From positions 124,001 through 188,000 of the forward strand of contig JAAXNY010000006.1 in assembly GCA_013420905.1 (NCBI GenBank): a stretch of 64,000 nt of DNA, given 5' to 3'. Below, piece by piece: positions 1 through 64,000 of this stretch. Position 1 is the first letter of the stretch. Each line of letters begins with the position of its first letter. The translations under genes were made by a program, and so were the position numbers. Source of the stretch: Collybia mongolica (Eukaryota > Basidiomycota > Agaricomycetes > Agaricales > Clitocybaceae). The notes under the pieces were generated by a model. The model was not told the origin of the DNA and did no database searches. It saw only the letters and a list, made by a program, of their open reading frames with translations.

Positions 1-865
1 CCAAAAATAGGGTATAATTGAGTCAAGTTTATTCATAGGTTCCAGCGCACCACTGAGCTGAAGGATATTTTCCTTGGCAAGACCACACCTGATTTATAAA
101 GCAGAGACGGCGCCGACGATTGCGAAACTCTGCGTTTCTGTGCAGGAGCCAGTTTTTTTGATCGGCTAACGGTTGGGCTCTTTTTCTTGTTCGTTGAATA
201 CCTTCCTCGCCGGTGGCATATAGGAACTAGGAAGCCGAGCTCCAGCGTCTGCGGTAAGTAACTTCATCAAATATCTCTCTCCATGGAAGAACACGCGGTT
301 TGATATTTCTCATTTGTTTATCCTGTTACAAAACATGCTTTTCCCTTAGCAGCCTACTTCGGTGAAGCGCCACTCTTTCTCCGCCTCCAAAAACCGCCTT
401 TGGATACAAAAGTCATCCAGGGGAATTCATGTGCACGGCAGCTTCTCAATTCAGGGTCTGTTCTGCAAAACCGATTATAATCACCATTGGTGTAGGTGGA
501 GAAACCAATGGGGTTGAGCTTGTGATGGAGATGATGTATTTTATTTTTAAAGTCTGGGGTATATAGGGAATAGATATCTTGCTGGGGTATATACACTGAT
601 CCGTTTTAGTTACAGATCCGATTCCAGTCTTGGCCGGAAACAATATGAAAATAGATCCCAGAGCCTCCCTAGGAGGCTAATTAAATATCAGGATGAGTCG
701 TAAAGGCGGTCCGATGCCGGAAATGGGGCGATCCGGCGATCCATAGCACAACGAAAAGAAGTAATTTTGGGGATGAGGGTTGGATAAGAACTGGCTTGAG
801 GGCAGGCTGTATAAGAAAAGAGAACTCACGTACCCAGTACTCGAAGGAAAAAATGCCATCAAGCA
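1..865. other. No gene recognised (left edge)
   Basis: I see only short overlapping frames with no recognisable protein, and no convincing chain of GT-AG exons. The stretch lies downstream of the kinase-like gene at 866-2110 (-), so part of it is probably that gene's 3' flank. Confidence 0.4.
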
Positions 866-2110
866 CTAGACTCGCCGCCGCTGTCTTTTTGTATCAAACA
901 AATCAGCTTGCATCCACGTCTTCACCAAATGCATCTCAGGCCTCTCCTGCGGATCCTGCTTCCAGCAGCTCTGCAGAACGTTCCATAGCGGATCTGTGAG
1001 CTTCGCACACACGGGCCTTCGTGGCCTGATCCTCTGCTTGACGTCGACCGTGACATGTATGGGGGAGCGGCGATGTGCAAACGGGTGGCGGCCACTGAGA
1101 ACCTGGTTCCATGCGGATTAATGTTCTGCGGTCTTGGCGGGGCGCGCTGTTAGTGGCAGCTCACCTCGAGAATGGTCATTCCGTAACTATACACATCGCT
1201 TTGCGATGACCTGTGGTTCATCTCGTCGTCGTCGTCGTCGTCATCGTCATCGCCGCCCACCACTTCTGGTGCCATCCAGCGCACGCTGAGGTGCCCGCTG
1301 CCGATGGTCATAAGTTCGCGGGAGAGAGGCATGCTACACACGGATACGTCGGACAGCAGAGGTACCCCCTCGTCCGAGATGAGGATATTTGCCTAGGGGA
1401 GGCACTGTTCAGCATGTTTTTAGAGGTGAGAGTGAAAAGAAGAGACATACACCTCGAACGCCACCATGTATGACGGGTGGCGTTAGGTTGTGCATGAAGG
1501 CTAGGCCGTCTGCTACACAAAAAAGCTTCATTCGTCGCATCAGAAAATCATGAAAGGGCAAGGAGATGCAGAGAAATGTGCTTTACCATAGAGAGTGGGT
1601 CTTTGTCAGGTTTCTGCTTGAGGTACTTATTGATATTCCCGTATGCGTACAATGGCTGCACAAGCGATGGCACGTCCCCGAACCCAGACATCACACCGAA
1701 GAACGGTGCAATGTACGGATGCGAGGAGGCGCGCCTCCACCTGTCGAGCTCATATGACAATTGCTATGAGCCCTGTCAACCTTTTTGGATTATGTTTTTC
1801 GAAGGAAATAGACAGACCTTGGTAAACTTCTCTTTGCAATACACCTGCACAGGTACGCCACGCCACACCTTCACGGCGATTGGGCATGCGTTGATCTTCC
1901 CTTGTAGTGTCGACGTCCTTGGGCGGTGTGCGAGATACCATTCGTCCATGACGGGGACAAATTCGTTATCGTCCATCACGTGGGCACGACAATGTGCTAG
2001 TAGTGCTTTCCCCTGGGGATTATCAGTGGGTTAGATCTAGGGACGACGGGTGGGAGAAATATGGAGCAGCTTACAGGGTGGTTCTGAACCCATCGTGTCA
2101 GGATAGTCAT
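866..2110 (-). pseudogene. Degenerate protein kinase (pseudokinase), multi-exon
   Basis: Read leftward from MTILTRW at 2110, at least six exons with short GT-AG introns give a kinase fold. They hold a VKVWR strand (the usual VAVK lysine, near 1880), an N-lobe piece HPYIAPFFGVMSGFG (near 1690), a catalytic-loop piece IHGGVRG joined to ANILISDEG, then VRWMAPEV, SDVYSYGMTILE and a C-lobe end DPLWNVLQSCWKQDPQERP, stopping at 866. The order is that of TKL-like mushroom kinases. The loop reads HGG where an active enzyme has HRD or HGD, and DFG is replaced by SDEG, so phosphotransfer is unlikely. A run of nine Asp follows the MAPEV motif. The paralogue at 38592-39764 (+) shares the same losses. It could be an expressed pseudokinase or a decaying gene; this copy has no stop codon that I can see inside its inferred exons. 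Confidence 0.7.
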
Positions 2111-2317
2111 GATATATAGAGAGCGCAAGGTCTTGATGATGAACGTGGAGCGGGGTGGGGGTGGGGTCTTATACCTGGGGGACACAAGCAAGGAGAGGGA
2201 GAGGAAAGGGGATTATGATGGTACGAGTAGCGAGTCAGGTCTAACATGATTCAACCATGATATTCGTTAGGATAGGGGAACTAGGGGAACGGTGGCTGTG
2301 TGGCGGGGCTGGTGCAA

Positions 2318-2341
2318 GGGGGCACCGGGATTCGAACCCGG
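2318..2341 (-). other. Isolated tRNA T-arm / pol III B-box-like sequence
   Basis: On the minus strand a 17-base arm (CCGGG stem, TTCGAAT loop, CCCGG stem) matches a tRNA T-arm, contains the B-box consensus GGTTCGAATCC, and is followed by TGCCCCC like an acceptor strand. I find no pairing 5' acceptor strand and no anticodon arm upstream, so this is not an intact tRNA gene. It may be a tRNA remnant or the head of a SINE-like repeat. Confidence 0.4.
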
Positions 2342-2537
2342 AACCCGGGGTAGGGTCAAACTCAGCTTAAAAATATTTTCTAAAAATACTTCGAAATCTA
2401 TTTTTAATGCATAGCAACAACGTCGGGACACATCTCAGAGTCGGGACAGACAACGAGCTTCGTTCGAAGCACTAGATAGTAGAGAACAAATGTATTTCGT
2501 TCAGATTTCCTACCAATTACGAAGGAAAACCCGTCGA

Positions 2538-3971
2538 ATGGTGAAAGGAAAGGTATGAGTCTTGGATTCAATGAATTAACTTAAGCGAGTTCACTCACCA
2601 AGGCAGACGAAGGCAAAGGAGAAACTCAAGTTCGATGATTCTACGACGGTGGTTTGCCCATCCTGTGGTGAAGATGTGCGCGTTGGAACTGCTGGACCTG
2701 CTGGCCTTGCACAACATGAAGGAAAGGGGCCATGTCGTAAAGCTCAAGCCAAGAAAAACCAGCAAAAAAAGACCAGAACACTGTTCGACGTTGGTCTAAA
2801 GAAGGCTAGAGATGTCCTGGCTAGCGTGTCACCCACAGGAGGTTCGTCTTCGAGGAACAGCTTGAAGGGGCCACCCCCGATTGTAGTTGGTCAGACGCAC
2901 CACCAAATACAAGAACATGATCATGAGGTGGAACCAGGAGGTTGGCAAGCGCGTCGGGGATGTAAACGAGGATGGGAGTTGATGACTGAATTGAAAGAAG
3001 CAGAAGATCGAATGGGTTTGACGATACCACTTGGGAAGGAAGGTGATGAAATATCGTCCTATAGTGTTGAGCGAGCGATGGGCGAATGCATGGGCAGGTA
3101 CAAGGATGCGATCCGGGAGCTCATAAACCCCGGACTAGACCGGTTTCTGGGGTTTGGAAGACCCGCGAGCGAGATTCAATCCTTGCTTCGTCGGGGAAAC
3201 ATGGGTATGACAGGTTTTCGGGGTTATCTGACCCACCTTATCGAAGAGGGCGGAGTGGGAGGAGTTATGCTGGAGGGTAAGGTGGAAAGGCTGATTGATG
3301 CCATAAACAAGACGTACGTCCTCTTGCCAGCACTGCGAAGAGACATTAATAACGTACCAGAACAGAATATCAAACGAGGACTCACCAACCACGCCACGAC
3401 TCAAAGAAGGGACCGCAGCTAACCCCGTTGTTGTCGACTCGATTACTCCGACCAAAACGGCCACATCTGCCTCGGTGGCATTCGACGGCAGTTCGGTGAT
3501 GTCTTCGGGCGTTCCCTGTACAGGGATCCTCCTTTTGCTGGCTGCAGGAGTCAGTCCATATTCCGCCTACCCCTTCAAGCTGCACGACATCTTTTCTCTT
3601 CCCTGGGATATCCACATATTAAACAACCAAATGTGGCTCCAGTCCACTCACTGCACAGGTAGCGGTAGCACCAACAAAGACGCGTGTCGTCCTTGCCGCA
3701 AACTTCTCTTGAACACCATTCTCGAAGGAATCAAAGATCGGATCGAAAAGGGTGTCCATGAGAACACGCCACTTGCGTTCCAACCAATCGAAAGTCTCAT
3801 TGAATTGCTGAGACGCAAAAATCAGGCCCTGGATACTCTTCGATTTACAAAACTCACCATGGCTCGCAAGATAATTGCTCGGGCAAAAACACTGGATGCG
3901 TACAAGAAGTTCCTCATGGCGCTCGCAGACGGAAATGTTAATCGAATCGATGCCTTAATCAGGGCAGGGTT
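2538..3971 (+). pseudogene. 5' part of a mushroom-family zinc-finger gene, split by nested retroelements
   Basis: A start at 2538 (MVKGK), a short intron, and then TKAKEKLKFDDSTTVVCPSC give a basic head and a CCHC-type finger (CPSC, then H-x5-C). The next recognisable blocks are VPCTG at about 3515 and the stretch from about 3650, with DACRPC, an EGI-x-RIEKGVHENTP block and KFLMALADGNVNRIDALIRAG, ending at 3971. The frame changes between 3400 and 3480, which may be an intron or a frameshift. I recognise the order of blocks as a large (about 1,000-residue) uncharacterised Agaricomycete family; this comes from memory, not a search. At 3972 the reading frame meets the LTR of a copia element; the gene resumes at 29819. 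The molecular function is unknown; the fingers suggest nucleic-acid binding. Confidence 0.6.
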
Positions 3972-4231
3972 TGTTGGATTGACAAGGGTGCCGACGCCCG
4001 AACGCCAAGCCGCGCGCGAGGTCATACCATGCGCATGTCACCTTTTCTATTTCATATTTGTACTGTACAACCTTTACCCTCGTTCCGTATAGTCCCTGCT
4101 AGTCCCGTTATCTCCCTACAACCCCTATTCCTTTTCACAGAAATACCTGTTAGTTTTCATCCTCTCACCTCAGCTGTTGCCTTCGCTCTCGCGCGCACAT
4201 CTGAGACTTACTTTGTGTCTAGATCCTTACA
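3972..4231 (+). repeat. Copia LTR, 260 bp, inverted relative to its neighbour
   Basis: This is a complete LTR running TGTTGG to CCTTACA, the same 260-bp sequence as the LTR at 4232-4491 but in the opposite orientation. The two abut with no spacer, forming a palindrome of about 520 bp. The left host flank is the coding frame of the zinc-finger gene. Confidence 0.85.
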
Positions 4232-4491
4232 TTCTAGGATCTAGACACAAAGTAAGTCTCAGATGTGCGCGCGAGAGCGAAGGCAACAGCTGAGGTGAGA
4301 GGATGAAAACTAACAGGTATTTCTGTGAAAAGGAATAGGGGTTGTAGGGAGATAACGGGACTAGCAGGGACTATACGGAACGAGGGTAAAGGTTGTACAG
4401 TACAAATATGAAATAGAAAAGGTGACATGCGCATGGTATGACCTCGCGCGCGGCTTGGCGTTCGGGCGTCGGCACCCTTGTCAATCCAACA
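4232..4491 (-). repeat. 3' LTR of the copia element
   Basis: This 260-bp LTR ends in CCAACA at 4491. Read on the plus strand it starts TTCTAGGATC where the element's other LTR starts TGTAAGGATC, so the terminal dinucleotide and two further bases at the palindrome centre are changed. Read leftward it follows directly on the RNase H end of the copia pol. Confidence 0.85.
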
Positions 4492-4492
4492 C

Positions 4493-6446
4493 TGCCCCTC
4501 AAGGTGACAAGAGCCCGAGTTGTGACGTGAAGTGCTTGACTTTGGCAGACGGCGGGGCTTTGGTGAGAGTATTGGCACCATGTCTTCGGTGGGGCAATAG
4601 ATGAGACGAAGGGAGCCACGTTCGACAATCCAGCGGATGAAATGAAAACAAACGTCGATGTGTTTAGTGCGGGCGTGGAATTGGTGATCGCGTGCCAGCG
4701 CAATGGCAGACTGATTGTCCGAAAATAGCGTGGTAGGGTCAAGGTCGGACGGGAATAACTGGGCGATAAGGGATCGAAGCCACAAGGCTTCTTTGGCAGA
4801 GTGGGTGAGTGCAACGTATTCGCTCTCTGTTGTTGACAACGAGACAATTTCCTGTCGTTTAGCACTCCACAAAACGGCGCCACCGTGAAGCAAGAAAGCA
4901 TACCCAGAGATGGCATGACGGTCTTTGGCCATGCTGCCGTCAGCATCCGCATAGCCAGTTAAGTCACGGTTCCCACATCCGAACGACAACCATAAGTTGA
5001 CGGTCCCTTTCAGGTAGCGAAAAATTCGCTTGACTGCTTCCCAATGCGCAGGACCAGGTTTCGTTGCGAAACGAGAGACCGTCTGGACAGCAAACGAAAT
5101 GTCCGGGCACGTGCCGAGGGAGGCGTACATGAGTGAGCCAACAGCCTCATGGTACGGGACGTCGCGCATCTGTGCGAATTCGGCGGTGGTGGATGGGGAT
5201 TGGGACAAGGAAAGGCGGGTGGTGGTTTCCATGGGGGTGGACACGGGTTTCAGCTCATGAAGCCCGTAATGGCGCAAGATAGAGTCAATATACGAGCGCT
5301 GGGAAAGGTGGATGGAGCGGGCTTCGCAGTCGTGGTGGATTTCGATGCCCAAGAGCCAGTGGAGCTCGCCGAGGTCAGTAATCTCGACATGCGTCTTCAT
5401 TTGCTCCTTGAAGTTGACGATAAGGTCCATAGACGACGTGGCAATCGTGCAGTCGTCAACGTGAACCAAGACAATGATTTTCGACTCCCCATCATGGCGA
5501 AAAAACACAGCCTGGTCGACATCGCACTGGGAGAAGCCCATCTTGTCGACCATGATGTCGACGAGCTTCTGGTACCAACGACGGCCAGACTGCTTCAGTC
5601 CATAGAGAGTTTTGACAAGGCCGCAGACCTTGCCAGAGGAGTCGGGCGCATGATAGCCAGGGGGCTGGCGCATGTAAATTTTCTCATTGTCGGTAAGTTC
5701 TCCATTGAGATATGCGCCCTTGATATCGATCTGATGGATATCCCAGTCAAGGGCAGCAGCTTCGGCAAGGGTGGTGCGGATTGATGCGAGTTTGGCAACA
5801 GGTGCAAAGGTGTCGAAGTAGTCGATGCCCGGGACCTGTGAGAAACCCTGCGCGATGAGGCGAGCCTTGTAGCGCACAACGTTCCCGGCGGCGTCCTTCT
5901 TCGCACGGAAAACCCACTTCGAACCTACAATGTTTGCATCCGTGGGCGGGTCAACAAGTCTCCAGGTTCCGGCCTCCTTGAGTAGTGCGAGCTCCTTGTG
6001 GATGGCTTTCTCCCACAATGGCCAGTCAGGGCGACGCTTCGCCTCAGCCAACGACCTAGGCTCTAAAGCCTCAGCCTCACTGATCTCGGCGGCCATCGCG
6101 TACTCCTCGATGAAGTCAGCCGTCATCATCCAGTTTGCGGTACCCTCCCCCTCAAGCGTAGTGTTCTCGGGGACGGTGGGCATAGGTACACCGTGAGCAA
6201 TGACAGGATCAGACGGACGTGCTGAAGTTACGCTGTGTCCGTCAATGATGGCCTGAACACGGGCGCTAGGGCGGCGCTCACGAGGGGGGCGGACAACTTC
6301 ATCGATAGGTGGAGGAGCAAGGGTGGATGGACCGGGGGTAGAGGCAGGAGTTGAAACGGATGGGGCATGGCAAACGGCACGGCAGAACTAGTATCCTCCC
6401 CCTCGGGACGTTCTGCGGATGCCCTAGTCTTGTCGTAGTAGACATT
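4493..6446 (-). pseudogene. Copia pol: reverse transcriptase and RNase H
   Basis: The long frame 4234-6183 holds the copia RT core: WPLWEKAIHKEL at its start, GSKWVFRAK, KARLIAQGFSQ, DIKGAYLNGEL, the catalytic VHVDD, and LKPVSTPM. RNase H follows with DADGSMAKDRHAISGYAF, TTESEYVAL and TKHIDV. After YCPTEDMV the frame slips near 4570: the expected ANTLTK and VKHFTSQLGLL tail lies in another frame, and the open frame instead runs on into the LTR. A second slip near 6360 separates it from the upstream integrase frame. It is broken in at least two places. Confidence 0.85.
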
Positions 6447-7601
6447 TCATTCAACGGTGACGGATCGAGTGTCTGGCCAGTAGATCCGGAAGCCGTTGCT
6501 CCGATCATCGACACCTATCCAGCGACCCTCGTGAACACGCCCTCCCAGCTTATCACCCTTCTCCACATGCACCCACACCTTTTCACCCCACTTGCAAACT
6601 TCCCGAAGGTCAGGTTTGCACTTGAAGAGAGCCTCGTATGGAGTCATCCCTTCCACGGCCTTTGTTGCAGTGCAATTCATCAACCAAACGACGTACTGCG
6701 CAGCTTCCCCCCATAAAAACTTTGGGAGGCCACTGGCATGTAACAGGGCACGAATTTGTTCGACAATGGTGCGATTGCGACGCTCTGCGACACCGTTATG
6801 CTGTGGGGTGTCGTGGACGGTTAACTTCCGGGTGGTGCCGCGTTCCTTGAGGTGGACGACAAAGGCCCTGCCCATGTATTCACTGCCATGGTCAGAGTGC
6901 AAGGTTTTGATGCGCACGCCGAGGGCTGTTTCACACCATGCCTCGAAGTCCTTGTAGGACTGGAAGGTTTCAGCCTTCTTGCAAAGAAGGTTGAGATGGG
7001 TCCAGCGAGTGTGGTTGTCCACAAATGTCACGTAGTAGAGTCTTCCGCCCTTCGTAGCAACTGGCGCAGGCCCCCATAAGTCTGAGTGGACCTTGCCTCC
7101 GAATTTTGTTGCCCGCTCGCCTGTGCGAGCCTTGCAAACAGGCTTCCTGGTTGCTTTGGCATAGACACACGACTCACAGAAGACCGGATCACCACTAGGA
7201 GAGGTTTCGAGATGCATGCCAGTCACGAAACCTTGATCAACTAGTTTCTTCGTGACCTCGGGAGTTATATGGCCCATACGCCAATGGAACTGGTTGAGGC
7301 TGATTGCCTCAACCGCGGCATTAGCCTCTTCGGGTTCATGCTGAACCCGATACAGGCCGCGTTGGGTCTTTGCGACCTCGCCAACTTGATTCCCATCAGG
7401 AGCGTGAATCACGCACTTCCCGCCTCCGAAGGTGGCAGAGAAACCGTTGTCATCAAGACGGCCGACAGATACAAGGGTGTAGCCCACCTCGGGGGAATAC
7501 AACACCTCAGTGAGCCTGAGCTGGGAGACATCAGCACCGTTAGGGACGTCGATCACCATCTCCCCCTTGCCAATAGCATTAAACTTTTGCTTGTTGGTAG
7601 C
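6447..7601 (-). pseudogene. Copia pol: GAG-pre-integrase and integrase
   Basis: This is the same frame as gag/protease, separated only by a TGA at 7602-7604. It contains the zinc-binding HWRMGH and CESCVYAK pair of the GAG-pre-integrase domain, then the integrase core with HSDLWGP (first Asp), HSDHGSEY (second Asp) and HNGVAERRNRT (Glu), so the DDE triad is intact. It ends at a TGA at 6447 followed in frame by NVYYDKTRASAERPEG, where the family usually has a residue, so the stop is a mutation and not the true end. Confidence 0.85.
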
Positions 7602-9026
7602 TCAAAAAGGCCTTGGAGTAATCGTGGTATAATTCTCGAAGGCGTCTTGGTACGGGGACATGTGATGGGAACACCCTGAGTCATACACTTTGACACGAGG
7701 GGCATCTTCGGTGTTGTTGCCAGCATTGACATTTGCTGCAACATCCTCTGTGGCTACATCCGAGTCTGAGTCAACACCAGCGAGTGAGCTAATCTCACTC
7801 CAGCCGGCCTCAGATAACTCCTCAGAGTCCCTGCCACGATCCAATATGATTTCCCTGGGCGCTTCCCCAGCATGGGGTGGCCCACCATCACCTTCGTCAT
7901 CACTGTCCCAGTCTGAATCGGACAATGCGTACAATTCAGGCATTTGCCCATCGGACTCGTCCTCGGAGTCAGATACAGGCTGTAATTCGGGCATTGACCC
8001 GTCCGTATCCCAGCCGGACAAGTCTGTCAATGCCGTTGACACGGAGTCGCAGTCCGAGTCGGATTCCATTGCGAAGGCACAATCCTTGCTATCGGAACCA
8101 GAGTCCTCAATGGCGGCATTAGCAGAGCCGCTCGCTTTCGAAGGACCCTTCTTGTCACCACTGGACGACTTCGCGGGCTTGGTGCACTTGTCCCGGAAGT
8201 GTCCTTTGTCACCACAATTCCAACATTCCCCACGCAGCCGTCTCGAGGGATTACGGCTCCTCCCTGACGAGACAGATAAAGCCTCGTCTTTGGCTTTCGA
8301 CTTCGAGCTTCCAGCACAGTGCGATTCACGTTGAGTGATAATGCGTTCGGACTCCTTGACGATCAGAGTGATCAAGATGTTGGGGTGTATGGCTTTTATA
8401 GTGTGGCTTCCGTCGAGAGGGATTCGGGAAACGGCTAAGAGCTGGGCAGCAAATCGAGAGAGATGCTGGGGTAGGGAGTTGATGATAGTGGAACGGTAGT
8501 CTTCGACACTAATAGTGACACCATAAGTAGTGAGCTTCTCCTTTTCGGTGTGTAATGATTCCATGAAAGCACGAACGTTGCCCTTATCAGGGCACTTCAT
8601 ATTCAGGAACTTTGTCTTCAAGTCTGTCTGTGTATAGACTCCCTTCTCGGTGTACTCAGTAACAATGGCATCCCAACGGTCCTTGACGAGAGCTTTGCCA
8701 TGGATGAGGATCAACGTAGAGTCAGGGATTTTCTGAGTAAGGAGGGATTTCACAATACGCTCGTTCTTGGTCCACAAGGCATGAGCAGCTGTCTTGTCAT
8801 CCGACGGAGATGATGTCAATGTGGGGCGCAGTGACGTGCCATCGAAATGGCCCCAGTACCCCTTAGCCTCAAGAGCATCCTTGAACCGCATATTGAACAC
8901 AGTCCAGTTCAGCCCAGTAGCTTCGAGCTTGGGTACGGTGGAAGGAAGAACATCGGTGGTGAGGGAATGCGAAGAAGATGACATGGTTACGATAGGAGAT
9001 GAGATAGTAGCAGTGTCGGGGCCCAT
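7602..9026 (-). pseudogene. Copia gag and start of protease
   Basis: The first ATG inside the LTR is at 9026 (MGPDTATISS) and overlaps the primer-binding site. The capsid-like region is of the UBN2/Retrotran_gag type (about residues 30-250), followed by a CCHC zinc knuckle CWNCGDKGHFRDKC, an Asp/Ser-rich acidic linker, and the protease active site VYDSGCSHHMS. It stops at TGA 7602-7604; the frame continues without a shift into ATNKQKFNAIGKGEM. The stop fits a CGA-to-TGA change. Confidence 0.8.
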
Positions 9027-9030
9027 AACC

Positions 9031-9342
9031 TGTAAGGATCTAGACACGAAGTAAGTCTCAGATGTGCGCACGAGAGCGAAGGCAACAGCTGATGTATATT
9101 TACCTAGACACAAAGTAAGTCTAGGAATGGGTCAAGTAAGTAACAAGAACTGTAAGTAATGTAAAGGGGAATATTCACCTCAGATGTGCGCGCGAGAGTG
9201 AAGGCAACAGCTGAGGTGAGAGGACGAAAACTAACAGGTATTTCTGTGAAAAGGAATAGGGGTTGTAGGGAGATAACGGGACTAGCAGGGACTATACGGA
9301 ACGAGGGTAAAGGTTGTACAGTACGAATATGAAATAGAAAAG
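9031..9342 (-). repeat. Copia 5' LTR, inner part, with internal duplication
   Basis: It begins TGTAAGGATCTAGACAC at 9031 and runs to the chromovirus target site AAAAG (9338-9342); the rest lies at 29749-29818. Together they make 382 bp, 122 bp more than the 3' LTR. The excess is an imperfect repeat of the terminal block (GTAAGTCT through GGCAACAGCTGA occurs twice) separated by unrelated sequence at about 9093-9175. Confidence 0.75.
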
Positions 9343-9904
9343 TGTAAGGGCAACTCCGCTGGGTTACTGAGTTGTGCAGAGTCTGACGACGATTACCGAG
9401 TGACGGAGGTCGGGGTCGGGAATTCTAACTCGGAGCTGGTGGAGGGGATCCTAAGTTGATGTATTCACTTGTACGACATATGTACTACTCACCTGGTGGA
9501 GGGGATCCTAAGAGAATTCTCTAAGGGTCCTCCAGCCAGGTGTACAGGCTATATATGATGTTCCTACATTAACTACACGTTCCCGGGATGGTACGAGGGC
9601 ACGCGTTGTCGGTAAAGGATCATGTGGGCGCGCCGCAGTGATCCCGACAAGCCGCGCCCGCGTCCGCGTTTGGAAACGTCTAACGAGAGTCGGTAAAGGG
9701 AGCGGGGTGGTAACGAGTGTGGTGTGAGTGAGTGGGTGAGTCGGGTTTGACTCGGGTTGTTGTTGGTAACGACTTGTTGGTAAAGTAGTTGGTGACTACA
9801 GTCAGGAATGGGGATCGGGAATGGGGAGCATTCCCGAATGTTTGTATGGTCGGGAATGTTGTCGGAAAATGGAAAACGGAGTCGGTAAGGGTGTTCCCCT
9901 TACA
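9343..9904 (-). repeat. Chromovirus 3' LTR (562 bp)
   Basis: It is identical in length to the copy at 29182-29743 and differs from it at 17 sites, all CpG versus TpG or CpA. It contains the perfect 12-bp palindrome AGAGAATTCTCT at 9511-9522 and a TATATA motif on the minus strand near 9550. Confidence 0.95.
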
Positions 9905-9942
9905 TTACCCCCCCTCTAGGATTGCGCGACCTCGCGCAATGG

Positions 9943-10428
9943 TCAGAAAGGGATAGAATCGAATTGGGCACGCGGGAGTCGTCGGGGCGCTTGAGGATTT
10001 GCCCTGTGGAACTCGCTGACCAGTTCATCTGCATGAACATTCTTGGCGGGTTCCCAGGAGTTGTGTTTGTACCCGTACCCCTTCCAGGATACCAGGTAGT
10101 ACAACTTTCCTCTGCTAACCCGACTATCCCGTATATCTCCCACTTCGTATTCCTCCTCTCCGTCCACTAACACGGGCGGCGGAACGGTTGTCAGGCATCT
10201 TCCGGGAATTGGGTCAGCGGGCGCAGGAAGTAGTTTCACCACATGGAACACCAGGTGGATGCGCGACATGGACCTTGGAAGTTTCAGTCGGTACGCGTGT
10301 GTACCTATCCGCTCTGTGATCGGGTAAGGTCCTACATAGCGGTGGGCTAGTTTCCGCGTTGGCCGACTGATGGGAATGTCCGTTGAGTCTAGGTACATCA
10401 GATCACCGACCTGATATTTGGGCGTTGG
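9943..10428 (-). pseudogene. Chromovirus integrase tail and chromodomain
   Basis: It is in frame with the RT-integrase frame and separated from it only by TGA 10429-10431. It contains the GPY/F-like HRYVGPYPI block, SRIHLVFHVVKL, and a chromodomain (EYEVGDIRDSR, LYYLVSWKGYG, NSWEPAKNV). In chromoviruses this domain steers integration to modified chromatin. The upstream stop would remove it from the polyprotein. Confidence 0.85.
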
Positions 10429-12996
10429 TCAGTGTTGGCGATTGTAGTACCGCGTCATATCTTCCTTGGCCTTGGCTAGTGCTGATCGTGCCTCCTCTAG
10501 CGCGGATTCCATCCGTTGCATGAATTCCCCGACCGTCTCTAGTTGGGCGGGTTCCGTCTGAGGTTCAAATCCCATGCGCGGGTGTCTGCCAGTGTCTAGG
10601 AAGAAGGGCGTGTGCTGTGTGGAGGCGTGAACATGGTTGTTGTACTGGAATTCAGCGAGCGGTAGGAGTTTGTTCCAGTTGTTCTGCCTCTCGCTTACGA
10701 ACAGCCGCAGGTATTGCTCGAGTTCTTGGTTTACGCACTCAGTTTGCCCGTCCATTTGTGGGTGGTAGGTGGTGGACGACGTCAGTTTAATCCCAAGTAG
10801 TTGGTAAAGTTCTTGCATGAACTCCGCTACGAATTGTGGTCCTTGGTCGGATACCACCGCATTCGGTAGTCCATGGTGTTTCCAAACCTCCTTCAAGTAC
10901 AGGCAGGCGGCTCCCAGTGCGGTAATGGTGGTGTGGGTGGGTATGAAGTGAGACCGCTTCGCCACCGACTCGACTACTACCATGACCGCGTCAAATCCTT
11001 CCGATTCGGGGAGTGCGCCAATGAAGTCCACACTGATAGTCTCCCAGCGGGTGTTCGGGATTTCCAGCAGGTGTAACTCTCCGATCGGTAATTGACACTG
11101 TATCTTTGTGCGGAGACATAGGTCGCACGTCCGACAGTACTGACCAATATACTGCGACATCTGAGGCCACCAGTAGTTGCGGGACACCAATTCCAACATT
11201 TTCCATCTCCCCGCGTGTCCCGCCACTCGAGTGTTGTGGTGTTGTTCCACAATGCGTCGGCGGAGGTCTGCGAAGTTAGGAACGTAAATCCGACCACGGA
11301 AATACAGTACCTCTTGTTCCTCCCGCCACTCTGCGCTGTGGACCGACTTGTCTTTTCCCTGTCGGAGTTTCTTCGCCGCCTCTGCTACCAAGTCCTCCAA
11401 ATGTCCACCTCGATTTCCGCGCCGAATGTCCTTCATCACGTCCTTTTCCTCACCTTCCGCCCTGATTCCTTCGAGTGCACGTATTGTGAACAGCTTGGGT
11501 TTGAGGAGGACAATGTCCTTATTGTCTTCCGCTCCATCCGAATGGTCAGCGTGTCGCGAGAGAGCGTCGGGTTTACCCATACTCCTTCCGGGTTTGTGAT
11601 GTAAGGAGAAGTTGAAGCGGGAGAGGTACAGAGACCAGCGGGCTTGTCGGCGGTTGAGTTTCTGGGCTGACCGAAAGTATTCTAAATTCTTGTGGTCAGT
11701 CCATACCTCGAATGGGTGTCGGGCTCCTTCTAGGAAGTGTCTCCATTCCTCCAATGCCCGAATGATAGCCAACATCTCCTTGTCGTGGATCTCGTAGTTC
11801 CGCTCGACCGCATTGAGACTCTTGGACATGAAGGCCACCGGATGCCATTTCTCGTCTTCCCGACTGAGTTGGGACAATACCGCGCCAGTTGCGAAATCCG
11901 ACGAGTCGGCCTCGATGCGGTAAGGGCGGTCGTCGTCGGGGAACATCAATACTGGTCGGGATGCCACTCGTGCCTTCAACTCTTCAAACGCCGCTTGTTC
12001 TGCCTCGCCCCACTTCCACGCCGCGTCCTTCCGCATCAGGTCAAAGAGTGGTCGGGCGTGGTGGGAGAAACCCTCTATGAAGCGCTGGTAGAAGTTAGTA
12101 AATCCTAGGAACGATTGTACTTCCTTCTTGTTGGTTGGCGCTGGCCAGTCCACTATACCGCTGACCTTGACGGGGTCCATTTCTGTCTTTCCCGCTGAGA
12201 TGATAAGTCCCAGGTACTCGATCCGCTCTTGTTCAAACTCACATTTGTCAAGTTTGAGGAATAACTTGTGTTCCCGACAACGTTTGAGGACTTCCCGAGT
12301 GACCCGTTGATGTTCCGCTCGGGTTTTTGTGTAGATAAGGATATCGTCAATGTACACGCAGACTACACCGGCGGTGATGAGATCCTGAAAGATTTCGTTC
12401 ATCATCGTTTGGAACGTAGCAGGTGAGTTCGTGAGTCCAAAGAACATTACCAGGGGTTCAAACAGTCCTCGATTTGTTCGGAATGCCGCCTTCCACTCGT
12501 CTCCTTCCTTAATCCGCACATTGTTGTAACCCCAGCAGACGTCCAGCTTGGTAAAGTACTTGGCCCCACGCAGTTGGTTGATGAGCTTGGAAATCAGCAG
12601 AAGGGGGTATGCGTTCTTGATTGTCATTCCATTCAGTACTCGGTAATCTTGAACGGGTTGGAGGGAGCCATCCTTCTTCTTGATGAAGAAGAATGGTGTG
12701 GCCATTGGGGATTTCGAGGGGCGGATGCATCCCGACGACAGGTTCTCCTTGAGGAACTTGTCCAACTCTTCCTGTTCCGTGACCGACAAGGGGTAGACCT
12801 TGCACGATTGGGATTTGGCTTCGGGAATGAGTTCAATGGCGTGGTCCCAAGACCGCTTGTCGGGAAGTGTGTTGAAGGATGTTTTCGAGAACACGTCCTC
12901 GAATTCGTGTACGTAGGCGGGCGCTGTCTCGCGAAACGACTTGGCGGGTTGGGAGTTTCGATGGAAGACTTCCGCTAGCCTCTGGGATATGTTCGG
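10429..12996 (-). pseudogene. Chromovirus pol: RT, RNase H, integrase
   Basis: RT motifs are present in order: ELIPEAKSQSCKVYPLS, FFFIKKKDGSLQPVQDYR, TKLDVCWGYNN, and the catalytic VYIDDILIY. RNase H has RIEADSSDFATGAVL and EMLAIIRALEEWRHFLEG. Integrase has the HHCC finger (HNTRVAGHAG and CRTCDLCLRTK) and the D, D, E residues in ISVDFIGALP, VVSDQGPQFV and HPQMDGQTECVNQELEQYLR. The frame is open for over 850 codons. Its upstream end is cut at 12997 by the LTR of the second element; the missing piece lies at 25818-26238. It stops at TGA 10429. Confidence 0.9.
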
Positions 12997-14212
12997 TGAT
13001 AGGGCCCGAAATTGTTTGCACTTATAAAGTCGACAAGTAAGGCTATTAGTGTCATTTCTAATAACCAAGTAAGCGGTAATAAAGGATTAGAGTCGAGCTC
13101 CAAGACGGCTAATCAGAGTGAACTAGTCTAATGGATAATACACTATCAGTACAGAGGACTATGAGTACGGTCTATTATTAGTCCTATTCACCATGCCCGG
13201 TTACAACCTCGGTGTCTTAGTTCATAAGTAACCGTTGTAGTATGATATCATTAGTCCGGGGATCATCATTAATAGGAGAAGTAATTGTAAATTCGGGACT
13301 TGCACAACCCGATCCTAGTCAGGGGTACTTGGTGTTAACTACCGGAAGCGACGGGACACCGTGAATAACAACAGGGACAATCAGGGGGAGTAAACGACAG
13401 TGCCGCGCTGTTTTAAATAACAAAGCGCGCGGTCGGGACTTGATAAGAGTTTAGCCCGCTCTTTCAATATTTGATAAGTAACCAGTAAACGACATAATTG
13501 GCACGCGTGGCACGCGCGCCAAGCTGTAGTAGATGCGTCGGTATTGAATACAGATCCTTGGCGCGCGGGAGCGCGGTTCCGTGTAAAATTTACAATTCCG
13601 TATGATATTTAGTTTGTACATTATAAATAGACTGTAGATGAGTAGTGCTAAGGTAAGGAATCTTGCCCCCACTTCGCGCGACTATAGAGTATACAAATCA
13701 CATTTGTTAAAACACTATTGCGTGTCCGAACTAAGGATCAGATTGCTTCAACGTGTCTTGATTGGAATTGATTGGAGAACCACAGAATTAAAGAAGCTTA
13801 GTTCACTTGGAACTTAGTACCGTATTGTCCGTTGGAATTACTAGGCACTTGGCCTTAGTGCACTTGGCACTGTATTGTTTGATAAGTTGCTTGGACTTAT
13901 AGATCCGCTTGGGATCACTAATAATTGAACGTACACTTGGTACTCAGTCTATTGGATCGAGAGATATTATAAATATACCTAGCAGGTTTTTGAACCTGTG
14001 TTGAAGCTTTTGTCTAAATCGAACCCGTCGAGAGATCATTGGAAAGGGCTTTGGCTAGTACTATTCAAAGCTTAGTGCTTCTAAGCACTTGAACCCGAAC
14101 TCAAAACAGGCGATTCCTACTGTTCGTGTGTTGATTGTTAGGTTTGGTGTGTGTGTGAGAGAGATTACATTTCATAGCATCAGCGCACTTATAGCCCAGG
14201 AGCCCCCTTTCA
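12997..14212 (+). repeat. 5' LTR of the 12.8-kb element (1216 bp)
   Basis: It starts TGATAGGGCCCG and ends CCCCCTTTCA. A TATAAATAG motif at about 13622 is a plausible promoter TATA box. The five differences from the 3' LTR lie within about 13455-13540 and all can be read as CpG decay, with the solo LTR keeping CG at several of these sites. Confidence 0.95.
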
Positions 14213-14668
14213 TCTGGAGCCCACCGCGAGGGTTCAGAGTTTTTGAATAGTCTAAAGAGAGCATCTTTCTTTGAAAAATATTATACCAAGACGAGTAACA
14301 TCGTCTACAAATTGAAGTAGAGCGGAGAAAGTTTAGTCAATCTGTCTCAAGAGCCACGCCCACAAGCCAGCTCGTCAAACAGACTAACTAATCAGCCACT
14401 TGCAAGACAAGTAGCTACAAAAACGCGGCAGACTAAAAATTCGCAAAACGCTGGAGTAACAGAGTCGTTACCACCTCCTAGGCGAGCGCGCACACGAGGA
14501 TCTTCACAACCAGCCTTTGGATCTTCAGGACCAAGGCAAGTATTTAGAACTCCAGAGCCCTTAGGAAACATATCGACTACTAGTAAACCAGTAGTGCGCG
14601 GAAGATCGTCCGTAGTAAACCCAGTAGCAAACCCGAACTCGTTAGCTACTCAGAACCGTTCAGTAATC
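14213..14668 (+). promoter_or_regulatory. Primer-binding site and gag leader
   Basis: Directly after the LTR comes TC and then TGGAGCCCACCGCGAGGG, starting with TGG as expected for pairing with a tRNA CCA end (14215 onward). I do not name the tRNA. The rest is a leader of about 430 bases without a recognised domain. The gag frame is open from about 14594 on a GTG, but the first ATG is at 14669. Confidence 0.55.
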
Positions 14669-16180
14669 ATGACTGAACCCCCTCGTAAATATATGCCCCA
14701 ACCAGGCGTCCGTGATGCACCAGTATTCAAAGGAAAAGAGCCCACGGGTTTAATCCGGTTTCTGGAGCGAATGGAGGTCCTATGGAAGGAGTGTAACATT
14801 ACAAATGATGAAGAAAAGAAGTTAATGTTAGGAAAATACGCAGACCTACAATCAGAGAATGAGTGGAGGGCATTAGACCACTATAAGACAGGCACTTGGA
14901 CGGATTTCAAGACAGAGTTGATCTCTAGTTATCCGGAAGCACTCGATCAAGTAGAAGGATCAGTGGCCAAGTTAGAAGCAGTGTGTCGCGCCAACCCACG
15001 TATTGGAGTAACCGATGAGGCCGCGCTGAAAAAGCTGAAGCGTGAATTCAAAGCAGAATCTATTAAACTCTTGGGAGTTAGGCCACCTATTATCTCTAAC
15101 CGAGAATTAGTTACCAAGTTCTTGGGGTGTCTAGACGAAGTCTTCAGATCCCAAGTACAAGGAAGGCTAACCCTGCTAGGGAATAATCAGTCTAATGCTA
15201 CACAGGCAGGACAAGCCATTGCTACAAACAACCGAGCAGATCCTAATACTATTGCTGAAGCCGCCGCGCTCGCGCGACGAAAAGGGGATCAGTACGATCT
15301 GGAGGAAGTTATAGCAACTGCAATCAGCATTTCTGAAGGTGTAGCCAACATGAATATTCCAGACACAAATAGATCGTTTATAACGTCCGTAACAGCAACT
15401 GCAGCGCCCAAAATCAAAGTAGAGATGGATGAAATAAAACAACAAATAGTTAATTTGTTAGACCGTCTCCAAGTAAATGAGAAGAATACGAGGAGTGGAT
15501 TCGAGGATGTAATGAAAGCGCTTCAACAAGCAACTGTTCAGAACCATGCCACGAATAGCGCACCCCAGCAGCATCAGTATCAGAATCAGTACGGAAAGCC
15601 TAAAGAAGGACAACCGCAAAGACCAAATGCGTATAAATGTCACTACTGTTTTACACCCGGACACTTCATAATGGCCTGTCCCGAGAAACAGAAACATTTT
15701 GAGGAAGGGAAAATAAAAACCAACGCAAATGGAGGAGTATGCTTACCAGACGGATCATATATTCCAAGAGAACCAGAAACGGTATCATTGAAAGATAAAG
15801 TGGAACACTTCCATTCAAAGAAGGTAGCGGCCCTTTATTACGGAGATGTCACGGAAGGACCCGCTCCAGGAGTATTGTCCGTTATGCAGTCACATAATGC
15901 AGTAGACAATAGTAATGACATTGGAACCTTGAAAGCCATAATGGCACAAATGGCACAATTTCAAGCGCAACAAATGTTAGGACAACAGGGCGCGCAAACT
16001 GCGTTGCCAGTACCGCCTCAGATGCAGAAACAGGAATATATAAATAATAACTATAATCCTACGGCAAAGAGCGCGCCGAATCCTGACATAGTAGCCTTAC
16101 AAGCACAAATGAGTACTTTATTAGGGCAGGTAGCAGAACTCAATAACCAAAACAAGGTTAAAGAGTCGGGTTTCAATTAG
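14669..16180 (+). CDS. gag of the 12.8-kb element
   Basis: About 503 residues from ATG 14669 (MTEPPRKYMPQPG). The first 250 residues look like a retrotransposon capsid (FKGKEPTGLIRFLERMEVLW and further helices). A Gln-rich stretch precedes a CCHC knuckle CHYCFTPGHFIMAC (about 15635), which binds the genomic RNA. The frame is uninterrupted and ends at TAG 16180; the next frame opens six bases later in the -1 frame, as gag and pol often lie. It looks functional. Confidence 0.85.
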   Translation: MTEPPRKYMPQPGVRDAPVFKGKEPTGLIRFLERMEVLWKECNITNDEEKKLMLGKYADLQSENEWRALDHYKTGTWTDFKTELISSYPEALDQVEGSVAKLEAVCRANPRIGVTDEAALKKLKREFKAESIKLLGVRPPIISNRELVTKFLGCLDEVFRSQVQGRLTLLGNNQSNATQAGQAIATNNRADPNTIAEAAALARRKGDQYDLEEVIATAISISEGVANMNIPDTNRSFITSVTATAAPKIKVEMDEIKQQIVNLLDRLQVNEKNTRSGFEDVMKALQQATVQNHATNSAPQQHQYQNQYGKPKEGQPQRPNAYKCHYCFTPGHFIMACPEKQKHFEEGKIKTNANGGVCLPDGSYIPREPETVSLKDKVEHFHSKKVAALYYGDVTEGPAPGVLSVMQSHNAVDNSNDIGTLKAIMAQMAQFQAQQMLGQQGAQTALPVPPQMQKQEYINNNYNPTAKSAPNPDIVALQAQMSTLLGQVAELNNQNKVKESGFN

Positions 16181-16185
16181 GTCCA

Positions 16186-16620
16186 ATGAAGGAGGCTAAG
16201 GAACACGCTAGACCTACGACTAGGTTGCGTTCCAAGAGACAGCCAGAGGACCGAAATAAAAACAGAAATAGTCGTCAAGAAAGTAATGATTCGGAGAGTA
16301 GTCGGGATAGTAGCGAGGAGGAGTTGGTAGCGCCGTCTCCTAGGAAAAAGAAAGTAAAATTTGTTGAACCATCAGTAAAGTCTCCAGTACGAAAAGAATT
16401 ACCCTACATCGATGTGCCCGTGGTACCCTACATACCCCGGAGAACGGAACGCAACCCTGAACCAGTTGATCCGCTACCTAATTTTAACACTAAGCGTGGT
16501 CCGACTTATGAAACTAAGTCCCCGATAGAAGTAAAATTAAAAGGTGGCGATATAATTGCTAAAGTGTTAGACAACCCTATCACATTGACCACGGGAGAGT
16601 TAATGGGCTCGTCATCTTAA
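16186..16620 (+). CDS. pol N-terminal segment without protease motif
   Basis: 144 codons from [17 protein letters not shown]. It is basic and Ser/Glu-rich, with a KKKVKF cluster and then a conserved-looking block [19 protein letters not shown]. It ends in TTGELMG at a TAA, just where the RT frame (-1) takes over with LVILKPKEM. Related mushroom elements place a linker and an aspartic protease here. I see no D-S/T-G motif in any frame between 16186 and 16800, so the protease seems deleted, and the frame change may mark the deletion junction. Confidence 0.6.
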
Positions 16621-16631
16621 AACCTAAAGAG

Positions 16632-19600
16632 ATGGATATAATCCACGACTTTATGTGCAAACATAATGATGGTTTTGCCTGGAATGATAGTGAGCGCGGT
16701 AGCTTTAAGAAGGAATATTTTCCTCCCGTCGAGATACCAGTAGTCCCACATACGCCGTGGACAGAAAGGAACATTAGAATCCCACCAGGGATCTATGAAG
16801 ATGTTTGTAAAATCATCAAAACTAAAATTGATGCAGGAGTCTATGAGAGATCCAATTCATCATATAGGTCTAGATGGTTTACCGTATTAAAGAAAGGCCC
16901 AGGAAAGAAGCTTAGAATTGTACATAGTCTAGAACCGCTGAATGCAGTCACAATAGCGCACTCGGGCTTACCACCCGCTACCGAAGAACTAGCAGAACAC
17001 TTCGCAGGGCGCGCTTGTGGCGGAATGATGGATCTATATGTAGGATACGATGAGAGGCCTTTAGCAGAAACCTCGCGCGATCTAACCACGTTCCAAACAC
17101 CGTTTGGCGCGCTGAGACTAGTAACACTTCCTATGGGATGGACGAATTCAGTTCCAATATTTCATGATGATGTCACATACATCCTACAGGATGAGGTACC
17201 ACATGTCACAATACCCTACATTGATGATGTACCTGTGCGCGGTCCAGCAACGCGCTACGAACTGCCGGACGGAACAGAAGAAGAGCTACCTGGTGCTCCA
17301 GGTGTTAGGCGCTTCTTCTGGGAACATATGCAAAATGTAAATCGCGTCGTACAGAGAATGAAGTATTCTGGAGGAACGTTTTCAGGATATAAGTCTATGT
17401 TATGCGCAAGTGAAATTCTAGTGGTAGGACATAGATGTACCTATGAAGGACGAAAACCTACTACAGATAGAATCGGTGTAGTTGAAAGATGGGGACCATG
17501 CAAAGATGTCAGTGAAGTACGCGCTTACATGGGAACTATTGGTGTATGCAGGAATTTCATTAAAGACTTCGCCCGTATAGGCCAACCAATTCAAAAGTTA
17601 ACTAGAAGTAGTGAACCTTGGATATGGGGGCCTGAGCAAGAAGAAGCACAGCAGCTATTGTTAGACGCACTTAAAAATAGCCCTGCGCTCCGTCCAATTA
17701 ATTACACCTGGAATACGCCAGTGGTATTGTCAGTAGATATGTCATGGAAAGCCGTAGGCTACTATATCTATCAGGAAGACCCTGATATACCTGGAAGAAA
17801 GCACTATGCTAGATTTGACTCGATAACTCTGAATGAGCGCGAAGCGCGCTTCTCACAACCCAAACAAGAGCTATTCGGATTGATGAGAGTTCTAATGGCA
17901 TGTTATTATTGGTTTATTGGAGTACGAAATTTGGTAGTGGAAACGGATGCAAAGTACATTAAGGGGATGTTATCAAACCCAAGTCTAGGACCTAATGCAA
18001 CGGTAAATAGGTGGATTGATAGGATACTTATGTTCCACTTTACTCTGGTTCATAAAGCTGGTAAAGGCTTTGGCCCAGATGGTCTGTCAAGACGAGACGC
18101 GCGGCTAGGGGATCCTGTCTACCCGGACCCAGACGATGGTTACAACGAACCCTCAGGTCCTTTAAGGTTTATCAACCCAACGGAAGGATTGGATGACCCT
18201 TTGGAGCTGTCAGATTTTAAAGAGGAGATCGACACGCGCGGCGGATATTTATTCCAACTTGCGAAGGAAATCTCTGATTTTGAAGTTGAAGTAAACAATG
18301 CCTGGGCTGGTGAAGCAGCATTTATTGGAGAAGTAAAACAGCACTTAGGTTTAGGACGGTTCGGTATTCAAAGAGAAGCTTATCTAAAGCAACTTGTAAA
18401 TACTACTGTCATACCCGATGAAAAGTTTAAATATGACCCTAATGTAAGGGAAGTATATGACGAGTCTAAACAAACACCTACGGCGCAGGAACAGGATAAA
18501 AACCTACCTTTAATAAAAGAATGGTTAAAAAGACCACAAAAGAGACCAAAAGGAATGACGGATCGCGCCTACCTAAAGTTTGCAAGGCAGGCGTCTAATT
18601 TCTTTTTGGATCCAGAAGGCAGGATGTATAGGAAAAATATCGATAGCGCGCACCAGCTTGTTGTTGATAAAAATCACCGGACATATATGATGAAGGCATC
18701 TCACGATTCTGTTGGACATAGGGGTTTCTATGCAACAAAATCCTTAATAGATAAAAGATTTTGGTGGCCAGAAATGGAACGCGATGTATCATGGTATGTG
18801 AAGTCATGTCACATCTGTCAGACAAGGCTCTTAACTTTGTTGAGAATCCCTCCTGTCATAACCCACACGCCGTCTATATTCCAAGTATTGCATGCGGACA
18901 CCATGTATATGAGCCCATCGTCTAACGGTTATAAATACATTGTCCAAGGAAGATGTGCGCTGTCTTCGTGGATGGAAGGCGCGCCCCTCAAATCTGAGGA
19001 TGGCAAGACCTTGGGAAGGTGGCTGTTTGAAGAAGTAATTTGTAGATGGGGTTCCCTAATGGAAATTGTAATGGATAATGGTCCTGCCTTTGTTGCAGCC
19101 AAAGCGTGGCTGGAATCCAAGTATGGTATTACAGGAATAAGTATATCACCATACAATTCCAAAGGAAATGGGATCGCCGAGCGCGCACATTGGGATGTGC
19201 GTCAAGCTGTCTTCAAAGCTACAGGTGGTGATGTAAAGAAGTGGTACTACTTCTTCCACCATGTAATGTGGGCTGACAGAATTACTATACGGAAAGGGAC
19301 GGGTTGCTCCCCCTATTTTATGATTACGGGCGCGCACCCAACCTTACCGTTAGATATTATCGAAGCCACTTGGTTAGTAAAGTTACCAGGAAAAATATTG
19401 ACTACAGAGGAACTCATTGGATTTAGAGCGCAGGCTCTAGCTAAGCACGTCCAGCATGTGGCCGATATGAGGAAACGTATCAATATAGAAAAACGAAGGA
19501 GACTATTACAGTATGAGAAGGATCACAGCGCGACCATCAGAGACTATGATTTCAAACCAGGAAGTTTAGTACTAGTTAGAAATACCGAGGTCGAAAGTTC

Positions 19601-19991
19601 GCTCGATAAAAAGCTGAAGCCACGGTACCTGGGACCAATGATAGTCCTTAGACGAAACCGCGGGGGAGCCTATATTGTTTGCGAAATGGATGGATCGGTG
19701 TGGCAACATAAAGTGGGGGCGTTTAGGGTTATTCCCTATTTTGCTAGGAGTACAATTGAACTGCCGGATAATCTGCAAGATCTAATAGACATCTCTAGCG
19801 AAACACTAAATGCTTTAGTGGAATCGAAAGATCCCGCTAATAGGCAAGTTTACAAGGAGCGTGACTATACGTTTGACAGAGTCCAATTGGATCAGTCCGA
19901 TTCAGAGTCAAGCTCTAGTGAGAACACTGAGGAGGGGATAGCGCCGGCGCTACCACAAACTACTATGTCACACCGGAAGTTGCATAGGTGA
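16632..19991 (+). CDS. pol: RT, RNase H and integrase of the 12.8-kb element
   Basis: 1119 residues, uninterrupted. RT has [20 protein letters not shown], the first-Asp region [28 protein letters not shown] and the catalytic YIDDVPVRG. RNase H begins near [18 protein letters not shown]. Integrase has the HHCC finger (HDSVGHRGF through CHICQTRL) and the triad in [19 protein letters not shown] and [21 protein letters not shown]-like block ([16 protein letters not shown]) follows; there is no chromodomain. The N-terminus may be read from upstream by a -1 shift near 16605, so the ATG at 16632 is only the first Met. The product should be catalytically competent. Confidence 0.85.
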
Positions 19992-20137
19992 TAAATCAGT
20001 ATGGAAACAGAAGCAGTAAAGACAGTATAAGCAACTAAGCGAAGTAGTAAGGACAGTGTTAAGCCGAGTAAAGACAGTAATACAAAGGAGCATGGGGAGG
20101 GACACCATAACTCAGGAGGAAGTTAATTGGACTGTCC

Positions 20138-21511
20138 TCAAGCAGATATGAAGTCGTCTTCAACCTCGGGCAAGGGCAAGTCAGCCGGAGCTACCTCCTC
20201 CTTATCATTGTCATCCTGGTCATGGACTTCCGTAGCGCTCGCAGTGGCAGCCTCGTCAGAGCCTCCCTCCAGAGCGGCCTCGTTCATTAGACCATTGAGG
20301 CGAGTAACCTCGTCCATAGTGGCATCACGACGCTTCAATAAGAAGGACACTGTATGACTGATCTCCTCCAACTCAGCGCGGTAGTTTAAAAGCATCCTAC
20401 CGAGGGCTTGCGACATGGGATCGCCCGCGTCTGCAATCAAGCGCGCCCGCGCTAAGACTACATTGTGCTCCTTGGAGGGACGGAAGTCAATAAAGACACG
20501 AGTATCTGATGCACAGTCGGTATAAATTTAGGACCATCTATTATTAGAAAACGTACCCTCAGCAGATACCTTTGGATCTTCATCCGGGGTGTCTTGCCTC
20601 GTACGCTTTTTGGGACGAAGAGTGCTGCCGCGATTGAGCTCGGAACGCTTGCCGTCCTGTAGGAATAAGAAACAAAGTAATAGACAGAGCAAAAACAAGA
20701 ATGGGTACCTTGATGGCAGCCTTTTCAGCCTTAGTCCTTTTGACACGGGGAACCTTAATGTTCTCCGTCTCCTTGCGGCTACGGGTGATTGGTCCTTCAC
20801 TAAGGAGACGACTAGTCACTGATCCAGAGACAGCAGCACTAGCCGTAGCGCCGGAATCAATGACCATATTCTTGAGTAAAGAAGAGACGCCATTGAGTAT
20901 GTCGCGCACTGACAGCGCGGTAGCTAAAAAGAAACATACCGAGTCAGTACCAGACATTTCAATGTCACCATCATATTCACCGCCAGCAATGACCTCGCCT
21001 GGAATAGTGGTACCATCCGCTTCACCACCAGTAGCAGGGACCTAGTACCAGAAAACCATGGTTTAAAGAGCAGTACAGTACGAGATGAGGTAAAAAGCAC
21101 GCACCGCGGTTTGAGACAGGTGCTCAGTGCAGACCTTTTCACGGTGACGGTGAATAGCGGCAGTCAGAGTCACAATATTACGGTAAACAGGCTCTTGAAG
21201 TAACTCGGGGTATACATGTTGTAGTCCCTGGAATGCCTTACGGACGCCAAAAATAACATTCTGCCAGGACCGCTCCGTCAAAACCAATTTGGACTCAGTC
21301 AGGAGTAGCTGTAAATTGTAAAACCTGGTTACAAAAACGGCGTTTTAAAAAGTGTAATTGGTAAAAAGTGTACCGCGGTTTCGCCTAACTTCCGGACGCT
21401 GACCCTTTGTTCAACAAGGGTGTCCATCGATAAACGAGCTTGAAAGGTGTGCCACTGAGCTTGGACCATCTTGAAGTTCTCGATGTCTTGATAGTTAGGG
21501 GGGCTAGTCAT
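20138..21511 (-). CDS. Antisense cargo gene B, 5 exons, 380 aa, unknown function
   Basis: Exons 21374-21511, 21105-21308, 20709-21041, 20557-20656 and 20138-20505 join to 1143 bases (381 codons with stop), all with GT-AG introns of 51-67 bp and matching phases. The protein starts MTSPPNYQDIENFKMVQAQW. It has basic clusters (KVPRVKRTKAEKAAIK, LRPKKRTRQ) that could be nuclear signals, and a strongly acidic C-terminus (about 60 residues, rich in Asp, Glu and Ala). I recognise no domain. It ends 146 bp from, and convergent with, the end of pol. A TATAAAAAG motif lies on the minus strand about 100 bp upstream of the ATG. It lies wholly inside the LTRs. Confidence 0.75.
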
Positions 21512-22203
21512 AATAATGCAGAGGAAATTGATTCTTTGAACCAGAACGTTGTAAAGAGAGTATAATAGAGTCAGGCGATGTCTTGGGACAAAAAGCACAG
21601 CCAGTGCCCTTTTTATACCTCTACGACTAGAGAAGCGCTACCCAGTCTCTCATTCGTTGCGCGCGTTCTATCCCCAGAAAAATCTATACATTTCAACTGA
21701 ACAGGTCCGAGACGCGTGCCTAATTGAAATGCTGGGCCCAATTGAAAAAGGAGCTCCGTAAAAATTCATGTGGAGCGCGGCAGTGTCCGCATGACAACTG
21801 GGACAGTTGTTGTCAGTGTTGAGGGGGAGATGGGTATAAGCAAAATCGATTTGGAAAAACCTACCAAGGTTACAAGGATTGAAATAGATTGTCTATAAAA
21901 AGTCAGTGATCGCACCACGGTCTTAATGATCGAGAGAATTGCACCAGAATTAAACGGTACTATTTATAACTTAAGTAGCCGGTGCAAGGGCGGAAGCTTT
22001 CTTATGAAGACAATAGAACAACGGGTAAACCAATTGTATTGTTTATAGTCCAGGGGACTGTATGTAGAAACATGTGTTGGACTTCAATTAATAAAATTGA
22101 AGCCCAACGAAAGGCGGGGGAATAAGTAATATGTAAGGGCACAGGGGCCCGGGAAAACACAAGTAGATAAAAAAAAAAATATAGGGGGGGGGGCGCGGCG
22201 CGG
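21512..22203 (-). promoter_or_regulatory. Intergenic region between the two cargo genes
   Basis: It holds the presumed promoter of gene B: on the minus strand TATAAAAAG near 21618, about 100 bases before the ATG. Close to the gene A stop it has A and G homopolymer runs (about 22169-22193). No other gene is visible. Confidence 0.4.
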
Positions 22204-24149
22204 CTACTCCTCCTTGCTGTCAGGCACGGACGAAGAGGAACTTGACGACGAAGAACCGTCATCAACCTCTGCTTCTTCCTCCAAGGGCAGCCAAGGGAGG
22301 TTCTGGAAATCCGCGTAGAAGAGGAGAGCGCTCTCCGTGGCTGGCGTAGTCAGCAAGAGGTTTTGAAGGCCCTCCAGGCCTTCCTCCTCGTACAACTTAC
22401 CGATGGTGCCAACTATGCGCGCCAACAAGGAGTTGCGCATTTCAAGCGCGCGGTTAGCGGCCTGAATGACCTCCACGGCAAGAGAGTCCGCGTCGCCTAG
22501 CTGAGCATAGGCTTCAGCAACCGCTAGTAGAATAAGTAAAATCATTAGTAAACAAAAAGACAGAAAGAAAATGGCTTACTAGAAATGCCCGCACCAAGCA
22601 TCGGCCCCAGATCCTCATGAAGCCTAGCGCGCTTCTGGGGAGTGAGGCTGAAGCTGCACTTCCCCTTCTTGGCGGTGGCGCATTCAACGCACGGTTTACC
22701 CCAACCGTTGAAGGTGCACTCAATGTCGCCGCGGGTGGCGCACATCGTGCAAGGATAGCCCACCTAGTAAAAAAATGATCAGTAACAAGAAATAAAGTAG
22801 TAATAAACATACGGAAGAGCGCCGCAGCACAAGGTCAGCCAGCAGGGAGGTAATAGGGGACTGTAGCGGCGTCAGCTCCCGGTTGGGAACCAGCGCATGC
22901 TTGCGGCGTGTCGCCTGAGCCCTATCCCTAGAACGGGTGGTCTTACGCGACCGACGAGGAGAAGGGGCCGCGGGAGGCAACAACTCCGCGAACCCCTCTT
23001 GAGCCAACTGGCGTGCGATCTCATCATCGAAGAGCCGAAGCTCAGGGACTTCAACCTTCACCGGCGGCTGCCCAGAGGACTAAGGAGATAAAGATGAGTA
23101 AACGTAAATGACTTCAGAAAGAGACATACCGGGCCTGCTTCCGAGGGACGCAGCGCGGAAGCACTGCCAGTCCCCTGGGCGCGCGACATGTCGGACTAGA
23201 ATTTTGAAATCAAGTCAGCAATAATGTGAAACTCGTAAAGTAAAGGATATACCTGGGGAACCGCACGGCCTTTTCCCTTGGACCCAGCATTACGCTTCCG
23301 CTTGAGGGGCTATTAAAATAAGTCAACCACTGAAGGAAAGTAATAAAAAGCAGTGATAAACGAACCGCAGGTACCAAGACCGGGGAGCGCGCCGGCAAGG
23401 GCGCGGCGGACCAATTGTCCCGGTACTGATGGTAACGGCGCGGTGCGCCCACCATGCGAGGAGGGACGAGGAAAGTATCCTGAAAGATACTTTCACCGTT
23501 GTCGCGCTCGAAGCGCGACCCCACCTGGTCCAGGACTTGCTCCACAGTGGGAGCCTGGCCCTAAAGTAAAAGGTAGTCAGCTTGACAAGGGCAGGCAGAG
23601 TAAAGAAGTAAACAAGTCACTTACCAGAAGAATGGAATTGTGGCCCAGGTCAGTCGATATGACCATGCGCCAGGAAGACCACGAAGCCTCGCGCGCGTCG
23701 ACAGGGATGCGCATCACTTGAAGGTGAAGCGCGCACAGGAGGAGGATAGCCGGATATGGCAGCGAGAAACGCGCGCCACGGACCACGCCAGTGATGGCAT
23801 CCTGAGACCAGTAAATAAGTAAAAGGAGTTAACAAGTAAAAGATGGGCGTACGATGAGCATGGAGCAGTGATTGACAAAGTCGATCAAGTCATCAAGGTC
23901 AAGGGGACCTTGGTGGTCCATACGGGGCGCGAGCTCCTCGGCCATGATAATCCACCCTTGCTCCATAGCGACGAAGACGTCGCCCTCGGCATCTTCGAGG
24001 AGGTCCGAGAAGGAAGGGATCGGCTGGTCCACATAGACCATGGTGGGGGAACGGCCCTCAGTCGGCAGAATCGCGGCAGAAAGCGAGAGGGACAGCGCGG
24101 AAGGCGAGCGCAGAGCACAAGCCATGGCGGAAGTGGAAGTGGAAGACAT
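22204..24149 (-). CDS. Antisense cargo gene A, 8 exons, 520 aa, Zn2Cys6-like cysteine cluster
   Basis: Exons 23853-24149, 23625-23801, 23366-23560, 23253-23309, 23130-23195, 22813-23079, 22580-22763 and 22204-22523 sum to 1563 bases, exactly 521 codons with the stop, all with GT-AG introns of about 47-64 bp. The start is MSSTSTSAMACALRS; an in-frame Met 15 codons upstream (24194) is possible. Residues 290-350 are basic (SPRRSRKTTRSRD), and residues 358-389 form C-x2-C-x7-C-x8-C-x2-C-x7-C, close to the fungal Zn2Cys6 pattern but one residue longer in the first loop. The tail is acidic with nine Ser. A DNA-binding role is inferred from the cluster only. Possible TATA-like motifs lie upstream on the minus strand (near 24215 and 24412). 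Confidence 0.8.
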
Positions 24150-24601
24150 TTCTGTTTGAAAAGAGTTGGAGCGTTTGAGCAATGCAGATAGCAAAGAGAT
24201 TTAGAAATGGGCTATAAAGTCCAAATTGTCTAAAACTTAGCAAGGACGCGAGCTTTTTAAAACGCACAACCCTGCATTGCGAAGCTCTGAAAGACAAACA
24301 GGAGTACCGATCTCTTGCTGAAGTGTCAGAAACATAACGAGAAAAATGTCCAGATGACTGAAATATCTGTAAAGCGATGTCCGAATGTCAAGTACTCTCT
24401 CAGGAGACGTATATAGCTGTCACAATCCTGATGGGAAGTAAAACCTCTGGGCTCGATCCCAACATCGCGCGCCTACCTGTCTAAAAGCGGAACCGTTGTA
24501 ACATTGTACTGAAAGATTAGACGCGTGCAGACCCGAAGTATTGGACCAACATGCCGGCAAAGAGAGACTGAGGACAGTCTACATTTGTGGTATGGGGGAG
24601 A
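24150..24601. promoter_or_regulatory. Gene A upstream region and polypurine tract
   Basis: This lies between the cargo gene A start and the 3' LTR. Read leftward it should be the gene A promoter (TTTATAG near 24215, TATATA near 24412). Its right end, TATGGGGGAGA next to the LTR at 24602, fits the polypurine tract that primes plus-strand synthesis of the retroelement. Confidence 0.5.
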
Positions 24602-25817
24602 TGATAGGGCCCGAAATTGTTTGCACTTATAAAGTCGACAAGTAAGGCTATTAGTGTCATTTCTAATAACCAAGTAAGCGGTAATAAAGGATTAGAGTCG
24701 AGCTCCAAGACGGCTAATCAGAGTGAACTAGTCTAATGGATAATACACTATCAGTACAGAGGACTATGAGTACGGTCTATTATTAGTCCTATTCACCATG
24801 CCCGGTTACAACCTCGGTGTCTTAGTTCATAAGTAACCGTTGTAGTATGATATCATTAGTCCGGGGATCATCATTAATAGGAGAAGTAATTGTAAATTCG
24901 GGACTTGCACAACCCGATCCTAGTCAGGGGTACTTGGTGTTAACTACCGGAAGCGACGGGACACCGTGAATAACAACAGGGACAATCAGGGGGAGTAAAC
25001 GACAGTGCCGCGCTGTTTTAAATAACAAAGCGCGCGGTCGGGACTTGATAAGAGTTTAGCCCACTCTTTCAATATTTGATAAGTAACCAGTAAACGACAT
25101 AATTGGCACGCGTGGCGTGCGCGCCAAGCTGTAGTAGACACGTCGGTATTGAATACAGATCCTTGGCGCGCGGGAGCGCGGTTCCGTGTAAAATTTACAA
25201 TTCCGTATGATATTTAGTTTGTACATTATAAATAGACTGTAGATGAGTAGTGCTAAGGTAAGGAATCTTGCCCCCACTTCGCGCGACTATAGAGTATACA
25301 AATCACATTTGTTAAAACACTATTGCGTGTCCGAACTAAGGATCAGATTGCTTCAACGTGTCTTGATTGGAATTGATTGGAGAACCACAGAATTAAAGAA
25401 GCTTAGTTCACTTGGAACTTAGTACCGTATTGTCCGTTGGAATTACTAGGCACTTGGCCTTAGTGCACTTGGCACTGTATTGTTTGATAAGTTGCTTGGA
25501 CTTATAGATCCGCTTGGGATCACTAATAATTGAACGTACACTTGGTACTCAGTCTATTGGATCGAGAGATATTATAAATATACCTAGCAGGTTTTTGAAC
25601 CTGTGTTGAAGCTTTTGTCTAAATCGAACCCGTCGAGAGATCATTGGAAAGGGCTTTGGCTAGTACTATTCAAAGCTTAGTGCTTCTAAGCACTTGAACC
25701 CGAACTCAAAACAGGCGATTCCTACTGTTCGTGTGTTGATTGTTAGGTTTGGTGTGTGTGTGAGAGAGATTACATTTCATAGCATCAGCGCACTTATAGC
25801 CCAGGAGCCCCCTTTCA
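24602..25817 (+). repeat. 3' LTR of the 12.8-kb element (1216 bp)
   Basis: Same length and termini as 12997-14212, about 99.6% identical by eye. It is followed by TCGG, the second copy of the target duplication, and then the chromovirus pol frame resumes. Confidence 0.95.
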
Positions 25818-26238
25818 TCGGGATTGCTCGACACATCTCTTCCGGTCCCTTTGTCTGCTTTTCCGCGTGGTTTGGGTCCCGTAGACTCACTGCAAAGATG
25901 CGGTCACCCTCTTCTAGGAGTTCGGAAAGCGGGTTTGGGTTTTCCGAGTCAGTATCTTCCTCTTCGTCGGTACCCACGTTCGGGAAGAGTCCCGCTTGGC
26001 ATGAATTGATTTGCGCTTCCATTTTCCGCTTCTCCCTAGTTTCCGCCTTGACTTCCTCAGTGCATACCCGACACTTGGCTGGACACCGACTGAGTTTCAC
26101 CTCATTCGTTGTCCAGTCTATCTCCGGGTTATGCTCCTTGAGCCAGGTGTAACCTAGGATGAGGTTGTGTGTCCCGAGGTGTGTGACCGCGAAGGTGGTT
26201 CGTTCCGAATGACCTTTGTAGCGTAGAACCAGTTCCGC
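25818..26238 (-). pseudogene. Chromovirus pol fragment between protease and RT
   Basis: The minus-strand frame reads ELVLRYKGHSERTTFAV, LGYTWLKEHNPEIDW and KCRVC, then an acidic linker ending MCRAIP. It is the C-terminal part of the aspartic protease and the linker to RT. It joins in frame with the protease across the solo LTR (26239-27454) and with NISQRLAEVF of the RT frame across the 12.8-kb element. It is stranded only by these two insertions. Confidence 0.85.
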
Positions 26239-27454
26239 TGATAGGGCCCGAAATTGTTTGCACTTATAAAGTCAACAAGTAAGGCTATTAGTGTCATTTC
26301 TAATAACCAAGTAAGCAGTAATAAAGGATTAGAGTCGAGCTCCGAGACGGCTAATCAGAGTGAACTAGTCTAATGGATAATACACTATCAGTACAGAGGA
26401 CTATGAGTACGGTCTATTATTAGTCCTATTCACCATGCCCGGTTACAACCTCGGTGTCTTAGTTCATAAGTAACCGTTGTAGTATGATATCATTAGTCCG
26501 GGGATCATCATTAATAGGAGAAGTAATTGTAAATTCGGGACTTGCACAACCCAATCCTAGTCAGGGGTACTTGGTGTTAACTACCGGAAGTGACGGGACA
26601 CCGTGAATAGCAACCAGGACAATCAGGAGGAGTAAACGACAGTGCCGCGCTGTTTTAAATAACAGAGCGCGCGGTCGGGACTTGATAAGAGTTTAGCCAG
26701 CTCTTTCAATATTTGATAAGTAACCAGTAAACGACATAATTGGCACGCATGGCGCGCGCGCCAAGTTGTAGTAGACGCGTCAGGATTGAATACAGATTCT
26801 TGGCGCGCGGGAGCGCGGTTCCGTGTAAAATTTACAATTCCATATGATATTTAGTTTGTACATTATAAATAGACTGTAGATGAGTAGCGCTAAGGCAAGG
26901 AATCTTGCCCCCACTTCGCGCGACTATAGAGTATACAAATCACATTTGTTAAAACACTATTGCGTGCCCGAATTAAGGATCAGATTGCTTCAACGTGTCT
27001 TGATTGGAATTGATTGGAGAACCACAGAATTAAAGAAACTTAGTTCACTTGGAACTTAGTACCGTATTGTCCGTTGGAATTACTAGGCACTTGGCCTTAG
27101 TGCACTTGGCACTGTATTGTTTGATAAGTTGCTTGGACTTATAGATCCGCTTGGGATCACTAATAATTGAACGTACACTTGGTACTCAGTCTATTGGATC
27201 GAGAGATATTATAAATATACCTAGCAGGTTTTTGAACCTGTGTTGAAGCTTTTGTCTAAATCGAACCCGTCGAGAGATCATTGGAAAGGGCTTTGGCTAG
27301 TACTATTCAAAGCTTAGTGCTTCTAAGCACTTGAACCCGAACTCAAAACAGGCGATTCCTACTGTTCGTGTGTTGATTGTTAGGTTTGGTGTGTGTGTGA
27401 GAGAGATTACATTTCATAGCATCAGCGCACTTATAGCCCAGGAGCCCCCTTTCA
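26239..27454 (+). repeat. Solo LTR of the 12.8-kb element family
   Basis: Exactly 1216 bp, with the same termini as the other two copies, flanked by the 4-bp duplication CCGC (26235-26238 and 27455-27458). It has clearly more differences from the other two (about 20 by eye) than they have from each other, so it is older. A solo LTR arises by recombination between the two LTRs of a full element. Confidence 0.95.
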
Positions 27455-27863
27455 CCGCTATTTCACTGATAGAGCCCGCTTCGTTCGGAGTCCCATCAAC
27501 ATTGTATACCGCGACTGGCCACTGTAATTTCCGAGTTGCAATCCGGTGTTTCTCAATGTAATCCTTGTGGATGAACATCCCCATTGCGCCCGAGTCCACT
27601 AATCCTGTCACTCCGAATGTTTCTCCCGTGTCTGTAGTTTGGAGCTCTACCTTTAAGTCTAGTGATCTGGTCCCTGGGATCGCTGCGACTGTGTATTCCT
27701 TCGGAAGCCTGCGCTCCCAACGCGGAATCTGCGTTTTCCGACTTGTCGGGTTTGAGGGTACGACTTCGGTAGTAGGTTCAGACGGCGGGGGGCAATCGTG
27801 TATTTCCTCCACCTCTAAACAATGGTATCTACTACCGCTCGTCAGCGGGGGCATACTGTTCAC
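27455..27863 (-). pseudogene. Chromovirus aspartic protease (N-terminal part)
   Basis: The frame MNSMPPLTSGSRYHCLEVEE leads to LDLKVELQTTDTGETFGVTG and the active site LVDSGAMGMFIHKDYI, then LQWPVAVYNVDGTPNEAG and SEIA, where the solo LTR cuts it. It overlaps the gag stop by a few bases and is in another frame, so gag-pol expression needs a frame change. Confidence 0.85.
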
Positions 27864-29149
27864 CCGCTGCGAGTCGGAAAATCCTCTGCCTCCTCTTCCG
27901 CTTCTTCTACTTGAGTTTCCGCTTCCTCCTCCTGTGTTGGGACCAGTCGGGTTTGGGCGATGTGCACGTCTAGGTCCACCAAGGCCTGCTGGACAAACTC
28001 CTCTTTCTCATCCCGCGTCATGAACCTTGTGTCAAAGCCTTGGGGGCAATCCCGTCGTAGGTGTCCTTGTCCTCTGCAGCGGAAGCAGAGAACAGGCTTT
28101 GCCCGCGTTCGGCTTGCGTCTATGTCCATCAGAATCCCTGGATGAAGGGGGGCGGCGGCGGGATTGGTTCGTGGCGACGGAATTGTGAGAGGCGTCACAC
28201 GGGGTGCGGGTTTGGTCGGTAACCTTGCCATGGAAAGACCCAAGTACGTAGGGGCTGGGTTGCGAGTGTTCCGCGTACTCATGAACGCTTCGTTGTCCAG
28301 GCGGTTGTCGTCGCAGTGCATCGCGGCGGCGTACCATGCGTTGGGGTCATTCTCCCCGGGTCTTCCGTGCGTCATCATTGCTATCTGGGACTGGATAGCA
28401 GGGTTGAGGCCCTTCCGATACTTGACCACGATGGTGAGGCCCTCCTTGTATCCTGACTTGTCCACCAGGTCGCGGAATTCGTCGGTATACTCGTCTACCG
28501 TTCGGTTCCCTTGATGATACAACGCGGTTTCTAATCGCGTCATGGCCTTCTGCGCCTCCCCTTGGACATAGAAGTTGGCGGCGAAATCCACCTTGAAGGT
28601 GTCCCAGGCCAGATATTTCGGTTGGCCCGTGGATTCCTCGTGCCTCAGCGCTCGGTCGGCAAAGTAGTAGGCCCTTCCCGTCTGCATGAACGTGAACGCC
28701 CATCGGATTCCCGCTAGTTGGTCTTCGAACTGGTGCGGTACCAGTTTGATGTAAAGCTCGCATGCTTGAATAAATGCGCGGCCTTTGGTTCAAGACCCGT
28801 CAAAGGTTGGGGGTAGTGCGGGTCGGAGAGAGGAAGGTTTGAGTCGGGTTTCCGCCTGAAAGGCAGGAGCGGTGTTGGAGGGAGTGGTGGAAGGTGTCGC
28901 TTGAGCCCATGCGGTTGGGCTCGGGGGTGGTGCTACATTCGGTTGTTGTGGTTGGGGTGCGGCCTCAGGCGGCGGTGTAGCTGCAGGTGCGGGTCCCAGA
29001 CGATCCATGAAGCGGTCGGGTTCGGACATCCTGTCGGGCGGATTGCAGTTGGTATGTTTGTTGGGTGAGGGGGAGGATTGTGCGGAACGGGTGCGGGGTC
29101 GTTTCGGCGGTCTACCTTCGCTGAATTCTTCCGCACGTCGTTTGCGCAA
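27860..29149 (-). pseudogene. Chromovirus gag with one in-frame stop
   Basis: It starts MRKRRAEEFSEGRPPKRPRT (basic head), followed by a Pro/Gln/Ala-rich linker, then the capsid-like block from RAFIQACELYIKLVPHQFED and a CCHC knuckle CFRCRGQGHLRRDC. A TGA at 28787-28789 interrupts the frame within DGS-stop-TKGRAF; the reading frame on both sides is the same. The C-terminal tail is a Glu-rich coil. One base change separates this from an intact gag. Confidence 0.85.
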
Positions 29150-29161
29150 TCTACGGCCTCT

Positions 29162-29181
29162 CTCTGGGGAGAGAATTCTAA
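29162..29181 (-). promoter_or_regulatory. Primer-binding site of the chromovirus, self-priming type
   Basis: On the minus strand the LTR end TTACA is followed by TTAGAATTCTCTCCCC. The AGAATTCTCT core is the exact complement of AGAGAATTCT, which lies in the LTR (29350-29361) about 33 bases after a TATATA motif, where the transcript should start. This matches the self-priming known from Tf1-like chromoviruses and no tRNA end is needed. Confidence 0.55.
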
Positions 29182-29743
29182 TGTAAGGGCAACTCCGCCG
29201 GGTTACTGAGTTGCGCAGAGTCTGACGACGATTACCGAGTGACGGAGGTTGGGGTCGGGAATTCTAACTCGGAGCTGGTGGAGGGGATCCTAAGTTGATG
29301 TATTCACTTGTACGACATATGTACTACTCACCTGGTGGAGGGGATCCTAAGAGAATTCTCTAAGGGTCCTCCAGCCAGGTGTACAGGCTATATATGATGT
29401 TCCTACATTAACTACACGTTCCCGGGATGGTACAAGGGCACGCATTGTCAGTAAAGGATCACGTGGGCGCGCCGCAGTGATCCCAACAAGCCGCGCCCGC
29501 GTCCGCATTTGGAAACGTCTAACAAGAGTCGGTAAAGGGAGCGGGGTGGTAATGAGTGTGGTGTGAGTGAGTGGGTGAGTCGGGTTTGACTCGGGTTGTT
29601 GTCGGTAACGACTTGTTGGTAAAGTAGTCGGTGACTACAGTCGGGAATGGGGATTGGGAATGGGGAGCATTCCCGAATGTTCGTATGGTCGGGAATGTTG
29701 TCGGAAAATGGAAAACAGAGTCGGTAAGGGTGTTCCCCTTACA
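29182..29743 (-). repeat. Chromovirus 5' LTR (562 bp)
   Basis: TGTAAGGG to CCCTTACA. It keeps CG at several sites where the 3' LTR has TG or CA, and the reverse. Promoter elements on the minus strand are TATATA near 29395 and the palindrome AGAGAATTCTCT at 29350-29361. Confidence 0.95.
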
Positions 29744-29748
29744 AAAAG

Positions 29749-29818
29749 GTGACGCGCGCATGGTATGACCTCGTGCGCGGCTTGGCGTTCGGGCGTCGGC
29801 ACCCTTGTCAATCCAACA
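29749..29818 (-). repeat. Copia 5' LTR, outer 70 bp
   Basis: It continues the copia LTR beyond the chromovirus target duplication (29744-29748, AAAAG) and ends CCAACA at 29818. The host zinc-finger gene begins at 29819. Confidence 0.9.
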
Positions 29819-30559
29819 TTTACAGGGTTGAACAATAATGCAGGAATTAATGGACTGGTCGAGCTCTTGGACCGTGCGAGCAAGGGGCTATATAAACCAA
29901 AGGGCTTCACCGAAGAAGAGATGCTGCAGAGTGTTTGTGAAGGAAACATCTTCCTTTCGATCGTTCAAGTGACAGAGATCCGTGTTGACCATGAATCGGT
30001 CTTGGAGATTGGCCCAGACCTTCTCATGGAAGCGATTGTTAATGTTCAATTCCAGGTTTATCAAATGGTAGAAATCACCGACACAGATGACCCAGACCAC
30101 AATGACGCCGATTGGAAGTGGAACTTACACTTAGAAAACCAAGCTTTAAAAACATGGGGCTCTAACATTCAGGTCGTCGATCCAGATGTGTCGACACAAA
30201 TGATTGGCCAGGGAGTGTACCTCTTCAAAACAGAGTTGCGGCCTAGCTGCATCTCTCTTCGGTTCTCTCTCACAGGAAGACCAGTTGAAGATTCCGACTG
30301 TCAAACGTATGCCTTATTTCCCGTACCGATCCCAAGGTAATTTTTTAGATTCCAATCAAGTGCTTACCATACATTGATCATTATCTCTGTTTTGTTAAAG
30401 AACTTGCCGCATTTATATGTGAGGGTGAAGGAAGTGATCGAAGAGTCCCTGACTTGGAATCCGACTTTTGCCCGCACTGTCGACCGGCAGTTTCTTGGGA
30501 CAGGCAAAAGTCTCATCAAATCCTTGAGCATGTTGGTGCTCACCTTCTCTTTGACAAGT

Positions 30560-30735
30560 ACACTGTCCAAGGTCCAGGTCAGGACCTGCAGGACCAGGTC
30601 CAACCCAGGTCCGACCCTCACAGGTCCAGTCCAGGTTCAGCAAAATACTGGACCAGACTGCCCTCACAGGTCCAGGTCCAGTCAAGAAGTGGACTGCGAA
30701 CTGGGTCCGGACCGCGCGGACCTGAGTATACATTA
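30560..30735 (+). repeat. Degenerate GGTCCAG-rich repeat insertion
   Basis: The coding frame ends after GAHLLFDK and meets about 170 bases of short, imperfect GGTCCAG/CTGGACC motifs, including CCCTCACAGGTCCAG twice about 50 bases apart. It breaks the zinc-finger gene. I do not recognise the element. Confidence 0.5.
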
Positions 30736-30830
30736 GAGATTACGCACCTCCACAAAGATGACCAAAGTTTTCGATGATCATGCACATGTTCAAGGACTGG
30801 TAGAATATCGATAGTATGTAAAATGATGTA

Positions 30831-31500
30831 ATGGCAACATTTGCCCATATTTGGACCTTGAGAAGACCCTTGCCTTTTTTTTTCATCAATCCACGCAATG
30901 TGCAGAGGCCCTTCCATCACAAAATGTCGCGTCGGGAGCGAGACAAAGTGGATACAGGGCTGATTATTGAGGGAGGACGACACATTCAGCCTTCAAAGTG
31001 GGTGCAAGGGCTAGATTACCCCGAGACAATTGTAAAAAAAACTCAAGGAAAAGAAGGTAAGTTGACATTTCATGTATTCAAATCCATCCTCACCTCCATG
31101 ATCCAGATGGTGCAAACATGGTTTCCAATATACGGAACATTGAAGATGGTCGAGAAGGTCAAGAGAGTCATGCTGATACACCAAAAAGGAGTGAGCCGCA
31201 TCGAAAATGATAGCCAGAATGTAACGAACTCACAAATGCCGAATTCGCTTGATTAGCTTTGCAAAAGGAGGCTACCTCTACAAGAGACCTGTCAAAGCCC
31301 TTTGGGGAAGCATGTAATGCAGATAATACTTTGAAGGGCGCATCTGAGATGGAATGGGTCCATTCGCCATCTCAATCAGTGGCAGCGGGGAGTTCCCAAA
31401 AGCGGGCACATGATGGTGGCGACGAGAGCAGCGGTGCGGATGATGCCGATGAGCTTCCCAAAGCTAAACCGACGACAAGTCACTTGACAGGACACAAGAA
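30831..31500 (+). other. Coding-like but unrecognised stretch inside the broken gene
   Basis: A frame at 30831-31256 includes LIIEGGRHIQPSKWVQGLDY and SILTSMIQMVQTWFPIYGTL, with a second frame at 31259-31591 that overlaps the zinc-finger block in another frame. It does not fit the zinc-finger family and I recognise no domain. It may be an inserted or recombined fragment. Confidence 0.25.
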
Positions 31501-32746
31501 CTATGTGGTCTGTGCTTTCGTCCTGCCCCATTCTGTGTATTCTACCTGCGAAAATGAAAAGGAGCAGGCTCTTCAAATCAGATTAACATGAAGACCTCAC
31601 AATGTCTAAATCTTCTCAAGGCCTTTTCTTACCATTCCGCTGCCACCGAGTCCACCAGTTCCCCTTGCACAAATGTGCCGCTTCCATGTCCTCTGTGTCC
31701 GGCAACTTCTAGTACAATTTGGAAGTACAATATGAAGACTCATTTCGCAAGTAACCACCCATCCGCTGCTTACGAGTCCTATTCAGTTCCTTTTATCATT
31801 TCGGAATCAGAACGAGCCATTTTACTAACAAAGTGGAATAAACGACACATAAAGAAACGCCGAACAAAGGCGGGAACTAAACAAAAGAATAAACTGCCAA
31901 TTTTGGAAGCCCATAGCACTCGGTGAGTCTTTTCGTGAGTATTCCTATTCTCATTCAAGTTGGTTTGTCTTGTTACGTCTATTCTAAACTTGCTCCCTAA
32001 TCCCATAGTGACGTTCCTCCTGAGGGTCTGATAATCGAAAAATCTCCTGGACCCGATGGTGGGAGTGCAGCTAACTTGGACTCGGATGGCTCAGTTTCGG
32101 AGTTGGAATTAAACTGCAGTTTGGATGAAGAGGGGTCGGAAACGGGCGCTGATAACGAAGACACGGACATGGTCATCGGGGATGAAGCATATGAAGACGT
32201 CGACATGGATGCGAATAATGAAGACAGAAACATAGATCAACATGAAAGTCCACAAAACTTGCAGTCTCGGAGTACTGGAAGTGAAGCTGTTGGTAACTCT
32301 TCATGCTCAGAGGATCTCGTAGCAGATGGTAAGCCATGGGAAATTTGCCTATTTGATGTCCCCAACAGTTAATTCTCATCTCTAGAATCTTTCGTTGAGG
32401 GTCCTCAGCAAGCTCAAATTCTTCTTGCAACTCACCAGACTGAATTCAACATGGATGCACTTCCAACACGTCATGGGCGACCACGAAGGACGCGTGACAT
32501 GGCAGAAATGTACGCTTGTATTTGTGGGAACACTGTTGATCTGGATGAAAGGGTTATGGGCTCGGAAACTGCTGTCCGTTGTGTGTTCGAGGGCTGTGAA
32601 ACTTCATGGGTATGCTGTTAACATTAATATTTGTTCTGTTGATACTCATCTGCTCTTTGGTCTCCGAATTCAAGTTCCATTTAGAATGTTTAAACTTTGA
32701 ATGTGCAATAGAGGCTGGCATTGTGAGAACCATGCGAGCCGTCCGC

Positions 32747-34025
32747 CTCAGTAAAAAGACTAGTCAGTGTTAGGTAGTGCACAGGTCTGACCCTGGTCTG
32801 GATGTCGTCCTGTGGTCAGGCAGTAGTCCAACTTATGTTCCTACCAAGCCAAAATAAATTGCCAAGAGATATGAGAAATCTTTTTTTTGTTTTCGGTTCT
32901 CGGCTTGCTTGAATGGGTGTTCTTGGTAACTCTCAGTAAAAAGCAGAAGTCGATCTGTGGTCAGTGAATGGTAGGCTTTTAGTCAGATTGGACCTGAGAC
33001 TGACTAATATGCGTTTTTGAGACATTTGACCAACTAGCTTTAGTTGATTGATTGACATACTTTGTCAAGCCCTAGTCAATTGACATTCAATAGTCAGTTA
33101 CAGGTCAGTCAATATGCATTGATTATTGAACGTGGTTCAATTCTCAGTCATCCACCAGTCAGTCCTGAGTCAGTGTTCCGTCAATTAATGCTGGCCAGCA
33201 GTTTTTATATTATATTATTTCTAGTACATGGAGTTGGTCTAGCTATACCATAGCAAAGCCTCAAAATCATTTCTCTCTATCATTTCCCCTGTGTCTTGAA
33301 TGGCATGGTTGATTTTATGGATGGAATGATGGAGTGCCCACCATGCTGTGTGGTGCAGGGCACACAACAATACTGCCTAGAAGGTAGCAATGTCATCATC
33401 AAATCATAATATATATAATGAAATTGGAAGCTTACAATTTTCGCCACACCTCGTACCATCCTACCAGGCCTTGGAGATAGCCATTCAAGAGGAATGTGGT
33501 GTTGTCAATGTTGATGGCAAAGTGAACTTGAGTGGTACAGTGTTTTTTTGCAGTTGTGGGAAAGGATTAATGGAGCTGTTGCAACGAAAGCTTTAGTGCC
33601 TGACCAATAAAAATGATCAGTCTAGAGACTCACAATATACAAAAACCATTGAAGGCCTGAACCTAAAGTGTTATTATCTCAATTAGTAGTGTGATTCGAG
33701 TATGGCTGCGCAATGGAGAGGAACAAGGTGAGTAGCACAGCTTGGTGTAGTGACACAGTGAAGGAAGCCACGACACAGCAGCCGGAGTTCTTCAGGGCAG
33801 GTCTTACAAACTCCAAAGAAATAACCTATTTTCATAAGCCAGTTACCAAGAACACCCATTCAAGCAAGCCGGGAACCGAAAACAAAAAAAAGATTTCTCA
33901 AATATCTTGGCAATTTATTTTGGCTTGGTAGGAACATAAGTTGGACTACTGCCTGACCACAGGACGACATCCAGACCAGGGTCAGACCTGTGCACTACCT
34001 AACACTGACTAGTCTTTTTACTGAG
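32747..34025. mobile_element. TIR element with arms of about 185 bp
   Basis: The arms 32747-32931 and 33841-34025 are inverted repeats, almost identical by eye over about 185 bases and starting CTCAGTAAAAAGACTAG. The interior (about 0.9 kb) encodes nothing recognisable and is rich in AGTCA/TGACT motifs. I see no clear target duplication. A second CTCAGTAAAAAG start lies right after the left arm (32932), which suggests a related element inside. It is probably a non-autonomous DNA transposon, inserted at the 3' end of the zinc-finger gene. Confidence 0.7.
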
Positions 34026-34269
34026 CCTTAGGAGTCACAAGCGAGTCTGCAGATGCTGGTACTGAGGCTGTGTCTATGGTCCATACCTTATGTCCACGCC
34101 TTCATCTGACAAGCCCTCTCTTCATGAATTATACCCTGGCAGTCCATTAAGACAACACTAATGTCGTCACGAGAATAGGTATAGTACAACAGCCTGGGGC
34201 CAAATACCCAGATACGCGTAAATTACTAATAGATAAAATCCGAAGCAGCACTATCGATAATGGCACACT

Positions 34270-36806
34270 CTACAATCGTTTACAGCACAAACTCGAGCCT
34301 TCACAATACGAAGCGGAGCGAGGTATCCTAGCCAGATAGCGAGGCTTCAGTATCTTATCGCACAGGATAACTTGATACGAGAAAAACGCACAATGTGGTG
34401 AGAGCTCCCAAGCTGTGGTTTCTGACTGAACCTTGGATGCAAGATTAATCTGGGGACGTTCATTCAGCGTCACAGGACAGGCGCACGTATGAGGGAAGGG
34501 GAAATGAAACATACCGGATGGATCTCAGTAATTCCTGGTACGTCTGTTTCGGGTTCTTCGCTGTAGCAAACAAGAAGGTCAGAACTCCAACCCCAACCTC
34601 AATGGAATTAAAATGCGGTATTTAACCGCTTTAACGCACTCAGCGATGTCATAAACGCCTGTGAAACACAATCAGTGTCTGAGTTTAGCGCGCGCTTTTA
34701 ACAACAGCTTACATAGCTCATGGCGCCTACAGCCACTCCTCCTGCAAAAGTGTCGGCGCTTGTTTGTCCGTCCTTACAGCCTGACCACGAAATCTACGCA
34801 GCAATAGTTAATTGTGACACGAAAACAGGAATAATGACAGGCGAAGAGTTGAGAATGAAATGCCCACGCACAACATCGGCAGGCGTAGCCAGCTTCTTCC
34901 TTACGCGGTCGCTAACATGGCTTCCCTTCAAGCGCCCATGCGACGAGTACTATTTTGGGCATGACGTTAGTTGATCGGTCAGTCAGCTCGAATGGAGGGC
35001 TGTATTTTGCGGGGAACGCACAATGTAGGGTAGATCTGATGTCGATGTAATATACATTGGTCAGATTCTGGAACAGACTTGCTGAATTAGGAACGGGAGA
35101 CGTACCGAGTACCGTGCCAGAGTGGCATGCCTGTATGAATGTTAGCTCCATCACAGCGATCCGACGAGGGCGGGAACTCACGTCAAACAACGCCTGGAGG
35201 GATGGGAGTGCATTTTAGATACGAGTATGGAGTATTGGCGGATCAAGATGGTGGACTCACAGTCAGTCGGCATCCTGGCGGAAGGGGCTTGACCTGTTGG
35301 GAATACTTCAATTTCTATTCCAAACTCTGACATTCAGGCGCTGGCAGACGGACCATGAGTGTATGCATCTCCTACACACAAATCGGTGAGGTGCGCTGCA
35401 AATATTTAGTATAAAATACGCACGTCGTCGATGATATGTCCGTTCTGCTTGAAGTCCATTGGGAAGATCACTGTTTATCGTACCACACCTTAAAGAACTA
35501 GTCACAAGGAGTCGAGTTGATCCATACCTTCGTCCCACCCGTCCACCTCATCCCCGCTCAGGTCCTTCGTCTGCCCACCGTGCCCCGAATCTAAGACACG
35601 AATCAGCCTCCTAGGGTGCCAACTATCAAAATGCACACGTACAATGAAAGAAGAGGGAGTCGTTGGTCCTTGCGCTCCGCACGAGCCACTTCATGGCGTC
35701 GATGATGTTCCGCCGCGTTGGCAGCTGCCGCGGGTTCTTCGAGTCGTCCGTCAGCAGCACGATGTCACCGGATCGGTACCCGTGGTGCTCTATACCAGAT
35801 CTCAGGCTCACGGATGCACGGGCAAGAACAAAAAAGATAGGACTCACTGATCAGGAAATCACGGACGTGCCGCGCGTCGTTTATACAACCCCGCAATTCG
35901 TTTTGCTGCCCTCTATAGTTGATACCAATCTGTTTGACCATCCATGTCAAATAAGTCGTTTTTAAGTGAAGGGGCATCACACTCACACATAGTGCCTTCT
36001 TGCGGCCTGTGCATTTCGAGTACTGGAAGTTGGGATTGAGCGGGTCGATCGGTAGGGCTTGGGAAGGCTTGGGTTTGTGAGAAGAGGAGGATTTGTGCTC
36101 CTTCGAGGGTCGGTGTGAAGAGGGCTGGGGGGTGCTAGGTTTAAGAATCGACATGGGCGGGGGAAGCGGATGGCTCGAGTGGGAGTGAGAGTGAGAGTGA
36201 GAGTATGCATGCGAATGCGAGTGCGATTGCGCGCGCGGGCGCTGGTAATGCTCGGGCTGTGGTAAATCAAAGGCGTACGATTCGTACGAGTACCCCGGTA
36301 CCTGCTGGGGGGCGCCTGGTGGGGGTGCTTGTCCGTAATAAATCGTACGCTCGAATCTGTAAAAGAACAGGACAAGGAAAGGGGGTGGTCAGCGAGCCGT
36401 CTCCTGAACCGAGCGTGGCTATTTACTGTGGCGAGGGACTTTATGTAAATAGTGAACCTAGTTGTTAAATATACTGTACGTAGGGGCCGGGAGAGAAACT
36501 TTCTTACATGTACGTGGGCATCATCCCAGAGATTGGGGGGTACGACGATGGACCACTGCCGGGGTATGACCCAGAAGGCGATCCTAGCGGTTGTTGGCTG
36601 GGTCAGGAGTAAGAAGATCAGTGACGGAGTATTGTACACGTCGATTCTAGAGCGGACTTACGGTATCGGAAACCTGCATGGGTGCCGTGGGCTTCAGTAT
36701 TGCCTACGGGCGCGTTGTATATGGCTTCGGGGACGTACGATGGGCCTGGCATATGCGTCACCGGCGGGTACTGGGGGTTCCCCCCGCCACTAAAATCCCA
36801 CATCAT
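34270..36806 (-). CDS. Type I metacaspase, many short exons
   Basis: Read leftward: a Pro/Gly/Tyr-rich prodomain starting [14 protein letters not shown] (36806 or 36803), a His/Ser repeat region ([17 protein letters not shown]) and Ser/Lys-rich linker, then the caspase fold: [50 protein letters not shown], the catalytic His in [14 protein letters not shown], the catalytic Cys in [12 protein letters not shown], and [34 protein letters not shown] and a final exon ending at 34270. At least ten GT-AG introns are needed, several exons having fewer than 20 codons. Metacaspases cleave after Arg/Lys and act in protein quality control and cell death. There are no breaks in the core; the residue before the Cys is Ala where Ser or Cys is more usual. 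The 5' end is the least certain part. Confidence 0.8.
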
Positions 36807-36864
36807 CTTGTCTGTTGGTCTTTCGGTCGCTTGCGCCCACTCTGTGTGAGAGACGATCTGCAAG

Positions 36865-38590
36865 TAAATGTAGGGAGATAAGAAGGGCGGGATGAACGAT
36901 TACTGGGTGAAGCGTTATGTATGTGGTGGAATTGTGCAGAGAGTGTCTGAGAGACAACAGGTAGAAGATCGGTTCCTTCCACCACGGGACCTGTTATGAT
37001 ATCTCACTGAGAGTGGACCGATTTAGACGACTTGGCATCGTGGCACCGAGCGTTGCCGAGGCGCTTGATCCAGGCACCCCCCATATGGCAACTCTCTCAA
37101 CGCCGGCCATTTGCAAATTTTTGCCGTTGCATGACCCCATTTTTCTTCCTACTTGCCCGGAATGTAGGACCACGACTCCTGTGTTCATATCTGGGGGGTA
37201 CTGGCAGCTCAGTACCCGGTGCTCAGTACTCAGTACTTTGGCGAACCGAGTCATATCCGAGCCCGCGCCCTTCTCACCCGTCATGATGTTCTGTCAAATT
37301 AGAAGACGGGTATACATTGTTGTGCAGGGCCAAGAGCCAGTCGGACTCTTTCGGACTTTTCAGTGCGATGACCAAGGACACGACGTCACTATCGTGCTAT
37401 TCCGGCTCGCGAGCCCTCAATTGCCCTCAGCTTCAAGCTTCAAACCCAGGCAAGAACTCATGAGGTAAGGCAGCTAGAAGCAGGTTGTTGCGCACGGTGG
37501 ATGTGGCGCTCGAGGAAAGCTCATGTAAGGAAATCCCAAACCAACAACAAAACCCTTTTAGATCTAACTTTTACTCATTTTAATCTCCGTTTCACTTTGA
37601 ATTCCATTCACTTTAAAGTGCCTATTGCTAACCGCTCACTCTAGATCTGATTGGGGACATATAATCTGGTGCACCTGCCAGACCTTTTTAACTGGAAATC
37701 CGATCTTGACTTCGGGCACATCTTCTGTCAATTCTGGGCTAATGCGAAGGCTGTTACGACTCCTGAGTGACATCTATTGTTAGCCTCCATTCCCCCCCAC
37801 GATAACCCCAGAGCCAAATGCCAGCAATGGAGAACCTAGAAGCGCTTATCAAGATTGAGGCGCCCTATGGCCAGCTCCACAGTTGTCTGTTTGAGTCAAC
37901 TCGATGGACCATAAGGATGCCCCAGCGAGTCCCGCTTCCATTAGGCCGGACATTCCTTACTACTGTCATATACGCTGGAGCCGCCATTCGCAGACGCGGC
38001 CATTCTGATCGCCAGGACACCCGAATAACATAAGAGTTATATTGCTTTAAGTACTATGGTGGAATGCGTCTGCACACCCATCAACGCCAGACGTACCAGC
38101 TTTACCTGAAACAATTACACCTGCAAATATTGAAAACTCAGGTGTCCTTGTTGCGCGGCAATTGTGTGCCTGTTTGGATCCGCTGCTTTGGTATAAGTAT
38201 CAGAAGCACAGCGTTGACGCAGGGCTCGTACTTGGTATAGGTATGCCAGATCTGAAATACTGTGCCATCCTAATCTACTTCGTCCTCTTCCTCTCACGGC
38301 TCGTCGCTTTCGGACCTAAAGCCTTCACCTTCACCCCACAACGCTACCGTCTGGCGTGGGCCGTTGCAATTGCAAGCACGGCATGTCCGAGTTCGAAACT
38401 GGGAATGGAAACTAATTAAAAAATTATTGAAATGGATGATACAAATATGTATATATACAAAGCCACACGACCTATACATCAAATAACGGAGATGGCCGCA
38501 ACGTTGGGAGGAGTTGAAAAGAGTACATACCTCATTCTCAATACTTCGAACTCGGAACTACTTCTTCACCACCCAGACCAGAAGATGTAC
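36865..38590. other. No gene recognised
   Basis: This lies between the 5' end of the metacaspase gene and the second kinase-like gene. Open frames such as 37013-37468 (+) have no recognisable motif, and I could not build a spliced gene. It should contain the metacaspase promoter at its left end. Confidence 0.4.
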
Positions 38591-38591
38591 A

Positions 38592-39764
38592 ATGAGTATT
38601 CTGACACAATGGGTCCCAAACAATCCCGTAAGGCACTTCGCGCCGCGTCGTGTCCCATCTGCTGCGTCCCCAGATCTAACGTGCCACATCGCCCATCTTG
38701 CAGAGAAAGCTATTGCTGAGGTACTGTCTCCCGCACGCGACGGATGAATCTGGGCCCGTTCCCGTCATGCATGAGTGGTACTTCGCACATTGTACATGGA
38801 CGTCGATGCTCCGTGAGAAGATCGGCCCGCGCCCCATCGTTGTAAAGGTGTGGCGTAGTGCGCACGTGTGGATGGAAGCCCGGGTGAAATTTGTGCAGGC
38901 CAGTTCGTGCAGTCTCCTCAATAAAATTTAAATACTGTAGCATCTCAAACTGACTGGGTACCAGAAACGCGCCATTTCTCCACGTAATGCCCGGATTCGG
39001 GCACCTCCCGTCGCTCGCGCAGCCATTTTACTCACATGGGAATATCAACGATTACTTCGCGAAGCACCCGAACGCGGAATCACTTTATACGGTGAGGCAT
39101 ATTCGACACCCTCCCTGTTCCGTTCTTACTTTGAGGTGAAGTTGTGCTGTGTGGCAGATACACTAACGATCATGCATAACATAACACCCTCCATCACACA
39201 CGGTGGTGTCCGTGGCGTATCTACCCGTTCCATCTTTGTACCAACCTAACGCTAACCGACTCTTTCCTGCTTACACTTATAGGCCAACATCCTCATCTCT
39301 GACACCGGCGCACCGCAGCTCTCCAACGTGTCTGTCTGCAGCATGCCTCAATCCCCCGACCTCACCTATGTCTGTGGTGAGTTCCTCGGCATGCACTGGA
39401 TGGCCCCAGAAGTGATCAACCCCACCCCCCGACCCGGGCCTGGCACGTCGTGCAGCGGGGAGATGGGCTATGAGACGTCACAGAATGACGCGTATAGGTC
39501 CTCAGCGGCCGCCACCCGTTCGCACACCGCCGTCTCCATGCAGGCGTAATCTTCGACGTCTAGGGCATCGGGCCGCCACGACCCGAGTGCACGAAGCTAT
39601 CGGATCCACTGTGGGATGTTGTGCAGAGTTGTTGGAAGCATGATCCCAGGGAGAGGCTAGAAATGGACACGGTGACGGCATGGCTACAGTTGGTTAGGTT
39701 GGTTCAAAGGGATGGAGGGTGCCGGGCTGGTGCCGGTGTGTTTGGCTTAGAGGTCGCGGGGTAG
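38592..39764 (+). pseudogene. Second degenerate protein kinase, paralogue of 866-2110
   Basis: It starts MSILTQWVPNNP, like the first copy. Exons follow with YCLPHATDESGPVPVMHEWY, IVVKVWRSAHVW (the VAVK lysine strand), HVMPGFGHLPSLAQPFYSHG, THGGVRG joined to ANILISDTGAPQLSN, MHWMAPEVI, and SDPLWDVVQSCWKHDPRERL. As in the first copy, the loop is HGG instead of HRD or HGD, and DFG has become SDTG. This copy also lacks the SDVYSYGMTILE block and has a TAG in the equivalent of the next exon (IFDV-stop, about 39560), so it is more decayed. It points away from the first copy. Confidence 0.65.
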
Positions 39765-40455
39765 GGGTAGGGATTTCTGGTTTTGTTGGCTAGATTTGAT
39801 ATTAGGAATATTCTACCATTGTTTTCCCGTTTCCACAGCATCACTTCTGTTGTACTATACGTGGCCTCATATCTGAGTCTGCACCGCTCCGTACGTTAAT
39901 TTTCTGGAATGCCTCCGGGATTCACTCCAATATATGGCCGTGCAACCGGGAAAAAAATCCAAAACCGCGAAATTTAATGCACGTACTGTCGTTATATAAC
40001 GTTTAGGGGGTCATTCACTTCAAATGCATTCTTCTCATTAGCAGGAATTACTCCAATCCGTCCGGTGGACGTCTACGTGCGGTCTCGCAGCTATTCCACC
40101 GAACGAGCGCCTACAAATTGATCCGGTGCATTCACAGTTCAAAACCACAGCTCAGAAACTCCCACCACATCCTGCGTTTTTTGACAGTTTCAGAGCAGTA
40201 CAGTATCCTGTGCATAAGGCGCTGAAGTCTAGAGACTAGGACGTATCGTTTCGTTTCGCGTTATGATGCGCAAGGCTGGATGTGGGAGGCTGAGCATTGG
40301 CAGGTTGTACACTGTGGTGTGAACATGAACAGACTGTGCCATTATTACTGTTAGCATTCCTGGCCTTTATCTATTTATGATTTACACGTCCTTAATTTCG
40401 GGCTGTTTTATTATAGGTAAGATATTTACCTTCTTGAAAGCTTTCGCCCAACGGA
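39765..40455. other. No gene recognised
   Basis: AT-richer flank without open frames of note; probably the 3' regions of the kinase-like pseudogene and of the leftward gene at 40456. Confidence 0.4.
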
Positions 40456-41269
40456 CTACTTGGCGATCGCTGGCCCTTGTCGCCTCGCCCGGTCAGACAT
40501 CTCTTGTGCCATAAAATCTCTAGCTTCCTTATCACAAGGACCAGCCGTCTCACAAACCGGCTGAACAAAATCCACGACTAAGGGGTCCGCCTTATGGAGG
40601 TACGAACAGGGAGTGTGGACCATAGATACTGCCTTCTTGTCACAGTTCCAATACATCCACGCACGACTCCGCATAATCGCTGGATCGTGCTTCCTCATCA
40701 ACGCGGCGAGAAACATCTTCCCGGAAACATCTGGAGTGACGGGCCCGCATAAAGCGGCCCGGGCCTGCTCGGCGATCACAATACGAGGGAAGGGGGGGAC
40801 TACGACTTCGTGTCATCGCGCGCATGGACGACCCTCCGTCCCTGTCCCGCGCGGCAGCGGCCTGCTGTTCGAGAATCGAAGCCCTGGTCTTGTGCTCCGT
40901 TGCCTGTGCATGTGTATCACCTGGGGTTTCAGAAGAACTTTGACTTATTGCCCGGCACTTGTTCAGATTAATATGATCGTAAAGGTACTAACTATAGAAG
41001 GTACTGGCCAAGCTCGAGGTAGCATGCTGCACGATTACATCGCACAATGCGGATCGTTTAGAGGGTTGCATCATCCTCATATCTGTCGATGACCTCTGTG
41101 TAGACTTTTGGCGGCTTCTTCGTACCGTTGGGCGGAGAAATAGGAGATTCCTTCCAATTTCAGGTTCTGAGCTTTGAACTCTTCATTCCCAGCCATGTAA
41201 ATCGAGAGAGGATTGGTTCCCGGTGGACAGCTTACCCGCGTCGCTCTCGGTCTTGACAGGGCTTTCCAT
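40456..41269 (-). CDS. TPR-like hypothetical protein
   Basis: A start at 41269 (MESPVKTESDA), an intron, and EFKAQNLKLEGISYFSAQRY, EEAAKSLH resemble the first helices of a tetratricopeptide unit. The last exon is clear: VIAEQARAALCGPVTPDVSG, SRAWMYWNCDKKAVSMVHTP, CSYLHKADPLVVDF, and a stop at 40456. The exons between them (40800-41100) I can only place roughly. The C-terminal region has several Cys and His residues but no pattern that I recognise. Confidence 0.4.
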
Positions 41270-41532
41270 GGATCTCGACCGTGATCTCAATTTTCTGATG
41301 TTAAAGAGTCTGGTGGCTGGTGGAGGTGAAGAACAAAGAAGAGAGACAAAGGAGGATGAAATTACTAGCTAAATAATAATAATTGAATAAATAATACTAA
41401 AAAGATATTTATAGTACCAAGCCTTTCTGATCGATACATGAATGCAGTTAAATAATATAAATATATGTAGGTCTAGAGGCTTATGGTGAATATGGGTTAC
41501 ATGGGAAATGGTAGGGCTGAATCCGACGCGTT

Positions 41533-43071
41533 TTATAAAACTTCTGTGGGTGTGATTATCGTAACACCAGCATTGACGAGCTTAGCTTGTTGTTCAGTGG
41601 TAATGTCATGCTCTGGAATAAATAAAGTTGTCTCCAGGGGAGGTATGGATTCGGATGTTGACCGCGCGATTATCACGTCGGCAAGAACATTTAGATCTGA
41701 GCCATGGCATTCTAAGTGTTTGAGAAGAGGACATGGGAAGGGATTGGCTGACGGGCGGGGGCGAGAAGGGGATAAAGCATGAAGGGCGGAATTTGGAGCG
41801 TTATGGAAGGTTAGGAAACGGAGACCGCGTAGGGCGCAAAATAAGCGCGGCCAGATGTCTTCGTTGGCGTCAATGCTGTGGAGGTGTAGAGCGTGAACTT
41901 CGTTCAACGGAAAAGCTCCCAGGGGTTCAGCGTTTCCTACCTCTGTTGAACGAGTCGCGTCGTAGTTATCTAGTATCCACTTGAGAAGCGGCGTTGCGTC
42001 TACATGGTCCAAAGGGTCTAACCCTCCGATAACGTCATCGAAGGTAATTTCTTCGAGATTGGGCAGTTGAAACAAGGATATTAACTTGATAGCATAGTCA
42101 GTGTCGACGAAGCCGAAGAGAAGTCGCCTTAGGCGCGGGAGATGAATGGACTGTTGAGATTCTTTCAAAGCGTCGGCGATGTCCTGCTCAGGGCTTCCTT
42201 CACCACTAGACACTACAGGAAACTGAGGACCCCATCCGATTATCGAAAGCTGTTCAAGATTCGGGCACGCGGACAAAGTGGCTATGAATTCGTCCAAGGT
42301 AGGCATGACATCACTAGCCTGATACTTAAAATTCAGTGATGCGAGGTTGTGCAACTTGGATGAGGACCAATCAACGTGGACACCAGTCAAAGTAACTTCC
42401 CGCAACTTCTCTAGTGCGAGACCGCCAAAGAGGGGAATGTGTCCCTTCAGTTTGATAGGGTGGAAACTTTCCTGCTTCGACGCGAAGTAGGCATTACACC
42501 GCGATAGCGAGAGACTTTCAAGTATTGGTGCTGATTCGACCTTCCGTGCGTACCAAAGGAAAGTGAAGATAGGCGCCCACGTGTCAGTGAGGAGTTCGAA
42601 GCGACGCCACCGCTGAACATGAGGCAAGAATAGACGCAGGATGGCTTCCATATCCTGCCAGCGAAAGCTATGGGATTCCTCTTCCCATTCCCACGAGGGG
42701 TCACGAAAGTCGAAAAGGATGTCGATAGGGTACTTTTGAGAACGGTTCAACCATATTATAGCCTTTGAGAGTTGCTGCCGCGATATCGGGAAGGCGAGGA
42801 TGAGATTCGTCCATAAAGACCCTGTGAGGAGTGCCACTTGCCTCCAATGCGAACAGACATGGGATATCCGGACAGGAGTCACAGCCGCGTCATAGTGGTT
42901 TTCGTAATCATGGGAGGAGAGGAAAAATATATAGGATAGTATTTCATTGGGAAGGCTGCGTGATGGGGAGAGCTGGTAATGTGCGAGGGCTTCAAAGAGC
43001 CGTTGAGGGCTAGAAACCGAGGGCGGGTGACCTTCAAGCAACAATTCTTGCAAAATTAATGACGCAGACAT
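41533..43071 (-). CDS. F-box protein, single exon, 512 aa
   Basis: It starts MSASLILQELLLEGHPPS. Residues 37-85 are an F-box-like motif of the mushroom type (SRSLPNEILSYIFFLSS, then PVRISHVCSHWRQVALLTGS, LWTNLIL). The rest has irregular leucine-rich repeats (LEKLREVTLTGVHVDWS, CPNLEQLSIIGW, LPNLEEITFDDV, CPLLKHLECHGSDLN). Such proteins recruit substrates to SCF ubiquitin ligases through Skp1. The family is greatly expanded in Agaricomycetes. The frame is complete, with no introns and no breaks; the substrate is unknown. Confidence 0.85.
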   Translation of the reverse strand: MSASLILQELLLEGHPPSVSSPQRLFEALAHYQLSPSRSLPNEILSYIFFLSSHDYENHYDAAVTPVRISHVCSHWRQVALLTGSLWTNLILAFPISRQQLSKAIIWLNRSQKYPIDILFDFRDPSWEWEEESHSFRWQDMEAILRLFLPHVQRWRRFELLTDTWAPIFTFLWYARKVESAPILESLSLSRCNAYFASKQESFHPIKLKGHIPLFGGLALEKLREVTLTGVHVDWSSSKLHNLASLNFKYQASDVMPTLDEFIATLSACPNLEQLSIIGWGPQFPVVSSGEGSPEQDIADALKESQQSIHLPRLRRLLFGFVDTDYAIKLISLFQLPNLEEITFDDVIGGLDPLDHVDATPLLKWILDNYDATRSTEVGNAEPLGAFPLNEVHALHLHSIDANEDIWPRLFCALRGLRFLTFHNAPNSALHALSPSRPRPSANPFPCPLLKHLECHGSDLNVLADVIIARSTSESIPPLETTLFIPEHDITTEQQAKLVNAGVTIITPTEVL

Positions 43072-45246
43072 ACAGAGCTAGAGATCGGGATGTGAGAGAT
43101 TGATATGCGTCTTTCTATCATGACCAATACTCACTGGTATCGTTACTATTGTAGCCAAAGAAGTCGTATAGCTAAAAGTCTGTGTTTAACTTGAAAAGAG
43201 AGACCGGGTTCTTTATAGTTCCCAATAAGTAGTGGTGTCAGGTGTGTGGGTAAGCGTGTCGGGAAGTTCTTGGTCATGTCCAAATTGATCGTGAATCGAT
43301 CAGGTTCCTACCCTGGCAAAAATAACAGATGAGGCGGCGGGAGATCGAATTTTGGTAAATACAAGGACAGGCACGGCAATAAACATCCAAGCCAACTCGT
43401 GGCAAAACTGCCAAAACATGACGGGATGTGACGGAGCTCAATGTTAGCCGAGCTGTAGGCGTATATTGGTCCACTGATTAATGCACTCTGATACGCTTAG
43501 ACGAAGACCGCGGCCTTTACTTCAAGGCCCAAAGTTGTGTCATTTAGTAAACACACGACATCGATCTGCCTCGAGGTGGTGAGATGTCAATGGATTGGGG
43601 AACGTCGACTCGCGGCAGGGGAAAAATGACGATATCACTAGCAGGTGACTAGTGGCTCACGCAACCAGTCGCCACGTTCATTGACACTCCGTGGCGTTGC
43701 CGTGTGTGGCATAACGTTGAATGCAAATGTCGTGAAATGGGTAAAACTCAGACAGGGGCTTTCCGTGGCGCATTGAAGATCCTGGTCCACTGCCGCACAG
43801 GCTGAATAAAAATAGACCAGATTGGTGGGGCCCGTTCAGACGGACGGGTATCGATGTAAAACGCCTCCACACCAGATTGCCTGATGCCGTGATCGCATGA
43901 TGGGACTATAATTGGTCTCTTGCTTTGTCCCAGAGCCGAGGTGTGTTTGATATTAAAATCAAGATCGACGCCAGGTTCCTTTTTCCAACCATATATCCAG
44001 AAAAAGCTTTATGCATACGTCGAACCTGCAAAATCGTATTGGAGCCTGGGTATTTGAATTTTTGATTGAAATTTTCGAGAATCCCACTCAAATTTGTCGC
44101 GTTCTGGCCCTTCCTAAATTCTAAAATGACCCTTCATCAATCGACCAGTCGCGATTCGGTTTCTCCTGGGAGGGGAAGGTCGGTTGACATTGGCATTTAC
44201 TTGTTTCAATGCCTTCTCATGGAATGTCTGAAAAACAAGGATCCTCCATGAGAGGCTGTGTTGGGTGTGGAAATCAATCTCTTAGACAATTTCTATCACA
44301 GTTGGCCGCCCTATGAAACGCGACGCCCATTGACCTTGTCATTTATGGGGCACAGAACGAATATTTTCAAGCTCACCTGCATAGTGAATTTGAGTTGATG
44401 CTTAGTCCATCTAACAGTTACAGTATGTGCCAATCAAGAAAATACGCGCTTCAAGTCTCGCACTCAGGGGTTCACATGTTTCGTTCGACTTCGAACATCA
44501 TCGATATTGGCCGACGATATCGTGAATGGTGTCCCCGAGATCACCATGTTGGGTTCTCGGCGGGGCGCGTATCGTTAAAATCTCGGCGAAAGGGAAAAAA
44601 GGAAAAAAAAAGAAATTTTACTTTGGGGTCGCCAAATTAGTGATGCGAGTAAGCAAACTCAGCTACCGACATTAATATTACGTAAGTAATCTCTCCTAGT
44701 TCCTCTCCTCGACGTCGTGGCTCCATTGTCAAAGTTTTGTTGCGTTGATTGTGCTCACAACCTTGGAATGCTACCTGGTTCTCAGTGTCAAAAGACAAAC
44801 CAGCACGTCCCTAGCCGTGTAAAGAAAACTAATGCGCCTTTGATCCCCAGTGACTTAACAATCGCTTTGACCGACAAAATCTTCAAAGACCGTCGCCGAC
44901 TGTCTGCAAAGCCGGCCGAAATTCGAACCACTGTAAGAAAGCTATTCCCATTGTTGTTTTGGCTTCTATCTATGGCCATGGCCCCAGTGACTGTCTGCTG
45001 TCCGCCCGCTTGCTCCCTCCATCGACTTTGTGGCCCGAATCAAAGTGAGAGGAATCCCCTTGTCCTAACCGCTTGACACGGCACACACAATGGTGGCATG
45101 TTTAATGGCTACCTACAACAGCTTTGCTCGCCTCAACGGCAAAGCGTCTGGCTCCTCGGTATAAAATATGGGACGAAGAACGTCTTCCTCAGTTTCTCAA
45201 CACTTCAAGACCTCATCCACCTGTACCTCATTACAGTCAGAACGAC
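43072..45246. other. Long stretch without a recognised gene
   Basis: The left end should hold the F-box gene promoter. A frame at 44717-45076 (+) could belong to a 5' exon of the gene at 45247 but matches nothing I know. A purine-rich run lies at about 44585-44615. Confidence 0.35.
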
Positions 45247-45977
45247 ATGGCTTACCAAAACTCTCACCGAGCTCCCGTTGAGTATCTACCTTCTCCGGCT
45301 ATGTACCATAACCAGGGTGTCAAATCTTCTACGATGACAGCGCGTCGCGACGCGGTTGACTTTACCGGGATGGGTGGGGTCCGGAGCGACCATTGGCATC
45401 GCGGGAAACAACTTCAGACAGTGTCCCGGAACTTTTCGTCATATCCCGGCATCCATTTCTTCCCTGCCGACGGCGTCGGGTCAGGCGTTGCCTTGACGGA
45501 GTGCGAGTACACAGAGGGAATTGCGATGGCAGGTCGGTCCGCAAAGGAATCCCTTCCGCGCGAATTCCAGGGGATAGAGTTCGGGTATTTGATTATCACT
45601 GTCAGTGTATCTTTTCTAGCTCGTGGATTGTTATACTAATGAAATGGGCAGTGGCCCGGGTATCAGCATCTGAAATGGAAACAGAAACTCACCTTTGTTC
45701 AGCCCAATGGCCTTCCTTACACTATCGGCCATATGGCTTCTCAAGTTGCTTATCTTTGGCGGAAGTTCTATCAGGTATGTTCGAAACCTTCAAGCTGGCG
45801 TTGGAGGCTCTGACTGACGGCTTCTTCCTTACACAGAAGCATTATGAAGATTTTAAAGACGAAGGTCTTCGCCTCTCGCCTACGGAGATCAGTTTCAATC
45901 ATCTCCGTCTTCATCAGCTGTACTCGTATGATGGTCGTACTTGGCAAGCCGAAGTGTCATACGTTTCCCCGCCCTAG
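45247..45977 (+). CDS. 'WPGY' family protein 1, unknown function
   Basis: Exons end at 45600, then 45652-45774 and 45837-45977; introns are 51 and 62 bp and the phases fit. From ATG 45247 (MAYQNSHRAPVEYLPSP) this gives 205 residues; the frame is open further upstream to 45124 without an ATG, so a 5' exon may exist. The C-terminal part, WPGYQHLKWKQKLTFVQPNG through LRLHQLYSYDGRTWQAEVSY, matches in length, motif order and intron positions the gene at 55544-56436. I recognise it as a mushroom family of unknown function with WPGY at an exon start. No signal peptide or membrane segment is seen. Confidence 0.65.
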
Positions 45978-46384
45978 GCAAAGTCGAAGGGCCGGGAATA
46001 TCTGTGTTGTCATTATCTAATGTTTTATCTACCTGGCTTTCCTCATCATGTACCTGGGTCTTATCGTTTATCATTGCTTGGACTTACATTCACTGAATAT
46101 AAATTTGTCACGATAAGCCACCCACCCAACAATGAGATCTTGACAGAAATCTTCGAGGCAGTCCACGGGTTGTTCATGAAGTTATTAAATTTTTTGTACA
46201 TGAGATGTATGTTATGCTAAGAAACTGGATGTGTCGTGGCGTAAATAGTGCTAATGTGATATGCGATGAGAATGTATGTCCATGATTGATTGAACTGCCA
46301 GCGTCCTGATATTAAAGGGGAAAAATGAAAGAATCCTGCGTTGCATGTGAAACCCCACCACACCAATCCTATAGGGGCAATGCG

Positions 46385-47080
46385 TTAGAAGGTCGCAGGG
46401 ACGACAAGCCATGGAAACTCACAAATGTCACTTCGGCTGGGATGAAAGTTCATTACGAACTCAAACTGTGGGCCAGTCTCTGGGCTGTGTGGATAACGGT
46501 TGCACTTCTCCACGGTTCTCCATTCTCTGGCGATAATGCCCAATGCCACTTCTCCGTTCTTGGCGACTCCACTCTCCACAAGCCAGCAGCCGATAACCAT
46601 TCCCGTTCTTCCAATGCCCCCACGGCAATGCACCGCGCTAATGCGACCACGTTCATCATTATCTCGAAGTACATCCAGGACCCTATACATGTGCTCCGCT
46701 GACTCTGGTAACGACCGATCGCGAATAGGGAAACGGTGGTACTCGATGGTAGTAGTATCTATCCCAAGCAGAGCCGCACGTCCGCACAGTATGTTGGCGT
46801 AAGGCGAGAGTTCTCCGGCTTCGGTTAGGTCGATGAAGGTCCGTACGCCCGCCCTGAGGAGTGCGTCCAGCTTCGGTTTCGTGGGGTTCTTGGGTGTCCA
46901 GGGGTACTCGCACGCCAAAAGGAGGGGCGTTGCCCAATAGGAGTTTGGTATAGGACGTGCGCAGACCGCGTTCAACGGTCGAGGCCGACGTACTGGCGAA
47001 AGTGCGTTAATTCTGCGTTGACTGGCTTGCATGTCCTTGCCCGTCGTCGTGATGTTAGAAATTCTGTAGTTCGTCGCCAT
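46385..47080 (-). CDS. Cys-based (dual-specificity type) phosphatase, 231 aa
   Basis: Single exon, MATNYRISNITTTGKDMQAS to the stop. The P-loop HCRGGIGRTGMVIGCWLVES (about residues 150-170) fits HC-x5-R-T/S with the nucleophile Cys and the phosphate-binding Arg. Upstream, RTFIDLTEAGELSPYA and YHRFPIRDRSLPE (the usual site of the general-acid Asp) are typical of dual-specificity and lipid-like phosphatases. It dephosphorylates phospho-Tyr/Ser/Thr or a small substrate; which of these cannot be told. The frame is complete. Confidence 0.85.
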   Translation of the reverse strand: MATNYRISNITTTGKDMQASQRRINALSPVRRPRPLNAVCARPIPNSYWATPLLLACEYPWTPKNPTKPKLDALLRAGVRTFIDLTEAGELSPYANILCGRAALLGIDTTTIEYHRFPIRDRSLPESAEHMYRVLDVLRDNDERGRISAVHCRGGIGRTGMVIGCWLVESGVAKNGEVALGIIAREWRTVEKCNRYPHSPETGPQFEFVMNFHPSRSDICEFPWLVVPATF

Positions 47081-53601
<6,521 letters not shown>

Positions 53602-53982
53602 ATGATTTTGATTGGAGTGTTTTTGGAACTCACTTATGGCACGCTATGATGTAACAGACTGTCAGACTTGCGGCTCCGAGTTGGCTCCAAGCATTGGTAT
53701 GGCTTGACTGTCGTCCTCTCAATTCTCACTTTATACAACTCGGGTAAGCCGCGTATTATATGTTTGGGGGATGGTTCAAGTTCAGGTCGTTTACAATCGC
53801 GATTGTGGACAGGATTTTTTTCATTTCTTTTTTTTCACATGTACAAATAATTAGCAATACACAACATAACCTAAAAAGTCAAAATCATTAGTAAAACCCA
53901 ACCATTTCCCAGGAGCCTCTTTCCGGGTTAACCATCCACGTACACATTGTCGCCTTCCACGCCTGAGTCTTGGAGACGAAAT
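53602..53982. other. Intergenic, no gene seen
   Basis: It contains the 3' end of the second glucosidase and a pyrimidine run near 53816-53835, and no coding signal. Confidence 0.4.
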
Positions 53983-55202
53983 ATGGGCAAAGAGAGGTAT
54001 CACTCGTCGGACCGACACCCCGACGACTCTAGAGAGGATAGGTATGGGAGGGAATATAGGCGAACTGGTGAGAGAATCCCACAGTTAGAAGACGGTACAA
54101 TTGACTCACCTCGATTCTTCTCCTTCTTGACACGACCATTTACCTGGCCCACGCACCTCTGTTTCTTGATGGATGGCGTTGAAAATGGCGCTGAATTGGG
54201 CTTATGTTGATTCTCGGGACAGAGCGCCGACACACGACCTCTCGGTCACCGGAGAGGCGACGACATCATAAAGACCACTATGATGAATATGGGCGTGAAG
54301 GTCATTACGCGGAAAGAAAGGCTCAAGCAGGAGAATCGACAGGTCCTTCCAACGGGGGGTCCAGGCACCGGGTGGAGCGAGATGCCCTTGCGAGTTTCCG
54401 AGAGGAAGAGCGAGAGGCCACTGGCGGAAGTCAAGATGACCGCCATTATAATAAAGATAAAATGCGGCCATGTCATGAGAGCTCAACCCGTGGCCGCGGC
54501 ACCGACGATTACTACAAGGTATGGTGTTTTGCCCCGTATATATATTGACTTATTGTTAAACACTTACCTATCTAGGAACGAGACAATAGACGCCATGAAA
54601 AGAGGAAATACAGTCGCAGTCCCGAGCCAAAGATTGTACGTCTTCGTGCTATCATGACGAGATACGATTTTGACCTCCGAAGACATACATTCTTGAACCA
54701 AAATAACACAGGATCGTACTCATGACCGCCATAATCGCCACGTGTCCTCTCAGCGCCGGGGAAGGTCTCGTTCACGAGACTCACACAACTCATATTCGTC
54801 TGATTCATCTTCCTCTGAGTCGGACTCGCAACGACCATCGAGGAGAAGCCGCCGGCACTCTCGTTCACACTCCCAGTCCCGTAGCAGGGAGAGGAGTCGG
54901 AGGGATTCTCACAAGTCAAAGCGCAAAGAGAAACGAAAGGAACGGGATGAAAGTCGAGAGCGTTCACCTTCGCGAGAACGTCGGAAGAGGAGGAAGGAGA
55001 AGGAAAGGCGCAAAGAAAAAGAAGAGAGAAGGAGTGTGCTTACTGGAAAGAGGGTAAGTCTTATAATACTGGACCCTTGGGATCGCAACTAAATCTAAAT
55101 TCATTTTAGATCAAACTCAAGGTCAAGAAGGAAAAGGGAGATCATGAGAGAGATGCGAATAGACAAGACCTTTTGCAATTCTTGAATTCCACCTTTGAAT
55201 AG
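53983..55202 (+). CDS. Arg/Ser-rich (SR-like) protein
   Basis: It starts MGKERYHSSDRHPDDSRED. Later exons give RRHTTSRSPERRRHHKDHYD, then RKYSRSPEPK, a long RS/RE/RK region (SRSRDSHNSYSSDSSSSESD and further, 54720-55053), an intron with donor GTAAGT at 55054, and a last exon IKLKVKKEKGDHERDANRQD, ending FLNSTFE. The exon borders at 54070-54225 and 54520-54720 are less certain. SR-type tails act in pre-mRNA splicing and nuclear speckles. No RNA-recognition motif is visible, so it would be an SR-related and not a classical SR protein. Confidence 0.65.
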
Positions 55203-55543
55203 AGGTCGCTATGTTGTTACGTTGTTGTTTCTCTTCTGTCTATTGTCTACCATGGACCGCCTGGTCGGAATTTATTGTTATTCATTTTAGCTATCCCCTC
55301 CCTTTCTCGCGTTACTGGATCGTAGCTTTTCACCCGCCCGTCTTCGACTTGTGCAAATTGAATCTAATATTTATCTGGCCCTCTTGCCAATTCGCGAAGG
55401 TCCTGACGACTCTGATCGCGCTGGCCTCTGGGTATTCGCTTTGGACAATACGAAGGCCAGAATCAAAGCGATTTTTAACTTCGAACATCTATATATTCTC
55501 CAGCCACCATGGTCAAACCCTACATGCACATTCCTCATTTAAG
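55203..55543. other. Intergenic, promoter of the gene at 55544
   Basis: A frame at 55351-55542 exists but matches nothing recognised. No further signal. Confidence 0.3.
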
Positions 55544-56436
55544 ATGCCCAAAGTCCCTGCTAACACAGCGGCGAGGAAATCAAGGGCAAGTACTCCGCTT
55601 CGCAATACCCCACGCCAAACCCTGACTTTCCCTTCAGAGAAACGTCAAACCTATACCGTTCGGTCAAGTTCCGAATGGCTATCATCAGATTCGAGTTCCT
55701 GAACAGCAAGAACAGGACATGACACTGCAGCGGAAGCGTTATGTTAGATTTGAGCCTATTGGTGACAATAATCAAAAAGGATATGGTCTTCCCCTGTCGG
55801 ACCTCCTTGCATGGCGAGGCCTGGTAGATCCAGGTAATCCTATTTTTGGGAATGATGTTAGTAACGGAAAGACCACTGTGACGGTATCACTTCAAGTGAG
55901 TCACCCCCTGTTCGCGCAAATTCATTCGACTGACTGCTCGATTCGCAGTGGCCTGGTTACACTCACTTGCCTTGGATCGTGGATATAGGGCTGATTCATC
56001 CATCCGGCAGCTCGTTGACCCGGGTCGAACTTGGGTATGCCCTCGCGCTTCAGGTGAAAGAATTCATTGATGTAAGCTTCGTTATATTCTTCTCCGAACC
56101 AGCCTCTGACCACCCTTCTTGCAGAAATGTCATACACACGAAGCTTTCGTTCCAACAGATGAGTTCTGGCGTATAGGGCCGGGGGGATATAACATGGATA
56201 CTATCAGGTTTTGGAACATGTGGACCGCAGACGATGAGGTCTGGTATCTGAGCTTTCACGTTCTGGCGCCCATGATGGACCTATCGTTTCTTCAGCCATG
56301 CGGCGAAGACGAAGGCGCTCAGCAGAGCGTCGAGATCCCTATGCCAAGGGATCCAGAGGAGGTAGCTCGATTCATCGCATGGTACACACATCGCATCAAC
56401 TCAGAAATGGTCGACGGGATTACACAACCGTTATAA
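55544..56436 (+). CDS. 'WPGY' family protein 2, unknown function
   Basis: First exon MPKVPANTAARKSRASTPLR. After a join that I cannot fix (55590-55715) comes the block MTLQRKRYVRFEPIGDNNQK, GYGLPLSDLLAWRGL, then an intron before WPGYTHLPWIVDIGLIHPSG, a second intron, and KCHTHEAFVPTDEFWRIGPG through WYLSFHVLAPMMDLSF, with the stop at 56436. The two introns sit at the same places as in the gene at 45247, and FWRIGPGGYNMDTI aligns with LRLSPTEISFNHL there. This copy has a longer C-terminus. Function unknown. Confidence 0.6.
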
Positions 56437-56619
56437 TTAGAATTTAATAATAGAAATTTTATTAATTGATCCGGCACGTGATGCTTTACTCAGCCGATCC
56501 GATAACTCGAAATTCCTCTTGTTCTTCCAACCTATAAACACTTCAGTAGAGAATCTTAGAAGGCCAGAAAGAGAGGCCTAGCTCATCCATTCGCGCGCTC
56601 GCAAGTGAATATACCACGT

Positions 56620-57916
56620 ATGGCACCGTTTGTTGTTTTTGGTTATGGTTCTCTTATATTTAAGGTTAGCAAATCTGTCCTGTCCTCGCCAGTGATTATT
56701 GAACGAAATCGTCCAACCAAGCCCCCTACTCATACCATACACCAAGGTACTCAATCTCTGGCCCTTGAACACTTTTTATCATCCTGGATTTATGAGGGTT
56801 TTAGTACCCGGTTTTCTGAAGGGATATGTCCGACGATTCGCTCAGAAGTCGCACGACCATAGAGGAACACCTGAAGTATTAATATCAAAATCTCTTACAT
56901 GAATAATGCCTGACCCGGCCTATCTGCCCAGAGCCCAGGGAGAGTGGTCACTTTGATCCATAAGGAAGATTGGGATAAATTCTCGGGTTCTGTGAGCTAA
57001 TCGTATAAAGGGACCCTTCTTCTAAGTCTTGTGTTCTAATCTTGCACGTCTAGGATGCCTTTCCAGACGAGGACATAGTGTGGGGTATGCTTTTTCTTCG
57101 CCAGTCCGAGACAGTCCCTAATTTGCACGGACCATCCCAAAGGGATCGCGTATACCATAGATCCTGTTTATGAAGCGGAAGTACGGGATTATTTAGGTAC
57201 GAGAATGCATACCATCTTGGACCATGTGCCTAATTCACCCATCCCGTTACCCTTGCAAAGATTACAGAGAAAAGGTTTGTGATTGGTACTCATAGGGAAC
57301 CTGTTCATGCCTAATTACTGATAGGACGGCTATACCATGGAAACTCTCGATATATATGGGGTAGATGGTGGAGCCGAGAAAGTAATCATACATGGTGTAA
57401 GATCTGCTCCGTTGGTAATGCCTTACTATCGTAATTTGACTGCGGCCTCTCTGAACAGGCCATTGTAAGTTGTTTATACGCTCTTTTACAGCACTGCTCA
57501 AAAAGTGTGGAAGTGCTATGTTGGAAGAGACGATAATCCATCGTTTGGTATGTTGTATATGATTATACATGTTTTTGCGCTGCACTCATCCACCTTCATC
57601 AGTCGGTTCAGAGCCTCTTGATGTTCTAGCCGAGCGAATTTGGACATCGGTCGGCCCTTCTGGCCGTAATAAAGTACACTCTATTTTACTTAGGAAATCG
57701 CTCATACTCAAGTATCCAAAACCAGGACTACCTTTATAACCTTGCCGCAGCTATCCGCAATCTCTCACCGAGTTCTTATGACTCACATCTTTATGCCCTT
57801 GAGGTAGAGAACAATTATCCGTTTTTTACCTGGTTGATTAACTTGTGCCTTGTATCCACTTGTAGGCGAAGGTTCGGGCTTTGGACGACAACGATGGGGC
57901 TAGCACCCATGCATAG
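56620..57916 (+). CDS. ChaC-type gamma-glutamylcyclotransferase
   Basis: It starts MAPFVVFGYGSLIFK, containing the YGSL motif of the substrate loop. Exons continue with PGFLKGYVRRFAQKSHDHRG, SPGRVVTLIHKEDWDKFSGS, IAYTIDPVYEAEVRDYL, and DYREK joined to DGYTMETLDIYG, where the Glu of REK is the catalytic residue known in this family. Then come VWKCYVGRDDNPSFG, EPLDVLAERIWTSVGPSGRN, DYLYNLAAAIRNLSPSSYDS and AKVRALDDNDGASTHA, with the stop at 57916. ChaC/GCG1 enzymes split glutathione into 5-oxoproline and Cys-Gly in the cytosol. About nine short introns join in frame; the small 3' exon borders are less sure. Confidence 0.8.
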
Positions 57917-58608
57917 CAGTAGAATGTCACATATCCATCTTCTTTGGAAGGAATAATCTACAGGGACTCGATGACTACATACATAACCCTTTCTTGCCCT
58001 ACATTCCGGCTAATCAAATGTCATTGTCGGGGAATATAACCAACATTTTTCTTTCTTTCGAAAGTGTGTATACTGCTGCACTTAATACAGATGTGGTTGT
58101 AGTAAACTACTGGATAGATGATACATACTCACAAACATATGGTTGTCATGTGAGGCATAAAGGTGCTCAAAGAAGAGTTGTGGCAGCAGCCTTGGATGGG
58201 CCAGAATTGTACACCTGATTGGGCACTAGGGGGTCGGATCCCTTGGAGCAGCTCACTGGCAAAAGATGCAGCCTGTGCAATGCCAGTGAGGGGGTGAGCC
58301 CCCTTCCCTGAAGGGAACCCTGGCTACCATAATAGGTACCCTCCTAGCTGTGCTTAGGGGAGGTTCATGGCACATCAAAGGAGAACACACATAGGTTGTC
58401 ATCAAGGGATCTGTAAGGGGCCACATCACACTGAGTGTCCCAAGGGAAGAGGGGTATGAATAGCAAACTCAGCTGCACAGGGGAGGGGGCACCAGAGGAC
58501 TAAGATCCCCCCAGAATGCACTGAAAGGGGGCTCCTGGGCTATAAGCATGCTGATGCTATGAAATGTAATCTCTTACATGTGCACACACCAAATCTAACA
58601 CTCAACAC
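57917..58608. other. No gene recognised
   Basis: A frame at 57994-58218 (+) has no recognised motif. The stretch resembles repeat sequence and leads into the LTR at 58609. Confidence 0.35.
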
Positions 58609-59028
58609 TGTAAGGGCAACCCTATGTCACACTGCACTGACCCCAAGTTGGCTAATGTGTGATCTAGCAGAGGAATCCAAAGGTATATTTATGAAGTTGA
58701 GTAACAGGCTATCTACTTACCTAGCAGATGAATCCAAAGAGAATACTCTGAGGATCCTCTGCCAGGGGGCTCTATCCTATATACCTATTCTAAACAATAG
58801 CCATGGAGTCCCATTGTTGCCATGTGGCTCAGGGTTGTACTATCTACAAGTGAACCAATGTGCGAGCATGAGTGCCAATGTGTAAGTGTGAGTACCAACA
58901 TGCAAGTGCAAGTGCCAATGCCAATGCCCAATGCTGATCATGATGCTGATGTCCAATCATGATACTAATGCCAATGTCTGATGTGCAAGGTCAGAGCTGT
59001 GTGTGTGGAATTGGGCATTCCCCTTACA
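58609..59028. repeat. Probable solo LTR with chromovirus-like ends
   Basis: 420 bp from TGTAAGGGCAAC to CATTCCCCTTACA. These ends equal those of the chromovirus LTR (TGTAAGGGCAAC and TTCCCCTTACA), but the interior is different. No 5-bp target duplication is clear (AACAC against GCATC). The interior has a degenerate run of short ATGC-rich repeats (58890-58980). Confidence 0.5.
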
Positions 59029-60858
59029 GCATCTTGGAAGACTTTGTTGCTAGTGGCACTCTGCTTACTGCTGCTTCTGCTGCTTCTACTGCTGCTCACA
59101 GGGTTCAATCTGTATTACGTTGGTGCTGTTGCATCTAAACCTGAAGAGGTTGATGGTTTTGATCAGCTTGACCTTTTGTTATGGCTGTTTAGGCCTTATC
59201 CACTAAGTCAATCTGGTTTGTTGTTCATTTGTTCAAAGAGCATTGACTCTGTAAGTCTAACATCTGCTGACTCCCTCTTTAGGGCTAAGTCAGATTGTTC
59301 ATTCAAAGATATACTACTCCCTTTGTAAGGCAAGTAGGATCAAGTTTGCATCAAGATTTGAGAGGTAGTGAATATGGTTGATTCAGCTAGGTCAAGCTAA
59401 AGAAGCTAACTATGCTAAACTGTCCCTATATATAGGTAATGGTCCAATGAGCATATGTAAGCATTGTTTATGCTATTGGTCACCTAGATAAGAGAATTAG
59501 TAATAGTGAGAAATGAAGTACATATATGGAATCTGAAGATAAGAGTCAGCCAATGTTGGTAAGCATACATAAGCAATAATACATAAAGAAGAAAAAGATA
59601 GATAGGACAGTTGATAAGGGAATTTGTAACAACATTCTTCCATCATTTTTGCTAGATCAGAAAAAAAAAATTTTCCTCCAGTGACAGACAAAAGAACAGT
59701 AATTTCAGATGGTGATAAGGAACATACAGTATTCAGGTGCTCCAAGAGAGAAGGAACATGGTAGCTAGCCATGTGTACAAGAAAACAACAAAAACCTCAA
59801 TTCCAATGATGTATCATATATTTCTCACCAAGTTTGGAGGGTGACTAAGCCTTCTTTGTTGGAAATTTCCCCAAAAAAGGTGATTTCCTTGGAACATTGG
59901 TTGATCAGGCAGCCCTTATTAGACCTGATTTTGACTGAAAATGACTTATCCATAACCCTGATAGGCTGAAATCAACTGGAGATGGTGCCTGATGGGGGTG
60001 GGCAATGTTTAGTAATTTTGTGTACTGATGCAAATAGCTGCCAGTAAAATAAACTTAATCGGACTGTAAACAGACTAACAAATTCACTGGAGAGAATGGT
60101 TTTGCATTTTCCAGCTTCCACAAACACTTTAAACACTCAATTCAAAGACAAACTAACTCAGAATTTTACTCCCAACAAAATGTTAAATACAGATCTTTTG
60201 AAAAAAAATTTTTTTATAGAGAAGTCATGCCAAGCAGGGCTGTTCTGAGACATTGCTGCACCAGCCAGAAAATCTGGATTTAACAAATTGTAGTCTTAAT
60301 GTGTAGGAACAAGATTGACCAATGACTCAAGACCTAAAAGTGAGCCTCTGAGGATATAAAGTTAAAAGACTATTTGCAAGGGTCTACATTGTTTTGACTT
60401 TATAAGATAGTGGTTCAATAATATATATATCTGTATTCAGAAACATATTCTCCTAGTGTATGTGGAAAAGTTTCACTAATGGTATGAGAGGTGGTGGTAA
60501 GTATTTGCAAAACATGTTCCACATCCACTCATGTGTGCTGCAGTGCATGTGTGCAATCATCATGGCACAGCCACATCTAAATCAGCAAATCAGCAGCTCC
60601 TGCCATGCCAATGCTTTACAACTACCTAAGCAGTGGAAATCCTTGATAAATGTAAAGCATGTACTTTATTATAAGGGCAGACAGCGCTCAGTGTGTGTTA
60701 AGCACTGGAATGTACACCAGAAGAGCTGTGGGTCACCAAATTTAGTTGAATTATTAATGAATTTAATTTAATCAGTACGCAAATTACTAAGCATTGCCCA
60801 TCCCCATGCCTGATCAAGCATACTGACTTTTTTGAAAGTTGATGTTCAGGAGTGATCC
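59029..60858. repeat. AT-rich repeat region with an inverted-repeat unit
   Basis: About 44 bases at 59987-60030 (GCCTGAT, GGGCAATGTTTAGTAATTTT) recur inverted at about 60771-60813, bounding a unit of about 830 bp that could be a non-autonomous element. A Leu-rich frame at about 59040-59100 comes from a CTG/CTT repeat. I see no host gene. Confidence 0.4.
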
Positions 60859-61099
60859 TCAGTAAAAAATTAAGTCAAACTTTAGTCGCGAGTTTCGACA
60901 TCACCCAAATGTAATGGTCAAGAGCCGGCCCAAAGTAGTCAAAAATCATCCATTTCCTCCCAAATGGCCAAATCGACATTGAAAGTTGACAAAATCATGA
61001 GTTTGAATTACCATTTTTGTTGACTCTTGTATACTTTTTGTTGACTTTGTCATTACTGCTGACTTTACCCTGACTGAGCATGACTTTATTTTTTACTGA
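60859..61099. mobile_element. 241-bp MITE with 9-bp target duplication
   Basis: The inverted ends TCAGTAAAAAAT-TAAGTCA and TGACTTTATTTTTTACTGA are flanked by GAGTGATCC on both sides (60850-60858 and 61100-61108). The interior has repeated TGACT motifs. The ends resemble those of the larger element at 32747-34025. Confidence 0.75.
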
Positions 61100-61298
61100 G
61101 AGTGATCCGCAACTTTTCCTGAAAAAGCGATTCGGAAATTTCCGACATTTTTGATCGCAAGAGGTCACATTGAGATTCAAACTCAGTTGGACTGGTCCCT
61201 CTATCGAGACTTTGCTCACAGAATTTGTCTCATAGGGAATCGGTCACCGGTCTAGTTTCCCCACTCAGGTCTTTCAGCCCTTCATTGCACTTTCAAAA

Positions 61299-62120
61299 AT
61301 GCCGCAAGCAATCCCTTTGCCTCCCTTTAGTGATCAAGCAATAGCGATAATCGGAGCCCCAAACGCGCCATCCAATCCCCCATCCGTGACCGACATAACA
61401 AAAGCAATGCATTACACTCGGACTCTTCTGAATGCGAACGGTATGTCTGGAAATCTCTCTCATGCGCGCCGTAGGCCTTAGCGTTGATGTCACACAGCCC
61501 AGAAAAGGGTTCCAGGCGAAGATGTAGTCCATAGCGAACAGTACAAGAACAAATTACTATCCACTCACGACGGTTCGTGATCAGGCGCTGAAACTCTGTC
61601 CAATGATTAACCTAGCTAGAATCAGGCAACGCTGAGCCGCTGTGGTTCGCTGGAGTCACGGAACGCATCCTGACCCAGACCTTGGCTCCAATCAGAGCTG
61701 ACATTCAGGATATAAAGGACGACATTCGGCATATCCAAAGAGTGCAGGGTCAAGTTTGGAAACTGGCAGCAAGAGTATCTAATGGTTCTCCCCTGATCCT
61801 TCCCTTAATGACCCATATCAAGAACCACAACTTGTCTGCAGGTGCAAGTGATGATGCCAACCTTGAAGTTGTTCCATTCACAGATGGACGAGACCCAACA
61901 AAGGATCCAGTAAGTTTCTGCCTCTCTCCCAGATCTGCTACAAGCTGATGCCCTTTTCTGCTAGCACAATCTTCCACCTATGACATGCGTAAAGGATGTA
62001 AGACACCTCAGCCCTCAACAGCGCGACAAATATTATAAAGGGTATTACAACACTAATCAACTCCCTCTCGTCCATGAACGTATTGAGAAGATTTTGCTTG
62101 CAATCGGCGCGAACGCATAG
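61299..62120 (+). CDS. Small uncharacterised mushroom-family protein, 193 aa
   Basis: Exons 61299-61440, 61626-61909 and 61965-62120 give 194 codons with stop, and the phases fit. It starts MPQAIPLPPFSDQAIAIIGA, then PNAPSNPPSV; the middle has an amphipathic stretch TERILTQTLAPIRADIQDIK that could form a coiled coil; then VVPFTDGRDPTKDP, HNLPPMTCVKDVRHLSPQQR, and LVHERIEKILLAIGANA. I recall similar short proteins in mushroom genomes, without known function. No signal peptide. Confidence 0.65.
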
Positions 62121-63791
62121 TGAGTTTTTAAATCCATGTGGATCCAGTGGATCTGTGAAATATACCTTGTGAGATTGCGATCAGACTCAGCTCATCGAGG
62201 GGCCGATGTGCGCACCAAGGGATCCATCATCAATCATGTAGTTTCCCTGCTTACATCCACAACATCCGCGGTACCTTCCTACGCGTTGGACAAAGGAGTG
62301 TCGCGTGCTAAGATGGATTCTTTTCTCTCTCCTTTTCTTTATCTTCGTTTATTGATAATTGCTGGCTTCACGCTCTTTGTAGTGCTTACTTTTTCATTTC
62401 TTCTTTCTGTTCTTTTTGCCACGCTAATTTCTCCTGTCCGATCCTCTACAATGGCGGAGGTTTACTCATCGACTAAGATCTTTCCAAGTTAACTGAGCTG
62501 ATAGGGACCGAGGCCCGCCAAGCAGAACACTCTGTATGTACTTTTTTTGAATGTTCCCGACGTACATGCGATCGGGGCTGGGACGGGGGGACCTTGGGGA
62601 GTGGAGGAGACGGAGGGCGATGGCGGGGGGTGTTTGATGCTCGGCAACAAGGGCGATGGAGGTCGACAGCTGTTTGAGGTTGGTAGGCTTCGTGGTGTCC
62701 TTGTCCTTGTCTCCGCTCCCTCCGCAGGCGGCACCGATGTACTCCTCGTCGTCTGCCGCTCATTTCCCCTTCTCTTGTTGTTGCCCTTGGCGACGCCCTG
62801 GATGAAGTCGAGCAGCGTCTTGGCGACTTAATCGGTCATCCGGATATCGACGCGCGCATCGCGTACATCCTTGCGCATATCCCCGATCGCCGCCGCCAGC
62901 TGGGCCTTCCCATTCGCACTCCCATTCCCCCCTACTCTCCCCACCCCCATCCGATCCTTATTCACCGCGACCATCAAGCTAATCATCATAAACTCTACCA
63001 GCGAGATCTTGGCCGGATTGTTAACGACCCTCTCCATGATAGGGGCCGTTTGTCTTGCAGGGATTTGGCTCAGTTGAGAAGGCTCGCGGGATAATTGGCG
63101 GTCACCATTGCTCAAGTGGGTGCACGTTCAGTGGAACAGGAGGGTATTGATGCGCGATTGGGACGAGAGCGAGGATGAAGTATAATTCTCAAGGAGTCAA
63201 GTAACTTTGAAAAGCTATTCAACGGGCCATGACTTCGTCAGCTCGGGCGGAAAACTGGCACCTCCCCTCCTAATGCAGAAAACCCTCCCCTCCCTGAAAA
63301 TGCTCGATCATAGAGCGACTGAACGGACACAATATATATAAAGTGGATGCCAAAGTTTATCGTAGTTTACCTAGTTTGAAGAGCTATTCCAACGTATATG
63401 GTCTGTGTAAGTCTAGTGTCACACTGATATACCCAATGACTTATATATACCTTTTCTCGAAGAACCCACCGTGCGAGATACTAGTATTTGACGGAGAAGG
63501 CGCAGAGACTTATCAACGAGCTTTCAACTATTCAACCAGTTATACACACAGATAAATAAACAGTAGCTGGATACGGCAAAAAGATGGCCAATGATTGGGG
63601 AGTGGACTTACTCCTTGAACCTTGGGCTCTCCGGTTTCAACAATCGAGGGAGGATGGAAAAATGAACAACGTATTCCAAAGTAAGGGACTCTAACGATCG
63701 CTTATATAGTGAGTGTTGAGGTGGGTCTCAATCACGTAGAATCAGGTTATAACCCTATAGAAAAGCGAAAAATGCTAGTCACAGCCCAGCT
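62121..63791. other. No gene placed with confidence
   Basis: A leftward frame at 62828-63115 (KISLVEFMMISLMVAVNKDR) and a Pro-rich one at 62489-62734 could be exons of one small gene, but I cannot join them. A hydrophobic frame at about 62310-62450 (+) has a possible membrane segment but no supporting context. Confidence 0.25.
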
Positions 63792-64000
63792 CTAGCCCAT
63801 CAACTGTAAACGCCCTTCAATGAAACGTCCGGCATCAGAAACCTTGCAAGAAATTAGCTCTCTGGTCAGCATCGTACAAAAATGTTATGATCCGACTCAC
63901 CATGTACGAGCACTCGCCATATTTTTCCAAAACCACCTTCCACTGTGCCAGCACTTTCTTCGCTGTCCATTTGGACGAGGGGTCTTCTAGCCAGTCCTGA
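63792..64000 (-). CDS. 3' end of a gene running off the right edge
   Basis: The minus-strand frame from the edge reads DWLEDPSSKWTAKKVLAQWK, VVLEKYGECSYM, to a GTGAGT donor at 63900. A last exon LISCKVSDAGRFIEGRLQLM then ends at TAG 63792. The tail and the intron of about 43 bp are inferred. I do not recognise the protein beyond a general likeness to mushroom hypothetical proteins. Confidence 0.35.

Follow-up and report, generated by a model that had tools for sequence, protein, structure and literature searches.

The window, meaning the whole stretch of 64,000 nucleotides analysed here, contains a Ty3/gypsy-type LTR retrotransposon of 12.8 kb (12997..25817) that carries two multi-intron genes, A and B, in antisense orientation. 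It probably represents a multicopy family in which these accessory genes belong to the usual structure, encoding proteins that are predicted to be nuclear, with B binding DNA and the pair regulating the element. Passage through RNA is classically recognised by the loss of introns, and the introns of A and B have, as far as can be inferred, been retained because the two genes face backwards. The element is composed of the following features:

12997..14212, forward strand: 5' LTR, 1216 bp, TG...CA, flanked by TCGG
14215..14232, forward strand: primer-binding site, TGG plus the complement of a tRNA 3' end, starting 2 nt past the 5' LTR
14594..16180, forward strand: gag ORF, 528 aa, with a CCHC zinc knuckle
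16615..16635, forward strand: gag-pol junction, with ~1.4 kb missing in the window copy and present in the C2 copy
16632..19991, forward strand: remaining part of the pol ORF, with RT, RNase H and integrase
20138..21511, reverse strand: gene A, 5 exons, 380 aa
21610..21617, reverse strand: TATAAAAA box, ~100 nt 5' of the gene A ATG, identical in 12/12 copies
22204..24149, reverse strand: gene B, 8 exons, 520 aa
22580..22763, reverse strand: gene B exon 7, with the motif CX2CX7CX8CX2CX7C
24210..24218, reverse strand: TTTATAGCC TATA-like box, ~60 nt 5' of the gene B ATG, identical in 12/12 copies
24594..24601, forward strand: polypurine tract GGGGGAGA, abutting the 3' LTR
24602..25817, forward strand: 3' LTR, followed by TCGG

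The two LTRs (12997-14212 and 24602-25817) are each 1216 bp long, start with TG, end with CA and differ at 5 of 1216 positions. Together with the polypurine tract and the 4-bp target duplication TCGG at both flanks, they bear out an earlier note's view that the element moved as a unit. A second full copy, C2 (L031), has the distinct duplication CCGT, which shows that the two copies transposed separately, each as a whole; the flanks of a third full-length LTR pair (L020/L023) are unmatched (ACGA and GCGC). A further LTR within the window (26239-27454) is a separate solo LTR, with 24 mismatches and CCGC at both flanks. From our own reading of the primer-binding site, the priming tRNA is probably tRNA-Lys; ARAGORN labels the sole genomic match that it recognises as Leu. 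The CCHC zinc knuckle of gag falls just under the Pfam cut-off (26.2 versus 27 bits). In pol, the domain order RT, RNase H, integrase is that expected for Ty3/gypsy elements, with Pfam matches at 126-268 for RT (E 0.0077, below cut-off), at 332-465 for RNase H and at 678-732 for the integrase zinc domain. The best match in the structure database is Ty3 Gag-Pol (7q5b; residues 57-487), and a second one is PFV integrase (656-903), while a chromodomain, as expected of chromoviruses, was not found in pol by Pfam at E <= 1. Relative to C2, the window copy lacks ~1.4 kb between gag and pol (1378 bp that separate the two matched parts, and in addition a 21-base repeat in one copy) and is not intact as a retrotransposon. 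By our reading of C2, the missing segment holds a putative protease-like DGGS stretch.

Genes A and B both run leftward between the end of pol and the 3' LTR. The exons of gene A (21511-21374, 21308-21105, 21041-20709, 20656-20557 and 20505-20138) add up to 1143 nt and those of gene B (24149-23853, 23801-23625, 23560-23366, 23309-23253, 23195-23130, 23079-22813, 22763-22580 and 22523-22204) to 1563 nt, in agreement with the five-exon and eight-exon models proposed earlier. Once spliced in silico, they yield open frames of 380 codons plus stop for A and 520 codons plus stop for B. All 11 introns of the window copy (four in A, seven in B) are 49-65 nt long and have GT-AG ends, and each gene is preceded by a TATA-like box whose sequence is unchanged among the aligned copies.

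The module that holds these genes is a recurrent part of the family. Using positions 19992-24601 (4.6 kb) as a query against the 46-Mb genome and scoring the best 33 of 164 candidates, we found it in at least 32 other places with 95-99% identity, 30 of them near-complete. Among the best 40 of 156 pol candidates scored, 39 lie outside the window, and all 39 listed are followed by module sequence: 12 directly adjoin a listed module, 18 are followed, after 1.2-5.5 kb, by a match to gene B exon 1 in the opposite orientation, one sits at the end of a contig with gene A exons after it, and the remaining eight, all retrieved, start with module sequence past pol (four of them rearranged). Among the copies listed in this genome, the case that the earlier note named as refuting, in which all other full-length copies lack the module, did not arise. 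The stretch between A and B detected 40 places among the matches listed (94-100% identity), which did not alter this picture. An exact RT motif occurs in 80 places. At 49 of them the exact cysteine motif of B follows 5.5-7.2 kb further downstream, on the other strand, and at 31 it is absent nearby; 40 of the 89 places with the B motif are without a matched exact RT motif. Some of the 31 hold the module by other matches. In ten of them, inspected over 751 bases past pol each, we observed the module once (L069), its first bases only, up to 20026, once (L077), a deletion that extends from 20050 into the LTR and also removed part of the latter once (L071), LTR sequence three times (L072, L073, L074) and no element sequence four times (L068, L070, L075, L076).

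It could be argued that a single copy of the element captured two host genes or received them by insertion, given that intron-bearing genes resemble host genes and that B has no full-length relative in the protein database, its one match, with 97% identity, being found through exon 1. However, the module occupies the same site past pol in dozens of dispersed copies, including the older full-module copies L063 (86% identity) and L066 (89%), which rules out capture by one copy and makes this reading extremely improbable. Moreover, no diverged host ortholog was seen among the best-scored candidates listed for the genome, so that the unique host ortholog considered earlier did not emerge. Capture may nevertheless have taken place long ago, when the family arose.

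Introns and reading frames have both been maintained across the copies. All 11 introns are present in each of the 12 copies aligned, and 129 of the 132 intron instances are GT-AG, the others being three B introns that start with AT and end with AG, of which L038 has two and L032 one. In all 62 places listed that span gene B exons 1-2, the genomic DNA exceeds the coding sequence in length: by 51 nt, the size of the intron, in 61 and by 27 nt in one. The frame is intact in 12/12 copies for gene A and in 11/12 for gene B, with a frameshift in L034; in older copies, decay is apparent, with A open and B broken in L063 and L066, A broken in L062 and L065, and L064 unreadable in frame. Variable sites at codon positions 1, 2 and 3 number 26, 14 and 43 in A and 40, 45 and 117 in B. 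The comparison across copies suggested in the earlier note gave a pooled dN/dS of 0.24 for A and 0.20 for B (0.237 and 0.197, all 12 rows). In 2000 CpG-matched simulations, none produced as few amino-acid changes as observed: A shows 41 (simulated 55.4 +/- 4.1, lowest 42) and B, with the frameshifted L034 left out, 88 (simulated 137.4 +/- 6.6, lowest 117). These sequence comparisons indicate that A and B are under purifying selection across copies, and their frames are therefore more than chance products. The dN/dS values of 0.5-1.9 between the window copy and its three nearest copies are as expected for few changes after a recent insertion and by themselves lend no support to selection. The B introns are less diverged than the B synonymous sites, which may be due to CpG-rich exons.

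The same data bear on whether antisense RNA rather than protein is the functional product, for instance in control through double-stranded RNA. Antisense RNAs regulate yeast Ty1 (PMC12786077), and the TATA-like boxes are conserved. However, the constraint falls on the amino-acid sequence, and exon lengths preserve the frame whereas intron lengths vary across copies, making an RNA product in place of a protein unlikely; RNA and protein roles can coexist.

As to the proteins themselves, both contain basic stretches, as well as acidic stretches close to their ends. The six-cysteine motif in exon 7 of B is found in all 12 copies aligned, as well as in two older copies. Fungal Zn2Cys6 transcription factors follow the pattern CX2CX6CX5-12CX2CX6-8C, from which the spacing in B, CX2CX7CX8CX2CX7C, deviates by one residue. 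The Pfam zinc cluster did not match B even at E 10, an AlphaFold model of exon 7 was uninformative (pLDDT 46), and sequence searches of the PDB returned no relative of A, B or exon 7. For these reasons, the regulatory function of A and B is predicted and as yet unproven. Neither protein matched a Pfam family above cut-off or a transposase, A giving only a sub-threshold match to Rrn6_HB (E 0.044; 14.4 versus 26.4 bits). With full-length B as the query, none of the 7998 candidates scored was related at E <= 0.01, and a profile of its exon 1 gave the single match mentioned above among 47 candidates. For pol, 1341 of 7995 scored candidates were related at E <= 1e-5, with 56-81% identity. Viral contigs yielded no relatives, either with the window pol or with an alignment of 18 pol proteins as the query, and prokaryote genome contigs yielded none either.

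The contrast between common pol relatives and nearly undetectable B relatives, the compactness of the module and its own TATA-like boxes would suit a module that began as an independent mobile element or pair of genes and entered an ancestral copy in antisense orientation. In that case, selection would favour the host or the module itself rather than the retrotransposon. L067, one of the two most diverged B-motif places, would also fit, because its 80% B copy was seen beside an LTR start only, with no pol within the 3.5 kb examined. We nevertheless regard such an origin as unlikely, since A and B matched no transposase and no Pfam family above cut-off and no module was recognised away from the element, though the B-motif places without a matched RT motif were examined in part.

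Antisense accessory genes as a regular component of the family would be propagated as follows. Genomic RNA would start in the 5' LTR and contain the A and B introns in reverse-complement form, their ends reading CT...AC. It is established that the spliceosome does not remove antisense introns from sense RNA; it would leave these sequences alone, and reverse transcription would restore the introns in every new copy. The A and B mRNAs would be transcribed off the opposite strand and then spliced by the host. Judging from their basic and acidic stretches, both products may be nuclear proteins, and the Zn2Cys6-like cysteine pattern suggests that B binds DNA; the pair might regulate LTR transcription, silencing or target choice, like HBZ in HTLV-1 or as proposed for plant antisense ORFs. 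Since 62 of the places listed show genes within a retrotransposon that still have introns, intron-bearing cargo is compatible with retrotransposition, and the role of antisense accessory genes becomes testable in a fungus. Gene annotation may score such genes as host genes. More speculatively, and with rather less than even confidence, the retrotransposon may encode, in antisense, its own spliced DNA-binding regulator and a partner protein, the host spliceosome serving accessory genes whose introns are never lost. If so, antisense placement would be a general route for retroelements to carry multi-intron genes.

The earlier note knew of no described fungal element of this design. We found no description of an LTR element with multi-intron antisense genes in the open-licence papers searched, whereas an antisense gene as such is already known from a fungal Botrytis element. 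Antisense extra genes are described for elements of plants, for one element of Botrytis and for retroviruses (PMC7264820, PMC11963269, PMC8365987, PMC10186651). An antisense coding region of 2.9-6.6 kb between pol and the 3' LTR is conserved in the Retand lineage of Ty3/gypsy elements, and for Grande gene23, a promoter of its own and a nuclear location are reported (PMC7264820, PMC11963269). Such a region at this site is likewise conserved in most copies of the present family, and Grande gene23, RIRE2, Retand and PvRetro13 have their antisense ORFs in the position of our 4.6-kb module. The plant examples are described as ORFs, often with TRP28, and the word "intron" is absent from the main texts concerned (PMC7264820, PMC11963269). 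Unlike them, the two genes of the present element contain 4 introns (A) and 7 introns (B), and neither has a Pfam match to the TRP28 domain that would point to the Retand lineage.

Among fungi, Botrytis has an antisense gene, brtn, whose original description is reportedly that of Zhao 2011. It is an addition to the gypsy element Boty / BcGypsy1 of Botrytis cinerea (PMC7264820, PMC8365987). That element has one antisense gene and an ascomycete host, whereas ours has two genes. HBZ of HTLV-1 is an antisense gene with a spliced transcript and a nuclear product that regulates the virus (PMC10186651). It is, however, the 3' LTR that drives HBZ expression, whereas A and B each have an internal TATA-like box, with 11 introns in total and a role that is predicted only. 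Finally, the plant LTR elements Ogre and EVADE contain working introns that are spliced out of the transcripts of these elements (PMC12786077), whereas the introns of A and B lie antisense to gag-pol.

The genome holding the window (45.97 Mb in 26 contigs) carries a Ty3/gypsy-type element whose structure agrees with the earlier note in its 4-bp target duplication (TCGG), the polypurine tract preceding the 3' LTR and the near-identity of its LTRs. The same two leftward genes, with 8 and 5 exons, exon sums of 1563 and 1143 nt and GT-AG introns throughout (11/11, 49-65 nt), were again obtained.

12997-25817: element, LTRs of 1216 bp with 5 positions different between them and ends TG...CA
24210-24218, minus strand: TTTATAGCC, about 60 nt upstream of the gene B ATG
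24149 to 22204, minus strand: gene B, 8 exons, 1563 nt, 520 aa
21610-21617, minus strand: TATAAAAA, about 100 nt upstream of the gene A ATG
21511 to 20138, minus strand: gene A, 5 exons, 1143 nt, 380 aa

Both TATAAAAA and TTTATAGCC are unchanged across 12/12 copies and are putative promoters of A and B, respectively. Outside these genes, the window copy is damaged. Compared with the C2 copy of the same genome (L031), it lacks ~1.4 kb between gag and pol, made up of the 1378 bp separating the two matches and a single copy of a 21-base repeat found at both edges, and the part missing from it appears to us to include a protease-like stretch. The primer-binding site starts 2 nt downstream of the 5' LTR; the genome contains 96 occurrences of its 15-mer, at least one of them inside a tRNA gene recognised by ARAGORN. 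For the genomic tRNAs matching this site, ARAGORN calls Leu in L058 and recognises none in L059; we read the two as intron-bearing tRNA-Lys genes with CTT and TTT, respectively.

The module between pol and the 3' LTR is a feature of the family. A search with 19992-24601, in which the best 33 of 164 candidates were scored (window included), returned 32 further places with 95-99% identity, 30 of them at least 4.1 kb long. Conversely, when the best 40 of 156 candidates were scored for pol, all 39 matches besides the window proved to have module sequence downstream, which bears, within this genome, on the earlier note's question of whether other copies share this arrangement. A listed module directly adjoins pol in 12 of them, 18 have a gene B exon 1 match on the strand opposite to pol, 1.2-5.5 kb downstream, and one (C18) stands at a contig end, followed by gene A exons. 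The remaining eight were fetched, and module sequence comes right after pol in each, uninterrupted in L049, L050, L051 and, up to a contig end, L048, and rearranged in L044, L045, L046 and L047. By a stricter test, of 80 places with the exact RT motif, 49 have the exact B cysteine motif on the opposite strand at a downstream distance of 5.5-7.2 kb and 31 (10 of them inspected) do not; 40 of the 89 places with the B motif lack a matched RT motif. Copies are frequently interrupted by, or rearranged with, other family members (L003, L045, L047, L071, L073), and the L033 module holds ~1 kb of additional sequence. Three copies (L038, L039, L032) are near the window over gene A and distant over most of gene B, and L040-L043 are distant over much of the module. 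Such mosaic sequences suggest recombination between element RNAs; template switching would give recombinant copies of this kind.

Introns persist in the family copies. Among the matches listed, 62 places span gene B exon 1 into exon 2, and in every one the DNA exceeds the coding length, by exactly 51 nt in 61 and by 27 nt in one; each contains one TAA. All 11 introns are present in 12 aligned copies, with GT-AG ends in 129/132. Their lengths vary (e.g. 60-66, 50-56 and 47-51 nt), and variation in the exon sums is limited to 9 nt in A and a frameshift in B of L034.

Variable sites in these 12 copies fall on the three codon positions as 26/14/43 in A and 40/45/117 in B. The dN/dS comparison proposed in the earlier note, run within the genome on all pairs (Nei-Gojobori), gave pooled values of 0.237 for A and 0.197 for B; the window yields 0.15-0.21 against the four most diverged copies (L040-L043) and, with few changes, 0.5-1.9 against the three nearest (L034-L036). 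Because older copies look CpG-decayed to us, each change in 2000 simulations stayed on the same base with its CpG or non-CpG context preserved. Treating sites as independent changes, and thus ignoring shared descent and recurrent change, these gave 55.4 +/- 4.1 amino-acid changes for A vs 41/83 observed (12 copies; lowest simulation 42) and 137.4 +/- 6.6 for B vs 88/206 observed (11 copies), with 0/2000 as low in either case.

In both predicted proteins some stretches are strongly basic and others strongly acidic, and acidic residues lie close to the C-terminus. No Pfam family scored above cut-off for A or B, A giving a sub-threshold Rrn6_HB match, and sequence searches of PDB chains returned no match for either. 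Exon 7 of B encodes CX2CX7CX8CX2CX7C, kept in 12/12 aligned copies, as compared with CX2CX6CX5-12CX2CX6-8C for fungal Zn2Cys6. The 15 distinct variants found by searching are no independent test of this motif, because the search demanded the cysteines; a DNA pattern for part of it matched 89 places, all 27 matched bases being near the family's own. The search with pol gave 1341 relatives (E <= 1e-5; 56-79% identity among 120 listed, one 99%). For full-length B, none was found at E <= 0.01 among 7998 scored candidates, a weak negative, since intron-bearing genes are poorly called in such databases; B exon 1 has a single relative, at 97% (profile search, 47 candidates).

The element is surrounded by older ones. 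On the opposite strand, ORFs at 9943-12996 resemble, in our reading, gypsy pol, and the repeats 9343-9642 and 29182-29481 are probably the LTRs of that element. A copia-like element ends in a perfect inverted repeat with 256-nt arms 8 nt apart (3972-4491), which may be a hairpin, a duplication or an assembly effect; the arms of another inverted repeat (32747-34025; 185 nt, 98%, 909 nt between arms) may be the termini of a DNA transposon. The LTR family itself shows a strong target preference for NCGN, with CG in the middle of 11/11 matchable duplications (8 solo LTRs, the third LTR of the window and two full copies); the rest of the 30 LTRs have a single outer flank in view or unmatched flanks (L020/L023, L025, L027).

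26239-27454: third LTR, solo, flanked by a separate duplication (CCGC)
12993-12996, 25818-25821, 26235-26238, 27455-27458: duplications with central CG in the window
L003, L004/L009, L008, L010, L011, L012, L014, L018, L021: duplications with central CG elsewhere

Published work describes plant elements in which an antisense coding region lies between pol and the 3' LTR (PMC7264820, PMC11963269), a Botrytis element with an added antisense gene, brtn (via PMC7264820, PMC8365987), and retroviruses with antisense genes (PMC10186651). A search covering few subscription papers found no element with multi-intron antisense genes. The element thus appears to combine a known design, an antisense coding region after pol, with a feature that is probably new, antisense genes containing multiple introns.
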